DNA from: a virus | Length of the DNA stretch: 49,896 nucleotides | Virus record (IMG/VR): IMGVR_UViG_3300023184_000186 | Coordinates: 1 to 49,896 of that record | Strand: one strand, 5' to 3' | Shown here: piece by piece, positions 1 through 49,896 of the stretch | Layout of the letters: each line of letters starts with the position of its first letter | Position numbering within the stretch: position 1 is the stretch's first letter | Made by a program: the position numbers and the translations under genes | The notes under the pieces: model-generated | What the model saw: the letters and a program-made list of their open reading frames with translations, nothing else | The model's database searches: none | Told to the model about the DNA's origin: nothing

Positions 1-2358
1 CGGAGAGTCGGTAGCTGTAGCGGTTTCAGATAAGGCAGAATTAAAAGCAGCTTGCCCTAAAATTGAGTCAGTGGCTGTAGCGGTTTCTACTATTGGCGCA
101 TTAAATGTAGATGCTGCCACGCTTGGGGAATCGGTGGCTGTAGCCGTTTCTGCTACAGGAGCGTTGAAAGTAGATGCCGCCACGCTTGGAGCGTCTGTGG
201 CTGTAGCGGTTTCAAAAATAATTACAGCGTATGCTATGCCACCAAAATCCCAACCAGTATTGTTTCCACCATCTACGTTTCCATTGCTAAAGAATGCTTC
301 CCAAGTTGCCCCACCAGTGGCATTTGACCTGCTGATGGACAAATAGCTTGAACTTACAGTACCGCTTGCCTTGGACAGCGTATGGCTTGCCGCAGTTGCA
401 GAGCCAATCGTTATCAAGTTTCCTGCCGTACCCGACAAACTGAAATTGTTAAATGTGTTAGTTGTTCCTGCCGTAAAAATGATAGATGCTGGTTGAACTG
501 TGTTTGTGATGTCGCTGAATGTGTTTGAGCTTGTAATATTTAAATTACCAGCACCACCTTGGTTGAGTGTGCAGTTATATGTAGAACTACCAGTCATTGT
601 TTTGGAACTTGCAGAAGTCATGGAAATGACACCAGTGCCTGTACCTGCGGTAGTAGTGAATCCTGTTGGATTTGAATTTGCAAAGTTACTACCAACAATT
701 AAAGTGCCGCCATTAAATGTAATATTCTTTGTTCCAGCAGAAGTTTGTACTGCTGATGACGTTGTTAGCGTATAACCAGCTAAATCAATTGTTCCATTGA
801 CTAGTGTTAATGTGGATTGCTGTCCAGCACTATTAAGTGTTGTCGTAATTCCAGTTCCGCTTATATCTAATGTGGAAATTGTTTTACCAGTGTACGTTAA
901 AGTACCATCACCAACTGTAATAAAGCGGACACTTGTATATGTACCACCCGATGCTAAAGTAAATCCATGACAAGAAATAGTTGGAGAGCCAAAACTAGTA
1001 GTAGACCCTGTAAAATTTAATTGTCTAAATGAACCTGTAAATGTTGGAACTGATGCGCCGGATGTTGTATTAACATTTAACCGATTAGAAGTTGTTGCAC
1101 CAGCCGTTCCACCAAAGTTAAATGTCCTTGTAACAGACATTGCCGCAGTAATATTTGATGTTCCAGTAAAAGTAAAGTTTGTGGCTGTTGCCATTGCTAA
1201 TACTGTTGTAGCGGCTGTTGTTGTTGTTGGAACAATTGAACCTGTAGTACCAAACGCTATTGACCGAGTATTAGATCCATCCGAAGAAAAAATGCCTGTG
1301 CTTAACGTGTTGTTAAATAAATCAAGTGACCCATTAGTTAATGTAGTAGTTCTTGTTGCTCCTACAGTCATGTTATCTTGTAACTGCCAAGTTCCACCTA
1401 CGCCATTAAACGTAAGTGGGAAATCTAGTGTTTTACCGTTTGTAGTAATGGTTTTTGTGCCGCTTGTTGCGCCAAACGTCATTGTGTTTGCGGAGGCAGT
1501 AAGCGTCATACCTGAAGCAAGCGTTAGGTTGCCAAAAACGGAAACATTACCATTTGCCCCCAACGTACCAGCATAACCAGTAAAATCAACATTTCTTGCG
1601 GTGTACCCTGAAATGTTCAAAAACGTTAAAGCATACGTCCCACCAGTAAAGGTATAGCTGATTGAATTTGCTTCTGACAATGCACCCGGGGCTACATTAA
1701 TAGCAGTAGAACCTACGCTTGTTACGTTTACAACTTGCGTACCTGTTGTCGTTAAATTTGTAGCTGTTGCCGTATCCCACACAGTACCTGTACCTGTACA
1801 AGTAATATTGCCTGTACCAAAAGCAATTGATCTGATATTTGTGTAGCTTGAATTAAAACTTGCGCCTGTGAATGTAAAATTGTTTAAATTCAATGACCCA
1901 TTTATAACGCCTGTAGCACCGCTAGAAGTTAATGCGCTACCTAATGCCCAAGCACCCCCGAAGCCATCAAAAGCAACAATTCCACCAAAAGCAACGCCAT
2001 TTGTTGTTACAGTTTTACCTGTAGTGGTAGCGTTAAATGTAGTAGCGCCTGTATAAGAGCGGGTAAAGTTTGTGGCAGGAAATGTAAGACTACCTGATAC
2101 CGTCAAGCCAATGCTTGCACCCGCAAGCGTCATTACTCCATCAAGACCAGAAATAGTCAAATCATTACAGACCCTTGGCGTAGTTGCCATAGTGACTGTA
2201 AATGCACCAGTTCCTATGTTTGAGTTGGCATCAAAGAATACGTTGTCTGCCGCTGTAGGTACAGAAGCACCACCGCCCCCGCCTGATGATCCAGACCAGT
2301 TACCCTGATTAGTGCTACTCCATGTTCCTGTGCCAAGAATCCAATAACGATCAGCCAT
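1..2358 (-). CDS. Large repetitive tail-fibre or adhesin-like virion protein (3' end outside window)
   Basis: The minus frame is open from ATG at 2358 to the left edge: 786 codons, no stop. The start overlaps the preceding stop (TAATG). The protein is rich in Thr, Ser, Gly, Asn and Ala and nearly lacks Cys and charged residues, as in beta-helical phage fibres. Two imperfect repeats of about 100 residues are visible (roughly 1750-2045 and 1180-1470 of the window). Each has a TTNG-type turn, a short run with GG[AT]W and ends near RSIAFGT. The last 75 residues in view switch to tandem ETATATDS units. The position at the end of the structural operon fits a receptor-binding or surface-exposed fibre. 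No enzymatic domain is visible. Function is inferred from composition and context. Confidence 0.75.
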   Translation of the reverse strand, partial: MADRYWILGTGTWSSTNQGNWSGSSGGGGGASVPTAADNVFFDANSNIGTGAFTVTMATTPRVCNDLTISGLDGVMTLAGASIGLTVSGSLTFPATNFTRSYTGATTFNATTTGKTVTTNGVAFGGIVAFDGFGGAWALGSALTSSGATGVINGSLNLNNFTFTGASFNSSYTNIRSIAFGTGNITCTGTGTVWDTATATNLTTTGTQVVNVTSVGSTAINVAPGALSEANSISYTFTGGTYALTFLNISGYTARNVDFTGYAGTLGANGNVSVFGNLTLASGMTLTASANTMTFGATSGTKTITTNGKTLDFPLTFNGVGGTWQLQDNMTVGATRTTTLTNGSLDLFNNTLSTGIFSSDGSNTRSIAFGTTGSIVPTTTTAATTVLAMATATNFTFTGTSNITAAMSVTRTFNFGGTAGATTSNRLNVNTTSGASVPTFTGSFRQLNFTGSTTSFGSPTISCHGFTLASGGTYTSVRFITVGDGTLTYTGKTISTLDISGTGITTTLNSAGQQSTLTLVNGTIDLAGYTLTTSSAVQTSAGTKNITFNGGTLIVGSNFANSNPTGFTTTAGTGTGVISMTSASSKTMTGSSTYNCTLNQGGAGNLNITSSNTFSDITNTVQPASIIFTAGTTNTFNNFSLSGTAGNLITIGSATAASHTLSKASGTVSSSYLSISRSNATGGATWEAFFSNGNVDGGNNTGWDFGGIAYAVIIFETATATDAPSVAASTFNAPVAETATATDSPSVAASTFNAPIVETATATDSILGQAAFNSALSETATATDSP
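7..213 (-). repeat. Tandem repeats encoding ETATATDS units
   Basis: Four copies of a 21-bp core start at about 7, 67, 130 and 193, so periods are 60, 63 and 63 bp. In the minus frame each core reads ETATATDS or close to it, followed in the complete units by PSVAASTFNAP. The period is a whole number of codons, so copy number can change without breaking the frame. The array may continue past the left edge. Confidence 0.85.
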
Positions 2359-2522
2359 TACGCTTCCTCAACAGGAGGCGCAGTAATTACAGCAATCCAG
2401 TTATCAAACCTCTGCTGTTTCATGGCTTCAATCTCAGCATCTGTAAACGCATGATCGTCAGGCAAATACAAAGCATCTGAAAATGTGCCGTGTGGGGATG
2501 AAAAAGAAAAATCAATCTTCAT
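2358..2522 (-). CDS. Small conserved-type phage protein, 54 aa
   Basis: Unrecognised acidic protein starting MKIDFSFS, with a predicted C-terminal helix around FTDAEIEAMKQQRFDNW. A longer frame from TTG at 2543 exists, but GGAG seven bases ahead of the ATG at 2522 decides for this start. Its stop overlaps the start of the fibre gene, so the two are probably translationally coupled. Being immediately upstream of a large fibre gene suggests a fibre assembly or attachment role, but there is no motif to prove it. Confidence 0.6.
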   Translation of the reverse strand: MKIDFSFSSPHGTFSDALYLPDDHAFTDAEIEAMKQQRFDNWIAVITAPPVEEA

Positions 2523-2539
2523 AGACGGCTCCGCAACAA

Positions 2540-3118
2540 TCAACCAGCAAGGCTCAAGGTGTAAGTCACGTTCAGCGTGTCGCCAGATACAACAGAACGG
2601 TCTCCGGGGGAAGAAAAGTCAGCAGCCGAAAACAAAGTTCCAGTAGTACCAGACTTGGCACTACCGCTAGTCAAAAATGCGCCGCCAACAGTTGAAGTTG
2701 CATTGATGGTAAATGCCGCCACTGAAGCAGAGTTTGTTGCAACCGAGGGGTTAGCTGTCGTAGCCGTGGCAAACGTACAGGCTACGCGCGTGGCGTTACT
2801 ATACGGAACAACTTCAGTCCAGCCAGCATGGGAAGCCATAGTGTCGCCAGCCGCAGGGGTGTTAGAAGCACCAGCGCCATACAGACCAATATACCAAGCG
2901 GTTATTGCCGTAACGCTAGTCAGCGCAGAACCGGCCATATAAGCCAAACCCGTGTTAACCACAAGATTGTCTTCTTCGGCTTCCCACTTTAACGCGCCAT
3001 CTTTGTCATAGCACGCCATTTTAAATCTGCCAAGCGCAAGTGCGTTATCGCCAGAACGTGTTCCTGCAACTAAACCGCTTGTAACAGTGTCAGTGCTTTT
3101 TACTTTTTCGTTAAACAT
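2540..3118 (-). CDS. Virion structural protein, tail-fibre-like
   Basis: A 192-residue protein preceded by AAGGAG. The N-terminal third holds RFKMACYDKDGALKWEAEE, then VNTGLAYMAG and an AWYIGLYGAG segment. The second half is Thr/Ala/Ser-rich and ends in DTLNVTYTLSLAG, which reads as alternating beta strands. This arrangement is common in phage virion proteins of the fibre or tip region. It lies between two other probable fibre or tail proteins in the late operon. The exact role is unknown. Confidence 0.65.
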   Translation of the reverse strand: MFNEKVKSTDTVTSGLVAGTRSGDNALALGRFKMACYDKDGALKWEAEEDNLVVNTGLAYMAGSALTSVTAITAWYIGLYGAGASNTPAAGDTMASHAGWTEVVPYSNATRVACTFATATTANPSVATNSASVAAFTINATSTVGGAFLTSGSAKSGTTGTLFSAADFSSPGDRSVVSGDTLNVTYTLSLAG

Positions 3119-3129
3119 GAGAGTACTCC

Positions 3130-3555
3130 TTAAATGATGCGAATAATTGCTGAAGTGTTTGATACAGCGGGGAACTGTACCGTGAATGTTATGGTTGAGG
3201 TCTTATCTGCACCAAAATCTAACACACAAACTGCGGGGTTTCCACCCCCACTTTGGTAAATCAACGCGCCCCGAGCAGTAAGGGCTGAAGTCCAAACTGC
3301 ATTGTTGAAAGAGATATACGCCGTATTACCGGAGTTGCCTACCGTGGGAGTTTGCGCAATCGTAAGCGCCAAGCCACCAGCCGTGTACCCTGAAGCCACA
3401 ACTTCGCCCGTAGACGTATAAGCCGTGGTAGAGGCATCAAGCGTGGCTGCATTAGTGTACAGAGCCATCTTGAATGAGCCAGACGTAAAGTTGAACGTCC
3501 CGTTCATGATGCCTGTTTTGAATGCGTTGCACGCCCAGTTTCCTGTGAAGGCCAT
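3130..3555 (-). CDS. Virion structural protein, small beta-rich tail protein
   Basis: A 141-residue protein whose start overlaps the preceding stop (TAATG). It has a SGSFKMALYTNAATLDAST segment near residue 26 and an ALTARGALIYQ segment near residue 94. The final strand is TITFTVQFPAV. The FKMALYT segment matches the sort of core seen in small phage tail or fibre-base proteins and is echoed by RFKMACYD in the next gene, so the two may share a fold. No signal peptide or enzymatic motif. Confidence 0.6.
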   Translation of the reverse strand: MAFTGNWACNAFKTGIMNGTFNFTSGSFKMALYTNAATLDASTTAYTSTGEVVASGYTAGGLALTIAQTPTVGNSGNTAYISFNNAVWTSALTARGALIYQSGGGNPAVCVLDFGADKTSTITFTVQFPAVSNTSAIIRII

Positions 3556-4241
3556 TACGTCACCGCCTGTCTAAATTGCCCAGACCGGTAAGCGTCCTGA
3601 CGCTCCATGCCATCGCCCAGACGTTTCGCCAGAGCCAAAGCTTCTTTGTATTTCATGTCATACCCAGCGATGATGTCAACTTCACCCTTCATAAAGGTGT
3701 ACGCCTCAACCAGCGAGCCGTAGAGCAAAACGGTATCAAAGTTGTCGCCAAGCCATGTCTGACCAGAAGCAACGGTGGTTATTGATTCGGGGTAGTAGTA
3801 GTAGTGTAGTTCGACGTTGTACACCGCATCGGGTGTTGGGCCAAGAATAAAGCTCAACTCGTTTGAGATAGTTACACCGCTTACTGTTGGGCCAAACAAT
3901 GCGTAATACTTGGGGATGGCTGTATCTGTTGGGGTTGGGTATGCCTGCCGGATAAAATTTACATCTTTATTTAACAAGTACTCGTAAGCGCCCGTAGCAT
4001 CAATCACAGCCATTGAATAGGTAGCTAAGAAGTCAGATGGGCATGACAAATACTTGTTGCTGCTAGTTGTTGTACCGGTCACATTCTTACGCAGTGACGG
4101 GAACTGCACTGAGTTGTATATACGCTGCTCAGCTTGCGTAATGAAAGTATTGATCTGCGTAGTTGCAGAAACCGTACTCCCACTCGCAAGGTATACATCG
4201 GGGAACTGATTTTCTGTATAGCTCTGAATTGTGTTGTACAA
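3555..4241 (-). CDS. Phage adaptor / head-tail connector protein
   Basis: A 228-residue protein. The N-terminus INTFITQAEQRIYNSVQFPS, followed shortly by LRKN, is typical of phage adaptor proteins, which join portal or tail tube to the next ring. A mid segment YNVELHYYYYPES and a C-terminal helical stretch (YDMKYKEALALAKRLGDG) fit the same family. Such proteins act in the virion as part of the neck or tail tube. It sits downstream of the homing endonuclease gene in the late operon. Family assignment is from recognised sequence pattern, not from a search. Confidence 0.65.
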   Translation of the reverse strand: MYNTIQSYTENQFPDVYLASGSTVSATTQINTFITQAEQRIYNSVQFPSLRKNVTGTTTSSNKYLSCPSDFLATYSMAVIDATGAYEYLLNKDVNFIRQAYPTPTDTAIPKYYALFGPTVSGVTISNELSFILGPTPDAVYNVELHYYYYPESITTVASGQTWLGDNFDTVLLYGSLVEAYTFMKGEVDIIAGYDMKYKEALALAKRLGDGMERQDAYRSGQFRQAVT

Positions 4242-4256
4242 AGACGTGTAATTGAT

Positions 4257-4979
4257 TTACGCCACCTTTTCCAGAGTGTACTTGCCAGCCACTCTGCCTT
4301 TCTGCTTAATAGCGTTTGCTACAGACGTACTAAGCACGCCAAGAAACTCTGCCGCTGCTTTTTGGGATAGAAATGAACATTGAAGTTCAGGGCAGTATAC
4401 GGGTTTCCATTTTGCTTGTGCTGCTAACCTACGCCCAATTGCAGGGTCGCGTTTTTGCTTACATGTTTTTACTTTAGGAGGGGGTCGTTGTTTTTTTTCG
4501 TGGTCGGCCCATCGTGCCGCAATTCCAATAGCTGCCACCTTTTTGCCGCGCTCTGTTGCCTCTGGTGTTTGCGACGCTTGTCTTATGCTTTTCTCTGTCT
4601 TTGATCGCCAGTCAGTATTCGCCCACTGCCGCTTCAAGCGCTCTGATCGCGCCTTGCGCGTTTCTGCCGATGCAACAACTCCGCGATGGCCTGCGCCTCC
4701 TTTGGCAATGTTGTACACAGGAGAAAGTTCTTCTATAAATTTAATTTCAGCCGAGTTCAGTGTTGTCGCATCAAAAGCAGAAAAAATCTCTACAAACGCA
4801 AAAGATTCTTTTCCATATTCAATAATGGCTTTTGTAAGTTTGTATTTTTGTGTGGCTTGGGAATTAGCGGTATTAACATGCGTCTTCCATCTACGCGCCG
4901 CTTTTTGGCGTGTCTGTCCAACATACTGTTCACCAGTAACAGTGTTTGTAACAACGTAAATGGAGCCGTATCGCTTCAT
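4257..4979 (-). CDS. GIY-YIG homing endonuclease with NUMOD motifs
   Basis: A 240-residue protein. GIY-YIG elements are SIYVV (about 6-10) and YVGQT (about 18-22). ELSPVYNIAKGG (about 84-95) is the usual end of the nuclease domain. A NUMOD3-like stretch follows (GHRGVVASAETRKARSERLK), and the C-terminus resembles NUMOD1, a DNA-binding helix-turn-helix (FLSQKAAAEFLGV). This order is that of free-standing homing endonucleases. It lies inside the late operon between a small basic protein and the adaptor gene and overlaps the upstream gene by ATGA. It probably cuts unoccupied relatives to spread itself and has no structural role. Confidence 0.9.
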   Translation of the reverse strand: MKRYGSIYVVTNTVTGEQYVGQTRQKAARRWKTHVNTANSQATQKYKLTKAIIEYGKESFAFVEIFSAFDATTLNSAEIKFIEELSPVYNIAKGGAGHRGVVASAETRKARSERLKRQWANTDWRSKTEKSIRQASQTPEATERGKKVAAIGIAARWADHEKKQRPPPKVKTCKQKRDPAIGRRLAAQAKWKPVYCPELQCSFLSQKAAAEFLGVLSTSVANAIKQKGRVAGKYTLEKVA

Positions 4980-5242
4980 GCCATCGGGCCTCTACTCATC
5001 AAGCCTTTGGTAGCTGCGCCAGTACCACGCATCTTAATGCCGGATGTTTTTACTTGCTGGTCACCAGCAGCTTTGCTAATGTTGCCAATAGACATGTTCA
5101 CCGTGTCTGCTTTGCTGCGGTTGGGTTCTTTACCAGGGGTAGAAGAAATGCCAACGGCTTTGCCGGACATGGTGTGTGGTTGTGCATAGACGCTGGCACC
5201 GCCAACTTCTTTGCCGCCTTGTTTTTTGCTGAATTTAGCCAT
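4976..5242 (-). CDS. Small basic late protein, 88 aa
   Basis: Starts MAKFSKKQGGK and ends GIKMRGTGAATKGLMSRGP, a glycine- and lysine-rich tail of a kind found in small proteins of related environmental phages. No membrane segment or enzymatic motif. It overlaps the preceding stop as TAATG and the next gene (the homing endonuclease) by ATGA. It belongs to a group of small basic proteins between 4976 and 8237. A virion-associated or DNA-condensing role is possible but unproven. Confidence 0.65.
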   Translation of the reverse strand: MAKFSKKQGGKEVGGASVYAQPHTMSGKAVGISSTPGKEPNRSKADTVNMSIGNISKAAGDQQVKTSGIKMRGTGAATKGLMSRGPMA

Positions 5243-5442
5243 TATTTGCCTCGCTGATTTGCAACTTTAGCCATACCACGACCCATGCTCAGCATCATCT
5301 CATTGGTCTTGCCGCCTTTGGCCAGCTTCAACGATGTGCCCTTGCCACCCTTATGTTCTTGGGTGTCGTGTTGTTTGAACGCTTTTTTGATTAAAGCAAC
5401 ATCTTGCTTTTTATCTGCTGCGCCTGATTCCATTTTTGCCAT
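5242..5442 (-). CDS. Small lysine-rich late protein, 66 aa
   Basis: A 66-residue strongly basic protein with a KKAFKQHD helix near residue 20 and two KGGK tracts (KGGKGTSLKLAKGGK). AAGGAG precedes the ATG. It overlaps the next gene by TAATG. KGGK tracts also occur in the products of 5842-6195 and 7375-7776, so these genes may form one family. Function unknown. Confidence 0.65.
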   Translation of the reverse strand: MAKMESGAADKKQDVALIKKAFKQHDTQEHKGGKGTSLKLAKGGKTNEMMLSMGRGMAKVANQRGK

Positions 5443-5452
5443 GATCGACTCC

Positions 5453-5842
5453 TTATGTCGTAACTATGCTGACTGTACCAATTTCTACTGCCATTGCCAA
5501 ATTATTTGGGGTCAGAACAGCATCAAAACTGGATGCACCCCCAACTGGGTTCCATCCCCACTGAAATACTCGACTACCACCGCCGTTGTAACCGTCTGCC
5601 AGCAAGCCAGAGACTTGGTAACTCAGGTCAGGACGCGGGTCACGTACCCCTTGCGGGTCGTCCACTGGGTACATACCCAGCAACAACTGCGGCTGATCCG
5701 GTTCCCAACACTGAGGACACACCTTCAAGTCGTATGTCTTGGTTTTGACAACCAGCTTTTTAAGCTCAGTCAGTTTGTACCGAAAACCGCAACGGTCGCA
5801 CTCGGCAATTGAGTTTTTGCCACTGGCAAACCGATTTCCCAT
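5453..5842 (-). CDS. Zinc-ribbon-containing late protein
   Basis: A 129-residue protein. Cys pairs CDRCGF (about 15-20) and CPQCWEP (about 42-48) form a four-cysteine zinc ribbon. The C-terminal half (SRVFQWGWNPVGG, then TPNNLAMAVEIGTVSIV) looks like short beta strands. The start overlaps the stop of the preceding gene (TAATG). Its position among head-tail and small basic proteins suggests a virion or assembly role. The reading frame and Cys pattern are clear; the function is not. Confidence 0.65.
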   Translation of the reverse strand: MGNRFASGKNSIAECDRCGFRYKLTELKKLVVKTKTYDLKVCPQCWEPDQPQLLLGMYPVDDPQGVRDPRPDLSYQVSGLLADGYNGGGSRVFQWGWNPVGGASSFDAVLTPNNLAMAVEIGTVSIVTT

Positions 5843-6195
5843 TAGACCATTCTCCCTCTGGTCTTGCCGCGCTTGGCTACGCCATCTGCACGGGAAGAAG
5901 CTGTGGCTTTAACCTTGCCGCCTTTTTTTAAAAGCATTCCTTCAGGCTTTTGGTAGTCTTTGGTTGCAAATTCCTGCATTGGCTCATTAGCTTTAGCACG
6001 CATTGCTGGGTTAACACGCTTAGCCGTTTCACTAAAGTTTCGTTCCCTCAACACGGCTGTGTCGTAAGCTATCGGGTCTTCTGCACGCAAAGAATCAAGC
6101 TTATTTTTTGCACCAAGGATTGCCCCTTGACCCGCAGTCCTTGCCAGCCTAACCATTGGCATTACGCTGGATATATCTAAATCTGGTTTTGGCAT
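5842..6195 (-). CDS. Small basic late protein with ADGVAxRGKTxG motif
   Basis: A 117-residue protein with a helical first half (MVRLARTAGQGAILGAKNKL) and a basic C-terminus, KKGGKVKATASSRADGVAKR followed by GKTRGRM. The ADGVA.RGKT.G motif recurs in the product of 7375-7776. GGAGGG precedes the ATG. Probably a minor virion component; the motif is shared with small proteins of other environmental phages, whose role is unknown. Confidence 0.65.
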   Translation of the reverse strand: MPKPDLDISSVMPMVRLARTAGQGAILGAKNKLDSLRAEDPIAYDTAVLRERNFSETAKRVNPAMRAKANEPMQEFATKDYQKPEGMLLKKGGKVKATASSRADGVAKRGKTRGRMV

Positions 6196-6198
6196 GTC

Positions 6199-7125
6199 TT
6201 ACCCTCCAATAAACATCTGGCGGGGCACGAGACGCAATGCTGCACGTTCCTGATCTTCGTCTGCCGCCGACATCCACGCTTCGTCATACTGCGCTTTCAG
6301 CACCACTAGCCTGTCCATGCCGCCCGGAACCTTCAAAGCGATGTAGTAGGCCAGTCCGGCCACCATGCAGGGCACAAATCGGAAGGGAACATCCATGACA
6401 TTCACACCACTGCCAGCATCCTGCACCCGGCGCATGCGCCAGTACACAAACTGATAGGTCTGGGAGCCATCAGGAGTGGGCCAGACAGTGATTCGGGGGA
6501 GGTTGGGTACGTAGACAGCCACACCAGCGGTGTGGGCTGCGGCAGTCGTGTTGTTCTGGGCACGAAAACAGTCGCCCAAGTCGTTGCCATCCACGTAGGT
6601 GTAGTAGATTGTCTCGGTGCCCAACGTGATGTAGCCAGATGTGGCCAGACCAACTGTGCTGGAGAGGGTAATTGTGGTGTCTGTGGACGTGATGGTGGTC
6701 GCCAAAGTTACGCCAGAGGGGGCATTCTGGCCATCCAGCCGCTGATACCAGACCTGAATTGGTCTGGCTTGGGTCAATTTATTGGGGATGGTCGCGTAGG
6801 TGGACACGCTGATGCGTGTGATTGTCAAATCTGACTGGGTTGCGGCCACGTTTGCATTGGTTCGGATCACATGATCCAGCAAATCCACCGTATCGGTAGG
6901 TATGGCGTAGGTGTTTAGCCCTTGCTCAAAGGTAATGGTGCCCTGCTCAAACGTCCACATGTTGATACCACGGTTTGCCCAGTCAGCAAACAGTAAGTTC
7001 AGTGATCGCCGTGCAGTTTTCAGGTCATAGCCCGTGCGCAACTCTGAACCAGCACGCTCAAAAGCTTCCTCTACCAGTTCGGTGAGGTCTAAATTGAAGC
7101 CTGTTGACCCAGAGGTGTTCGCCAT
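6199..7125 (-). CDS. Head-tail connector, tail tubular protein A-like
   Basis: A 308-residue protein. The N-terminal block (LTELVEEAFERAGSELRTGY, RSLNLLFADWANRGINMWTF) and the following TYAIPTDTVDLLDHVIR are typical of the adaptor ring that extends the portal in podoviruses (T7 gp11-like or P22 gp4-like functions). The middle carries a beta-rich insert of about 80 residues (ITLSSTVGLATSGYITLG). The C-terminus returns to helices (VAGLAYYIALKVP). It probably sits on the portal and joins it to the tail. The family is recognised by pattern; the exact homologue is uncertain. Confidence 0.7.
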   Translation of the reverse strand: MANTSGSTGFNLDLTELVEEAFERAGSELRTGYDLKTARRSLNLLFADWANRGINMWTFEQGTITFEQGLNTYAIPTDTVDLLDHVIRTNANVAATQSDLTITRISVSTYATIPNKLTQARPIQVWYQRLDGQNAPSGVTLATTITSTDTTITLSSTVGLATSGYITLGTETIYYTYVDGNDLGDCFRAQNNTTAAAHTAGVAVYVPNLPRITVWPTPDGSQTYQFVYWRMRRVQDAGSGVNVMDVPFRFVPCMVAGLAYYIALKVPGGMDRLVVLKAQYDEAWMSAADEDQERAALRLVPRQMFIGG

Positions 7126-7373
7126 TATTTAGACATCCGCATGTTGTCGATTAAGTTTGGGTAAGGTCTGCCAGCAGCTTTTGCCGCAGCCTTAGCTTTG
7201 GCTTTCTTCTCTGGTGACAGCTTTGTGTGCTTCTTGGCAGGGTTGGGTTTATCCCAAACCTCTCCACCCTCTGCGTACATGGCGACCTTGTTCGGATCAT
7301 CCTTGCGGGTGATCGTCTTTCTACCCGGCATCTTTGACGGGTTGATGTCGCCCATGCCGCGTGAGGGTCTCAT
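7125..7373 (-). CDS. Small lysine/alanine-rich late protein, 82 aa
   Basis: Starts MRPSRGMGDINPSKMPGRKT. A KLSPEKKAKAKAAAKAAGRP stretch near the C-terminus resembles DNA-binding tails. It ends YPNLIDNMRMSK, a sequence of a kind I associate with small proteins of related phages. It lies one base after the stop of the upstream gene and overlaps the connector gene by TAATG. Probably virion-associated. Confidence 0.6.
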   Translation of the reverse strand: MRPSRGMGDINPSKMPGRKTITRKDDPNKVAMYAEGGEVWDKPNPAKKHTKLSPEKKAKAKAAAKAAGRPYPNLIDNMRMSK

Positions 7374-7374
7374 C

Positions 7375-7776
7375 TCAGCACTTCCCGCCTTTTTTCATGG
7401 CGATCTGCGTACCTTTGGTTTTGCCACGTTGAGCAACACCATCAGCCGCGCTGGTGTAACCACCAGCAGCCATTTTCTTGACACCGCCGCCTTTTTTCAT
7501 GCCGCCCATCATTTGGGTTTTGTCGAAAGCTTCTTCTTTCTTGGAGCCTTCTTTGCCCTTGCCCTTCATCTCAGCATCTTTGCCAGATTTTTCAAATTTA
7601 GCAAACGGATTCATTTTCTTTGTAGCCATATCACCACCTCTTTTAAAAGTTTTGCCTTTGTCGGCAGTTGAAAAATCCTTGCCCACAGACTGCGGGACTC
7701 CGACCTTCTTGGCAAACGATGGCGAGTGTGCAATCGCTTCCATGAAATTGTGTTGCTTCTTACTTGTGCTCGGCAT
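7375..7776 (-). CDS. Basic late protein with ADGVAQRGKTKG motif, 133 aa
   Basis: The start is placed at MPSTSKKQHNF (ATG at 7776). The frame reaches back to 7863, but that extension has no family-like sequence. The N-terminal third (NFMEAIAHSPSFAKKVGVPQ, SVGKDFSTADKGK) is a pattern I recognise from small phage proteins. The rest is very Lys/Gly-rich with ADGVAQRGKTKG and a KKGGKC end. It shares this motif with 5842-6195. The start overlaps the holin-like gene by 17 bp. Role unknown, perhaps internal to the head. Confidence 0.65.
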   Translation of the reverse strand: MPSTSKKQHNFMEAIAHSPSFAKKVGVPQSVGKDFSTADKGKTFKRGGDMATKKMNPFAKFEKSGKDAEMKGKGKEGSKKEEAFDKTQMMGGMKKGGGVKKMAAGGYTSAADGVAQRGKTKGTQIAMKKGGKC

Positions 7777-7966
7777 CGTCTGCCTGCTTTTTACTAAGCA
7801 GCTTGTAAAAATCTTTACCTGTGGCCATTTCGTAAATGCGCATGGCTCCCACCACTGCGCCAATCAAGGCAAACAGTGGGTTAAACATTTCCAAGAACGC
7901 GCCAAACGTGCTGAAAATTGCTACAAAGTCCAGTACGTTTTTTACGTTGTCTGTGTGTTCTGTCAT
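7760..7966 (-). CDS. Small membrane protein, possible holin
   Basis: A 68-residue protein with a polar N-terminus (MTEHTDNVKN) and two close hydrophobic segments: VLDFVAIFSTFGAFL (about 11-25) and PLFALIGAVVGAMRIY (about 30-45). A charged tail rich in Lys and Asp follows. Size, two-segment topology and late position fit a small holin, which would permit release of lysis enzymes. No endolysin gene is seen next to it, so this stays a guess; another membrane role is possible. Confidence 0.5.
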   Translation of the reverse strand: MTEHTDNVKNVLDFVAIFSTFGAFLEMFNPLFALIGAVVGAMRIYEMATGKDFYKLLSKKQADDAEHK

Positions 7967-7967
7967 A

Positions 7968-8237
7968 TCAACATTTCCATGCCCGAAGGCTTTTGTTAAT
8001 CCTCGAATCTGGGTCTTTTGCGGTCTTCGTACTTGTCAGCTTCTTCTTCATGCCTTCCATACGGGCGCAGAAAGAGTCTCGCCTGCTGCCGCCCTCTGGC
8101 TGTGGAGCTTTCAGACCCGGCTTGCCGGGGTTCGCCTTGTTGTAGGAGGCCCGACCTTTGGCGTTTAAGCCGCCATTGGGGTTCTTCCCTTCCTTGCGTG
8201 TCCATGCGGCAGATTTAGGAGTTGATTTGGTAGCCAT
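7968..8237 (-). CDS. Small conserved phage protein (DUF6321-like)
   Basis: Start placed at MATKSTPKSAAWTRKEGKNP (ATG at 8237), nine codons inside the longest frame. The conserved core is SAAWTRKEGKNPNGGLNAKG, then GSRRDSFCARMEGMKKKLTS and DPDSRINKSLRAW. This matches what I know of DUF6321-type proteins of phages. It overlaps the upstream gene by 23 bp. Strongly basic and compact; could bind nucleic acid. Function not established. Confidence 0.7.
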   Translation of the reverse strand: MATKSTPKSAAWTRKEGKNPNGGLNAKGRASYNKANPGKPGLKAPQPEGGSRRDSFCARMEGMKKKLTSTKTAKDPDSRINKSLRAWKC

Positions 8238-9018
8238 TTTGAACCAGTAAGATGTGCATTTCACCAGTCATTTGACCAGACGCGCCAGCAGAAACGTGCA
8301 TATCAAGGTCAGTCTTTTCAGCAAACGCTAACGGGTAATCAAAGTGTCGGTCAAATACGCTACCCGCATTGAAGCGAGCAGAAGCCTCAATTGTTGGAAA
8401 GTTTTGACCGTACTTGTAGACATACAAGAATCCAGAACAGATTGTGTTAGCAGTCGTGTTATTGGATGTGAATGTGTAACTTGTGATGTACGCCGTATAA
8501 CCAGCAGGGACAGTGTAGATTGCTTGTGTTTGTGCGTTATACGCAACTGGCATCAACGAGTAGATGGTTGCAGGAATTCCGGTTGTCACTGTGCCTGTAC
8601 CGGCGTAGATGATGCCTGCGGCTGTATTTCCAGAACCAGCAGTCAACACATAGAAGTCGTTGATGCGAAGGTAGCTATTGCTTGTATTTACCGCTGTCTG
8701 ACCATTCAAAATAACGGTTTCAGAAATTGGTGCATAGTTGGCATCCAGTCCAGAAATTAAAACTGTACGCGCACCAGAACCAGCGGCGGCATCGTTTGCA
8801 CTGCCGCTAGAAATTTTCATTACTGTTGCCGATGCAGGAAATGCGTAGACGCCGGTCGTAGCCCAAACAGATTGGTTGGTGGTCACAGTAGACGCTTGAC
8901 CAAATTGGAATACGTACTGATGCCCCACCACTTGACCACGGGAAACGTGCAAGTCAAACGGCTCAAACCTACCTTTTTGGGTAATTGATGACACAACCCC
9001 ACTTAACGATGTAGCCAT
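8215..9018 (-). CDS. Virion structural protein, 267 aa
   Basis: A beta-rich, Cys-poor protein: FEPFDLHVSRGQVVGHQYVF near the start, many Thr/Ala/Gly strands, then YTVPAGYTAYITSYTFTSNN and a C-terminal SGQMTGEMHILLVQNGYQ. AAAGGA precedes the ATG. Its location just after the capsid genes suggests a head decoration or head-fibre protein. No catalytic motif. Confidence 0.6.
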   Translation of the reverse strand: MATSLSGVVSSITQKGRFEPFDLHVSRGQVVGHQYVFQFGQASTVTTNQSVWATTGVYAFPASATVMKISSGSANDAAAGSGARTVLISGLDANYAPISETVILNGQTAVNTSNSYLRINDFYVLTAGSGNTAAGIIYAGTGTVTTGIPATIYSLMPVAYNAQTQAIYTVPAGYTAYITSYTFTSNNTTANTICSGFLYVYKYGQNFPTIEASARFNAGSVFDRHFDYPLAFAEKTDLDMHVSAGASGQMTGEMHILLVQNGYQINS

Positions 9019-9034
9019 ACAAATCCTTTAAGAA

Positions 9035-9050
9035 GGGGGCCGAAGCCCCC
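9035..9050 (-). terminator. GC-rich UUCG hairpin between two structural genes
   Basis: On the minus strand the RNA reads GGGGGC-UUCG-GCCCCC, a six-pair stem with the very stable cUUCGg loop. It lies just after the stop of the gene at 9059-9577, followed by UUCUU and then AAAGGA for the next gene. The U tract is weak, so it may attenuate transcription or protect mRNA ends rather than terminate fully. The identical 16 bases occur at 39236-39251. Confidence 0.6.
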
Positions 9051-9058
9051 GAGTTCAA

Positions 9059-9577
9059 TTAAGCGGTACGGGTAAATACATAAGCCGTGGCACTAGAGAA
9101 CATGATGCGGAAGCAGCCAATACCCGTAGCACCAGAAGCTACTGTTAATTGACCAAAGCTTGCTGCGGTGGTGTTGGCTGCATCGGACTTGATACCGTTG
9201 GTAGCTACAGCAACTGTTACCGTGCTTGCACCAGCAGTATTGTCAATGAACAAATCCAAAACAGTTCCGGCAGTTGCTCCAAGAGCAGCGCCCAAAAGCG
9301 TACCGGTAGGAAGCGTAATAGTGACCGGTGCGACGGAAGTAGAAGTGATATAGCCGGTTGCAACTTGTGCTGCGGTGGCTGTGGCTGTTGCGTTAATGGC
9401 AGCAGATGTGGGGTGAATCTGGCTGGTATAAGCCAAAGTCGTTGTTGCCACACTTGTTACGCTAGTAGCAGTGCCCAGAGTGGATGTGGTGGTAACTGCG
9501 CCGGTAGTTGAATCAATGGAAACAGTTTGAAAACCGTTTTGTGATCGTACTGGGCCGCTAAATGTGCTATTAGACAT
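9059..9577 (-). CDS. Small head-associated virion protein, 172 aa
   Basis: A Thr/Ala/Ser-rich beta protein starting MSNSTFSGPVRSQNGFQTV. It holds SVAPVTITLPTGTLLGAALG and a C-terminal FRIMFSSATAYVF. The composition fits a capsid decoration or short head-fibre protein. AAGGA precedes the ATG. It is framed by a terminator upstream (after the capsid gene) and a UUCG hairpin downstream, so its dose is probably set separately from that of the capsid protein. Confidence 0.6.
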   Translation of the reverse strand: MSNSTFSGPVRSQNGFQTVSIDSTTGAVTTTSTLGTATSVTSVATTTLAYTSQIHPTSAAINATATATAAQVATGYITSTSVAPVTITLPTGTLLGAALGATAGTVLDLFIDNTAGASTVTVAVATNGIKSDAANTTAASFGQLTVASGATGIGCFRIMFSSATAYVFTRTA

Positions 9578-9673
9578 GTTGAATCCTTACATACAAGTGA
9601 AGCGCATCAATCGGTATGTCGTCCAGCCGGGACTGGTTTGATACGCCGGAAAGCCCGGAATGCTTTGAATATA

Positions 9674-9706
9674 CAGCAAAAGAAAAGGGGGCACAAGGCC
9701 CCCTTT
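9674..9706 (-). terminator. Rho-independent terminator after the capsid gene
   Basis: Minus strand: stem AAAGGGGGC / GCCCCCUUU style (9684-9706), followed by UUUUCUUUU. The stem starts six bases after the stop of the gene at 9712-10623. Good stem and U tract. Confidence 0.8.
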
Positions 9707-9711
9707 GTCTA

Positions 9712-10623
9712 TCAGGTTGAACCGGGGGAACCGTAGATTCCCAATGGATCAGACCAGCCGAATGAATAACGCTCACGAGCCTTGTAACGTACGTTACCAG
9801 TATCGAAGTCGCCGTCCATCTTGTTTTCCAGAGGCATACGCTCAAAGTGCTTCAGACCGTTGGGCACATCGGTAGTCAAATACCAGCCGTTTGCATCGGT
9901 GAAGAAGTGATTGATGGCATAGCCTTCAGGGATTGAACCGTTGTTCTTCAACGCGTTGATGTCGTTGTCTGTGGTGCCAACGCGGAGGTTGGTTTCCAGC
10001 AAACGAGTTGCAACGAATTGCAGAGCAGGCGGAATAATCAGCTTGCGGGGCTTGGCTGCGATCAACAGGCCGCGCTCATCTGTCCAAGCGGCGATTTGAA
10101 TGACGGCATTCTCAAGAGAAGTCTCGTTCAAGTCAGCGTTGGTAGAAGGACGATTGCTGTTAACGCCACCGTTAACCAGCGGGTGGGCAGTGCTGAACAA
10201 CGAAACGCCATCGCCGCCAATATAGTTGGAAGAGAAACCGTTGTTGATAACAGACGCTGCTTTGACCTGCTTGGTATACGCCATTGCACGGGCCAGAGCT
10301 TTGGTGTAACGAGCAGACAAGCTGTCGTACAAGTTATCTTCAATCGCTTCTTCAGTGATTGAGAAACCCAAGGCGATGGTTTCGTGGTTGTAGCGTGCGG
10401 TGAAAGCTTCCTGTGCATTGTCATAAGCAATGGCGGAACCCTCGTTTTTGACGGGAGCAGCGGAGAAACCAGCAAGCTTGGTCTCTTCTTCAAAGCTACG
10501 CTCAGATTTCTCTGTGTCATAGATTTCTTTGTGCTCTTCGCCATAGCGGGAGTATTCCATACCGAACAAAGCATTCAAGCCGGGCAGGAGTTCTTTAAGT
10601 AGTTGTGCGCGTGAAATAGCCAT
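9712..10623 (-). CDS. Major capsid protein
   Basis: A 303-residue protein. It has an N-terminal helical arm (AQLLKELLPGLNALFGMEYS), an extended E-loop-like region (EEETKLAGFSAAPVKNEGSA) and a long spine helix (ITEEAIEDNLYDSLSARYTK). Then come SLFSTAHPLVNGG and the P/A-domain strands around KPRKLIIPPALQFVATRLL. It ends KARERYSFGWSDPLGIYGS. This is the pattern of Mu gpT-type HK97-fold capsid proteins. AAGGAG precedes the ATG and a strong terminator follows, as expected for a highly made protein. The position downstream of scaffold and head genes agrees. Confidence 0.88.
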   Translation of the reverse strand: MAISRAQLLKELLPGLNALFGMEYSRYGEEHKEIYDTEKSERSFEEETKLAGFSAAPVKNEGSAIAYDNAQEAFTARYNHETIALGFSITEEAIEDNLYDSLSARYTKALARAMAYTKQVKAASVINNGFSSNYIGGDGVSLFSTAHPLVNGGVNSNRPSTNADLNETSLENAVIQIAAWTDERGLLIAAKPRKLIIPPALQFVATRLLETNLRVGTTDNDINALKNNGSIPEGYAINHFFTDANGWYLTTDVPNGLKHFERMPLENKMDGDFDTGNVRYKARERYSFGWSDPLGIYGSPGST

Positions 10624-10635
10624 TTAAATAACTCC

Positions 10636-11469
10636 TTAAGCGCCAGTGGCAGAGTAGTAACCGTGGAAGCCTTGGTTGTATTTAACCAAAATTTCAGGAT
10701 ACTGGGTGAAGACCACGGTCGATGTGTAAACACCAGAATTCAGTGTGAATGTGGCGGCTTGGTCGAGGACAACAGAAGTTGTACCGGCTGCGGCTGCGGT
10801 TTTCACAAAAGAACCTGTCTGTGCAACTTGACCACTTGTGGTCAACACAGAAACGTCCGTACCGATTGGCAATGCGTAAGGCAGGGCACTGACGGTCAGG
10901 GTAGTTGTACCCGTACTGAAAGTAGCTGTACCTAATGCAACTGCTGTCTCAGGGACAACACCAACCATGCGCAAAGGCAGAGTTGTGGTCACAGGAGTGG
11001 CAGTAGGAGCCAAAACTGCGTTAGCAGAATTACCAGTGTTTGTGCTGCCGGTATTGTTAATGGCTGACAGGTTAGTGCCAATCATTGCCAATGCGCCAGA
11101 AGCAACAGCGGTTGTAGCGGAACAGACAACAGCCTTGAACACAGCATCAGGATCATCATAAATATAAGCTTGGCAGTCACCAGCGGTGGTGCTTGCAGGC
11201 CAATATTGAGAGAACAACTTTTGCTTGGTTGTGGGGTTGGTGTATGTACAGCCCAAGAAAATACCAACGCTCTGGTTAAGAGTGGTGCCGGTATCGACTG
11301 TGGCTCGGGTTACGAAGCCACGGGACAGAACAATAAAGTCACCATAGAAGATGCTGGTCGCATAACCGTATTGGATGGGGTACATGCGGGTTGAACCCGC
11401 AAATACTTGACCACCAATCAAGTTCTGTGGCAGCAGCCCATACGGAGCTGATACTACGGGATAAGCCAT
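10636..11469 (-). CDS. Head protein next to capsid gene, probable decoration protein
   Basis: A 277-residue beta-rich protein. The first 60 residues (PYGLLPQNLIGGQVFAGSTR, MYPIQYGYATSIFYGDFIVL) are distinctive and recur, in my memory, in phages with this kind of head module. The rest is Thr/Ala/Val-rich, ending VFTQYPEILVKYNQGFHGYY. AAGGAG precedes the ATG. It lies between the scaffold block and the capsid gene, so a head-decoration or cement role is likely, though it could be a second capsid-shell protein. Confidence 0.65.
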   Translation of the reverse strand: MAYPVVSAPYGLLPQNLIGGQVFAGSTRMYPIQYGYATSIFYGDFIVLSRGFVTRATVDTGTTLNQSVGIFLGCTYTNPTTKQKLFSQYWPASTTAGDCQAYIYDDPDAVFKAVVCSATTAVASGALAMIGTNLSAINNTGSTNTGNSANAVLAPTATPVTTTLPLRMVGVVPETAVALGTATFSTGTTTLTVSALPYALPIGTDVSVLTTSGQVAQTGSFVKTAAAAGTTSVVLDQAATFTLNSGVYTSTVVFTQYPEILVKYNQGFHGYYSATGA

Positions 11470-11484
11470 TTAAGGACTCCTTGT

Positions 11485-11937
11485 TTATTTAGAACCTGAA
11501 CCAAAGCCGCTTCCTCTGCTGACTGTCGATTTTTTCTCGGCAAACAGCGGCATACGCGGATCATTGTTTCGCATGAAGTGGTTGTCCACTGATTCCATCT
11601 GGTTCTGAGCTTGTCCATCATAGTATTCCTTCATGGCCATGAGTTTCTCAGTTGGGATTTTGCAGAGCATCAACCCACCAATTTCCACATTACCATTCGG
11701 ATTACCCGGAAGCATAAGCTCAGGATGGTCTTCTGCCTTCACCGGTTCCCAGCCATCGCGCATCTTGCGAGACACGTTGGTCGGGTTTGCCTGTCCTAAG
11801 ATGTGAGTCGCAATGTAGCGGTACTCCCATCCCGGTTCAGGGGTTGGATCGGGCAACTCGCTCGACGGTTTATAAACGTAACGAGCAGGTATCTTGTCGC
11901 GTGACACATTATCACGAGGGGTGCGGTTTTCAGCCAT
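11485..11937 (-). CDS. Conserved head-module protein, 150 aa
   Basis: A polar protein with PGWEYRYIATHILGQANPTN followed by VSRKMRDGWEPVKAEDHPEL, then a GGLMLCKIPTEKLMAMKEYY helix and a disordered Ser/Gly tail. GGAGAA precedes the ATG. It overlaps the scaffold gene end by 8 bp. It probably takes part in head assembly or is packaged as a minor component; no catalytic motif. Confidence 0.65.
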   Translation of the reverse strand: MAENRTPRDNVSRDKIPARYVYKPSSELPDPTPEPGWEYRYIATHILGQANPTNVSRKMRDGWEPVKAEDHPELMLPGNPNGNVEIGGLMLCKIPTEKLMAMKEYYDGQAQNQMESVDNHFMRNNDPRMPLFAEKKSTVSRGSGFGSGSK

Positions 11938-12883
11938 TTTGATTCTCCAGTTTTAAAACTTCTGCAACATATTTTTTCGGGTCGAGGTTGTACTTTTTAA
12001 TTAACGCCGCTTGTGTTGGCGTTAACTGTATCTTCCTTGTCCCGGTTGAACGTGATGCAGGGGCCACCACGGATGATGGACGCCTTGGAGTCTCACTTGA
12101 CCTAGGCCGTTCTTCGTTTCCACCGAAAACTTCGGGGAACGTAGACTTCACGCGAGCATCTATCTGCTCGAAATAATCATCGCTGCGGGGATCGACCCCG
12201 TTGTTGACTAGTTTTTGATGCAGCCCTAGTGCAAAGCTGGTAACTTCTTCGAACCCGTCTGTGCCAAACCACTGGTTTTTTGCTTGCCAGCGCAAGGTCT
12301 TTTCGTCAGCACGAACCGGTTCTGGTTGTTGTTGTCGTGGTTGTACATCAAAATTTTCGTTTTGTAAAGCGGGTGGACGAAAATTATGTGCATTTTGTAC
12401 TTTTGTTTTAGCATCAAACAGTGCTTCTTGCGCAGCAAGGATAGCGTCCGAGTCAAACGACTCTTGCGCTGCCTTGTATTCACGCCGTGCTTTGTCCAAC
12501 TCTGCCTCAGCAGCAGTCTTGGCCATTGCACCATACTGTTCGGTGCCATTACTCACATACTGTTTGAGACGCTTGTTCTCTTCAGACATGTGTTGTGCAA
12601 GACGCTCAAGCTCTTGCTTTTCCCGCAAAAGGGCTTCTTTGGCGCGGCGCTCGTCATGACGGGCATGAGTCAATTCCTTGAGTCGGTCTTGAACTTTTTT
12701 GCCGTACGAGTCAATCTCTTCTTCGGTTGGGTCTTCTACTTCTTTATTAAGCGTAGGACGAAACCGATCATTCGGAGGTGTGTCATCAACAATCTCAATT
12801 TCAACATCATCTTCAGTCTCAATACTGACCTTCTGATTTTTGTTGTCCTCAAGTTCGTCGGGGAACTTGTATGCTTCTGCCAT
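11930..12883 (-). CDS. Capsid assembly scaffolding protein
   Basis: The start is set at ATG 12883 (MAEAYKFPDELED), with AAAGGA eight bases ahead. An in-frame TTG five codons earlier lies in that site and is less likely. The product (317 aa) has an acidic, disordered N-terminus and a long charged coiled coil (about 55-170, including REKQELERLAQHMSEENKRL). A Pro/Gln linker follows, and the C-terminal basic helical end (LTPTQAALIKKYNLDPKKYV) probably contacts capsid. This is the usual build of tailed-phage scaffolds, and the gene lies between portal and capsid genes. Confidence 0.8.
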   Translation of the reverse strand: MAEAYKFPDELEDNKNQKVSIETEDDVEIEIVDDTPPNDRFRPTLNKEVEDPTEEEIDSYGKKVQDRLKELTHARHDERRAKEALLREKQELERLAQHMSEENKRLKQYVSNGTEQYGAMAKTAAEAELDKARREYKAAQESFDSDAILAAQEALFDAKTKVQNAHNFRPPALQNENFDVQPRQQQPEPVRADEKTLRWQAKNQWFGTDGFEEVTSFALGLHQKLVNNGVDPRSDDYFEQIDARVKSTFPEVFGGNEERPRSSETPRRPSSVVAPASRSTGTRKIQLTPTQAALIKKYNLDPKKYVAEVLKLENQNG

Positions 12884-12894
12884 AGTTTTTCCTT

Positions 12895-13332
12895 TCAAAC
12901 GCGGGTAAGCCCACGAGGGTCTTGCACAACAGCGTCCACTTGGTCATCATTGATGAGCCGGAACTCTTTTCCAAAAATCTTGAATCGCGTACCCGAATAG
13001 GTACGAACAAGCACAAAGTCACCTTTTTGGCACCATGCTCCTGCTGGGAACTTGGTCTGGTCTTTGTACGCGTCAGGGCCAACATCGACAACAAACAGAA
13101 CCGTTGTGGCGTGTTCTTCTTGTCGCAAAGTGGCTGTGGCTTTTATGAGATCAAGCTCAGTACCGTCAATCTTTTCAGATATGTCGGGTACTGCACACAG
13201 GATTTTCCAGCCCGTAGGGGTTGGGAGCATCGTGGCTTTCTCTTCATTTGTTGCGTCTTCTGCCGGAGCATCGACGGGTTGGATCACTTCAGGCAGGGCA
13301 TATTGCCCCGGTTCAAGGAGGGTTTCACTCAT
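12895..13332 (-). CDS. GroES-like co-chaperonin
   Basis: A 145-residue protein. After an acidic leader of about 35 residues comes a Cpn10 fold. TPTGWKILCAVPDISEKIDG is the first strand with the mobile-loop region, ATTVLFVVDVGPDAYKD matches the VVAVGPG element, and CQKGDFVLVRTYSGTRFKIF matches the KVGDxVLF..YxG element. RLINDDQVDAVVQDP matches the end. Phage co-chaperonins such as T4 gp31 replace or modify host GroES so that the GroEL chamber accepts the phage capsid protein. Location between portal and scaffold supports a capsid-folding role. The overlap with the upstream gene is 8 bp. Confidence 0.82.
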   Translation of the reverse strand: MSETLLEPGQYALPEVIQPVDAPAEDATNEEKATMLPTPTGWKILCAVPDISEKIDGTELDLIKATATLRQEEHATTVLFVVDVGPDAYKDQTKFPAGAWCQKGDFVLVRTYSGTRFKIFGKEFRLINDDQVDAVVQDPRGLTRV

Positions 13333-13519
13333 TGGCTTTTTCTACTTTCTCAGCAAGGTCAAGGAGATGGCGCTCTGCGATGGCTAGACCCTGAATAGTC
13401 CCGCAAAGTTTTTGATACTCGTCGAAATTGCGGCATGCCCCACCAGCGCAGTCATCTGCGTAGTTGTTCATGTCGGTGCGTAATTTTTCGCGCAATACGC
13501 GTGCGAATTCGGAAATCAT
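13325..13519 (-). CDS. Small conserved phage protein, 64 aa
   Basis: A helical protein, MISEFARVLREKLRTDMNNY, with CAGGAC in the middle and a QGLAIAERHLLDLAEKVEKA helix. It overlaps the portal gene by ATGA and the GroES-like gene by 8 bp, so it is coupled to both. It may help portal or head assembly; no known motif. Confidence 0.6.
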   Translation of the reverse strand: MISEFARVLREKLRTDMNNYADDCAGGACRNFDEYQKLCGTIQGLAIAERHLLDLAEKVEKANE

Positions 13520-15999
13520 TGTTTAGGCGGTTCCTTTTGTTTATTGGTCAGATCATGAATGCGCTGCACGGATTGCTGGCGCTCGGTCATCTGCATCTGT
13601 TCACGCTTGGTTTTTATGTCCCCAGCCTTGCCCATTGCAGTGATATTTGCCGCTGACTTCTGCTGTTGCAGTTGACCGGCTTTGTTCATGGCATCAATCT
13701 GAAGCCGTTTGTTGTCCAGCTCCAACCGACCCTGCACTTCTTGTTGTTTGAGCTGCATGTCTTGCTGCTTGAGCTGGAGTTCTTGTTGCTTGATTTGCAA
13801 CTCTTGCTGCTGCATCTGGATCATCGGGTCTTGCTGTTGTTGCTGATTTTGTTTCTGAGCTTGCTGAGCTTGGCTCTGTTGGAGCACTTGCTGTGCAGCT
13901 TGGGCCATCATGCCGGACAACTGAATCTCCATCTCAGGCGGCAGCTTGTCATCTTCCGGTGGCAGGGGCATACCCATCTGTTGTTCAATCTTCTGGCGGT
14001 AGGCAAAGCCAACGTGCTCAGCAACGTGGGCCATCATCGCTGCTTGAATCTGCGGAGCTTTGGGGTTCTGGCCAATCAGTTCCATAACGATGGGGTCTTG
14101 CATTGCCATCATGTGCACCTTGATGTGGGACTCATGGTCTTGGTAGAAGAATGCCTTCAATGGCTCCAAGCGCAGCGCTGCCATGTTCTCGGACACTGGG
14201 TCTTTCGGCTTCTGGTCGTCCGGCAGGGGCACGAGTTTGTCAGCATCCTTGATACCCAGCACCGCCAGCATCTGCCTGTGAAGCTGGGGCAAGTCGTAAA
14301 TATCCGGTGCCATTTGAGCCATTTGTATGACCGCTTGGTACTGAACTACCCGTTGACTCATGGTGGCTGCGTTCGGATCGCTCACGGGGATGATGTCTAC
14401 GTGGTCGTAGTCTTCCTTCTTGGCCTTGCGTGGGGCATCAATCGGATCGTAGTCATAGTCTGGGTCGGTGTAGTCGCGGATGATCGCGGCCAGCAGACGC
14501 AACTCTTGCTTAAATGTGTAGTGCAGCCGCGCTTGCACGGCGCTCATGACTTTAAGCTGGCGCTCCAACAAAGCCAGTGTGGTGCCCACCGGTGCTTGGG
14601 CGGACATGTCCGACACCTTCATGTCGGCAGTGGCTGCAAACCTGCGGCCTTCTTCTACAATCTGGCCAAGCAGACCCATCAGAACTTGGCTTGGCTCCTT
14701 GTATGGCAGGGGCAGAATGCTGTCACGCAGCGCACCAGAGCCAATGTCTACGTCACGCCATTCTCCGGGTGCGATTGGGGTGTCGTCTCCCTTGATGCGC
14801 ATTCCGCGAGTTTTAAGACCTCCGGGTAGGTTAGACAGCGTGCCAGCATCAACAAGCTGTCGCATGAGGCTGGTGGCTGATTTGGCATATCCTCCAATGA
14901 GATGGAAAAGGCCGAAGCCGTAAGCTCCAAAACCCGGAATGTATTGGTAGTGAACAAAGTGTTGTCGTTTGAGTTCAAGGGGGTCTTTCTGTTCCCAGTT
15001 TCTACGGATGGCCAAAACATCGTTTGAGCCTTTGATAAGGGTAACTACGTATGGACGTGTAATGCCAGTAGGTTCGCCATCGTCGTCCACGTCTGCATCG
15101 CCAAGCAACACCAAGTCAACATGTGACTCATACAGCGTGTAGCGGTCGTCATTCAAGTCAGAGAAGCCAGTTTCTTTGTCCTTGGCCTTCTTGATGTTGT
15201 CCTGTTCCTTGCTGGGATCAGGTAGTTCAATGTCGCGGTAAAAGCCTGCCTGTTGCAATTTGACAATCTCATTTTTTGTCTTGCGCATGACGTGGGTCAG
15301 GCGGTAGCAGGTGTCCAGATCGGATGTGCCGTAGGGCAGGATGATGTCTTCAGCCGGTACAAATATTGAAATCTGACGGCCAATGTTGGGGTCGTAGTAC
15401 ACCTTCTTGAACGCCGAGCCGGTAGCTGGCAAGCTCCACAGCATGCGCTCATGCTCGGGGCGGAACTCGCGCATGACTTCTGTCAGCTCGTAGTTCATGT
15501 CTTCTTCAACGCGGATGGACGCTTCTTTCTTCTCGGGAGTTTCTTTGCCCAGAATTTTTGTACGCACCGGCCCTTGGGCTGGGAATGTCTCAGTGATGGT
15601 CTCTGACTGGAAACGTACCACGGCTTCCGTAATCATGGGATGGAACACACCTGACGCGCCGTTCCACGGTTCCGTGCGTTCTTCGTACTGCAAACCCAAC
15701 AGTTTCAAGCCCTCGGTGTAAGCCTTTTCCCAGTCCTTGCGGGAATTTTTGTCCTGCTCAATGTCTCCAGCCAACTCAGAAGCCATCTCCATGATGTCGT
15801 CTTCGGATAGCGTATCGGCCAAGTTTTCGTCAAACTCGTCGTCCTCGCCTTTACCAATACTGATGTCCAAGTCCCCGGCGTGGATGTTGACCGCTTCTGG
15901 GTCAATGATTTCAATCTCAATCGGGTCTTCCTCTTGGGCAAGCGACTCTATGCCTTGGGGCTGTTGGTACAGAGCTTTATCTATATTGGTGGCCATCAT
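13516..15999 (-). CDS. Portal protein
   Basis: An 827-residue protein, of the size of P22-type portals. Acidic N-terminus; then LLGLQYEERTEPWNGASGVF, RMLWSLPATGSAFKKVYYDP and FVPAEDIILPYGTSDLDTCY, recognisable portal segments; then FGAYGFGLFHLIGGYAKSAT, which continues into LMRQLVDAGTLSN. The C-terminal third (about 690-805) is a Gln-rich coiled coil with heptad-like QQELQLKQ units. The portal forms the dodecameric DNA gate at one capsid vertex. Start: GAGGATAA precedes tandem ATGs; either may be used. It follows the large terminase gene with a 6-bp gap, the classic packaging order. Confidence 0.85.
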   Translation of the reverse strand: MMATNIDKALYQQPQGIESLAQEEDPIEIEIIDPEAVNIHAGDLDISIGKGEDDEFDENLADTLSEDDIMEMASELAGDIEQDKNSRKDWEKAYTEGLKLLGLQYEERTEPWNGASGVFHPMITEAVVRFQSETITETFPAQGPVRTKILGKETPEKKEASIRVEEDMNYELTEVMREFRPEHERMLWSLPATGSAFKKVYYDPNIGRQISIFVPAEDIILPYGTSDLDTCYRLTHVMRKTKNEIVKLQQAGFYRDIELPDPSKEQDNIKKAKDKETGFSDLNDDRYTLYESHVDLVLLGDADVDDDGEPTGITRPYVVTLIKGSNDVLAIRRNWEQKDPLELKRQHFVHYQYIPGFGAYGFGLFHLIGGYAKSATSLMRQLVDAGTLSNLPGGLKTRGMRIKGDDTPIAPGEWRDVDIGSGALRDSILPLPYKEPSQVLMGLLGQIVEEGRRFAATADMKVSDMSAQAPVGTTLALLERQLKVMSAVQARLHYTFKQELRLLAAIIRDYTDPDYDYDPIDAPRKAKKEDYDHVDIIPVSDPNAATMSQRVVQYQAVIQMAQMAPDIYDLPQLHRQMLAVLGIKDADKLVPLPDDQKPKDPVSENMAALRLEPLKAFFYQDHESHIKVHMMAMQDPIVMELIGQNPKAPQIQAAMMAHVAEHVGFAYRQKIEQQMGMPLPPEDDKLPPEMEIQLSGMMAQAAQQVLQQSQAQQAQKQNQQQQQDPMIQMQQQELQIKQQELQLKQQDMQLKQQEVQGRLELDNKRLQIDAMNKAGQLQQQKSAANITAMGKAGDIKTKREQMQMTERQQSVQRIHDLTNKQKEPPKQ

Positions 16000-16005
16000 T
16001 TATCC

Positions 16006-17544
16006 TCAGTAGTACGCCGCCACGCGGCGCTTGAAAAATTGGGGTTCGTCTGGCTCATCTATGTCAACTCTGATGAAGCCGCCTTGTCTGACGCGCATCA
16101 GTGCTTGGGAGGTCGTGTCCACAAAGTCATCGTTGTCTCCGTTGGGGAAAGATGCAACCTCTTCAATAACCTCGCGTGCCCAGCGTGTGTCAGGTGCCCA
16201 TACCAACCCAGACGAGAACATGTCAGCAATAGCGTTCAGACGCACTATCTTATCGTTTCCACGGCTGGGTGTAAATTCCTGCACTGGGATGCCCATGTTG
16301 CGCAGCTCTTGGATCAGGGGTGCGCCAGCGGCTTTCTTCTCCACGATGAACGCATCTGGTTCCCATTCCTTCCAATGCTTCAGGGCGGAGGCTTTGAGTT
16401 CCGGGAACTGCATCCGTTCTTTGAACGCATCCAGCAGTATCACCTGCGCCTTGTTGTTCTCTTCTTCGTTGTAGAACACGCCCCACGTTGTACACGCGCT
16501 GTAGTCAGATGTGTTCTTTGTCTCGTGCGCCGTGTCCCAGCTCTGGACAATGTACTCACAGGACGGCGGGGTTTCACTTTCCCAGACGCGCCAGCTCTTT
16601 CTAGAGATGATAGCCGCAGTGTCGCTGGTAGGCTGCTGCATGTACTGCGCGTTCCAGTACTTGGGATCCATTGAGGACTTGGCGCTCAGGAGCGACTCCA
16701 GTGGCCACTGCTCTGGCCAGAGGGACTTCTCGTTGTCCGTGCCTTCGTGCAGGATGGCCGGTAGCTCCACGATCTCCCATGTGGGGGAGTCAGGATTCTT
16801 AACTTGATAATCAATCAGCCGTCCGGTCAAATCCAGCTTGCCCCAGCGCGTCATGATGACAATGATCGCCCCGCCCGGCATCAGTCGTTGTAGGGGGCCG
16901 GTCTGGAACCACGACCACGCCGTGTCGAAGGCGAGTCGGCTATTGGCTTTAACATCTTGCTCAGAATGCGGGTCATCAATAACAAACAGATCAGCTCCGC
17001 GACCAGCCAGAGCACCACCAACACCGGCAGCATAGTACTGACCACCAGCAGCAGTAGACCACTTTCCAGCAGCCTTCTGATCGTCAGCCACAAGCGTTTG
17101 AGGAAAGAGTTCATGGTATTGCTCATCGTCCAGTAAGTTTCTGACTCTGCGTCCGAAGTCCTCGGACAGCGATGCGGTGTGCGTTCCCATGATAATTTTC
17201 TTATTAGGGAAATTACCTAGGAAGTATGCGGGGAACAAGTAGCTGGAAAACTCGGACTTACCCATCCGTGGCGCAATATTGATGATGACGCGCTTCTTTT
17301 TACCGTCGATCACGTCCTGAAATATCTTGGCCAGCTTCCTGTGGTGCGGCCCGACTTTGAATCCGGGGTAGACGTGCTTGGCAAACTCAAGCACGTTGGT
17401 GCGCCCAGCCACCAACTTGTACCGCTTCTCGCGCTCCTCCAGCATGTCCATGAGTTCAATCTTCTCTTTGAGGCTCATGGTAGGAAGAGCACGCTGAATA
17501 GCTTGGATCTCTGGTTTGTTTAACGTTAGACTTTCAAGATTCAT
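16006..17544 (-). CDS. Terminase large subunit
   Basis: A 512-residue protein. The N-terminal ATPase has Walker A at APRMGKS (91-97) and Walker B at LFVIDD (186-191); IVIMTRWGKLDLTGRL follows. The C-terminal RNase H-like nuclease has YIVQSWDTAHETKNTSDYSA (catalytic Asp), DAFIVEKKAAGAPLIQEL and ASFPNGDNDDFVDTTSQALM (last acidic cluster). The protein cuts concatemeric DNA and drives it into the head through the portal. It overlaps the small subunit gene by 11 bp. Confidence 0.95.
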   Translation of the reverse strand: MNLESLTLNKPEIQAIQRALPTMSLKEKIELMDMLEEREKRYKLVAGRTNVLEFAKHVYPGFKVGPHHRKLAKIFQDVIDGKKKRVIINIAPRMGKSEFSSYLFPAYFLGNFPNKKIIMGTHTASLSEDFGRRVRNLLDDEQYHELFPQTLVADDQKAAGKWSTAAGGQYYAAGVGGALAGRGADLFVIDDPHSEQDVKANSRLAFDTAWSWFQTGPLQRLMPGGAIIVIMTRWGKLDLTGRLIDYQVKNPDSPTWEIVELPAILHEGTDNEKSLWPEQWPLESLLSAKSSMDPKYWNAQYMQQPTSDTAAIISRKSWRVWESETPPSCEYIVQSWDTAHETKNTSDYSACTTWGVFYNEEENNKAQVILLDAFKERMQFPELKASALKHWKEWEPDAFIVEKKAAGAPLIQELRNMGIPVQEFTPSRGNDKIVRLNAIADMFSSGLVWAPDTRWAREVIEEVASFPNGDNDDFVDTTSQALMRVRQGGFIRVDIDEPDEPQFFKRRVAAYY

Positions 17545-18133
17545 CGGTGGTTACCGGTGAGGGAGTGCTCACTTCTATGTCTTCGATTGGCTCTGCGTCT
17601 ACTACGCCCATGAACTTGGCCAACTTCTCTTTGAGCTTGCGGTCGATCTCTTCGTCGGTCAGGTCAGTCTTCTTGACTTCAATCTTGTCGGTGAAGAGGC
17701 CCACTTCGGTGACCTTGCCCAGAAGGCCAAGCGCTTTCAGGCGGATATTGGCGTTGGGGTTCTCGCATTCTTCAAGGAGTTTGGCCACGGTGTAGCCACG
17801 AAGTTCACGGGCTTGATGTACAAACTCCCAGTCGTAGGCTGTGAGCATGCCGACCAAATGCTGCACCGCAGCAGGAGTTTTAATCTGGGTAAGATGTTCG
17901 TGGGTGATTTCTGCTGGCGCAGAAGAGATAAGGTTGGTGAAAGATGCGCGTGCCGCTTGGACTTCGGCTTGGTTAACCACTGTCTCTGTATCTGCCGCAC
18001 CCAGACCCTTGAGCCACTCGACCGTGTTTACTTTAGCGTCGATCACATCCGCCGGATGTTCTTTCTCAAGCGGCGTAGGTTTACCAGAGTGATTGCTCAC
18101 TTCCGGCTCAAAATCAATAAGGTGGTCTAACAT
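17534..18133 (-). CDS. Terminase small subunit
   Basis: A 199-residue, mostly helical protein. Conserved-looking blocks are WEFVHQARELRGYTVAKLLE, NIRLKALGLLGKVTEVGLFT and TDLTDEEIDRKLKEKLAKFM. The N- and C-termini are acidic and probably flexible. Position directly ahead of the large subunit, first in the late operon, supports the call. Small subunits recognise the packaging site and start cleavage. The ribosome binding site is weak. Confidence 0.75.
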   Translation of the reverse strand: MLDHLIDFEPEVSNHSGKPTPLEKEHPADVIDAKVNTVEWLKGLGAADTETVVNQAEVQAARASFTNLISSAPAEITHEHLTQIKTPAAVQHLVGMLTAYDWEFVHQARELRGYTVAKLLEECENPNANIRLKALGLLGKVTEVGLFTDKIEVKKTDLTDEEIDRKLKEKLAKFMGVVDAEPIEDIEVSTPSPVTTDES

Positions 18134-18148
18134 CGGCGCATAAGTCCC

Positions 18149-18177
18149 TTGTACCTGCGATGCGCGGAGTGTATACT
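18149..18177 (+). promoter_or_regulatory. Sigma70-like promoter for a short RNA
   Basis: TTGTAC (18149-18154), 17-bp spacer, TATACT (18172-18177). The predicted RNA start is near 18184. A plus-strand terminator follows about 75 bp later, with no open reading frame of note between. On the opposite strand the same place gives only a poor leftward promoter (TTGCGC, 16 bp, TATACA), which could serve the terminase operon. Confidence 0.65.
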
Positions 18178-18183
18178 AATTGT

Positions 18184-18287
18184 CAGCAGTTGCGCAACCG
18201 TGGGCCTTGGCCCTGTTGTTCAGATGCTTCTCCTCAGTTGTGCTCCAACTGTTTAATCCCCCGTCAGCAATGCCGGGGGATTTTTTT
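18184..18287 (+). ncRNA. Candidate phage small RNA with anti-SD linker
   Basis: About 104 nt between a good promoter and a strong terminator. By eye it holds: the palindrome GTTGCGCAAC (18189-18198), a hairpin GGGCC-TT-GGCCC (18202-18213), an apparently unpaired linker (18214-18234), a hairpin CAGTTG-tgctc-CAACTG (18235-18251) and the terminator stem. The linker holds GCUUCUCCU, complementary to AGGAGAAGC, which is the leader of many early genes of this phage. The pairing with the leader of 22939 could be longer. This is a proposal from sequence; no expression data. Confidence 0.5.
18255..18287 (+). terminator. Rho-independent terminator in the divergent control region
   Basis: Stem AATCCCCC / GGGGGATT (about 18255-18282) with a 12-base loop and seven T (18281-18287) on the plus strand. 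The minus strand has no U tract, so it works rightward only. Nothing but the proposed short RNA, or antisense read-through, can feed it. Confidence 0.85.
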
Positions 18288-18306
18288 ATGGCTGTATGTC
18301 TAGCGT

Positions 18307-18336
18307 TTGACAAGAGTTATTTGTAATTTTTATAAA
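18307..18336 (+). promoter_or_regulatory. Strong rightward early promoter
   Basis: Perfect TTGACA (18307-18312) and TATAAA (18331-18336), spacer 18 bp, or TTATAA with 17. It lies just after the terminator and before the first early gene, about 280 bp upstream of its ATG. The long leader contains G-rich runs (18461-18483) and the direct repeats at 18425-18454. No open frame of note in the leader. Confidence 0.75.
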
Positions 18337-18424
18337 AATTTATGGGGTGGGGTCATTTTATTGCAAGGGGGGTAGGTTGTAGATGTTAAGTATTACAAAA
18401 GTGCTGAGAATCGGTGGGGAATAG

Positions 18425-18454
18425 TGTTCACACAACTAGCTACCTGTTCACACA
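18425..18454. repeat. Paired direct repeats TGTTCACACA
   Basis: Two exact copies of TGTTCACACA begin at 18425 and 18445, 20 bp apart, about two helical turns, so the same face of DNA. They lie downstream of the early promoter. This is the layout of a repressor or initiator binding pair; no match to a DnaA box. Confidence 0.55.
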
Positions 18455-18588
18455 TATATGGGGGATGGGGGTATGGTGGGGTCGAAAGTTCTCGGATATT
18501 CACGCTATGAGAGGGCTATACGAACCATCTGCTTACCCCTCGTGGTAAAATAGCCTTAGCGGTTGGGGAAGTCTCAGCCGTATAACCC

Positions 18589-18607
18589 GAGAGAGAAATT
18601 CTCTCTC
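18589..18607 (+). repeat. Dispersed inverted repeat, copy 1
   Basis: GAGAGAGAA-A-TTCTCTCTC, nine-base arms around one central base. As RNA it forms a seven-pair stem with AAAUU loop. It lies 18 bases ahead of the ATG of 18625, just upstream of AGGAGAAGC, so it would shape the leader. Confidence 0.85.
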
Positions 18608-18624
18608 ACACTAGGAGAAGCACC

Positions 18625-19083
18625 ATGTCATTGAAAACAAACACAACCCTGTCATTCGATGAGTTCGCTAAGTCAGTTGGTGAGTTCGGCAAAGCCTTGC
18701 AGTTATCTGCAAAGCCCCTTGCTGACGCATACGCAAAGGCTACGCCTGAGCAACAGTCTGACTTGCGTGCTCGTTGGATGCTGAACCACTTGATCGGGCA
18801 AGGCTACACCAATGCCAAAGCCATCATCGAGACAGGCAAAGGCAAGACTGCAAAGCCTGAGCACATCAAAGCCATTGACAGAGCATCATCGGACTTTACC
18901 TACAACATCAAGCAAGGCAAGTCTAAGAAGTTGCCTGAATCTGATGCTCGCAAGATTCGTATTCCTACGGATCGCAAGGACTACCTGTTCGCCGTGCTTG
19001 ATGAGTGCTATGACGCTGACTCACGCGCACAGCAAATTGACATGGCTATCGCTGACTTGCGTGCTCTCAAAGCTCGCCTGTAA
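18625..19083 (+). CDS. First early gene, unknown function
   Basis: A 152-residue, helical, basic protein (SFDEFAKSVGEFGKALQLSA near the start; AIDRASSDFTYNIKQGKSKK in the middle; MAIADLRALKARL at the end). Preceded by AGGAGAAGCACC. No domain I recognise. It is first after the early promoter and is flanked by inverted-repeat copies 1 and 2, which may set its expression apart from the rest. First early genes of lytic phages often act in host take-over, but nothing in this sequence proves it. Confidence 0.75.
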   Translation: MSLKTNTTLSFDEFAKSVGEFGKALQLSAKPLADAYAKATPEQQSDLRARWMLNHLIGQGYTNAKAIIETGKGKTAKPEHIKAIDRASSDFTYNIKQGKSKKLPESDARKIRIPTDRKDYLFAVLDECYDADSRAQQIDMAIADLRALKARL

Positions 19084-19086
19084 CCC

Positions 19087-19103
19087 AGAGAGAATTTCTC
19101 TCT
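19087..19103 (+). repeat. Dispersed inverted repeat, copy 2
   Basis: AGAGAGAA-T-TTCTCTCT begins three bases after the stop codon of 18625-19083. The central base differs from copy 1 and the arms pair fully. The flank TAACCC is shared with copies 1 and 3. Confidence 0.85.
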
Positions 19104-19111
19104 CGAATCTG

Positions 19112-19138
19112 ACAGCGGCTTCGTGCCGCTGTTTCTTT
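19112..19138 (+). terminator. Rho-independent terminator after the first early gene
   Basis: Stem ACAGCGGC (19112-19119) / GCCGCTGT (19125-19132) with a five-base loop, then TTCTTTTC. Together with repeat copy 2 it makes a double-hairpin end for the first early transcript. Confidence 0.8.
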
Positions 19139-19212
19139 TCCTGTCCAACCATTTCACTATTCAACCCCTGATCGTTCAAATCATTTGATCGGTCGCAACT
19201 CGGAGCAACACC

Positions 19213-19320
19213 ATGTATCGTGTATTTATACCCAACCTGAATCGCTGGATCGAAAACATTCCTGTCACCGAAGCTCTCGTCTACAAAGAGGAGGGTTACC
19301 GCGTAGAGCGTATGTCGTAG
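19213..19320 (+). CDS. Small early protein, 35 aa
   Basis: ATG with CGGAGCA nine bases ahead; reads MYRVFIPNLNRWIENIPVTE and then ALVYKEEGYRVERMS. No motif recognised; amphipathic, no membrane segment. Upstream lies a palindrome TCAAAT-C-ATTTGA (19176-19188) that could be an operator, and a GTCCAACC motif (19143-19150) shared with two other leaders. Downstream, a CAACCCA/TGGGTTG hairpin (about 19330-19352) separates it from the next gene. Confidence 0.55.
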   Translation: MYRVFIPNLNRWIENIPVTEALVYKEEGYRVERMS

Positions 19321-19391
19321 GAAATTCTTACAACCCATGCACAGCGTGGGTTGTGGGGGCAATCCTGCCCAAACAATCAAGGAGAATCATC

Positions 19392-19631
19392 ATGCGTAAC
19401 AACAAGTATCGTGCCTTTTTCACAGTCACCCAAGTCACAACACCCAAAGGCTTGCTCGTGGTTCAAGACTACTACCCAAGCAAGGGAACACCTGACAAAA
19501 AATGGCGTGAGTATGTCATCCACCTTGCCGCCATCATCGGCGGTGAAAGCCTTGCTTTCACTACACCTGAAGCACGCAACACATGGGTTCAAGCACAAGG
19601 CGCACCAGTGCAACAACCCTTGCCGTACTAA
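19392..19631 (+). CDS. Small early protein, 79 aa
   Basis: Start MRNNKYRAFFTVTQVTTPKG chosen for AAGGAGAATCATC directly ahead; a longer frame to 19185 has no such site. YVIHLAAIIGGESLAFTTPE near the centre, Gln/Pro-rich end. Soluble, beta-alpha appearance, unknown role. It ends at TAACCC followed by inverted-repeat copy 3. Confidence 0.65.
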   Translation: MRNNKYRAFFTVTQVTTPKGLLVVQDYYPSKGTPDKKWREYVIHLAAIIGGESLAFTTPEARNTWVQAQGAPVQQPLPY

Positions 19632-19635
19632 CCCA

Positions 19636-19650
19636 GAGAGAAATTCTCTC
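19636..19650 (+). repeat. Dispersed inverted repeat, copy 3
   Basis: GAGAGAA-A-TTCTCTC follows the stop of 19392-19631 by four bases. A further hairpin GTGAAAATC / GATTTTCAC (19658-19686) lies just downstream. Confidence 0.8.
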
Positions 19651-19987
19651 CGAACAGGTGAAAATCTTCGGTTCCGTGATTTTCACAACTATTCAGGCAG
19701 GCGGACAGCGTTTTGACCAATGAACACGGGCTTTTGAGGAAATTCGGTACTACTAATCTATATTTTAAATATATTTATATATAGGGAGATGTGTGTATGT
19801 GCGCGCACTCTGCCGCCAAGTCGCAAAGAAAAAGTTTCTTTTACTTTGGGGCGTGCAGTACCCTAAAAACATAGATGGTTGGTACAGAAATTGAACAAAC
19901 CCTTACAGCATAAGGCTCAACGCCCGTCCGCCTTACTAAATACTTTTAAAAAACATGGATAGCTTGCCGTGCTTTTATCACTACCCC
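19651..19987. other. Non-coding stretch with hairpin and AT-rich tract
   Basis: No convincing gene in either strand. It holds a nine-pair hairpin (19658-19686), an AT-rich run from 19755 to 19783 of repeated TATATTT-type sequence, and a purine-rich AAAGAAAAAG stretch near 19825. The AT run could be a melting region of a replication origin or an extra promoter; TTGAGG (19734) and TATATT (19759) have a 19-bp spacer, poor for sigma70. I see no initiator repeats beside it. Confidence 0.4.
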
Positions 19988-19996
19988 TGATATAAT
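19988..19996 (+). promoter_or_regulatory. Extended -10 promoter
   Basis: TGATATAAT: perfect TATAAT with the TGN extension, which lowers the need for a -35 box; none is good at 16-18 bp upstream. The start of RNA would be near 20003. The ATG at 19995 overlaps this box and so cannot be the start codon. Confidence 0.6.
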
Positions 19997-20024
19997 GAAC
20001 CCTTCCCCAACTCAGAGGTACACC

Positions 20025-20768
20025 ATGAACCCAGAAACCCACGATGACTCAGCGCCTGAGCGCATCCAATACCCCACGCTGATGAAGCTCAAACGGCGCG
20101 AGCTTGCAAACCATTTAGCGGGGTTGCTCAAGAAAGGTACGCCCCGACTTGTGGTCAATGCGATGCGCGACATCATCCTGAGCCAAAAAGAAACGCTACG
20201 CCGACACCGCATACACGAAGCACAGCAGAACATTTTATGGGGTGACTTGATAAAACCATTACAGGCTGAGCGCCGTAGTGTGCGAGCGTCCCTCAAGTAC
20301 AAGTCCGGTGATGACAATGATATGCGGGTGGTTGCGTTCAAGGCATACGCAATAGTCTTGGCTGAGCTGTTCAACCGAATCACTCAGCTCAAGAATCGGG
20401 GTGACTTTACCCCCTCTACCTACGCCAAGGAAAAGAACCTACCCAATCACGGCTTGCATTGGACAGACTTCGTGCCTACGCATATCAAGCTGCGGGTAAA
20501 CACCCTGTTCGATGCTGTGCCGTACACAGCCAAGGCTCGGCGCAAGATTCCGTTCGAGCGTGTGGTGCAGGATGACATCCATGCCAAGCGTAAGCAACGG
20601 CTCATCAACCGCACGGGTAAGGAACTGCTACACGCAAACCAAGACCATGCGATTAGTCCAACGCAAGACACACACGACAAGGTTGTCCGACTCAAGCGAG
20701 CACTGGCTGCGATTGAGCGACTCGACCCGAACGAACCCGTGCCAACAACATGGCACGGACTACTATAA
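20025..20768 (+). CDS. Early protein of unknown function, 247 aa
   Basis: Start chosen at MNPETHDDSAPERIQYP with AGAGG eight bases ahead; an in-frame ATG ten codons earlier lies in the promoter. The protein is basic and helical (LKRRELANHLAGLLKKGTPR; KAYAIVLAELFNRITQLKNR). A basic segment KARRKIPFERVVQDDIHAKR lies past the middle. It may bind nucleic acid. No domain recognised. It has its own promoter and is followed by inverted-repeat copy 4. Confidence 0.7.
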   Translation: MNPETHDDSAPERIQYPTLMKLKRRELANHLAGLLKKGTPRLVVNAMRDIILSQKETLRRHRIHEAQQNILWGDLIKPLQAERRSVRASLKYKSGDDNDMRVVAFKAYAIVLAELFNRITQLKNRGDFTPSTYAKEKNLPNHGLHWTDFVPTHIKLRVNTLFDAVPYTAKARRKIPFERVVQDDIHAKRKQRLINRTGKELLHANQDHAISPTQDTHDKVVRLKRALAAIERLDPNEPVPTTWHGLL

Positions 20769-20771
20769 ACA

Positions 20772-20785
20772 AAAGGAACATTCAT
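20772..20785 (+). repeat. Orphan leader AAAGGAACATTCAT without start codon
   Basis: The same 14 bases plus G form the ribosome binding site and ATG of the genes at 26767 and 35934. Here the third base of the codon is C, so ATC replaces ATG, and inverted-repeat copy 4 follows two bases later. It looks like a leader that lost its gene. Confidence 0.5.
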
Positions 20786-20786
20786 C

Positions 20787-20805
20787 GAGAGAGAAATTCT
20801 CTCTC
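20787..20805 (+). repeat. Dispersed inverted repeat, copy 4
   Basis: GAGAGAGAA-A-TTCTCTCTC, identical to copy 1. A second hairpin, GGTCGGCGG / CCGCTGACC with one G-U pair (20810-20840), follows, then GAGGAGAAGCAAC and the ATG of 20872. Confidence 0.85.
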
Positions 20806-20871
20806 AACTGGTCGGCGGAGCTTGGGCTATGCCGCTGACCATCCCGACAGTAGCCTATGAGGAGAAGCAAC

Positions 20872-21144
20872 ATGAAAGTACAAGTAATCCGTATCTATGG
20901 ATACACAAAGAATCCATTAGCACCACACGGACATAACCCAACGCCTGTTGATGAGGATGCGCTCATCATGCCGACTGAACTGTCGGACTCGATGCGTGAC
21001 GAGGTGATTAGTGAGTTGCGTTCGCGCGGTTACGCGGTTGGATACATCTTCAACGAGGGGGAACGCATCCTTGGCGAGAAAAACTCTATGGTTGTGGTCT
21101 CGTACCGCACCCTTGAAGAGTTTGAGATGGGAGAAGTGCAATGA
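20872..21144 (+). CDS. Small early protein, 90 aa
   Basis: Start MKVQVIRIYGYTKNP, preceded by GAGGAGAAGCAAC, the fullest match to the early leader. A SMRDEVISELRSRGYAVGYI helix-strand lies in the middle; acidic end. It overlaps the next gene by ATGA. Not recognised; possibly an inhibitor-sized regulatory protein, without direct evidence. Confidence 0.65.
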   Translation: MKVQVIRIYGYTKNPLAPHGHNPTPVDEDALIMPTELSDSMRDEVISELRSRGYAVGYIFNEGERILGEKNSMVVVSYRTLEEFEMGEVQ

Positions 21145-21344
21145 GAACAAAGCTGAAAACAAAGATAGAAGTAATGACGCACGATGAACTGCATGGTTTG
21201 TTTAATGACTTGCGTTGGCGTTTGGTGTTTGTCACTGACAACCTGACCAAGCGCAACAAACGAGACGAGGTGCGAGCGCAACTCGAGGTAGTGAAGGACT
21301 GCCTGTATGGGCTTAACTGTTTAGCAGAAGGAGAGATAGCATGA
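21141..21344 (+). CDS. Small early protein, 67 aa
   Basis: A helical basic protein starting MRTKLKTKIEVMTHDELHGL. ATGA overlaps link it to both neighbours, so it is part of a coupled string. GGGAGAAGTGC precedes the ATG. No motif recognised. Confidence 0.6.
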   Translation: MRTKLKTKIEVMTHDELHGLFNDLRWRLVFVTDNLTKRNKRDEVRAQLEVVKDCLYGLNCLAEGEIA

Positions 21345-21511
21345 AGTTGAGACAGATAAAACAGCACCACATCGTGCTGATGAAACGCCATTCGTTCAAG
21401 CGGATGTGCGAGAGATTTAAAGCAGCATCAAGACTGCGTAGAGCACAGCAGACGCTTGCTGTCGAGTTGCCCGTAGAGGGTTTGTTTGTGCATGAGCCGT
21501 GTGACTTTTGA
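21341..21511 (+). CDS. Small basic early protein, 56 aa
   Basis: Reads MKLRQIKQHHIVLMKRHSFK and then RMCERFKAASRLRRAQQ, very basic, followed by a hydrophobic/acidic end VEGLFVHEPCDF. AAGGAGAGATAGC precedes the ATG, which overlaps the preceding stop (ATGA). Could bind nucleic acid. Unknown function. Confidence 0.55.
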   Translation: MKLRQIKQHHIVLMKRHSFKRMCERFKAASRLRRAQQTLAVELPVEGLFVHEPCDF

Positions 21512-21523
21512 AGGAGAAGAGAA

Positions 21524-21712
21524 ATGAAAGCAATGCAAGTAATGAGTCACATCTTTCTGGCTATATGCCAGTACAACCTGATCGCATTCGGGTTCATCCA
21601 GATGGAAGAGTGGGGCGTAGCCCCGCTGTTCTGTGCGTTCGTGATAGTGGGCTGCTTCGGTCTTGGGTTTCAAGTCCGTAGTGTGTTGTCATTTAAAGGA
21701 GAACTGAAATGA
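21524..21712 (+). CDS. Small early membrane protein, 62 aa
   Basis: Two hydrophobic segments: MSHIFLAICQYNLIAFGFIQ (about 7-26) and VAPLFCAFVIVGCFGLGF (about 32-49), then a short basic tail. AAGGAGAAGAGAA precedes the ATG. Probably an inner-membrane protein; such early membrane proteins can affect host envelope or superinfection, but no evidence here. Confidence 0.6.
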   Translation: MKAMQVMSHIFLAICQYNLIAFGFIQMEEWGVAPLFCAFVIVGCFGLGFQVRSVLSFKGELK

Positions 21713-22110
21713 AAGACAAGCAATATAAATTTCCATGCGAAGACCTCACACACGCCACACACAAGTGGGGTATTGAGTATTCAAACGATGAAGATGGGGA
21801 CGAGGTTGTACACGTTGAGTGGTTCACCCTTGAAGCAGAACGCGATTCAGTAATGCGAGGAGAACCAATCAACAACCAACCATTTAAATTGCATTTTTTT
21901 GCAGCGAGTGCGTTCGACTGGGCGCAGACCACACCGACACGCGACTTGCGTGAGGTGATGCACATCATGGAGAAGTATGGCAACTCGTACAACCTGTACC
22001 TCGTGCCTGTACCACATGACACGAACTACGACATCAATATGTACCAACCGCAAGTCGAGGGCACGCAGTGGCTCGGCTACTTCGAAGTAAACCAAGGAGA
22101 AAGTAAATGA
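21709..22110 (+). CDS. Early protein of unknown function, 133 aa
   Basis: An acidic soluble protein. SNDEDGDEVVHVEWFTLEAE lies early; FKLHFFAASAFDWAQTTPTR, YGNSYNLYLVPVPHDTNYDI and a TQWLGYFEVNQ end follow. Overlaps the previous gene by ATGA and the next by ATGA. No family recognised. Confidence 0.6.
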   Translation: MKDKQYKFPCEDLTHATHKWGIEYSNDEDGDEVVHVEWFTLEAERDSVMRGEPINNQPFKLHFFAASAFDWAQTTPTRDLREVMHIMEKYGNSYNLYLVPVPHDTNYDINMYQPQVEGTQWLGYFEVNQGESK

Positions 22111-22349
22111 AACACCAATGGAAAACAGGCCGTCAGTATGACGAGCATGGGCAACGCATGGTTGCACTGGTGGAGGGAGACTGCATCAGGTTTAGCGACC
22201 TGTCACGCAACATAGATGGGGTTGTGCCCCTTGGCAACTACCTGCAAAACCATAGGCTTGACGCCTACACGCTGGAGGCTTTGGTCATGGCTAACTATGA
22301 CTTCGGCAACTATTCATCAAGCAACACAACACTGACATGGGAGAACTGA
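22107..22349 (+). CDS. Small early protein, 80 aa
   Basis: Starts MKHQWKTGRQYDEHGQRMVA; a central NIDGVVPLGNYLQNHRLDAY and an ALVMANYDFGNYSSSNTTLT end. AAGGAGAAAG precedes the ATG. No motif recognised. Confidence 0.6.
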   Translation: MKHQWKTGRQYDEHGQRMVALVEGDCIRFSDLSRNIDGVVPLGNYLQNHRLDAYTLEALVMANYDFGNYSSSNTTLTWEN

Positions 22350-22350
22350 A

Positions 22351-22836
22351 ATGAAACACACCAACAAACTAATGGAAGCACGCAGCACATACGCTGACGC
22401 AATTAACAAAGTACAGCTCGTCAATGGTGAAATAAAAGCGCTTGAAACTAAACGAGAAGCACTTATGTTGCATCCAATTTACGACCTCGCAAAAGATATC
22501 GAAAAAGAATACATCAAAGCGCTCAAAGAATCGCACGAGCAAGGCATTGCAAATGTGGGGGACATGGTGACATTCGCTGACACAAAATGTTTTGGCATCT
22601 TTAAAGTTGGCTACTGCTATCAAGTAATGGAAGTAACAACCTGTCCCATTACTGAAAAGATAGGCTATAAATTTGATGCAAGCACATTACTCAACGAGCG
22701 TGAGTTAGCAAAGATGGCTATGGTCAACAGCCAAACAGTGGACGCCTACATCAAAGATTTAAATGCGCGTAGTTTTTGTTATGACGCAGATAGATTTGTG
22801 TTGGGTGTAACAGTGCAAGCAGAATTATTTTATTAA
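22351..22836 (+). CDS. Early protein with N-terminal coiled coil, 161 aa
   Basis: The first half is a charged coiled coil (VQLVNGEIKALETKREALML, DIEKEYIKALKESHE). The second has a GDMVTFADTKCFGIFKVGYC strand pair, like small SH3-type barrels, and ends VLGVTVQAELFY. GGGAGAACTGAA precedes the ATG. Codons are more AT-rich than those of the following two genes. Not recognised. Confidence 0.6.
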   Translation: MKHTNKLMEARSTYADAINKVQLVNGEIKALETKREALMLHPIYDLAKDIEKEYIKALKESHEQGIANVGDMVTFADTKCFGIFKVGYCYQVMEVTTCPITEKIGYKFDASTLLNERELAKMAMVNSQTVDAYIKDLNARSFCYDADRFVLGVTVQAELFY

Positions 22837-22860
22837 GCAGGACTAATCATCCTGTCAACA

Positions 22861-22907
22861 AATGGGGGTAAGCCTACCCCCATTGCATCGACGTGTGTCT
22901 CACACAC
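22861..22907 (+). promoter_or_regulatory. Two tandem hairpins ahead of the amidoligase gene
   Basis: A ten-pair stem AATGGGGGTA / TACCCCCATT with a four-base loop (22861-22884), then GTGTGT-ctc-ACACAC (22893-22907). Neither has a U tract. They separate the preceding coupled gene string from the amidoligase gene and may block exonucleases or slow polymerase. Confidence 0.6.
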
Positions 22908-22938
22908 AAACTAAATCAAAATCAACTGGAGAAGCATC

Positions 22939-24750
22939 ATGAAAATGTACATGGTTTCAATCATTAACGCGGCAGAAGTCCGCAAGGTCGTGTTCATCAA
23001 CGCGTTCAATCGTTTCACTGGGTTGTGTGTCAACCGTTCTTGCCACGGCAAGCTTGGTGTTGATCGTGCTCGTGTTGACTACGATGACTGGGACATGGCT
23101 CCTCGCATCATGCGTGAGAGGATCATCACTGACTTAGCCGATCTCAAGGTCGCTGCTATGGCATACGCAGAGGCCGTGGCTGATCACCACGACGTTGCTA
23201 CCACGAGCACAGTCGAGGAAGTCAATGGTGACCTGCTCAAGTGGTTCATGACGTGGGGTTTGCCGTTCACCTATCGCATGTATAGTGTGCTGTGTGACAC
23301 CCTGTCTTGGGGTAGTACGAAGCGCGAGAAGATGCGCGGCATCATCAGCGACATGGAAGAACGCTTTAGTAGGTTGCACGGCAACCCTGTGCAGTGGCGT
23401 ATCAGCTACAAGGGCGCTACTTATCGCAGTGAGTATGGGTTCAAGAGCGCCAAGAACTTCTGTACTGAGATGGGTAGGCTCATCGCTGAGTCGATCAAGG
23501 AAGATGAGGATGTGTTCAGCGCATCGTTCATGGAAGACTACTCCACTGAGTCAGGCTTACATCACCGCATTGCTCAAGCCGCACACGATGCTTTACATAG
23601 TCATGGCATTAACTTCAATCTCACTGATTACTACTGCGATCACTGGGATCACACAGGCAACGGCAGCACAGTACTCATCAGCGGCGGACGTTATCGTGAA
23701 TACTGTTCGCACTGTGCACAGAACACCGATGTTGTTATCGAGACGTATGACACAGGCGTATTGATGGAGCGCGGCGCAGCGTACTGGCATGACGGCAACG
23801 AGGAGTACTACCAGCACGAGCCTGATAGTGACTACGATGACGAGAACAGCGATGACGACAGAGACAACGACACAAGCAGTCTCATGTCGTACACCGCCAA
23901 CGTGCTTGACGTGCTTGACAAGGACGCATCGTTCACATCGTCCCCGTTCGGTGAGTTCCACATGGGTGTCGAGGTCGAGCTTGTGACCAGCGGGTATGTC
24001 AGCGAGGCGGTCACTGATCTGCGTACCCAGTTGGGTGAGGACTACGTCATCTGTAAGTCTGACGGTTCGTTGCCCTCGGGTGGTGTCGAGGTTGTCACTG
24101 CGCCTCGTGGTCTGCATGACCACATCGCACGCTTCAAGGCGTGGACTATCGACAGTAAGTACCGTGCGTGGAACACCAACAAGTGCGGTATGCACGTTCA
24201 CATCGACTCTCGTGCGTTCACTCGCTTGACGCTGGGTAAGTTCATCATGTTCATCAATGACGAGAAGAATGCTGAGTTCGTTCGCAAGATCGCTGGTCGT
24301 CATCCACACATTGACGAGCAAGCCCGTACTTACTGTGCCGCCGAGGGGCAGTACGCTATGGAGAATCCAAGCAAGGCATTGAAGGGTAAGAGCAGTAGCC
24401 GTTACTACATGGTCAACACGACTTGTCTGCGTAGCTCCGAGGCTAACCGCTTGGGTGTGAGCTATGTCGGCGAGCGCAACTTCAACACCATCGAGCTGCG
24501 TGTGTTTCGTGCATCCCTCAAGAAAGAACGCTTGCTTGCCCAGATCGAGTTCACTCATGCGGTCATCATGTTCTGTCGCGTTGCAAGTATGCGTGACCTG
24601 AACGGTGCATCGTTCCTCAAGTGGCTCAAGTCTACGGACAACCGCTATCCGCATCTGTCCGACTGGTACGGTATCCGCCGCCGTGTCGGTGCTAAGAATG
24701 CTGCCCCATCCGAGTCAACCTGTGTTGACAACCTCACCGTATCGTCTTAA
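22939..24750 (+). CDS. Amidoligase-family protein (ATP-dependent COOH-NH2 ligase)
   Basis: A 603-residue protein. The C-terminal half is a glutamine-synthetase-like amidoligase. MGVEVELV (about 340-347) gives the first acidic metal ligands, and KSDGSLPSGGVEVVTAP (about 372-388) the second. KCGMHVHIDSR follows (about 414-424), then YYMVNTTCLR and FNTIELRVFR (about 513-522). Such enzymes join carboxyl and amino groups with ATP to modify peptides, proteins or metabolites. The N-terminal half (about 1-330) is unfamiliar. It has a Cys/His cluster (CDHWDH near 232, CSHC near 256) that could bind zinc, followed by a very acidic linker. The next gene encodes a class II glutamine amidotransferase, a likely ammonia source. 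GGAGAAGCATC precedes the ATG. Confidence 0.78.
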   Translation: MKMYMVSIINAAEVRKVVFINAFNRFTGLCVNRSCHGKLGVDRARVDYDDWDMAPRIMRERIITDLADLKVAAMAYAEAVADHHDVATTSTVEEVNGDLLKWFMTWGLPFTYRMYSVLCDTLSWGSTKREKMRGIISDMEERFSRLHGNPVQWRISYKGATYRSEYGFKSAKNFCTEMGRLIAESIKEDEDVFSASFMEDYSTESGLHHRIAQAAHDALHSHGINFNLTDYYCDHWDHTGNGSTVLISGGRYREYCSHCAQNTDVVIETYDTGVLMERGAAYWHDGNEEYYQHEPDSDYDDENSDDDRDNDTSSLMSYTANVLDVLDKDASFTSSPFGEFHMGVEVELVTSGYVSEAVTDLRTQLGEDYVICKSDGSLPSGGVEVVTAPRGLHDHIARFKAWTIDSKYRAWNTNKCGMHVHIDSRAFTRLTLGKFIMFINDEKNAEFVRKIAGRHPHIDEQARTYCAAEGQYAMENPSKALKGKSSSRYYMVNTTCLRSSEANRLGVSYVGERNFNTIELRVFRASLKKERLLAQIEFTHAVIMFCRVASMRDLNGASFLKWLKSTDNRYPHLSDWYGIRRRVGAKNAAPSESTCVDNLTVSS

Positions 24751-24771
24751 TATTTATAAAGGAATCTAATC

Positions 24772-25869
24772 ATGTGTTTAATCATCACTGGCACTTCTGC
24801 CAAAATCCGTTCGACTCTGCTCGACACACACGCGTTGCTCAGCGACATCTTCACCAACAATCCTGATGGCATCGGCATCATGTATGCCACGACCAAGGGC
24901 TTGAAGGTTGTCAAGCAGTTGCCTAAGTCTCTCGCTGATGCGACTCACTTCATCAGCAAGTTACCCAACGATGACCGCGAGCTTGCGATTCACTTTCGCT
25001 GGACTACGCACGGTCACACTGACCTGACCAACTGCCATCCGTATGACGTAATTCCTGGCTATGTAGCCATGATGCACAACGGCATCTTGCACACAGGCAA
25101 CGCTGCGGACAAGACCAAGTCCGACACATGGCACTTCATCCATGACTATCTTGCCAGCCCTACGACTGACCATCCACCGCTGGTACACAACGAGAAGTTC
25201 CGCGATATGCTTGCCGAGTTCATCGGTGACAACCGCTTCGTGTTCATGGATGGTGACGGCAAGATGAGCCATGTCAACTACGACCAAGGCGTTGAGCATG
25301 ACGGGCTGTGGTTCAGCAACACGTATGCGTGGAGACCAAGCCGCTTGATCCCCTCATACCAGTACTCGACCAAGTATGCTGCGCGTCACTACGACTTGAT
25401 GGACAGCAAGTACGACGATACATACGGTGGGTACAGGACACTGCCATCTAATACATGGAAGGATGACGATGATGCCTTGGGTAGCATCAAGCCGCGCAAG
25501 TTGTCAGCGCATGACCTTGCATGGGACGAGGACGACTATGCCTTTCCTGAAGATGATGTGCCTGAGTTTGTTGTAGAGCCTAGCGATCTGCTTGAGATCG
25601 TCATGGGTGCGGATGCTGAAGCGTTGTCCGACCTGCTTGAGCAAGTGCCTGAGACTACTATAAACATTCTCTGCAATGTGTTGGTGTGTGAGGGAACCAA
25701 GTGGACTAAGGCTGACGATATGTCAGCGCTTGAGGTAAGCATCTATCAGTCGTTCCTTGCGGGGGATATGGTTGCCTTGCTGGATGCTGTAGACAATGGG
25801 TTGCATGGTAATGTCGCTGACGTTGCGTGCTACTACATGAACTGGACACACAAGCTCGCGCTTGTGTAA
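24772..25869 (+). CDS. Class II glutamine amidotransferase-like protein
   Basis: A 365-residue protein starting MCLIITGT: Cys2 is the usual N-terminal nucleophile once Met is removed. Further family marks are NPDGIGIMYA (about 30-39), HFRWTTHGHTDLTNCHPYD (about 75-93) and VAMMHNGIL (about 98-106). These are the glutamine-binding and catalytic elements of Ntn-type glutaminases, which release ammonia. The last 150 residues are acidic (KDDDDALG, DEDDYAFPEDDVPEF) and unfamiliar. It lies 21 bp after the amidoligase gene with AAAGGA ahead. Together they could form an amide on a target still unknown. A hairpin terminator follows. Confidence 0.82.
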   Translation: MCLIITGTSAKIRSTLLDTHALLSDIFTNNPDGIGIMYATTKGLKVVKQLPKSLADATHFISKLPNDDRELAIHFRWTTHGHTDLTNCHPYDVIPGYVAMMHNGILHTGNAADKTKSDTWHFIHDYLASPTTDHPPLVHNEKFRDMLAEFIGDNRFVFMDGDGKMSHVNYDQGVEHDGLWFSNTYAWRPSRLIPSYQYSTKYAARHYDLMDSKYDDTYGGYRTLPSNTWKDDDDALGSIKPRKLSAHDLAWDEDDYAFPEDDVPEFVVEPSDLLEIVMGADAEALSDLLEQVPETTINILCNVLVCEGTKWTKADDMSALEVSIYQSFLAGDMVALLDAVDNGLHGNVADVACYYMNWTHKLALV

Positions 25870-25875
25870 TCTGGC

Positions 25876-25901
25876 GGGAGAGAAATTCTCTCCCATTTTT
25901 T
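25876..25901 (+). terminator. Dispersed inverted repeat copy 5, acting as terminator
   Basis: GGGAGAGAA-A-TTCTCTCCC (25876-25894) followed by ATTTTTT. Same core as copies 1-4, but the outer pairs are changed on both arms (A to G, T to C), so base pairing is kept. With the U tract it should end the amidoligase transcript. Confidence 0.8.
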
Positions 25902-25920
25902 AAACTAAAGGAGAAGTGAA

Positions 25921-26178
25921 ATGTATAAAGTAATTAAAACCAATGATGGGTTCATGGTCGAAGATCAGTACGAGGGCGAGTATGTCCATGATGAGCATGG
26001 CAATAACTTGTTTGACTCGGAGTATGAGGCGCAACAGTTGATGACCATAGCGCGTATGCGCGATGCGATAGATGCAATCTTTATTGCAGTAGAAGAGGGG
26101 GATGCAGAAACCATAGCGCACTTGGCGCTTCGTTACAAACAGCTTTTTGGAACCAAGGAGAAGCAAAATGAAAATTGA
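25921..26178 (+). CDS. Small acidic early protein, 85 aa
   Basis: Starts MYKVIKTNDGFMVEDQYEGE; helical second half (TIARMRDAIDAIFIAVEEGD, LALRYKQLFG). AAAGGAGAAGTGAA precedes the ATG. First gene after the hairpin terminator. No family recognised. Confidence 0.6.
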   Translation: MYKVIKTNDGFMVEDQYEGEYVHDEHGNNLFDSEYEAQQLMTIARMRDAIDAIFIAVEEGDAETIAHLALRYKQLFGTKEKQNEN

Positions 26179-26338
26179 GATTGACACAGAACGACTGATT
26201 GAAGAAGCAGTCAAATACATGGAAGATGCAAACGACTTGCGCTGGTCTGTCGGTCAGGCCTTACAAGAGTTGTACTGGCATCAAGGATGGGCAGAGTTAC
26301 AAACCGAACTGACAAAACGATACAACGAGGAGAAGTGA
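26168..26338 (+). CDS. Small early protein, 56 aa
   Basis: Start MKIEIDTERLIEEAVKYMED, chosen for AAGGAGAAGCAAA ahead of it. Entirely helical by appearance; WHQGWAELQTELTKRYNEEK end. It overlaps the preceding gene by 11 bp. Not recognised. Confidence 0.55.
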   Translation: MKIEIDTERLIEEAVKYMEDANDLRWSVGQALQELYWHQGWAELQTELTKRYNEEK

Positions 26339-26339
26339 A

Positions 26340-26522
26340 ATGAAGAAGTATCAAGTGATGGTAGCCATGTCCTACTACGTGTGGGTTGAGGTCGAAGCTG
26401 AGACGCAAGACTTGGCAAAAGATCAAGCGTTACGCAAAGCGTGGCGTGCACAAGCCAACGGCGATGGGTACTGGGGCGAAGAGCCAAGTGTGTTAGAGAT
26501 ACAAGAAGGAGAAGCAAAATGA
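26340..26522 (+). CDS. Small early protein, 60 aa
   Basis: Reads MKKYQVMVAMSYYVWVEVEA, then a helix around DLAKDQALRKAWRAQ and an acidic end. Strand-strand-helix appearance. GAGGAGAAGTGAA precedes the ATG. Function unknown. Confidence 0.55.
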   Translation: MKKYQVMVAMSYYVWVEVEAETQDLAKDQALRKAWRAQANGDGYWGEEPSVLEIQEGEAK

Positions 26523-26755
26523 CTTTATATTTCTGGAGAAGAAGCCAATACTCAACCTACCTTGAAGCAAAGAAGCAGGGTGGGCTGTATCAGATAGGCG
26601 GGTTGCAAACTGAGTACCGCACGTTGTATGAGTGCGGTGGTGACTTGGCAGATACGCTTGATGCAATACATACCACGAGGGACATGATGGACAGTAGCGA
26701 GCGCCTCGGGCATGTACTGCTCGATGACGATGGTAAATTTTTAGACGCAATGTGA
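26519..26755 (+). CDS. Small early protein, 78 aa
   Basis: Start MTLYFWRRSQYSTYLEAKKQ, with AAGGAGAAGCAAA ahead, overlapping the previous gene by ATGA. GGDLADTLDAIHTTRDMMDS helix, LGHVLLDDDGKFLDAM end. No family recognised. Confidence 0.55.
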   Translation: MTLYFWRRSQYSTYLEAKKQGGLYQIGGLQTEYRTLYECGGDLADTLDAIHTTRDMMDSSERLGHVLLDDDGKFLDAM

Positions 26756-26766
26756 AAGGAACATTC

Positions 26767-26928
26767 ATGACTGACTTTGATGGAAGACTTGACGCGTACT
26801 ACGACAGGCTGCTGGCTCAGCACCAGCGCAAGATAGACGCAGAAGATGAAGACGAACTTGAAGAAGGAGACGATGATGACTTTGAAGAATCTGATTTACC
26901 TGTTGGCAATCCTCACCATAACCCTTGA
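26767..26928 (+). CDS. Very acidic early peptide, 53 aa
   Basis: ATG with AAAGGAACATTC ahead, a leader shared with 35934. Reads MTDFDGRLDAYYDRLLAQHQ, then a strongly acidic run (about 24-43, including EDEDELEEGDDDDFEE), ending VGNPHHNP. The acidic stretch could mimic DNA, as in some small phage inhibitors, but this is a guess. Its 3' part overlaps another frame beginning at 26876. Confidence 0.5.
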   Translation: MTDFDGRLDAYYDRLLAQHQRKIDAEDEDELEEGDDDDFEESDLPVGNPHHNP

Positions 26929-27178
26929 CCTTTTTGTATGGAGACCAGACTATGAACCAGAACAACTACGACCTGCAAACCCCAGAGGGTATGGAGAACT
27001 CAAAGCTATGGCTATCGCACGCTCTGACGCTGATTGGAGACAACGGCATCTGGGGCATCCCTCGATCAAGCACCGTCGTGCGTATCGACAAGCCGAGCAA
27101 GACTGCGACAGTCGTAGCCCAAGACTTACCAGACGTGAGTATCGAGCTTGTCTTCGAGGCACTCGGCTGGACGGTTGA
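26876..27178 (+). CDS. Possible membrane-anchored protein overlapping both neighbours
   Basis: From ATG at 26876 (another ATG at 26873), AAGGAG lies six bases ahead. The product would be 100 residues: an N-terminal membrane segment NLIYLLAILTITLDLFVW (about 4-21), then a very basic tail (RREYRACLRGTRLDG at the end). It overlaps the acidic peptide gene and nearly all of 26952-27200 in a third frame. The site and membrane segment support it; the unusually Arg-rich tail could be an artefact of the other frame. Confidence 0.35.
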   Translation: MTLKNLIYLLAILTITLDLFVWRPDYEPEQLRPANPRGYGELKAMAIARSDADWRQRHLGHPSIKHRRAYRQAEQDCDSRSPRLTRREYRACLRGTRLDG

Positions 27179-27200
27179 GTATGCCGATAACGACCGATAG
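26952..27200 (+). CDS. Small early protein, 82 aa
   Basis: Start MNQNNYDLQTPEGMENSKLW with GGAGACC ahead. Soluble: SHALTLIGDNGIWGIPRSST, then PDVSIELVFEALGWTVEYAD. A balanced composition makes this the most likely real frame of the three overlapping ones. Unknown function. Confidence 0.55.
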   Translation: MNQNNYDLQTPEGMENSKLWLSHALTLIGDNGIWGIPRSSTVVRIDKPSKTATVVAQDLPDVSIELVFEALGWTVEYADNDR

Positions 27201-27223
27201 TGGACACTAACATTGTCCAACCA

Positions 27224-27256
27224 TTGACAACCTCGGGAAACCGAGGTACATTTTTT
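27224..27256 (+). promoter_or_regulatory. Promoter whose spacer is a terminator hairpin
   Basis: Terminator: ACCTCGG (27230-27236), GAAA loop, CCGAGGT (27241-27247), then ACATTTTTT. Promoter: TTGACA (27224-27229), spacer 27230-27246 (17 bp), TACATT (27247-27252). The hairpin is exactly the spacer. It could stop upstream transcription and restart for the gene at 27273. Confidence 0.6.
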
Positions 27257-27272
27257 ATTCAAGGAGAAAGCA

Positions 27273-27800
27273 ATGCCAGACTTAAAAAGTGAGATGAGCA
27301 AGGTTCTCGACGCATGGGAACAAGACGACCAACAAACACAGGAGAAGCAAGTGCAAAACACATTACCGCAAATATTCAAACCAACCAACAACGTGTCACG
27401 CGAGACGTTCAACTACATACGAGACAACCCAAACAAAAACAGCGGTGAGATACGTGCTGAACTAGCCAAGCGAGGGTTCAACGCAGGGTCAGTGGGTTCA
27501 CTCATCACGCAGTACGTTAAGCAAGGGTTTGCAAAGAGAGATGACAACGGTAGATACGCGACCATCGTGCCCGAGTACACACCACTGAAGTCAACCAAGA
27601 AGTTCCGATCAGAGGGCAAGCGCACGAACAAGATCGTGCAGATCAAGAGTAAGTCACCAAGCGCAGGCATCGCCGCGTTGAAGGTCGATACTACGCCCAA
27701 GGTCAAGCCATCGTGGGATGTAGACACAGTGCTCGACACCATGAGTATTGTGCAAGCACGCACCTTGTACGATGCCCTCAAGAAAATATTTGGAGGTTGA
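27273..27800 (+). CDS. Putative winged-helix DNA-binding protein
   Basis: A 175-residue protein. The region NVSRETFNYIRDNPNKNSGE followed by IRAELAKRGFNAGSVGSLIT and GFAKRDDNGRYATI (about 40-98) reads as a winged helix with a two-strand wing. Basic linkers follow (KSTKKFRSEGKRTNK), and the C-terminal helix is VDTVLDTMSIVQARTLYDAL. Proteins of this kind act as phage transcription or replication regulators. It has its own promoter; the TTGACA overlaps the GTCCAACC motif region. The DNA target is unknown. Confidence 0.65.
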   Translation: MPDLKSEMSKVLDAWEQDDQQTQEKQVQNTLPQIFKPTNNVSRETFNYIRDNPNKNSGEIRAELAKRGFNAGSVGSLITQYVKQGFAKRDDNGRYATIVPEYTPLKSTKKFRSEGKRTNKIVQIKSKSPSAGIAALKVDTTPKVKPSWDVDTVLDTMSIVQARTLYDALKKIFGG

Positions 27801-27801
27801 T

Positions 27802-27921
27802 ATGTGGGACGTACTTGTAACGATAACGTTGATGGCGTTCGGTGCAGTCGCGCTGATTGCTATCTGTGCCCTGATCGGATGGGCTGTATTCTGGATGCAG
27901 AACGGAGGGCGTGATGACTAA
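27802..27921 (+). CDS. Small single-span membrane peptide, 39 aa
   Basis: ATG with GGAGG ahead. Reads MWDVLVTITLMAFGAVALIA and then ICALIGWAVFWMQNGGRDD: a single membrane segment of about 30 residues with a polar end. It overlaps the start of the GIY-YIG gene by 8 bp. Possibly a regulator of an envelope process. Confidence 0.55.
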   Translation: MWDVLVTITLMAFGAVALIAICALIGWAVFWMQNGGRDD

Positions 27922-28447
27922 CTGGATGCAGAGCAGAACACCAGAAGAACGCAAAGCACTAGCTGCCAAGTCTGTAGCCACACGTCAGAAGAACATACGA
28001 GAACGTGAAGCACAGCGGCTTGCTGACATTGAGCAGCGCGACAGTTTGAAGTGTGAGATCAAGGAACTTGAAGCCAAGCGCAACGAGTTGCATAGACTTG
28101 AGTTGGTGAATGAGACCGCGCTTAAATTGACAGGCAAGTCCCTGCTTCGTGAGGAGGAGATTGTTAGTGCAGCGAACACTTGGGATTTGGCAATAGGTGT
28201 GTATTTCTTGATTGATACAGGCAAGGTTGTTTATGTTGGGCAATCAACCAATGTGTACGCAAGGATTGCCAGCCATCATGACAAAGTGTTCGACAGCTTC
28301 GCGTTCATGCCATGCAATAAAAAAGCTCTGGACAATTTGGAGTCTTTGTACATACACATACTTCGACCAGCACTTAACGGCACGTATGTGCACGGCACAA
28401 AGCATGCACCGATAACACTTGAGAAACTTATTGGAGTAACACCATGA
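27914..28447 (+). CDS. GIY-YIG domain protein
   Basis: Start ATG at 27914 (MTNWMQSRTPEERKALAAKS), with GGAGGG ahead; an upstream GTG is in frame. 177 residues. The N-terminal half is a charged coiled coil (RLADIEQRDSLKCEIKELEA). The C-terminal GIY-YIG nuclease core has GVYFLIDTGKVVYVGQSTNV (about 96-115), ARIASHH, and the Glu-bearing helix DNLESLYIHILRPALNG. No NUMOD motifs, unlike the one at 4257, so it may be a resident nuclease for repair, recombination or host DNA attack rather than homing. Confidence 0.8.
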   Translation: MTNWMQSRTPEERKALAAKSVATRQKNIREREAQRLADIEQRDSLKCEIKELEAKRNELHRLELVNETALKLTGKSLLREEEIVSAANTWDLAIGVYFLIDTGKVVYVGQSTNVYARIASHHDKVFDSFAFMPCNKKALDNLESLYIHILRPALNGTYVHGTKHAPITLEKLIGVTP

Positions 28448-28662
28448 CTGAGTTCAACAGACCAACACCAGAGGACGAAGCGTTCAATGACATTGAGCGC
28501 ACCAGCAAGATCAGGCAGGAGATTATCAAGCGGCAGATGGAGCCGCCACAGACACGCAACAACATCATCGAAGAAGTGGCGCTGCACGTTGAGAAGCTCA
28601 AAGGCTTTGGCAAGGACACGACTGATTCGTTGGCCGTTTACATCAGGGAGATGAAGAAATGA
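28444..28662 (+). CDS. Small early protein, 72 aa
   Basis: A polar helical protein, MTEFNRPTPEDEAFNDIERT followed by SKIRQEIIKRQMEPP. It overlaps both neighbours by ATGA; GGAGTAACACC precedes the ATG. Unknown. Confidence 0.6.
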   Translation: MTEFNRPTPEDEAFNDIERTSKIRQEIIKRQMEPPQTRNNIIEEVALHVEKLKGFGKDTTDSLAVYIREMKK

Positions 28663-29024
28663 AAACAGAAAAAGAATGGACAACAGAAGCAGGGCTGAAG
28701 GCTCAGGTGATTGCAACACCGATGGGTCACCGCTGTGGGTATGTGGGTGTGCCAGAAGGACATCCGATGTATGGCAAACACTATGACGAAGTTAATGTTT
28801 ACGTGCATGGTGGATTGACATTTTCACACGATGAGGATGGGTTGTGGTGGTTTGGTTATGACTGCGCTCATTCGGATGATGCTAAAGACCCCGAGCTGAT
28901 GAGTGCTGAATACAAGAAAGTGTTTATGGACTGGCCTCGGTTCAATGAAGGCACCATCAAGACGCTGGAGTTCTGCGTTGCTGAGTGCGAGTCATTGGCG
29001 AAACAACTTGAGGAGATGAAATGA
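28659..29024 (+). CDS. Conserved phage protein of unknown function, 121 aa
   Basis: Holds CGYVGVPEGHPMYGKHYDEV, then NVYVHGGLTFSHD and WWFGYDCAHSDD. I recognise this as a protein type common in phages of many hosts, usually annotated as hypothetical. The Cys, His and Asp residues are spaced as if for a metal or catalytic site, though none is proven. ATGA overlaps on both sides. Confidence 0.75.
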   Translation: MKTEKEWTTEAGLKAQVIATPMGHRCGYVGVPEGHPMYGKHYDEVNVYVHGGLTFSHDEDGLWWFGYDCAHSDDAKDPELMSAEYKKVFMDWPRFNEGTIKTLEFCVAECESLAKQLEEMK

Positions 29025-29305
29025 ACATTGATGAACACAAGTTTTTACTTGAAGTAGAACACCGTGCAAAAGACCCAGAGACAGCAAGAGCCATCATTAA
29101 CTTTGCCATCACTGGTATGCACAACAAGGCAGTGGAAAACCGTGAACACGCTATTGACATGGAAACAGTGGCTTGCGTTGCGCTAAACCATCGGCTGTTT
29201 AAAGACGGCAGCAGACTCATAGTTGACAAGCTGGAGAAATGGAAACACAGGAACGGCTTGCGCTGGGACGATCAGATCAAAGCACTACGGGAGAAAGCAA
29301 AATGA
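29021..29305 (+). CDS. Small early protein, 94 aa
   Basis: Helical: MNIDEHKFLLEVEHRAKDPE, ETARAIINFAITGMHNKAVE, and a basic end. GAGGAGATGAA precedes the ATG. ATGA overlaps on both sides. No family recognised. Confidence 0.6.
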   Translation: MNIDEHKFLLEVEHRAKDPETARAIINFAITGMHNKAVENREHAIDMETVACVALNHRLFKDGSRLIVDKLEKWKHRNGLRWDDQIKALREKAK

Positions 29306-29538
29306 ACAACCAGTCACCATTTACAACAAAGAATTATCAAGGCATTGATCCCGGATTCCCAAAACGAGAGGCAATAGAAGAAACTGGATTTGGCATCAGC
29401 GCAATGAGCATGAGTTTGCGTGATTACTTTGCGACACATGCTATGCAAGCGTTAATTGACAACGATGGTTTATTTTCAGAGATACCAACACAGGCTTACG
29501 CTTTGGCAGATGCAATGCTGAAAGCGAGGGGTGAATGA
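29302..29538 (+). CDS. Small phage protein with MSLRDYFA motif, 78 aa
   Basis: Start MNNQSPFTTKNYQGID chosen for GGGAGAAAGCAAA ahead. The core GISAMSMSLRDYFATHAMQA and the end YALADAMLKARGE match small proteins frequent in phage early regions. Function unknown. Confidence 0.65.
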   Translation: MNNQSPFTTKNYQGIDPGFPKREAIEETGFGISAMSMSLRDYFATHAMQALIDNDGLFSEIPTQAYALADAMLKARGE

Positions 29539-29750
29539 GAGACACGGTAAGTAAATTCATCCGTGAGATTCTGCGCTCCCGCACCCTGCGGGAGATCATT
29601 GCTAAAGAACTGCGTGAAGCACATCAGAAGAAGCTTGAAGCTGAGTCTGCTGTTGAGTATGCAGTTTCTATCGTTCAGTACAACGAAAAGCGCATCAAGC
29701 GCCTTGAGAACAGACTGACAGAACATACACAGGAAGGAGACTACACATGA
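29535..29750 (+). CDS. Small coiled-coil protein, 71 aa
   Basis: Almost wholly helical: MRDTVSKFIREILRSRTLRE, then ELREAHQKKLEAESAVEYAV and NEKRIKRLENRLTEHTQEG. Probably oligomeric. ATGA overlaps both sides; GAGGGGTGA precedes the ATG. Confidence 0.6.
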   Translation: MRDTVSKFIREILRSRTLREIIAKELREAHQKKLEAESAVEYAVSIVQYNEKRIKRLENRLTEHTQEGDYT

Positions 29751-30013
29751 CACAAGAAGAAATCATGGGGATGTGGAACAGCATTACTAAATATGCACCA
29801 AGCGAAGTGCGTATTGCAGAATTTGCCAAACTTGTAGCCGCTAAAGAACGTGAAGCGTTTGAAAAAATTTGTGATGAAGTAATAAATTCTGAACGTGATG
29901 GGGCTGAAGAAGCTGACCACAACAACAACGAAAGTTACGAAGGCTACGATGACGGCTGGTTTGATGCTTGTAATACCCTTAAATTTTTTGTTAAAAAACG
30001 AGGTGAAGCATGA
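29747..30013 (+). CDS. Early protein sharing a module with the next gene, 88 aa
   Basis: MTQEEIMGMWNSITKYAPSE start, IAEFAKLVAAKEREAFEKIC module, acidic spacer, then GWFDACNTLKFFVKKRGEA. The LVAAKEREA.-.C...RGEA build recurs in the next gene, so the two look like diverged duplicates. The end codes GEA plus overlapping ATGA for the next start. Function unknown. Confidence 0.65.
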   Translation: MTQEEIMGMWNSITKYAPSEVRIAEFAKLVAAKEREAFEKICDEVINSERDGAEEADHNNNESYEGYDDGWFDACNTLKFFVKKRGEA

Positions 30014-30252
30014 AACAAGAAATCATTGAGATGGCAAGAGAGGCTGGATTCATGATGGAAAACTCAGCCGCAATTCAAGCCGCAGAAATCTTTGCTAACC
30101 TTGTAGCCGCCAAAGCAACAGCCAAAGAACGTGAAGCCTGTGCAAGAGTGTGTGAAATCGGAATAAACAATGCAACCGATTGGGACAGTAGCGATTGGGA
30201 TCAAGCCTGTGAAAATCGTGCGTACCACATCAGAGCCAGAGGTGAAGCATGA
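30010..30252 (+). CDS. Early protein, diverged duplicate, 80 aa
   Basis: MKQEIIEMAREAGFMMENSA start, EIFANLVAAKATAKEREACA in the middle, ENRAYHIRARGEA end. This N-terminal MAREAGF and C-terminal RGEA build is one I associate with small phage proteins of proteobacterial phages. Preceded by AGGTGAAGC, which is also the coding end of the previous gene. Confidence 0.65.
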   Translation: MKQEIIEMAREAGFMMENSAAIQAAEIFANLVAAKATAKEREACARVCEIGINNATDWDSSDWDQACENRAYHIRARGEA

Positions 30253-30629
30253 CACAAGAAGCATTGAAGCCGGCGCTTGAGGAACTTGCGGTGAGATTTA
30301 GCGAGGGTTGGCATGAGGGCATCAAGATTGATGCGTCTGACATCATGCTATTGAATGAGGCGGCACAAGCCTTGGCACAGCCAGAGCAAGAGCCTAGTGG
30401 TCACTTTCTAGATTTTGCATACTCCGACAGCATTGCTTATGTCCATGTGTACGATCAATTTAGAAAAGGACAACAGTTCTACAAAGCCCCACCACAGCGC
30501 ACATGGGTAGGGCTGACTGATGAAGAAATTAGCGCACTATGGAATGAATGGAAAGATGCTGTTTGCTTAGACCATAAAACATGGGCAAAAGCCATTGAAG
30601 CAAAACTCAAGGAGAAGAACAGTGCTTGA
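30249..30629 (+). CDS. Early protein of unknown function, 126 aa
   Basis: MTQEALKPALEELAVRFSEG start, DIMLLNEAAQALAQPEQEPS spacer, then an APPQRTWVGLTDEEISALWN segment of a type common in phage early proteins. Lys-rich end. The first residues MTQE match the start of 29747, suggesting shuffling of ends. AGGTGAAGC precedes the ATG. Confidence 0.65.
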   Translation: MTQEALKPALEELAVRFSEGWHEGIKIDASDIMLLNEAAQALAQPEQEPSGHFLDFAYSDSIAYVHVYDQFRKGQQFYKAPPQRTWVGLTDEEISALWNEWKDAVCLDHKTWAKAIEAKLKEKNSA

Positions 30630-30804
30630 GGTACACAATATCAACGGCAGACTCACGACACGCGATGTTTGGTACACGACCGATGACTATGGGACGCTGT
30701 GGCGGTTCGTTGTAACAGAAGGCGGTGCTCGCTTTTGGTGGGATGCAATCCATGAGACAGCGATGATTAAGATTCTTGGGTATACACAATGGAGGACAGC
30801 ATGA
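30622..30804 (+). CDS. Small early protein with GTG start, 60 aa
   Basis: GTG at 30622 has AAGGAGAAGAACA ahead; the frame continues upstream only inside the preceding gene. Product: MLEVHNINGRLTTRDVWYTT, GTLWRFVVTEGGARFWWDAI. Beta-rich; unknown. It overlaps the previous gene by 8 bp. Confidence 0.6.
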   Translation: MLEVHNINGRLTTRDVWYTTDDYGTLWRFVVTEGGARFWWDAIHETAMIKILGYTQWRTA

Positions 30805-30965
30805 TTTTGAATCAAGGAAAACTGGCTGACGGCTTGGTTGAGGACATACTTGAAGCCATACACAAGTATGACGATTCTCTGCACATGTCCACAGTCATCG
30901 GTGCGCTGGAGATAGTTAAGCACTGTTTAATACAAGAAAGCATTCAGGAGGCCGAGGATGATTGA
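30801..30965 (+). CDS. Small acidic early protein, 54 aa
   Basis: ATG with GGAGGACAGC ahead and ATGA overlap with the previous stop. Reads MILNQGKLADGLVEDILEAI, then helical and acidic, ending IQEAEDD. Unknown. Confidence 0.55.
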   Translation: MILNQGKLADGLVEDILEAIHKYDDSLHMSTVIGALEIVKHCLIQESIQEAEDD

Positions 30966-31125
30966 AGCAATCAGAACATTTTGGGGTAAGCTGCGCGGCC
31001 AACATGGAGAGCGCAGCACAATCGTAGAGCAGGGGTTTGTGTACAGATGTACCAAGTGCCAGCTTATTTTCTTAACACGAACAGCGGGGGAGGATCACAA
31101 GTGCCAAGACCAACGAGTGACCTGA
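30958..31125 (+). CDS. Small zinc-finger-like early protein, 55 aa
   Basis: Starts MIEAIRTFWGKLRGQHGERS; CTKC (31-34) and HKC (47-49) could bind one zinc ion. AGGAGGCCGAGG lies ahead. It overlaps the previous gene by 8 bp and the next by 25. Probably binds nucleic acid or a protein partner. Confidence 0.55.
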   Translation: MIEAIRTFWGKLRGQHGERSTIVEQGFVYRCTKCQLIFLTRTAGEDHKCQDQRVT

Positions 31126-31298
31126 CGCGATCAGGCAAAGCAATAGGCGTTCGTTTAACAGAATGGGAGTATCAAGAATGGATGAAACTTGGGGGGACAA
31201 AATGGCTGAGGGCCGCGCTAAGAGAAAGCAAACAAAAGACCGTCCAGTCTACGATGGGGTACGGGAGTACAGCGACTGGAACCCATTCGAGCGCGTAG
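31101..31298 (+). CDS. Ribbon-helix-helix-like small protein (GTG start)
   Basis: GTG at 31101 with GGGGGAGGATCACAA ahead. The core GKAIGVRLTEWEYQEWMKLG, then GTKWLRAALRES, reads as one strand and two helices of an Arc/MetJ-like DNA-binding protein. The last 20 residues are low-complexity and overlap the next frame, so the true end may differ. Possible early repressor. Confidence 0.5.
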   Translation: MPRPTSDLTRSGKAIGVRLTEWEYQEWMKLGGTKWLRAALRESKQKTVQSTMGYGSTATGTHSSA

Positions 31299-31390
31299 AC
31301 CCACTGGTCATTGAAGACATTCACAAACGCCACGATCACAACAAGATCGTTCACACACTAGAAGACACAGAGGAGGAAGAACATGGATAA
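31178..31390 (+). CDS. Small polar early protein overlapping the RHH-like gene
   Basis: From ATG 31178 (GGGAG nine bases ahead) or ATG 31202. About 70 residues: MAEGRAKRKQTKDRPVYDGV then REYSDWNPFERVDPLVIEDI and an acidic end. It overlaps the RHH-like frame by about 100-120 bp. The reading in this frame looks normal after 31230, where the other looks degenerate; a shifted read-through from one to the other is possible. Confidence 0.5.
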   Translation: MDETWGDKMAEGRAKRKQTKDRPVYDGVREYSDWNPFERVDPLVIEDIHKRHDHNKIVHTLEDTEEEEHG

Positions 31391-31622
31391 ACATTTCAAC
31401 GGCACACGGGCTGATGACTTACAGATCAGCGGCAATCACTACAAGGAGATGGCAGTGCAGCCGTGGGAACTGATGGAGTCAGTGCTGACACACGAGGAGT
31501 TTGTCGGCTATCTGAAAGGCAACGTTATCAAGTACGCATTGCGTGCTGGACGTAAAGAGGGGAGTGATGACTTGGGTAAGTGTAGACATTACATGATGAA
31601 ACTAAAGGAGATAACAGCATGA
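31383..31622 (+). CDS. DUF3310 family protein
   Basis: A 79-residue protein. QISGNHYKEMAVQPWELMES (about 14-33) and GYLKGNVIKYALRAGRKEGS then DDLGKCRHYMMKL are the family's marks. DUF3310 is widespread in phages, with no settled biochemical role. GAGGAGGAAGAAC precedes the ATG. Confidence 0.85.
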   Translation: MDKHFNGTRADDLQISGNHYKEMAVQPWELMESVLTHEEFVGYLKGNVIKYALRAGRKEGSDDLGKCRHYMMKLKEITA

Positions 31623-31810
31623 AGAGCATAACTGAACTGAACAACCACTTGACTGACCTGTACACGGCACTCAAAAATGGCACGATTGATGTGAAGACAG
31701 CGGCGGAGATGAACAACACCGCAGGTAAGATCATCAACGTGCAGAAGGTGCAGCTTGAGTACGCCGAACTTCGGGACGAGAAACCCAACATAAACTTTTT
31801 GGAGGGCTGA
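31619..31810 (+). CDS. Small conserved phage protein, 63 aa
   Basis: MKSITELNNHLTDLYTALKN, GTIDVKTAAEMNNTAGKIIN, then a helix. This is a sort of small helical protein often found near DUF3310 genes in phages. AAGGAGATAACAGC precedes the ATG; ATGA overlap with the preceding gene. Confidence 0.7.
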   Translation: MKSITELNNHLTDLYTALKNGTIDVKTAAEMNNTAGKIINVQKVQLEYAELRDEKPNINFLEG

Positions 31811-32295
31811 TGATGGAGGCAACTAAACAATGTTGCCGATGCTTGGAGACAAAGCCGCTTGCTGCATTCAATTTGAAACCGCAAGCGGCTTGCAAAGCTT
31901 GTATAAATCTATATCAAGTTGTCTACCGCGAACGCAACCGTGAACTCATAAGAGAAAAAGCAAAAGCGTACAGCCGTGCAAAACAAGAAGAACGCCGTGA
32001 ATACCTTACCACTTACAGAAACACCCACCGCGAAAAGTTAAACGCTAACCAGCGTGTGTACTCAAGTAGCGAAGAACGAAAAATAAAAGACAAGGAGTAT
32101 TTTGTAAAGCGAAATGAGTTGCTGACGGATGGGGATGTTCGTCACGCATTGAGCAGAGGCACAGGGCTTAAGAAAGAAGCTATTCCGCCTGAACTGGTTG
32201 AAGCCAAACGTTTACAAATAAAAATTAGGAGGGCATTGTTAAATGGCGCTAACACCGGAAGCGAAAGTAAAGAAGAAGGTCAAGGAGATACTTGA
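31810..32295 (+). CDS. Zinc-ribbon protein, possible nuclease-like
   Basis: A 161-residue protein: CCRCLETKPLAAFNLK (about 8-23) and CKACINLYQ (about 29-37) give CxxC pairs. A long basic helix follows (REKAKAYSRAKQEERREYLT), and the end has AIPPELVEAKRLQIKIRRAL. This build is seen in phage proteins related to HNH or endonuclease VII types, yet the HNH catalytic motif itself is not visible. Tandem ATG at 31810 and 31813. It overlaps the VRR-NUC gene by 53 bp. Confidence 0.6.
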   Translation: MMEATKQCCRCLETKPLAAFNLKPQAACKACINLYQVVYRERNRELIREKAKAYSRAKQEERREYLTTYRNTHREKLNANQRVYSSSEERKIKDKEYFVKRNELLTDGDVRHALSRGTGLKKEAIPPELVEAKRLQIKIRRALLNGANTGSESKEEGQGDT

Positions 32296-32548
32296 CCAGA
32301 TGGGGGTGTACCATTTCTCACCTATGCAAAACGGCATGGGTAGGGCTGGCATACCTGACATCATTGGATGCCTTGACGGGTGTTTCATCGCAATCGAATG
32401 CAAAGCAGGAAAGGGGAAGACAACGGCCTTGCAAGAACGTGAACTTAACCGGATACTGAACGCCGGGGGCTATGCCCTTGTCGTCAACGAAGAAAACATT
32501 AACCAACTATGGGAGATCAAAGAATGGATCACGACGAACAAATACTAG
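32243..32548 (+). CDS. VRR-NUC domain nuclease
   Basis: A 101-residue protein, the size of stand-alone VRR-NUC proteins of phages. Catalytic marks: GIPDIIGCLDG (about 36-46, Asp) and FIAIECKAGKGK (about 48-59, Glu-x-Lys); QERELNRILNAGGYALVV closes the fold. These are PD-(D/E)XK enzymes that cut branched or damaged DNA. The start is inside the previous gene with GGAGGG ahead. Confidence 0.85.
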   Translation: MALTPEAKVKKKVKEILDQMGVYHFSPMQNGMGRAGIPDIIGCLDGCFIAIECKAGKGKTTALQERELNRILNAGGYALVVNEENINQLWEIKEWITTNKY

Positions 32549-32796
32549 AAGCGAAATTGGCGCTGATGTCAGACGAAGAGAAGCAACACTTCAAGATGGT
32601 GATACTGGAGCTCGTCCAGTGCTACGGCCCTGATGGGAAGCAAGCGGTCATCTTGTTCCACGGTAGCGACAAGCTGGGCGGTATCGTCACGCTTAACTGC
32701 GACGCTATGGAGGCGTCAGCACTGCTGTTAGAAGCAAACGATTTTTTCGGCTACTTGAACGTTATTGGCGCACCCCCAAAGGAGGCATTTAATTGA
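32524..32796 (+). CDS. Small early protein, 90 aa
   Basis: Start MDHDEQILEAKLALMSDEEK, chosen for GGGAG ahead. CYGPDGKQAVILFHGSDKLG, GGIVTLNCDAMEASALLLEA in the rest. It overlaps the VRR-NUC gene by 25 bp. Not recognised. Confidence 0.6.
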   Translation: MDHDEQILEAKLALMSDEEKQHFKMVILELVQCYGPDGKQAVILFHGSDKLGGIVTLNCDAMEASALLLEANDFFGYLNVIGAPPKEAFN

Positions 32797-32990
32797 GCAA
32801 GAAAGTAGGAAACAAACAAGACAGGCAAAGAATCGTGGAGCTTATGCGCGAAGCAACAGGCCAGTACCCAGACCCAATCAACGAAGATTGGCTTAAGCGC
32901 TTCATGGGCGGCATACAACGAGAAGACCCAAAACTTGCTGCTGCTGTAATGCAAGCAGCAAAGAAAAAATCAAAGGAACTCAATGACTAA
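32793..32990 (+). CDS. Small protein with TTG start, 65 aa
   Basis: TTG at 32793 overlaps the previous stop (TTGA) and has GGAGG eight bases ahead. Product: MSKKVGNKQDRQRIVELMRE, GQYPDPINEDWLKRFMGGIQ, Lys-rich end. Overlaps the polymerase gene by 8 bp, so it is coupled to it. May assist replication; no evidence. Confidence 0.6.
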   Translation: MSKKVGNKQDRQRIVELMREATGQYPDPINEDWLKRFMGGIQREDPKLAAAVMQAAKKKSKELND

Positions 32991-34950
32991 ACCATTTGAC
33001 AAGATAGTCACCATCGACTTTGAAACTCGGTGGGACAAAAAAGAATATACGTTATCAAAGATGACGACAGAGGAGTACATACGTGACAAGAGATTCAAAG
33101 CATTTGGAGTATGCGTACATGAATTCGGAACCGATGATCCTATTGAATGGATTGGAGGAGATGGACTATCTGAATACTTTTCTGGAGTCGACTGGGGACG
33201 AACCGCAGTGCTTGCGCATAACGCACAGTTCGATGTCTCAATTATGGAATGGGTATATGCCGCTAAACCCGCCTTCATCTTCGATACATTATCAATGGCA
33301 CGAGCTTTACGTGGCGTGGAAGTTGGTAATTCCCTCGCCAAACTTGCAGCAGATTTTGGACTGCCTGCTAAAGGAACCGCTGTCAACAGCACAAACGGTT
33401 TACTACAGTTGGGACTGGACATTGAACGGGAACTTGCCGAGTACTGTGCGCATGACGTGTACCTGTGCGAAGAAATCTTCAAGCGACTCTCAGCAGGTTA
33501 TCCCAAATCCGAACTGCGTCTGATAGACATGACGCTCAAGATGTACACACGACCACGGCTTGAGCTTGACAGCAAGATGCTCATCAAAGCATTAACAGAA
33601 GAAGGAGAACTACGTGAAGGATTACTTCAACGACTCGGCATACAAGAGGCTGAGCTTGCATCGAACCCGAAGTTTGCTGACGTACTTCAAAAACTCGGGG
33701 TTACTCCCCCGACTAAGGTCAGTAAAACTACCGGCAAAGAAGCGTTCGCTTTCGCCAAGAATGATGCCATGTTCCAAGCGTTGCTCAACAGTGAACGTGA
33801 AGATGTTGCCCTCCTTTGTGAAGCACGCCTTAAAGTTAAATCCACGACAGAACGAACAAGGGCACAGCGATTTCTTGACATCAGTCAGCGCGGCAAACTA
33901 CCGGTTCCGCTATCGTATTACGGTGCTCTCTCGGGCCGCTGGACGGCAGCAAAGGGTAGTGCCATCAACATGCAAAACCTCAAGCGCGGAAGTTTCTTAC
34001 GCAAAGCAATTATGGCTCCCGATGGCTACCAACTCGTCGTCGGTGATCTTTCGCAAATTGAGCCGCGAGTCCTCGCGTGGCTCGCAGACTATGCAGATAT
34101 GCTTGACATCTTCCGCGCTGGTGGTGACCCTTATGCGGCATTCGGTAGCCAGATGTTCAACATACCCGATCTCACCAAAGAGTCTCACCCCGATCTCCGT
34201 CAATCGGCGAAGAGCGCACTGCTTGGCTGCGGCTATGGATTGGGTTGGGCTTCGTTCGCGTCGCAACTTCTCGTAGGGTTCCTTGGTGCGCCGCCGGTAC
34301 GGTACGACAAAGCGTTTGCTAAGACACTTGGCGTAGATCAAGCCTATGCCCAGAAGTTTATTGATTGGGAAGACAACGTGACCAAGTTGCTGGAGATACC
34401 GCACACCTGTACACAACAGGAGCTGTTGACGCACTGCCTTGCAGCCAAGAAGATCATCGACATCTACCGCGCCACTGCCCACCCCGTTACTACCTTCTGG
34501 GACATGTGCTCACAGCTTATCGAGGACAGTTTGTATGGGGGTAGGGTTTACGAGTACAAGTGTTTGACATTCAGCAAGGAACGTATAGAATTGCCAAACG
34601 GGATGAGCTTGCTCTACCCCGAACTCAGACGCACAAAAGATGACAAAGGTAGGAGCCAGTGGGTATACGGGCCAAACGCTACCAAGCTGTATGCAGGAAA
34701 GTTGACCAATAACGTTACGCAGGCCGTAGCGCGTATTGTCATGACCGATGGAATGTTGAGGGTATCGAAGAAGTACCCCGTGGTAGGCACAGTGCACGAT
34801 GAACAGATCGTGTTGGTGCCGGATGCAGAGGTCGCTGATGCTAAGACTTGGGTCTTGGAGCAGATGACGTTGGAGCCGAAGTACTTGCCGGGGATACCTC
34901 TGGCCGCTGACGGTGGTGCACACCGTAGATATGGAGAAGCAAAACAATGA
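32983..34950 (+). CDS. Family A DNA polymerase with 3'-5' exonuclease
   Basis: A 655-residue protein. DEDD exonuclease: TIDFET (about 10-15), LAHNAQFD (about 76-83) and YCAHDV (about 152-157). Polymerase motif A is VVGDLSQIEPRVLAWL (about 351-366), motif B RQSAKSALLGCGYGLG (about 406-421) and motif C GTVHDEQ (about 603-609). All expected acidic residues are present. This is the replicative polymerase of the phage. Neighbours are nuclease, helicase and primase genes. Length is typical for phage enzymes of this family. ATGA-type overlap with the next gene. Confidence 0.95.
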   Translation: MTKPFDKIVTIDFETRWDKKEYTLSKMTTEEYIRDKRFKAFGVCVHEFGTDDPIEWIGGDGLSEYFSGVDWGRTAVLAHNAQFDVSIMEWVYAAKPAFIFDTLSMARALRGVEVGNSLAKLAADFGLPAKGTAVNSTNGLLQLGLDIERELAEYCAHDVYLCEEIFKRLSAGYPKSELRLIDMTLKMYTRPRLELDSKMLIKALTEEGELREGLLQRLGIQEAELASNPKFADVLQKLGVTPPTKVSKTTGKEAFAFAKNDAMFQALLNSEREDVALLCEARLKVKSTTERTRAQRFLDISQRGKLPVPLSYYGALSGRWTAAKGSAINMQNLKRGSFLRKAIMAPDGYQLVVGDLSQIEPRVLAWLADYADMLDIFRAGGDPYAAFGSQMFNIPDLTKESHPDLRQSAKSALLGCGYGLGWASFASQLLVGFLGAPPVRYDKAFAKTLGVDQAYAQKFIDWEDNVTKLLEIPHTCTQQELLTHCLAAKKIIDIYRATAHPVTTFWDMCSQLIEDSLYGGRVYEYKCLTFSKERIELPNGMSLLYPELRRTKDDKGRSQWVYGPNATKLYAGKLTNNVTQAVARIVMTDGMLRVSKKYPVVGTVHDEQIVLVPDAEVADAKTWVLEQMTLEPKYLPGIPLAADGGAHRRYGEAKQ

Positions 34951-35258
34951 CAGCATTAACACTGCCAAAAAAAATAAAAATAGGCGAGCGATGGTACTCA
35001 GTCGAAGTTGTGGAAGCCATGCAAGACAAGTTGGACATGGGGCGTGTGATGTACCTTGAGAAGAAGATCAAGCTGGGCTTACGCAACGGTATGACTGGGC
35101 GCAAGTTCAACCTTGATGATGTTAAGGAAACGTTCTGGCATGAGCTGGTGCACGCCATCCTGCGGGACATGGAAGAACACAAGCTCAACAAGCGTGAGGA
35201 GTTTGTTGAAGGGTTTGCCAAACGCTTAAACATTGCAATCAACTCAGCGAGGTTCTGA
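34947..35258 (+). CDS. Small HExxH zincin-like protein
   Basis: A 103-residue protein. FWHELVHAILRDM (about 63-75) holds HExxH, and EEFVEGFAKRLN after it supplies a possible third ligand (Glu). An N-terminal IKIGERWYSVEVVE strand pair precedes. Build resembles small SprT- or ImmA-like metal proteases carried by phages. It follows the polymerase by overlap; a target in DNA-protein cross-link repair or regulator cleavage would be inference only. Confidence 0.7.
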   Translation: MTALTLPKKIKIGERWYSVEVVEAMQDKLDMGRVMYLEKKIKLGLRNGMTGRKFNLDDVKETFWHELVHAILRDMEEHKLNKREEFVEGFAKRLNIAINSARF

Positions 35259-35923
35259 TGAAAACAGTAACGTGGAGCCACAGCGCCCTGAAAGATTTTG
35301 AAGGATGCGCACGCAGGTATCACGAAGTCAAGGTGCTTAACAAATATCCGTTTCAGGAAACTGAGGCTACGCATTACGGCAAAGAGTTTCACACCGCTGC
35401 TGAACTGTACATACGTGACGGCACGCCGTTGCCAAAGCAGTTCTCTTACGCACAGGAAGTTCTTGATGCGTTGCTGGCCAAGCCGGGCAGGAAGCTGTGC
35501 GAGTACGAGATGGGCATCACGCCTGACTTGCAAGCGTGCAGCTTTAACGAGAAGGGCAGGTGGGTGCGCGGTATTGCCGACTTGCTCATCATTGATGACG
35601 ACAACCTGACCGCCACTGTCGTGGACTACAAGACGGGTAACAACCGCTACCCTGACCTTGACCAGTTAAAGCTGATGTCAATGATGGTGTTCAAGCACTT
35701 CCCGCACATCCGCAGGGTCAAGTCAGCGTTGCTGTTCGTGGTCAAGAATGATATGGTTAAGTCCAGCATGGCGCTGGGCGATGCCGATGCTGAGTGGTGG
35801 AAGTACCGCGAGCGCGTGGCTAAGTTAGAGCAGTGCTTTGATACAGGCGTGTGGAATCCCAAGTCCTCCGCGCTGTGTCCGTGGTGCCCAGTTAAATCAT
35901 GTGAGTACAACCCAAAACACTAA
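35258..35923 (+). CDS. PD-(D/E)XK exonuclease (RecB/Cas4-like)
   Basis: A 221-residue protein. Motifs: WSHSALKDFEGCARRYHEVK (first helix, Cys), YGKEFHTAAELY (His), VRGIADLLIIDDD (Asp) and ATVVDYKTG (Asp, Lys), then DLDQLKLMSMMVFKHFP. The end has CPWCPVKSCE, which with the first Cys could hold an iron-sulfur or zinc centre as in Cas4/AddB types. It probably trims DNA ends in recombination or host DNA breakdown. Its ATG overlaps the preceding stop (TGATG). Confidence 0.85.
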   Translation: MKTVTWSHSALKDFEGCARRYHEVKVLNKYPFQETEATHYGKEFHTAAELYIRDGTPLPKQFSYAQEVLDALLAKPGRKLCEYEMGITPDLQACSFNEKGRWVRGIADLLIIDDDNLTATVVDYKTGNNRYPDLDQLKLMSMMVFKHFPHIRRVKSALLFVVKNDMVKSSMALGDADAEWWKYRERVAKLEQCFDTGVWNPKSSALCPWCPVKSCEYNPKH

Positions 35924-35933
35924 AGGAACATTC

Positions 35934-36194
35934 ATGCCTTACAAAAACCCCAAAGACCGTGACACATACCCAGCGTATGCACAGAAGCCAGACGTTATAA
36001 AAAAGCGTGCTGAGCGAAACAAGGCCAGAGCCATGCTCGTGAAGGAAGGGCTGGTGCACAAAGGTGACGGCAAAGATGTAGACCACATCAAGCCAATCAG
36101 CAAAGGCGGTTCAACAAGCAGAAGTAATCTGCGTGTTAAGCCAGCAGGGGCGAACAGAACAACAAAACGTAATCACGACCACTCGCTCAAATAA
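35934..36194 (+). CDS. HNH endonuclease-like protein, 86 aa
   Basis: Start MPYKNPKDRDTYPAYAQKPD chosen for AAAGGAACATTC ahead. DVDHIKPISKGGSTSRSNLR (about 45-64) is the HNH core (DH...N), though a Cys-pair zinc site is absent. Short, but similar free-standing proteins are common in phages. It could be a mobile or a packaging-linked nuclease. Confidence 0.7.
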   Translation: MPYKNPKDRDTYPAYAQKPDVIKKRAERNKARAMLVKEGLVHKGDGKDVDHIKPISKGGSTSRSNLRVKPAGANRTTKRNHDHSLK

Positions 36195-36211
36195 AACAAC
36201 GGAGAAGCATC

Positions 36212-37771
36212 TTGGAAATCCTTGAAGACAAGGCACTAATATTCAGAACCAGAAACCCAGACAAGTACAGCATCATTCCAAAGCACAAAGTCATTGAACG
36301 TGATGATGGCGGGTTCGATGTCGCTGTCTACTGGGGACTGGACGAATGCAGAGTGCTACGCAACCTCGGGGTGAAGGACGTTCCCTCACCAATCACACGC
36401 CGCTATAAGTGGCCGGGCAGGTACAAGCCTATGCAGCATCAGATCGAGACGGCAGCGTTTCTGACGATGCACCGCAAAGCGTTTGTGTTCTCCGAACCCG
36501 GCACAGGCAAGACGCTTGCTGCACTGTGGGCGGCTGACTACCTGATAAGCATTAAACATGTACGCCGTGTCTTGATCTTGTGCCCACTGTCTATCATGCA
36601 GTCTGCATGGTTGGCTGACTTGAGTAACAGCATCATCCATCGCTCTGCCATCGTCGCGCACCACCCCCAAGCTAGTCGGCGTATCGAGATGATCCAGCAA
36701 GACTACGAGTTCGTCATCGCTAACTACGAAGGACTGAACCTGATAGCCAATGAGATCAACGCTGATGGGCGCTTTGATCTGGTGATCGTGGATGAAGCCA
36801 ACGCATACAAGACGGTGACAACCAAACGCTGGAAGGCGCTGAAGTCAATCATCAAGCCAAGCACACACGTATGGATGATGACAGGTACTCCCGCATCGCA
36901 GTCGCCAGCAGATGCGTATGGCTTGGCCAAGATCGTGAACCCTGAAGGTGTACCCAACTTCTACACGTCATGGCGCGACAAGGTGATGAACAAGATCACA
37001 CTGTACAAGTGGGCACCGAAAGCCAACGCAGCCGATCTGGTACACGAAGCACTGCAACCAGCGATACGCTTTAGTAAAGCGCAGTGCCTTGACTTGCCGC
37101 CCGTGCTGACAACAACACGCGAAGTACCACTGACACCACAACAGGCCAAATACTACAACCTGTTGAAAGACCGCATGCTGGTGCAGGCCGCTGGCGAGAC
37201 GATCAGCGCAGTCAACGCTGCCGCTGGTGTGAGTAAGCTCTTGCAGATCAGTTGCGGTGCTGTGTACACAGACGACAAAGAGGTTGTCGAGTTCGATGCT
37301 GGCCCACGGCTTGGCGTGTTGGAAGAAATATTGGATGAGACAGATCGCAAGGTCATCATCTTTGCGTTGTTCCGTTCAAGCATCGACACCATACAAACAC
37401 ACCTGACAAAGAAGAACATCCCCAACGAGTGCATACACGGCGGCGTAGCTGCCAACAAACGCGCTGACATCATTCACAGGTTCCAGCATGAGAAGGAACC
37501 AAGGGTGTTGGTGATGCAGCCACAAGCAACAGCACACGGGATTACCCTGACTGCTGCCGACACGGTGGTGTTCTTTGGGCCGCTGATGAGCGTGGAGCAG
37601 TACATCCAGTGCATCGCACGGGCTGACCGCAAGGGGCAGAACTCAGACAAAGTTACTGTTATTCACATCCAAGGCTCGCCGATTGAAAAGAAGATGTTCA
37701 AAGCACTGGAAGGGAAAGTGAGCGATAACTTACTTTTGACCCAGATGTTTGAGATAGAAATAAATTCTTGA
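36212..37771 (+). CDS. SNF2-like superfamily 2 helicase (TTG start)
   Basis: TTG at 36212 with GGAGAAGCATC ahead. 519 residues. Helicase motifs: Q-like YKPMQHQIETAAFL, Walker A FSEPGTGKT (about 92-100), motif II LVIVDEAN (about 190-197), motif III MMTGTPAS, IIFALFRSS in the second domain, and motif VI CIARADRKGQ (about 466-475). The VI motif RADRKGQ is SNF2-type. It uses ATP to move along DNA, probably in replication or recombination. Confidence 0.92.
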   Translation: MEILEDKALIFRTRNPDKYSIIPKHKVIERDDGGFDVAVYWGLDECRVLRNLGVKDVPSPITRRYKWPGRYKPMQHQIETAAFLTMHRKAFVFSEPGTGKTLAALWAADYLISIKHVRRVLILCPLSIMQSAWLADLSNSIIHRSAIVAHHPQASRRIEMIQQDYEFVIANYEGLNLIANEINADGRFDLVIVDEANAYKTVTTKRWKALKSIIKPSTHVWMMTGTPASQSPADAYGLAKIVNPEGVPNFYTSWRDKVMNKITLYKWAPKANAADLVHEALQPAIRFSKAQCLDLPPVLTTTREVPLTPQQAKYYNLLKDRMLVQAAGETISAVNAAAGVSKLLQISCGAVYTDDKEVVEFDAGPRLGVLEEILDETDRKVIIFALFRSSIDTIQTHLTKKNIPNECIHGGVAANKRADIIHRFQHEKEPRVLVMQPQATAHGITLTAADTVVFFGPLMSVEQYIQCIARADRKGQNSDKVTVIHIQGSPIEKKMFKALEGKVSDNLLLTQMFEIEINS

Positions 37772-37796
37772 AAGGAGTTGCAAACCCGAATTTACT

Positions 37797-37821
37797 GTGT
37801 ACACTGTCCAACCTTAGACAA
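37797..37821 (+). repeat. Leader motif GTGTACACT-GTCCAACC-TTAGACAA
   Basis: A close relative lies at 27200-27230 (GTGGACACT, six-base insert, GTCCAACC, ATTGACAA). A partial one is at 19143-19154 (GTCCAACCATTT). All are in leaders of plus-strand genes. May be an operator or part of a promoter. Confidence 0.45.
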
Positions 37822-37839
37822 ACAAAACAGGAGAAGCAA

Positions 37840-38244
37840 ATGGACGAACAACAAGTCCCGTTCGATAAATTGGTGAAGGTCTACCGCAAGATGAAGCTGG
37901 AGATCGACACGCTGACACAAGAGTACGACACCAAGGTGGAGTTACTCAAAGCGCAACAAGATGAAATCAAGTTCGCTATCAAAGACCAGATGAAGGCACT
38001 CGGTGTCTCGTCTGTAAAGAGTCCCTTTGGGACGGTATCCATGATGACGAAGACGCGTTACAACACGCAGGACTGGTCGTCGTTCAAGGAGTTTATCCTT
38101 GAGCACGGCGTAGTCGATCTGCTGGAGAAGCGCATCGCTCAAACCAACATGGCCACCTTCCTTGAAGAGAACCCGGGGGTTGTACCTCCGGGATTAAATT
38201 CAAACACTGAGTTTGAAATCCGTATCACCAAACCAACCAAGTGA
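37840..38244 (+). CDS. Conserved coiled-coil phage protein, 134 aa
   Basis: Start MDEQQVPFDKLVKVYRKMKL; CAGGAGAAGCAA precedes. The helical first half (EIDTLTQEYDTKVELLKAQQ) is followed by SSVKSPFGTVSMMTKTRYNT and EENPGVVPPGLNSNTEFEIR. I recognise the build as a common phage protein next to ssDNA-binding genes; no proven function. Perhaps an accessory of recombination. Confidence 0.7.
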   Translation: MDEQQVPFDKLVKVYRKMKLEIDTLTQEYDTKVELLKAQQDEIKFAIKDQMKALGVSSVKSPFGTVSMMTKTRYNTQDWSSFKEFILEHGVVDLLEKRIAQTNMATFLEENPGVVPPGLNSNTEFEIRITKPTK

Positions 38245-38251
38245 GTTTTAT

Positions 38252-39226
38252 ATGTCAAACATAACGCTTTTCTCCCCCGCAAACGTACCTGCATTCGCTC
38301 GTAACAACGAATTGTCCGACACAGCCAAAGCCCTCACAGGCGGCGGCGTATCCAACACCAAGCGCATCTCTATCAAAGGCGGCGTGTTCCGTCTGGTAGC
38401 TGGTGGCAAGGAAGTTGCCGCGATTGATGACCGCCATCTGGAGATCATCATTGTGAAAGCTGCCCCCAAGGTCAGCCGCATTTTCTACGTTGCCTCCTAC
38501 GATGCCGACAACATCACCGGCCCTGACTGCTGGAGCAACGATGGCGAACGCCCTGACGCTTCTGCACAGAACAAGCAAGCCGATACCTGCATGACCTGCC
38601 CGAAGAACATCGCGGGTTCTGGCCAAGGTAATAGCCGTGCTTGCCGCTACCAACAGCGCCTTGCTGTTGTGCTGGCCAACAACCCATCAGGGGATGTGAT
38701 GCAGTTGACCTTGCCTGCCACTTCGGTGTTTGGTAAGGAAGAAGGTGACAAGCGTCCGTTACAAGCCTATGCACGCTACTTGGCGGTGCAGAATCCTCCG
38801 GTCAATCCTGAGCAGATCGTCACCGAGATGCGCTTCGATACCAAGGCCGAGTCTCCCAAGCTGTTCTTCAAACCTACACGCTGGTTGACTGACGACGAGT
38901 ACGAGGTCATCAAGGAGCAAGCCGAGTCCGATGATGCCAAGCGTGCTGTGGTTATGACCGTGGCGCAGAGCGATGGTGTGAAGACCAACGCTCCCAAGAT
39001 GGAGATTCCCGGCAAGCCTGTCAAAGCAGCAACAGCGCCTGTTGTTGACGAAGATGCAGCAGAGGAAGTACCGGCCAAGCCTGCCGCAAAGAAAGCCAAA
39101 GCCGAACCTGTGGCCGAGGACGATGGTGCTGAACCTGAAGTTCGCAAAGAAGCTGCCAAGGGTTCTGCTGTGCCAGCCAAGAAGGGCAAGCTGGCTGATC
39201 TGGTGTCCGATTGGGACGATGAATAA
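38252..39226 (+). CDS. Probable single-stranded DNA-binding protein
   Basis: Start MSNITLFSPANVPAFARNNE; 324 residues. RISIKGGVFRLVAGGKEVAA begins the core. Cys marks: PDCWSNDG, DTCMTCPKN and RACRYQQRLAVV (about 90-145), probably a zinc site. After about residue 240 it is Ala/Pro/Lys/Glu-rich and disordered, ending LADLVSDWDDE, an acidic tip like that of SSB, gp2.5 and gp32 proteins that bind polymerase or helicase. I know this Cys pattern from phage proteins sometimes called ssDNA-binding. Location between helicase and primase-helicase fits. Confidence 0.65.
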   Translation: MSNITLFSPANVPAFARNNELSDTAKALTGGGVSNTKRISIKGGVFRLVAGGKEVAAIDDRHLEIIIVKAAPKVSRIFYVASYDADNITGPDCWSNDGERPDASAQNKQADTCMTCPKNIAGSGQGNSRACRYQQRLAVVLANNPSGDVMQLTLPATSVFGKEEGDKRPLQAYARYLAVQNPPVNPEQIVTEMRFDTKAESPKLFFKPTRWLTDDEYEVIKEQAESDDAKRAVVMTVAQSDGVKTNAPKMEIPGKPVKAATAPVVDEDAAEEVPAKPAAKKAKAEPVAEDDGAEPEVRKEAAKGSAVPAKKGKLADLVSDWDDE

Positions 39227-39228
39227 CT

Positions 39229-39259
39229 AGGAGGAGGGGGCTTCGGCCCCCGCAACATG
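39229..39259 (+). promoter_or_regulatory. SD and start codon bridged by a UUCG hairpin
   Basis: AGGAGG (39229-39234) is 22 bases from the ATG at 39257, too far for normal use. Between them GGGGGC-TTCG-GCCCCC (39236-39251) folds to a stable hairpin; with it looped out the gap is about six bases. The hairpin would bring the SD into range. No U tract follows, so it is a poor terminator. Confidence 0.65.
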
Positions 39260-39535
39260 GCCTACTCACAAAAAACAATCGACGCAATCATGCGTGCACC
39301 AAAGACTCAAGGCAACCAGCTTGGGCGCTGGGCAGTGCATCTCAACTTCTCAGTTGTGCGTATTGCAAAAGCATTGGGCGTGTCACGGCAGACTGTTTAC
39401 AACTGGTTTGAAGGCGGTGAAATTTTTGTTGCCTACGAACACCGAGTTGAAACAATGCTCACGTTCTTGAAGAATTCCAAAACAGCAGACGAAGCATGGA
39501 GAAAAATATGTCAGCACTACGACCTCGCACCCTGA
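39257..39535 (+). CDS. Small helix-turn-helix protein, 92 aa
   Basis: FSVVRIAKALGVSRQTVYNW (about 31-50) is a clear helix-turn-helix. The rest is helical, basic, with KICQHYDLAP end. Perhaps a regulator of late genes or of replication. Its translation start is peculiar (bridging hairpin just upstream). It overlaps the next gene by 28 bp. Confidence 0.75.
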   Translation: MAYSQKTIDAIMRAPKTQGNQLGRWAVHLNFSVVRIAKALGVSRQTVYNWFEGGEIFVAYEHRVETMLTFLKNSKTADEAWRKICQHYDLAP

Positions 39536-39696
39536 GCAACCAAGAACTCATCAAGTACTTTGCCATGTACGTTGATGACAATCCTGAAGGCGCACCCATT
39601 GACTGGCAGATAGAACTGCTGCGCCGCTTCACAGCAGTAGCCCCAGAGAAAGAGTTTCCGATACACGACGAACGCCAGCTCGACCTGTTCAAATAA
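39508..39696 (+). CDS. Small early protein, 62 aa
   Basis: Start MSALRPRTLSNQELIKYFAM, chosen for GGAGAAAAAT ahead; an ATG four codons earlier lies in that site. IDWQIELLRRFTAVAPEKEF then ERQLDLFK. The LDLFK tip resembles clamp-binding peptides (QL[DS]LF), so binding to the host sliding clamp is conceivable. Confidence 0.6.
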   Translation: MSALRPRTLSNQELIKYFAMYVDDNPEGAPIDWQIELLRRFTAVAPEKEFPIHDERQLDLFK

Positions 39697-39713
39697 CCCA
39701 ACCGAGGATACAC

Positions 39714-42605
39714 ATGAACCCGCTTGAATTTCTAGCGGTTGTTTTGCCGTCCCCGAATAATGGGTTGTACTGTGCGGCAGAGCTAACTACAAAAAAGAAG
39801 GAGCACAATTTTGTTGAACATCTGGAGGAACTATCCGCTACCGTAGCTAAGTGGGGCGACAAGAAGGACATCTACTTCGCGCTGTCCACGTTTGAGAACA
39901 AAGGCAAGCGCACAGCCGAGAACGCACGCTTCATCCGGTCGCTGTTCATTGACATGGACGGCTATGACACCAAGAAGGCAGCGGCAATGTCGCTCAACGA
40001 CTTCATGGTCAAGACGGGTCTGGACTTGCTTGGCACTCCGTACATCGTGGACTCAGGCGGCGGCTTGCACTGTTACTGGCCGTTCACCAAGGACGTGGCT
40101 GTTGAGGAATGGAAGCCCGTTGCAGAGAACCTCAAGCGCCTGTGTAAGCAAGAAGGTTTGAGCATTGACATGACGGTGACCGCCGACTCTGCCCGAGTAC
40201 TGCGCTTCCCCGGCACGTACAACAACAAGGCCAAGTACGCTACGCCGCGACCGGTGCGCATACTAGCCGAGGGCGACACGTTCGACTTTGAAGACTTGGC
40301 CCAGCACATTGAGAGCCAACTCAGGTCGATGCCGATGCTGCCACGCCAGCAGAGCACAACCCTTGCACTACCCGGCCAGCGCCCTGACGCACCCCACACC
40401 CCCACCACGGTCAAGCTGTTTGAGAACAGTGTCACGCTGTTCAAGAACATCTACAAGAAGACCCGCGATGGCACAGGCTGTGAACAACTCAGGCACTACG
40501 CCGAGAACGCAACCGATGATGGTATGGAACCGTTGTGGCGTGGTTGGTTGAGCATTGCGCAGAAGTGCAACGATGGCGAGAAGGCTGTGATCTGGTTGTC
40601 TGACCTGCACCCATACCCCCACGAGCGCATGCACCAGAAGCTGGCCGAGATCAGGGGGCCGTATCCATGCGTGAAGTTTGACTCAGAGAACCCCGGAGTT
40701 TGTGACGGGTGTATGCACAGGGGCAAGATCACAAACCCGCTGGCACTTGGACGTGAGACCGCCGTGGTCACCGCCGAGACTGAGTTAGCTCTACCAGCAA
40801 AGGATGGCCAAGAAGCAAAAAAAGTCATCCGCCCTGAAGCACCCAAGGGTTATGCGTATGGTGTTCGGGGCGGCGTGTTCATGGAGAAGGAAGACACTGA
40901 CGCTACAGGTAACGTGACAAAACGCCAGATCATGTTGCTACCCTACGACTTGTTTCCTGTGGACATCTTGAACAATAACGGTGAACATCTTGTGCACATG
41001 TTGGCGGTGCGTGAATATAAGATTGTGGACATCTCCTTTCCACAGAAAGCCGTGGTCAGCAGGGACGAAACAATCAAGGCGCTGGCGCAACAAAACATCA
41101 TGGCTAGCTTCGGCTCCGGCAACGACAAAAACCTGTACGACTACGTGCGTGCCTGTGCTGAGAAGATGAGCAGCGAGAAGCGACCGATTGATGTGCCAGA
41201 TTACTGCGGTTGGCAACCCGCTGATACATACGTGTGGGGCGGCAAGATTTATTCACCGCGCAAGGAAGCCATCGAAGTGCCGATGCCCGGCCTTGAGAAC
41301 ATCACGATGAATTCCAAACCCGTGGGTACGCTGGAGAACTGGCAAAAGTTCATCAACCTGTTGGTCAGGAAGAAACTCTGGGATCACTTGGCCATCATCC
41401 TCATGGGCGCTGGCTCACCGCTGATGCGCTTCACAGGGCTGCATGGTCTGACCATCCACTGTGCGTCAACTGAGTCCGGTACTGGCAAGTCGCTGGCGCT
41501 GGACGGTGCGGCATCAATCTGGGGGCATCCCATTCATTACCGCACTGGTGCGGGTACTTCACCTGTCGCCATGCAGCAGCGGCTGGGCCTTCTGCACAGC
41601 AACCCCCTTATCACGGATGAGATCACCAGCAAGAACCGTGAGGACTTTGAGTGGTTCCCCGCCTTCCTACTTAGTATGAGCGAGGGTCGCGGCAAAGAGC
41701 GCATGGAGTCTGGGTCGAACAAGGAACGCCTCAACCTATCCACATGGGCGGCGATTGCCATTATGTCTTCGAACACCCACGCCGTGGATTACTTGACAGG
41801 CACGCGCAAGCACGCATCCGAGGGTGAGATGCGCCGCCTGATTGAGTACGTCATGGACGACAAACTGATGTGGGAGCCTGATGAGATTGAGATCATTAAG
41901 TCCTTGCAGCACAACTTCGCTGTAGCTGGCCAAGCGTTGGCGCAGTACATGGTTGACAATATCGACATGCTCAAGACACTGGTGCCCGAGACCGTGCGCC
42001 GTATGTACGCTGAGTACAAGGCTCCCAACGACGAACGATTCTGGATGGCCGGTATCGGTTGTGCTGTGGCCGCAGGCATCATCATGAACAATGAGCATGC
42101 AGGTATTGCAGAGTTCCCCTTGGCTGAGATAATAGACAGCTACCGCAAGCGCATCAACATTCAGCGCGGTAGTATCAAGGGCGGCTACCGTAGTGCCGAG
42201 GACGTGCTCAACGCATTTGTGCAGGAGTATCAGGGCAAGTTTGTGGTGGTCAGGTATGGCGCTCAAGCTGGCCCACTGGCGCATCTGGGGGATGGTTCAC
42301 TGGTGGACAGAAACACAACACGCAACGAAGTCATGGGGCGTGTGGAGCACGGTGTTACAGCAGGGCATGTAGACTTCTTCATTGAAGAGCGTCTGCTCAA
42401 AGCGTTCTGCTCGAACATGAGTTTTGGTTACACCAACTTCAAGCGCCAGCTAGAAGATCAATTCACGGTGTCTTACGTCAGCAAGAAAGACATGATGTCC
42501 AAGACCAGCGCACCACCGATGCGGGTAACCGCCATGAAGATCAGCAGATCAATCACGGAAGCCGATGAAGAAATTATCAATCCGTTACCCTTGGAAGGGT
42601 CTTGA
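39714..42605 (+). CDS. Primase-helicase fusion (AEP-like primase plus DUF927-like ATPase)
   Basis: A 963-residue protein. The N-terminal primase-like part has SLFIDMDGYDTKK (about 76-88, catalytic acids), VDSGGGLHCYW (about 112-122) and DSARVLRFPGTYNNK (about 158-172), like archaeo-eukaryotic primases. The middle links through a CDGCMHRG Cys site. The C-terminal ATPase has ASTESGTGKSLALDGA (Walker A near 584-592), PLITDEITSKNRED (about 630) and IAIMSSNTH, as in DUF927-type helicases. It would prime and unwind at the fork. It closes the early operon. No T7-type primase-helicase is seen. Confidence 0.85.
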   Translation: MNPLEFLAVVLPSPNNGLYCAAELTTKKKEHNFVEHLEELSATVAKWGDKKDIYFALSTFENKGKRTAENARFIRSLFIDMDGYDTKKAAAMSLNDFMVKTGLDLLGTPYIVDSGGGLHCYWPFTKDVAVEEWKPVAENLKRLCKQEGLSIDMTVTADSARVLRFPGTYNNKAKYATPRPVRILAEGDTFDFEDLAQHIESQLRSMPMLPRQQSTTLALPGQRPDAPHTPTTVKLFENSVTLFKNIYKKTRDGTGCEQLRHYAENATDDGMEPLWRGWLSIAQKCNDGEKAVIWLSDLHPYPHERMHQKLAEIRGPYPCVKFDSENPGVCDGCMHRGKITNPLALGRETAVVTAETELALPAKDGQEAKKVIRPEAPKGYAYGVRGGVFMEKEDTDATGNVTKRQIMLLPYDLFPVDILNNNGEHLVHMLAVREYKIVDISFPQKAVVSRDETIKALAQQNIMASFGSGNDKNLYDYVRACAEKMSSEKRPIDVPDYCGWQPADTYVWGGKIYSPRKEAIEVPMPGLENITMNSKPVGTLENWQKFINLLVRKKLWDHLAIILMGAGSPLMRFTGLHGLTIHCASTESGTGKSLALDGAASIWGHPIHYRTGAGTSPVAMQQRLGLLHSNPLITDEITSKNREDFEWFPAFLLSMSEGRGKERMESGSNKERLNLSTWAAIAIMSSNTHAVDYLTGTRKHASEGEMRRLIEYVMDDKLMWEPDEIEIIKSLQHNFAVAGQALAQYMVDNIDMLKTLVPETVRRMYAEYKAPNDERFWMAGIGCAVAAGIIMNNEHAGIAEFPLAEIIDSYRKRINIQRGSIKGGYRSAEDVLNAFVQEYQGKFVVVRYGAQAGPLAHLGDGSLVDRNTTRNEVMGRVEHGVTAGHVDFFIEERLLKAFCSNMSFGYTNFKRQLEDQFTVSYVSKKDMMSKTSAPPMRVTAMKISRSITEADEEIINPLPLEGS

Positions 42606-42727
42606 AAGAGGGCAGGGGTTCTTTGTGCCCTGCCTTGATACGGATGCGATACGGCGCGAAGGTTTAAATCAAGCCCTGAAGTTCAGGGTGTTTGATGCTA
42701 AAGCCGCCCCGTGTATTCGGGGTGGGC
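42606..42727. terminator. Convergent terminator region
   Basis: Three hairpins between converging genes: GGCAGGG / CCCTGCC (about 42611-42634), CCCTGAA-G-TTCAGGG (about 42675-42690) and AGCCgCCCCG / CGGGGtGGGCT (about 42704-42729). The last, read leftward, ends GGCUUUAGC and serves the giant minus-strand gene, whose stop it overlaps slightly. U tracts are short; together they should separate the two transcripts. Confidence 0.6.
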
Positions 42728-45700
42728 TTATTGGGGTGCTGTTTTATCGAGCACTCCGCGCATAGTATCGGCAATCCGTATCCGCAACTTTTGCAGGCGG
42801 TCAAGCGTTGCTCGTTTTTCATCAGGGGTCATGCTGGACGCTTTGACCGCGTTCATGGCCTGAGTTATTTTTGAAAGCTGTGTTTTGGCATTACCCGCTA
42901 TTGATGCCGATGCTATCTCGTTCACGTTCTCTTGCAAGAACGCACGGGCTTCAGACATTTCACCTTTCTTAAGCATGTCTTCGTATGTGCGCTTGACTTC
43001 CACAATGTGTTCAATGCGGTCGTAGGTAGCGTTGATGATGCCGCCAGCATCGTTGGGCTGGAACATTGAACCAATGACTGGCGTATCAGACAGGCGCTTG
43101 GTTGCTTCTTGCGGCCCCAGTTTCTTAGGCATTGCAAAGCTCACCGCTTGGGCTGCGGCCAAGCCCATAGTGCCTGTGTAACCACGGATCAAGTTGTCAA
43201 TTTTGATTGGTGAATACCCCGCCATTGCACCAAGTTCTTTGGCCAACTCAGACGTTTTATCGCGGAAACGTTGTTGCGGCAGCAACTTTTGTTCGCGCTG
43301 TGTTTCAAGCTCCCGCAGACCAAAGAACGAATAGTTTGTGGCGTTCTCAATCAGTGGCTTAACCAGCGCAGGCATTAGCATGGACGAGCCGCCGGGCACT
43401 GTTTGGATGGCAATACTCTTGAAAGCTTTCCACGCTTCTTCAGAGCCATGCTCAGCGGCCATTGAGTTAACAATAGCTTCTGGAATACCTTTAAGGATAT
43501 AGCCAATTTCAAACGGAACAGGGAACCTGATAGGTTCGTCCAATCCGGATATGCGGATAAAGAAATTGCCATATTTCTCTTCAGGGTTAGCGTTCTTGTA
43601 CGCGTCGTCGTCCTGCATCATCAAAGCGTATGCAACAGCGGTTGCCATAACAAGGGAGCCACGGCGCAGTAACTTGCCTTGAATATCCAGACGCTGGCTC
43701 ATAGGTAACTGACCGCTAGCTGCTCTCCACAACACATCCAAACTCTGCAACTGTGAGTTAAAGAACGGGATCATCGTAGTGGCCAAATGCATGGAAGGCG
43801 ACAATCCGCGCTTGTTAAAGTTCATTGACTCCAGCGCCATGACTGTGGCTTCCATTTGCGACAAACCTTGGCGGATGTAGGAGTCGTATTGAGCGCGGCG
43901 GGTAGCAGCATCAGCTTCCATTGCAATAGCTTCGGCCTTGGCAACAAACTGAGACAACCCCATGCGCCCACCCATCAAGTCTTTCAGTATGCGAGACAAG
44001 TCTGCGTTTGTTCCTGTGTAAACCTGACCGCCAGTAATGCCGCGTGCTTCCAGTTTTTGTTTTGTTGCACTACTGCCCAAAGCCCTGAGCGCACCCAAAG
44101 GGCCAGCAAAATCAGCGCCAGCAAGCAGCGGGGCAGCAACAGAGTCACGTAATATTTGCTTGACTGGGTACAGCGGGTTCAACATAACACCTTTACGCAC
44201 AGTACTGGAAGCAAAACCCATTACCTTTACCAACGCATTAGTGCTGACCGGGATACCTTCCATGCCCTTGACCAGTAAGTCAGCGGGGATACCCACGGCA
44301 TCAGTATCAACACGGACAAACTTTTCTTTGCCCTTGTCTTTAAACCTGACAACATTTGGCGCTGCTGTGTCTTTGCCCAAGAAGTGCGCTAAATCCAAGC
44401 CAACCAATTCAAACATAGCGTTCTTTGAGGCCAAGTTACGCAAGCCCACATCCATAATCATAGAAGTGTTTTGGATAGAGCTTGTAGCAAAGTCAAGAAT
44501 TTTGTCTTCACCGCCAATCAATTCGCGCAACTGCGGTTGATCTGTAAGGTTGCCAATCTTGTACACGCCTTCTTTACCAATCACCAACTCGGCATTGCCG
44601 TTTTGCTCGCGGTAGTAGGGTATGTAGTCGTTAGTAGCGGCAAGTTCGTCGGCCACGCTTGCGGGTAGTACGCCTGTGTCTTTCAAAAAGTGCATCAGGT
44701 TCTTGTTGTACTCGTTGTATTCTGTACGCGCTTCTTCAAACACATCCCGTAACGCCCTGTTGCTTTCAATATTACGAACAGATTGTTTAATTGAGTTTGC
44801 ATCGACACTGAAATTAAGTTTGTCGTAACCTACACGATCAGCACGTTTGCCAAGCAAATACAGCGTAAACAACTGGTTGGCCGCTTCGCCGTTCATGCCC
44901 GGGGCTTTGGCCAGTGTGCGTACCACGTTGGCCAAGTTAGCGCCGCCTACGCTTTCAACAATATATTCAGTGCGACCATCAGGGCGTGTGTATGCAACAC
45001 GTTGGGGAACGCCGTTGCCAACTGCTTGCTGAACGTAAGACATGCGCTGGTCAGAAGCCAGCAGGTAGTGCATCATCTGCATACCCTTCAACGGCTCCAG
45101 CATATCCTTGGCCACTTGGTGCAGCGGTGCTAGTCTGTCCAAGTACTGTGTGCGGAAGCCCAAGCCAAGGTTTGCTTTGATTTGTTGACCAACAGTTTTG
45201 GGCTTGGCAATAAGTTGGCTTGCCACACTCAGTTCGTCTTCAAATCCTTTGGCTTGCGCACGAGCGTAACGCGGTTCTTCAGCATTGCGCTCAACCATTT
45301 CTTGAATGGGGGGAGCGCCTTCGACACGTTGCGGAGCGTAAATAACAACGTCAGCTTCTATGTTGCCTTCAAACGGAAGATACTTAGTATCTGGTAATTT
45401 TAAATACAGTGTTCTACCTTTTGGTGCTTCAGCATTTTTAACAACAGCAACGTTGTTAACAGTTATATGCGCGTCGTTTGTATTGCTGCCGTCAATAAGG
45501 CCCACTGTTGCGTTTGGCGCAAGCGTAACAACAGCCGTATCAACATCGCGGCCAAAAGCAAATATTTGAGGGATGTATTTTACTTTTGGCAAATGCAAAT
45601 CTGTTACGTAGTCTTTATCTCCGTGAATGTTTAAAGCTTGTACCGACTCCAGATTAGGAAGTTCTATTCTGCCGTTAACAGTGTTAACGCTGATTGTTTC

Positions 45701-48700
45701 AGCCGCTTTAATATCACTCAAATCAGGTTGGTATTTTTTGCCGTTCAACTCCACGTTACTAACGCCGTCAAAACTAATTACAATCCGCGAACCAATAAAG
45801 TATCCGTTTTCGTATGCGTCTTCAACAGCTTTTTTAATTTTGCTTTCAAAGAATTTTTCAACTTCTTCTGTGGGGCGACCACGAAGCCCCCGGTACCCAT
45901 CAATAAGCTCAAAGTCCAACAACTTTTTAACATTTATTTTACCGTTACGCACAACTTTGCTGCTCACCAAATCTTCAGGCGTAAAGTTAGCGTTGCCTTT
46001 GGAAATTTCAATTGCTTTTTGTTTAAGTTTAAATTGCGACAAATACTCGTCGGCATCTGCAAAGTTACTACTATTTAAAAAGTTTTCCGCAATTGCTTGC
46101 TGTTCTTTGTTCAACGCTTGATCGTCTGTATTACCGCGAATTTCTTTAATTGCATTTTTACCGGTCATGCGCACGGCAACTTCTGGACGGCCTTGTTTAT
46201 AGTAAACGTAGAAGTCCCCACCAGCAATATGGTCACGGGCGTAGTTTTCATCCCTGCCCGTACACCAAGATGTACCAGCACACGCCTTGTTAAGTTCAAC
46301 AGCCGCTTTTTCAAAATCCGTGTTTTTTACACGTCTGTCAGGTAACAGCCCATCAGCAATTAGTTGTTGAACAAGTTCGTTGTCATCCCCATACTCATAG
46401 CCTGTCTGAAGCCACGCATCATTGATTTCTTCATCTGTGTAAAGTTTTGTTAAATCTTGTTCTGTTTCTCCGCGTTCATTTTGATTAAATTTTTGCCAAC
46501 CTTCTTTGCGTAAATTTTCTTTAATTGCACGATCCGTGCTTGCTTGTACGCCATCAAGAAACGCTTCTTTTAAATTTTTACCAGCACGCAACTCACGAAT
46601 AACAGCATCCGCAGCGTCAAGACTGACAACGGCAACACCGTTTCGGTTATTGTTTGCAATAGACGCTAATTTTAAACGCCCAGTCTTATCTAAAACAACT
46701 GCAAATTTAGAAGCAGCTTTGGCCACCAGTGCGTTTTCAGCTAATGTGTACGAAGGGTTACCTGACAATAGTTGCACAAGAGATTTTAAATCTTCTGCAC
46801 GTTTGTCCCGAATAGCGCGAGCTTCTTGGTCACGCAAGTACCCATTACTTTGAGCCTTCAAACTTGCAAATGTAGTTGCATCCGCTTCAACGTAGTGCAA
46901 AGGATTGTCGTCGTCATATTGTTCGCCGTCTGACATTCTTGTATCAGAAATATAATCCAACGAACCCATTTTTGTTTCAAGGCGATCTATTTCGCGTTGT
47001 TGTTTTTCAATTTGTTTTGTTGTTTCTTTGTAGTGCGCAGACTTTTCGTCGTAAGGTTCACCCGCAGTAAAGTCACGCTTGTCTTTGTTTAATTGCGTTT
47101 GAAGTTCTTTTATTTTTACAAGCCCCGCTTCCTGTTCTTTGGTAAGCACTGCGTTTCTGCGCATCAAGTCCCGCATTGTGTATGGCGAAGCAACGTACTC
47201 ATCAGGATTGCGTTCCATATCAATCAAGTAATCTTTTGCAATACGCTCCACATCTTCAGGCGTGCGGTCTTTTGCCTTGATGTCCTGACCAAACTGATCG
47301 GCAAACTGCTTCATGGAGTTACTGCCGGTATGCAACGCGGCAATGTCTTTCTGTGACAAGCGTCTATTTACCGCCCGTTCTTTAACGTCTAACTTCACAT
47401 CAGACGGAACCATCAGCGCATCCACTGACTGGAGCGCAGCGCCCAACATAGTTTCTGGGTGGTTAATACCCAGCATGCGCAAGATGATGCTCTTGAACCC
47501 AGCCCAAGCATCGGACAGTTTCCACTTCTTACCGCGCAACTGTTCTTGCAAGTTGCGGTTGGACATGACTTCGGCCACAAACTCAGACAAGCTACCCTTG
47601 GCGCTGCTGCTGGTAATGCGGGGATCGTTTTGAACGGCTTTGTACAACGCCATAAGTTCGCGTTTGGCAATCAACTGCGTGCGGGAGAGCTTGCTCTCAT
47701 CCATCTGAAGCACGCGTTCAGTAGCTGCGTGAGTACCTTCGTGCAACAAAATCTCTTGCGTCAAACCGCCGTTGCGGTTTAAATTAATTTGTTTGCTGGT
47801 AGCTGAACCTAGAACGGCATTACCGTTTTTGTCAACCACCTTGTCTTGAATGCGGATGTTTGTGCCGCCAAGCATTTCAGCCAACCGTTGTGCAACAACG
47901 CGGTTAAGCTTGCTGGTACTAGCGTCTTGGGCAATGTCGGAGTACGCCGCAGTGATGTCGTTGCTTTCAATGGCGTTACGTTGTGTAGCCGTCAAGTCAG
48001 GGCTTTCAACCTCAACACCACGGGCAAAACGCTCGTCTTCCTTCTTGGCTTGGAGCAGGGCTTCTTTTTGTTTTTCTCTTGTGTAACCAGATGTGGCTGC
48101 TTTTTCAACAGCCACAATTTTGCTTTGGCGTTTTTTAATATTGGCAAGCTTTTGTTTTTGTAATTGCTCTTTACCTTGCAAATCTTTAAAGGCGTCGGTT
48201 AAGCGCCCTGCCACTTTGTGCTTGTTGTTGTCTTTAAGATAATTAATACGCCGCTGTATCTCAGCCAGTTTTGTTTTTGCTTCTATCAGCTTGTCTGTAA
48301 CTGCTTCACCCACTTCAACCGTTTTGTTGGGTTTGCGTGGTTGAGATACAGCCGACCCTGTTACGGATTTAACAAGCTCAGTACCGCGTGTGTGCACAAG
48401 ACGTTCTGTTTTTTCACCGGTACGTTTAGCACGTTTGGCTTTTGCTTCGTCGTATGCCGCTGCTTGCGCGTCATCGTACTCACGCATAGCCCGTTCTTCA
48501 TCCCGCGACTGCAACTCGGTAGTAACCCTTGGCGCTCTTTCATACACAGTAGCAAGGCGCTCTTCAGCATCTTCTAACTGTGTTTCATACACAGCGCGTT
48601 TTTCTGGTTTAGTTTTTTCATCAGCAATAAGCTCATTGAGACTGCCCATCTCACTGCGGATTTCATGTATCTCATCTTTCATGCCTGTTGTGTCTTTTTC

Positions 48701-49896
48701 AACACGCAGGCCGGGCAAGTCTAAACCTTCACGGCCTTTTTGCAAAGAAGCACGGTACTGCTCCGTGTCGGTGGCACGTTCACCTTCTGGAATTTTTTGT
48801 TTTTCTGCGCGTTGTTGTTCTTCTTGTTCTACTTTAGCTTGCAGTTTTTCAATCCGAGATTCGCCAAGCCGTTCTTGTTTGGCTTTAGCTAAATCTGCTT
48901 GGGCTTTGGCCAAGTCTTTATTTGCTTTTTCGTTTTCTTCCAGAACAGGAGCAACAAATTTCTTCTCTACTTCTTGGAACGATTCAACAGAACTGACAAG
49001 CGCGTGCGCTTGGGTTAATTGTTTGGTTAATTCGTCTTGTTGTTTGCGTAAAGCTTTTTCTTGTTGAATTAAAGCGTTGGCTTCCAAAGCAAATTTGGCA
49101 TCAATAGTTCCGCTTTCACCTGCCGCCAACAAAGCGTTGCGCATGCTTTCTAATTCAGACAGTTGCGCACCAACAAACCGGTACTGCTGACTGATTGCAC
49201 TTAAAGTTTCATTGGCCGCAGTCAGTTCTTCTTCCATGCTTCGGCTCAACGCTTTGGCATCGGGGGTTGTTTTTTGTGCTTTAGCTAATTTGGCTTTGTA
49301 GTTCTGTTCGGCCTTGGTCAGCTTGTTTTTTAAGTTGGGTATTTCTTTACCAACGGACTGCAAAGCCGCCAAATTGTCTGCTTTTTGTTTAGCAATAGCA
49401 GTTCTTAAACCTTGGATGTCTTGGGAGTCCAACATCTTTTGAAAGTTTTGCGGTGTGGCACGAGCAACTTGCACACCGGCTTCAGGGAACAACTCTTTCT
49501 GCGGTTGGGCTTCGTATTTCTTTTCACCACGGGCAACAGCGGTTGTTTCTTCTGCGGACAACGGTTTTCCAGCACTGCGCCCCGATACTTCCTGACCCTT
49601 CATCATTTCATCAAGGTCACGCAGCGCCATTGGGTCAGGCGCATTGCCTTCCATTACGCGTTGCACTTGTTCACGCGCCAACGATATGAATTCTGGATTG
49701 GTTGAAGTTTCTAAACTGTTTCTAAAACGACGCAGCAAATCAACCGTTGCCTGATCTAGCTTTTCTGTTTTGCCGCCAGTTTTACTTTCTTCAAACAACT
49801 TGGCAATATCTTCCATGTTGCCAACTTTGGCAGTAGGCTTTCTTTCTGTAACAGGGATAGCGCGGATGCGGCGTTCAGATTGAGCCAGCACAGTGT
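42728..49896 (-). CDS. Giant polyvalent-type virion/ejected protein (5' end outside window)
   Basis: Frame open from the right edge to 42728: at least 2388 residues; a GTG at 49891 is the first in-window start but the frame continues past it. Parts, counted from that GTG: charged coiled coils (about 150-640). Then comes a zincin with LLHEGTHAATE (HExxH at 717-721) and EFVAEVM about 55 residues later. A TSWCTGRDENYARDH block lies at about 1207. A leucine-rich solenoid-like part (about 1395-1520; IELPNLESVQAL, LHLPKVKYIPQI) follows. The C-terminal region (about 1890-2260, LNPLYPVKQILRDS, MNFNKRGLSPSMHLATTMIP) resembles LPD38 of large polyvalent proteins. Such proteins are packed in the head and enter the host with DNA. 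The zincin may process the protein or host targets. Confidence 0.75.
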   Translation of the reverse strand, partial: TVLAQSERRIRAIPVTERKPTAKVGNMEDIAKLFEESKTGGKTEKLDQATVDLLRRFRNSLETSTNPEFISLAREQVQRVMEGNAPDPMALRDLDEMMKGQEVSGRSAGKPLSAEETTAVARGEKKYEAQPQKELFPEAGVQVARATPQNFQKMLDSQDIQGLRTAIAKQKADNLAALQSVGKEIPNLKNKLTKAEQNYKAKLAKAQKTTPDAKALSRSMEEELTAANETLSAISQQYRFVGAQLSELESMRNALLAAGESGTIDAKFALEANALIQQEKALRKQQDELTKQLTQAHALVSSVESFQEVEKKFVAPVLEENEKANKDLAKAQADLAKAKQERLGESRIEKLQAKVEQEEQQRAEKQKIPEGERATDTEQYRASLQKGREGLDLPGLRVEKDTTGMKDEIHEIRSEMGSLNELIADEKTKPEKRAVYETQLEDAEERLATVYERAPRVTTELQSRDEERAMREYDDAQAAAYDEAKAKRAKRTGEKTERLVHTRGTELVKSVTGSAVSQPRKPNKTVEVGEAVTDKLIEAKTKLAEIQRRINYLKDNNKHKVAGRLTDAFKDLQGKEQLQKQKLANIKKRQSKIVAVEKAATSGYTREKQKEALLQAKKEDERFARGVEVESPDLTATQRNAIESNDITAAYSDIAQDASTSKLNRVVAQRLAEMLGGTNIRIQDKVVDKNGNAVLGSATSKQINLNRNGGLTQEILLHEGTHAATERVLQMDESKLSRTQLIAKRELMALYKAVQNDPRITSSSAKGSLSEFVAEVMSNRNLQEQLRGKKWKLSDAWAGFKSIILRMLGINHPETMLGAALQSVDALMVPSDVKLDVKERAVNRRLSQKDIAALHTGSNSMKQFADQFGQDIKAKDRTPEDVERIAKDYLIDMERNPDEYVASPYTMRDLMRRNAVLTKEQEAGLVKIKELQTQLNKDKRDFTAGEPYDEKSAHYKETTKQIEKQQREIDRLETKMGSLDYISDTRMSDGEQYDDDNPLHYVEADATTFASLKAQSNGYLRDQEARAIRDKRAEDLKSLVQLLSGNPSYTLAENALVAKAASKFAVVLDKTGRLKLASIANNNRNGVAVVSLDAADAVIRELRAGKNLKEAFLDGVQASTDRAIKENLRKEGWQKFNQNERGETEQDLTKLYTDEEINDAWLQTGYEYGDDNELVQQLIADGLLPDRRVKNTDFEKAAVELNKACAGTSWCTGRDENYARDHIAGGDFYVYYKQGRPEVAVRMTGKNAIKEIRGNTDDQALNKEQQAIAENFLNSSNFADADEYLSQFKLKQKAIEISKGNANFTPEDLVSSKVVRNGKINVKKLLDFELIDGYRGLRGRPTEEVEKFFESKIKKAVEDAYENGYFIGSRIVISFDGVSNVELNGKKYQPDLSDIKAAETISVNTVNGRIELPNLESVQALNIHGDKDYVTDLHLPKVKYIPQIFAFGRDVDTAVVTLAPNATVGLIDGSNTNDAHITVNNVAVVKNAEAPKGRTLYLKLPDTKYLPFEGNIEADVVIYAPQRVEGAPPIQEMVERNAEEPRYARAQAKGFEDELSVASQLIAKPKTVGQQIKANLGLGFRTQYLDRLAPLHQVAKDMLEPLKGMQMMHYLLASDQRMSYVQQAVGNGVPQRVAYTRPDGRTEYIVESVGGANLANVVRTLAKAPGMNGEAANQLFTLYLLGKRADRVGYDKLNFSVDANSIKQSVRNIESNRALRDVFEEARTEYNEYNKNLMHFLKDTGVLPASVADELAATNDYIPYYREQNGNAELVIGKEGVYKIGNLTDQPQLRELIGGEDKILDFATSSIQNTSMIMDVGLRNLASKNAMFELVGLDLAHFLGKDTAAPNVVRFKDKGKEKFVRVDTDAVGIPADLLVKGMEGIPVSTNALVKVMGFASSTVRKGVMLNPLYPVKQILRDSVAAPLLAGADFAGPLGALRALGSSATKQKLEARGITGGQVYTGTNADLSRILKDLMGGRMGLSQFVAKAEAIAMEADAATRRAQYDSYIRQGLSQMEATVMALESMNFNKRGLSPSMHLATTMIPFFNSQLQSLDVLWRAASGQLPMSQRLDIQGKLLRRGSLVMATAVAYALMMQDDDAYKNANPEEKYGNFFIRISGLDEPIRFPVPFEIGYILKGIPEAIVNSMAAEHGSEEAWKAFKSIAIQTVPGGSSMLMPALVKPLIENATNYSFFGLRELETQREQKLLPQQRFRDKTSELAKELGAMAGYSPIKIDNLIRGYTGTMGLAAAQAVSFAMPKKLGPQEATKRLSDTPVIGSMFQPNDAGGIINATYDRIEHIVEVKRTYEDMLKKGEMSEARAFLQENVNEIASASIAGNAKTQLSKITQAMNAVKASSMTPDEKRATLDRLQKLRIRIADTMRGVLDKTAPQ

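Follow-up and report, generated by a model that had tools for sequence, protein, structure and literature searches.

The window is a 49,896-base virus record from IMG/VR and carries two adjacent plus-strand genes that encode an amidoligase with a zinc-ribbon-like module and a class II glutaminase. We propose, with a probability of about 0.45, that the two proteins would act as one glutamine-dependent amide-forming enzyme, which would amidate a carboxylate of a cytosolic protein recruited by the zinc module. The glutaminase would split glutamine with its Cys2 nucleophile and pass ammonia to the amidoligase, which would activate the carboxylate with ATP as an acyl phosphate and then amidate it. 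The substrate would most likely be a cytosolic protein, from either host or phage, that binds to the zinc-ribbon/LIM-like part at the amidoligase N-terminus. We infer that ammonia serves as the nitrogen donor within a complex of the two proteins, and that the modification would benefit the phage during infection through takeover or counter-defense.

The minus-strand genes up to ~18,100 are annotated as packaging and structural genes (terminase, portal, capsid, and tail). The plus strand from 18,600 to 42,600 forms the early/replication arm, in which a scan of the large ORFs identified a polymerase, an exonuclease, a helicase, and a primase/helicase. The amidoligase and glutaminase genes lie within this arm, with the named replication genes downstream and the terminase, portal, and capsid genes upstream. 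An earlier note on this DNA had described the pair as adjacent genes with a 21-bp gap in a phage early region, and both the ORF coordinates (603 and 365 aa products) and the genome layout bear this out. The features of the locus are as follows.

22351-26849, plus strand: exchange slot, replaced in locus L239 by a zinc-ribbon protein and a peptidase
22837-25923, plus strand: cassette block, 90% identical to relative L161, with both flanks different
22861-22884, plus strand: upstream hairpin 1, AATGGGGGTA/TACCCCCATT, 10-bp stem, no T tail
22893-22907, plus strand: upstream hairpin 2, GTGTGT/ACACAC, 6-bp stem, no T tail
22928-22931, plus strand: good ribosome-binding site GGAG of the amidoligase gene, from sequence
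22939-24750, plus strand: amidoligase gene, by PF12224 above the cut-off, phrog_16683/7469, and the predicted fold of residues 335-603
23620-23778, plus strand: zinc-ribbon-like module, residues ~228-280, putative ligands C233, H235, C256, and C259
23941-24747, plus strand: amidoligase catalytic domain, residues 335-603, by invariant residues and a predicted-fold match to the glutamine-synthetase superfamily
24758-24763, plus strand: good ribosome-binding site AAAGGA of the glutaminase gene, in the 21-bp gap, from sequence
24772-25869, plus strand: class II (Ntn) glutaminase gene, by invariant catalytic residues and the predicted fold of residues 1-198
25570-25851, plus strand: glutaminase C-terminal helical domain, residues ~267-360, helices with pLDDT of ~90 in the model
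25876-25903, plus strand: credible intrinsic terminator ending the cassette, hairpin 25876-25894 followed by ATTTTTT

The earlier note also held that two upstream hairpins and a downstream terminator set the pair off from its surroundings. Both hairpins are present, but each lacks a T tail and is thus not a simple terminator. In L005, the closest relative, the palindrome of the 22861-22884 hairpin recurs as the stem of the downstream terminator. The downstream hairpin with its ATTTTTT tract is a credible terminator, as had been claimed; 57 of 72 relatives have a terminator 3′ of their glutaminase gene (0.8% of shuffled sequences), with stems that vary in sequence from one relative to another. 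A promoter candidate at 24725-24753 (TTGACA-17-TAATAT, score 10/12) was discounted because the region holds 12 such sites against 15.7 in shuffles. Both genes are under purifying selection, with dN/dS of 0.28-0.32 for the amidoligase and 0.15-0.18 for the glutaminase, and nothing in the sequences suggests decay of either.

The analysis confirms ORF 22939-24750 as an Amidoligase_2 gene whose product has a predicted glutamine-synthetase fold. Residues 380-542 match the Pfam profile PF12224 (Amidoligase_2) with 24 bits at a cut-off of 22 bits, and the ORF also matches phrog_16683 (E = 6.8e-18) and phrog_7469, an "amidoligase enzyme" family (E = 4.7e-9). Sequence searches against solved structures returned low-complexity matches only. 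An AlphaFold2 model was built from 68 lineage sequences (mean pLDDT 86), and its residues 335-603 align best with YbdK (Z = 10.4, rmsd 5.4, 220 residues aligned), followed by Escherichia coli glutamine synthetase (Z = 9.9), PafA (9.6), and Dop (9.0). All 50 matches listed for this region belong to the glutamine-synthetase superfamily (GS/YbdK/PafA/Dop). Foldseek with the full-length model finds the same families with weak E-values, the best being 3.8e-3. The residues G343-x-E345-x-E347, D375-G-S377, E384, H419-x-H421, R454, and E519-x-R521 are invariant in the 68 amidoligases, and the catalytic residues are also kept in three distant phages (Methylophilales, spring, and Clostridioides). The acidic and basic active-site motifs reported earlier thus stand, and the profile search places the gene among amidoligases.

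ORF 24772-25869 is likewise confirmed as a class II glutaminase with an EgtC/GlmS-like predicted fold. The Pfam scores are below gathering for both GATase_4 (18.1 of 23 bits, E = 0.0014) and GATase_6 (12.7 of 27 bits, E = 0.13); the ORF matches NCBIfam GlmS at 6.8e-7, and a profile comparison matches it to the solved GlmS glutaminase domain at 1.8e-4. In the AlphaFold2 model, built from 54 lineage sequences with a mean pLDDT of 75, residues 1-198 align with EgtC (Z = 11.7), GlmS (10.0), PurF (9.5), and AsnB (6.8), and Foldseek gives an E-value of 8e-6. The motifs named in the earlier note are all present: Cys2 directly follows Met1, FRWTTHG spans residues 75-81, and HNG spans 102-104. C2, R76, T79, H80, G81, N103, G104, and D118 are invariant in the 54 glutaminases, so that catalytic residues are lost in neither family. 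The glutamine pocket and oxyanion hole of GlmS, which we take to be R73, T76, H77, N98, G99, and D123, have as counterparts R76, T79, H80, N103, G104, and D118, all invariant, in a partial alignment with GlmS. A disordered linker precedes the C-terminal helical domain, which no fold match covers and which is a candidate for the partner-binding part. The catalytic domains thus resemble EgtC and the GlmS glutaminase domain on one side and YbdK, glutamine synthetase, and PafA on the other in predicted fold and catalytic residues, but identities are 9-18% and there is no fused phosphosugar synthetase.

These folds and residues predict an amidoligase that uses ATP to activate a carboxylate for linkage to an amine, and a glutaminase that frees ammonia from glutamine. 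The most economical reading is that a carboxyl group becomes amidated. Two observations speak against ammonia transfer, namely that the nearest glutaminase fold, EgtC, is a gamma-glutamyl amidase rather than an ammonia donor, and that the position equivalent to the GlmS channel gate (Trp74) is variable in this family. Judged by structure, the strongest rival is a protect/deprotect scheme, in which the amidoligase would gamma-glutamylate an amine and the Ntn hydrolase would later remove the group with no transfer of ammonia. EgtA/EgtC of ergothioneine synthesis provide a parallel. The best folds, YbdK (of the gamma-glutamylcysteine ligase type) and EgtC, both have pockets that recognize gamma-glutamyl groups. 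We nevertheless regard this scheme as doubtful: no third enzyme acting on a protected intermediate was recognized in the cassette, and GlmS and PurF fit the glutaminase nearly as well as EgtC does.

The proposed amidation of a recruited protein draws on the amidoligase N-terminus. Its motifs C233-x-H235 and C256-x2-C259 are invariant in the 68 relatives, like the catalytic residues. In Clostridia and other bacterial homologs the N-terminus is a series of Cys4-type zinc ribbons, one of which (locus L334) passes the Pfam threshold for LIM domains. Zinc motifs are N-terminal in every pair-type amidoligase examined except that of Clostridioides phage AR1086-1, which lacks the adjacent glutaminase as well as the zinc region. 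The amidoligases of phiEco32, RIO-1, and the LUZ24-type phage UFV-P2, by contrast, have the catalytic domain at their very start. The absence of the zinc/LIM part from these three wall-module enzymes suggests that it recruits a cytosolic protein. Zinc ribbons may also bind nucleic acid or lipids, or just fold the protein, and it is for this reason that we only infer a protein substrate.

Of 148 loci, 135 contain both genes, in the same order with the amidoligase first, nearly always adjacent and usually 11-65 bp apart, with short insertions in a few. In nearly all of the remaining loci, the contig includes just one of the two genes, and no fused amidoligase-glutaminase gene occurs in the 148. 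Loci L022, L019, and L124 have 0.4-1.0 kb between the two genes, perhaps an inserted element. The neighborhood survey proposed in the earlier note thus finds adjacency and order conserved in the lineage and beyond it, with the same adjacent pair in OM43 phages MEP401/402 and in spring-water phage ctgrD200. In bacteria, mostly Clostridia, 66 of 78 loci have a class II glutaminase cluster no more than 6.5 kb from the amidoligase, and the two usually overlap or abut. This coupling is kept across wide divergence, which argues for a single activity shared by the two proteins. The bacterial loci also have a DUF960 gene upstream (27 loci) and a serine recombinase nearby (38 loci). The DUF960 gene directly precedes the LIM-amidoligase/glutaminase operon in Clostridia (L333:7368-7661 and 26 other bacterial loci), and its product is a possible third component of that operon. 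PADLOC defense models gave no match.

Phage amidoligase-glutaminase pairs have been described before, in the OM43 phages (PMC10580990) and in LUZ24-like and RIO-1-like modules, so the pair is not a new kind, and a view of it as unusual in itself finds no support. MEP401/MEP402 gp05-gp06 resemble the window in having an amidoligase (28% identity) followed directly by a class II glutaminase (30% identity) in the early region, and Cys motifs in the amidoligase N-terminus. These phages differ in belonging to the Zobellviridae, in a 10-bp overlap of the two genes, and in a diverged N-terminus. The Clostridia mobile-element operons (L332-L404) share the zinc N-terminus, the amidoligase domain, and the adjacent class II glutaminase in the same order. 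Their amidoligases are ~370 aa long with several zinc ribbons instead of one; DUF960 is often encoded upstream and a serine recombinase downstream.

Judged by the literature, the strongest rival is peptidoglycan modification, in which the pair would amidate or add to the stem-peptide carboxylate of the lipid II precursor as a superinfection barrier or lysis aid. MurT/GatD reportedly amidate the wall with a ligase and a glutaminase and would be a precedent. Wall modification is the published proposal for the amidoligase/GATase genes in phiEco32-, RIO-1-, and LUZ24-type modules (PMC3890496, PMC5498523, and PMC11945000), and the idea of a "peptidoglycan modification module" goes back to Iyer 2009, according to citing papers. 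Like the window, these podovirus-type phages encode both Amidoligase_2 and a class II GATase among their early genes, but the two lie apart or in a different order, and the module also includes an ATP-grasp protein, a GGCT, and a COOH-NH2 ligase. GGCT (PF06094) was found in none of 15 lineage records, whereas the same test was positive in RIO-1 and UFV-P2, and the large early ORFs scanned gave no ATP-grasp match. COOH-NH2 ligase (PF14395) was not detected here with a model that also misses RIO-1's own. In a tree of 39 amidoligase domains, the module type splits from the pair type with 100/99 support (the three module proteins are long branches), which places the amidoligase studied here in a different clade. 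The three module-type proteins have no zinc/LIM N-terminus, the pair genes of Clostridia mobile elements adjoin recombinases rather than wall genes, and no experimental test of the module proposal was found in the literature. We consider a role of this pair in peptidoglycan modification unlikely.

The cassette that encodes the putative protein-amidating pair is accessory and optional, and it moves as a block. The block from 22837 to 25923, whose left edge directly follows the stop codon of the ORF before it, stays at 90% identity to L161 while its flanks change, in agreement with the single cassette envisaged earlier. GC3 of the pair is 0.66, the same as in the core replication genes (0.64-0.69), so composition shows no sign of recent acquisition, and a foreign origin on this ground was rejected. 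A polymerase-anchored survey gave 22 loci that extend 6.5 kb or more upstream of the polymerase gene; there the slot holds the amidoligase pair (A) in five, cassette B (a zinc-ribbon protein and an M20/M28-type peptidase) in eight, cassette C (MoxR-AAA, DUF2201 metallopeptidase-VWA, and DUF3150) in six, and none of these in three. Counted over all loci, which are partly redundant, there are 159 with A, 92 with B, 9 with C, and 3 that combine B and C; A was never seen together with B or C. The B peptidase is absent from the 15 A records examined, and the amidoligase from the 20 non-A records examined. Loci L239 and L159 hold cassette B; their polymerase is 97% identical to that of the window, and at the DNA level the gene just before the slot is 95% and the genes after it 87% identical.

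In L239, cassette B (12840-15314) encodes a 451-aa zinc-ribbon protein followed by the peptidase. The cassette is tight, with the peptidase beside 79 of 80 first genes, and the candidate metal ligands of the peptidase (H70, D72, D101, E126/E127, D153, and H222) are invariant. The amidoligase zinc ribbon aligns with that of the first gene of cassette B (HHalign probability 68%, E = 5e-5; reversed-profile control 0.26). Zinc ribbons resemble one another, so the match is suggestive of kinship and not proof. The zinc module alone matches; a relation of that gene to the amidoligase catalytic domain was rejected (probability 0.4). Cassette C was seen on the minus strand of L241 (~5144-9659) with genes for a MoxR-like AAA ATPase, DUF2201-VWA, DUF3150, and a 318-aa protein. 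Just past the slot, a plus-strand gene at 27273-27800 is conserved in 66 of 90 non-redundant loci and is a good landmark; its L239 homolog has weak matches to transcription activators/MarR, and it is possibly a regulator.

The reading given for Planctomycetes phage ZRK32, a general nitrogen or amino-acid metabolism gene aiding host nitrogen assimilation, is very unlikely here, as bulk metabolism would hardly explain a zinc targeting module, swaps with peptidase or AAA/VWA cassettes, or the pairing in mobile elements. Least probable of all is modification of a nucleobase or nucleic acid with an amidated group, for which the early-region location and the frequent nucleic-acid binding of zinc ribbons would count, but no base-hypermodification enzyme was recognized among the large ORFs scanned.

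Both enzyme identities given in the earlier note hold, and structure prediction for each protein returned folds of the glutamine-synthetase superfamily and of EgtC/GlmS; what the note missed are the zinc module, the split from the phiEco32-type module, and the swapping at the locus. New here are the three-way exchange slot and a zinc-bearing pair type that is separate from the wall module and also occurs in mobile elements of bacteria. In the open-access literature searched, which may leave papers elsewhere, none linked amidoligases to LIM domains or DUF960. An interaction paper on mycobacteriophage Giles concerns host proteins rather than a phage amidoligase, and the Marvin record has no PF12224 match. 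It is tempting, though still rather doubtful, to regard the zinc/LIM-amidoligase and glutaminase as a self-contained mobile protein-amidating system of phages and bacterial mobile elements, apart from the wall module, with the unrelated peptide-chemistry cassettes of the slot (peptidase, metallopeptidase-VWA/MoxR) serving the same anti-host purpose. Since 2009 the guess has been that phage amidoligases modify the cell wall. A zinc-bearing two-gene type apart from the multi-gene wall module would be a minimal system amenable to expression and assay, and near relatives with other cassettes in the slot allow its target to be sought by natural comparison of phages with and without the pair.

Elsewhere in the window, very long minus-strand frames run off both record ends (42728-49894, 2388 aa, and 1-2358, 786 aa), the former with an LPD38 domain. 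Probably they represent a single giant virion gene that the ends of a circularly permuted genome divide, although the frames do not directly join. A homing endonuclease gene (phrog_314 and others) lies amid the tail genes on the minus strand at 4257-4979.
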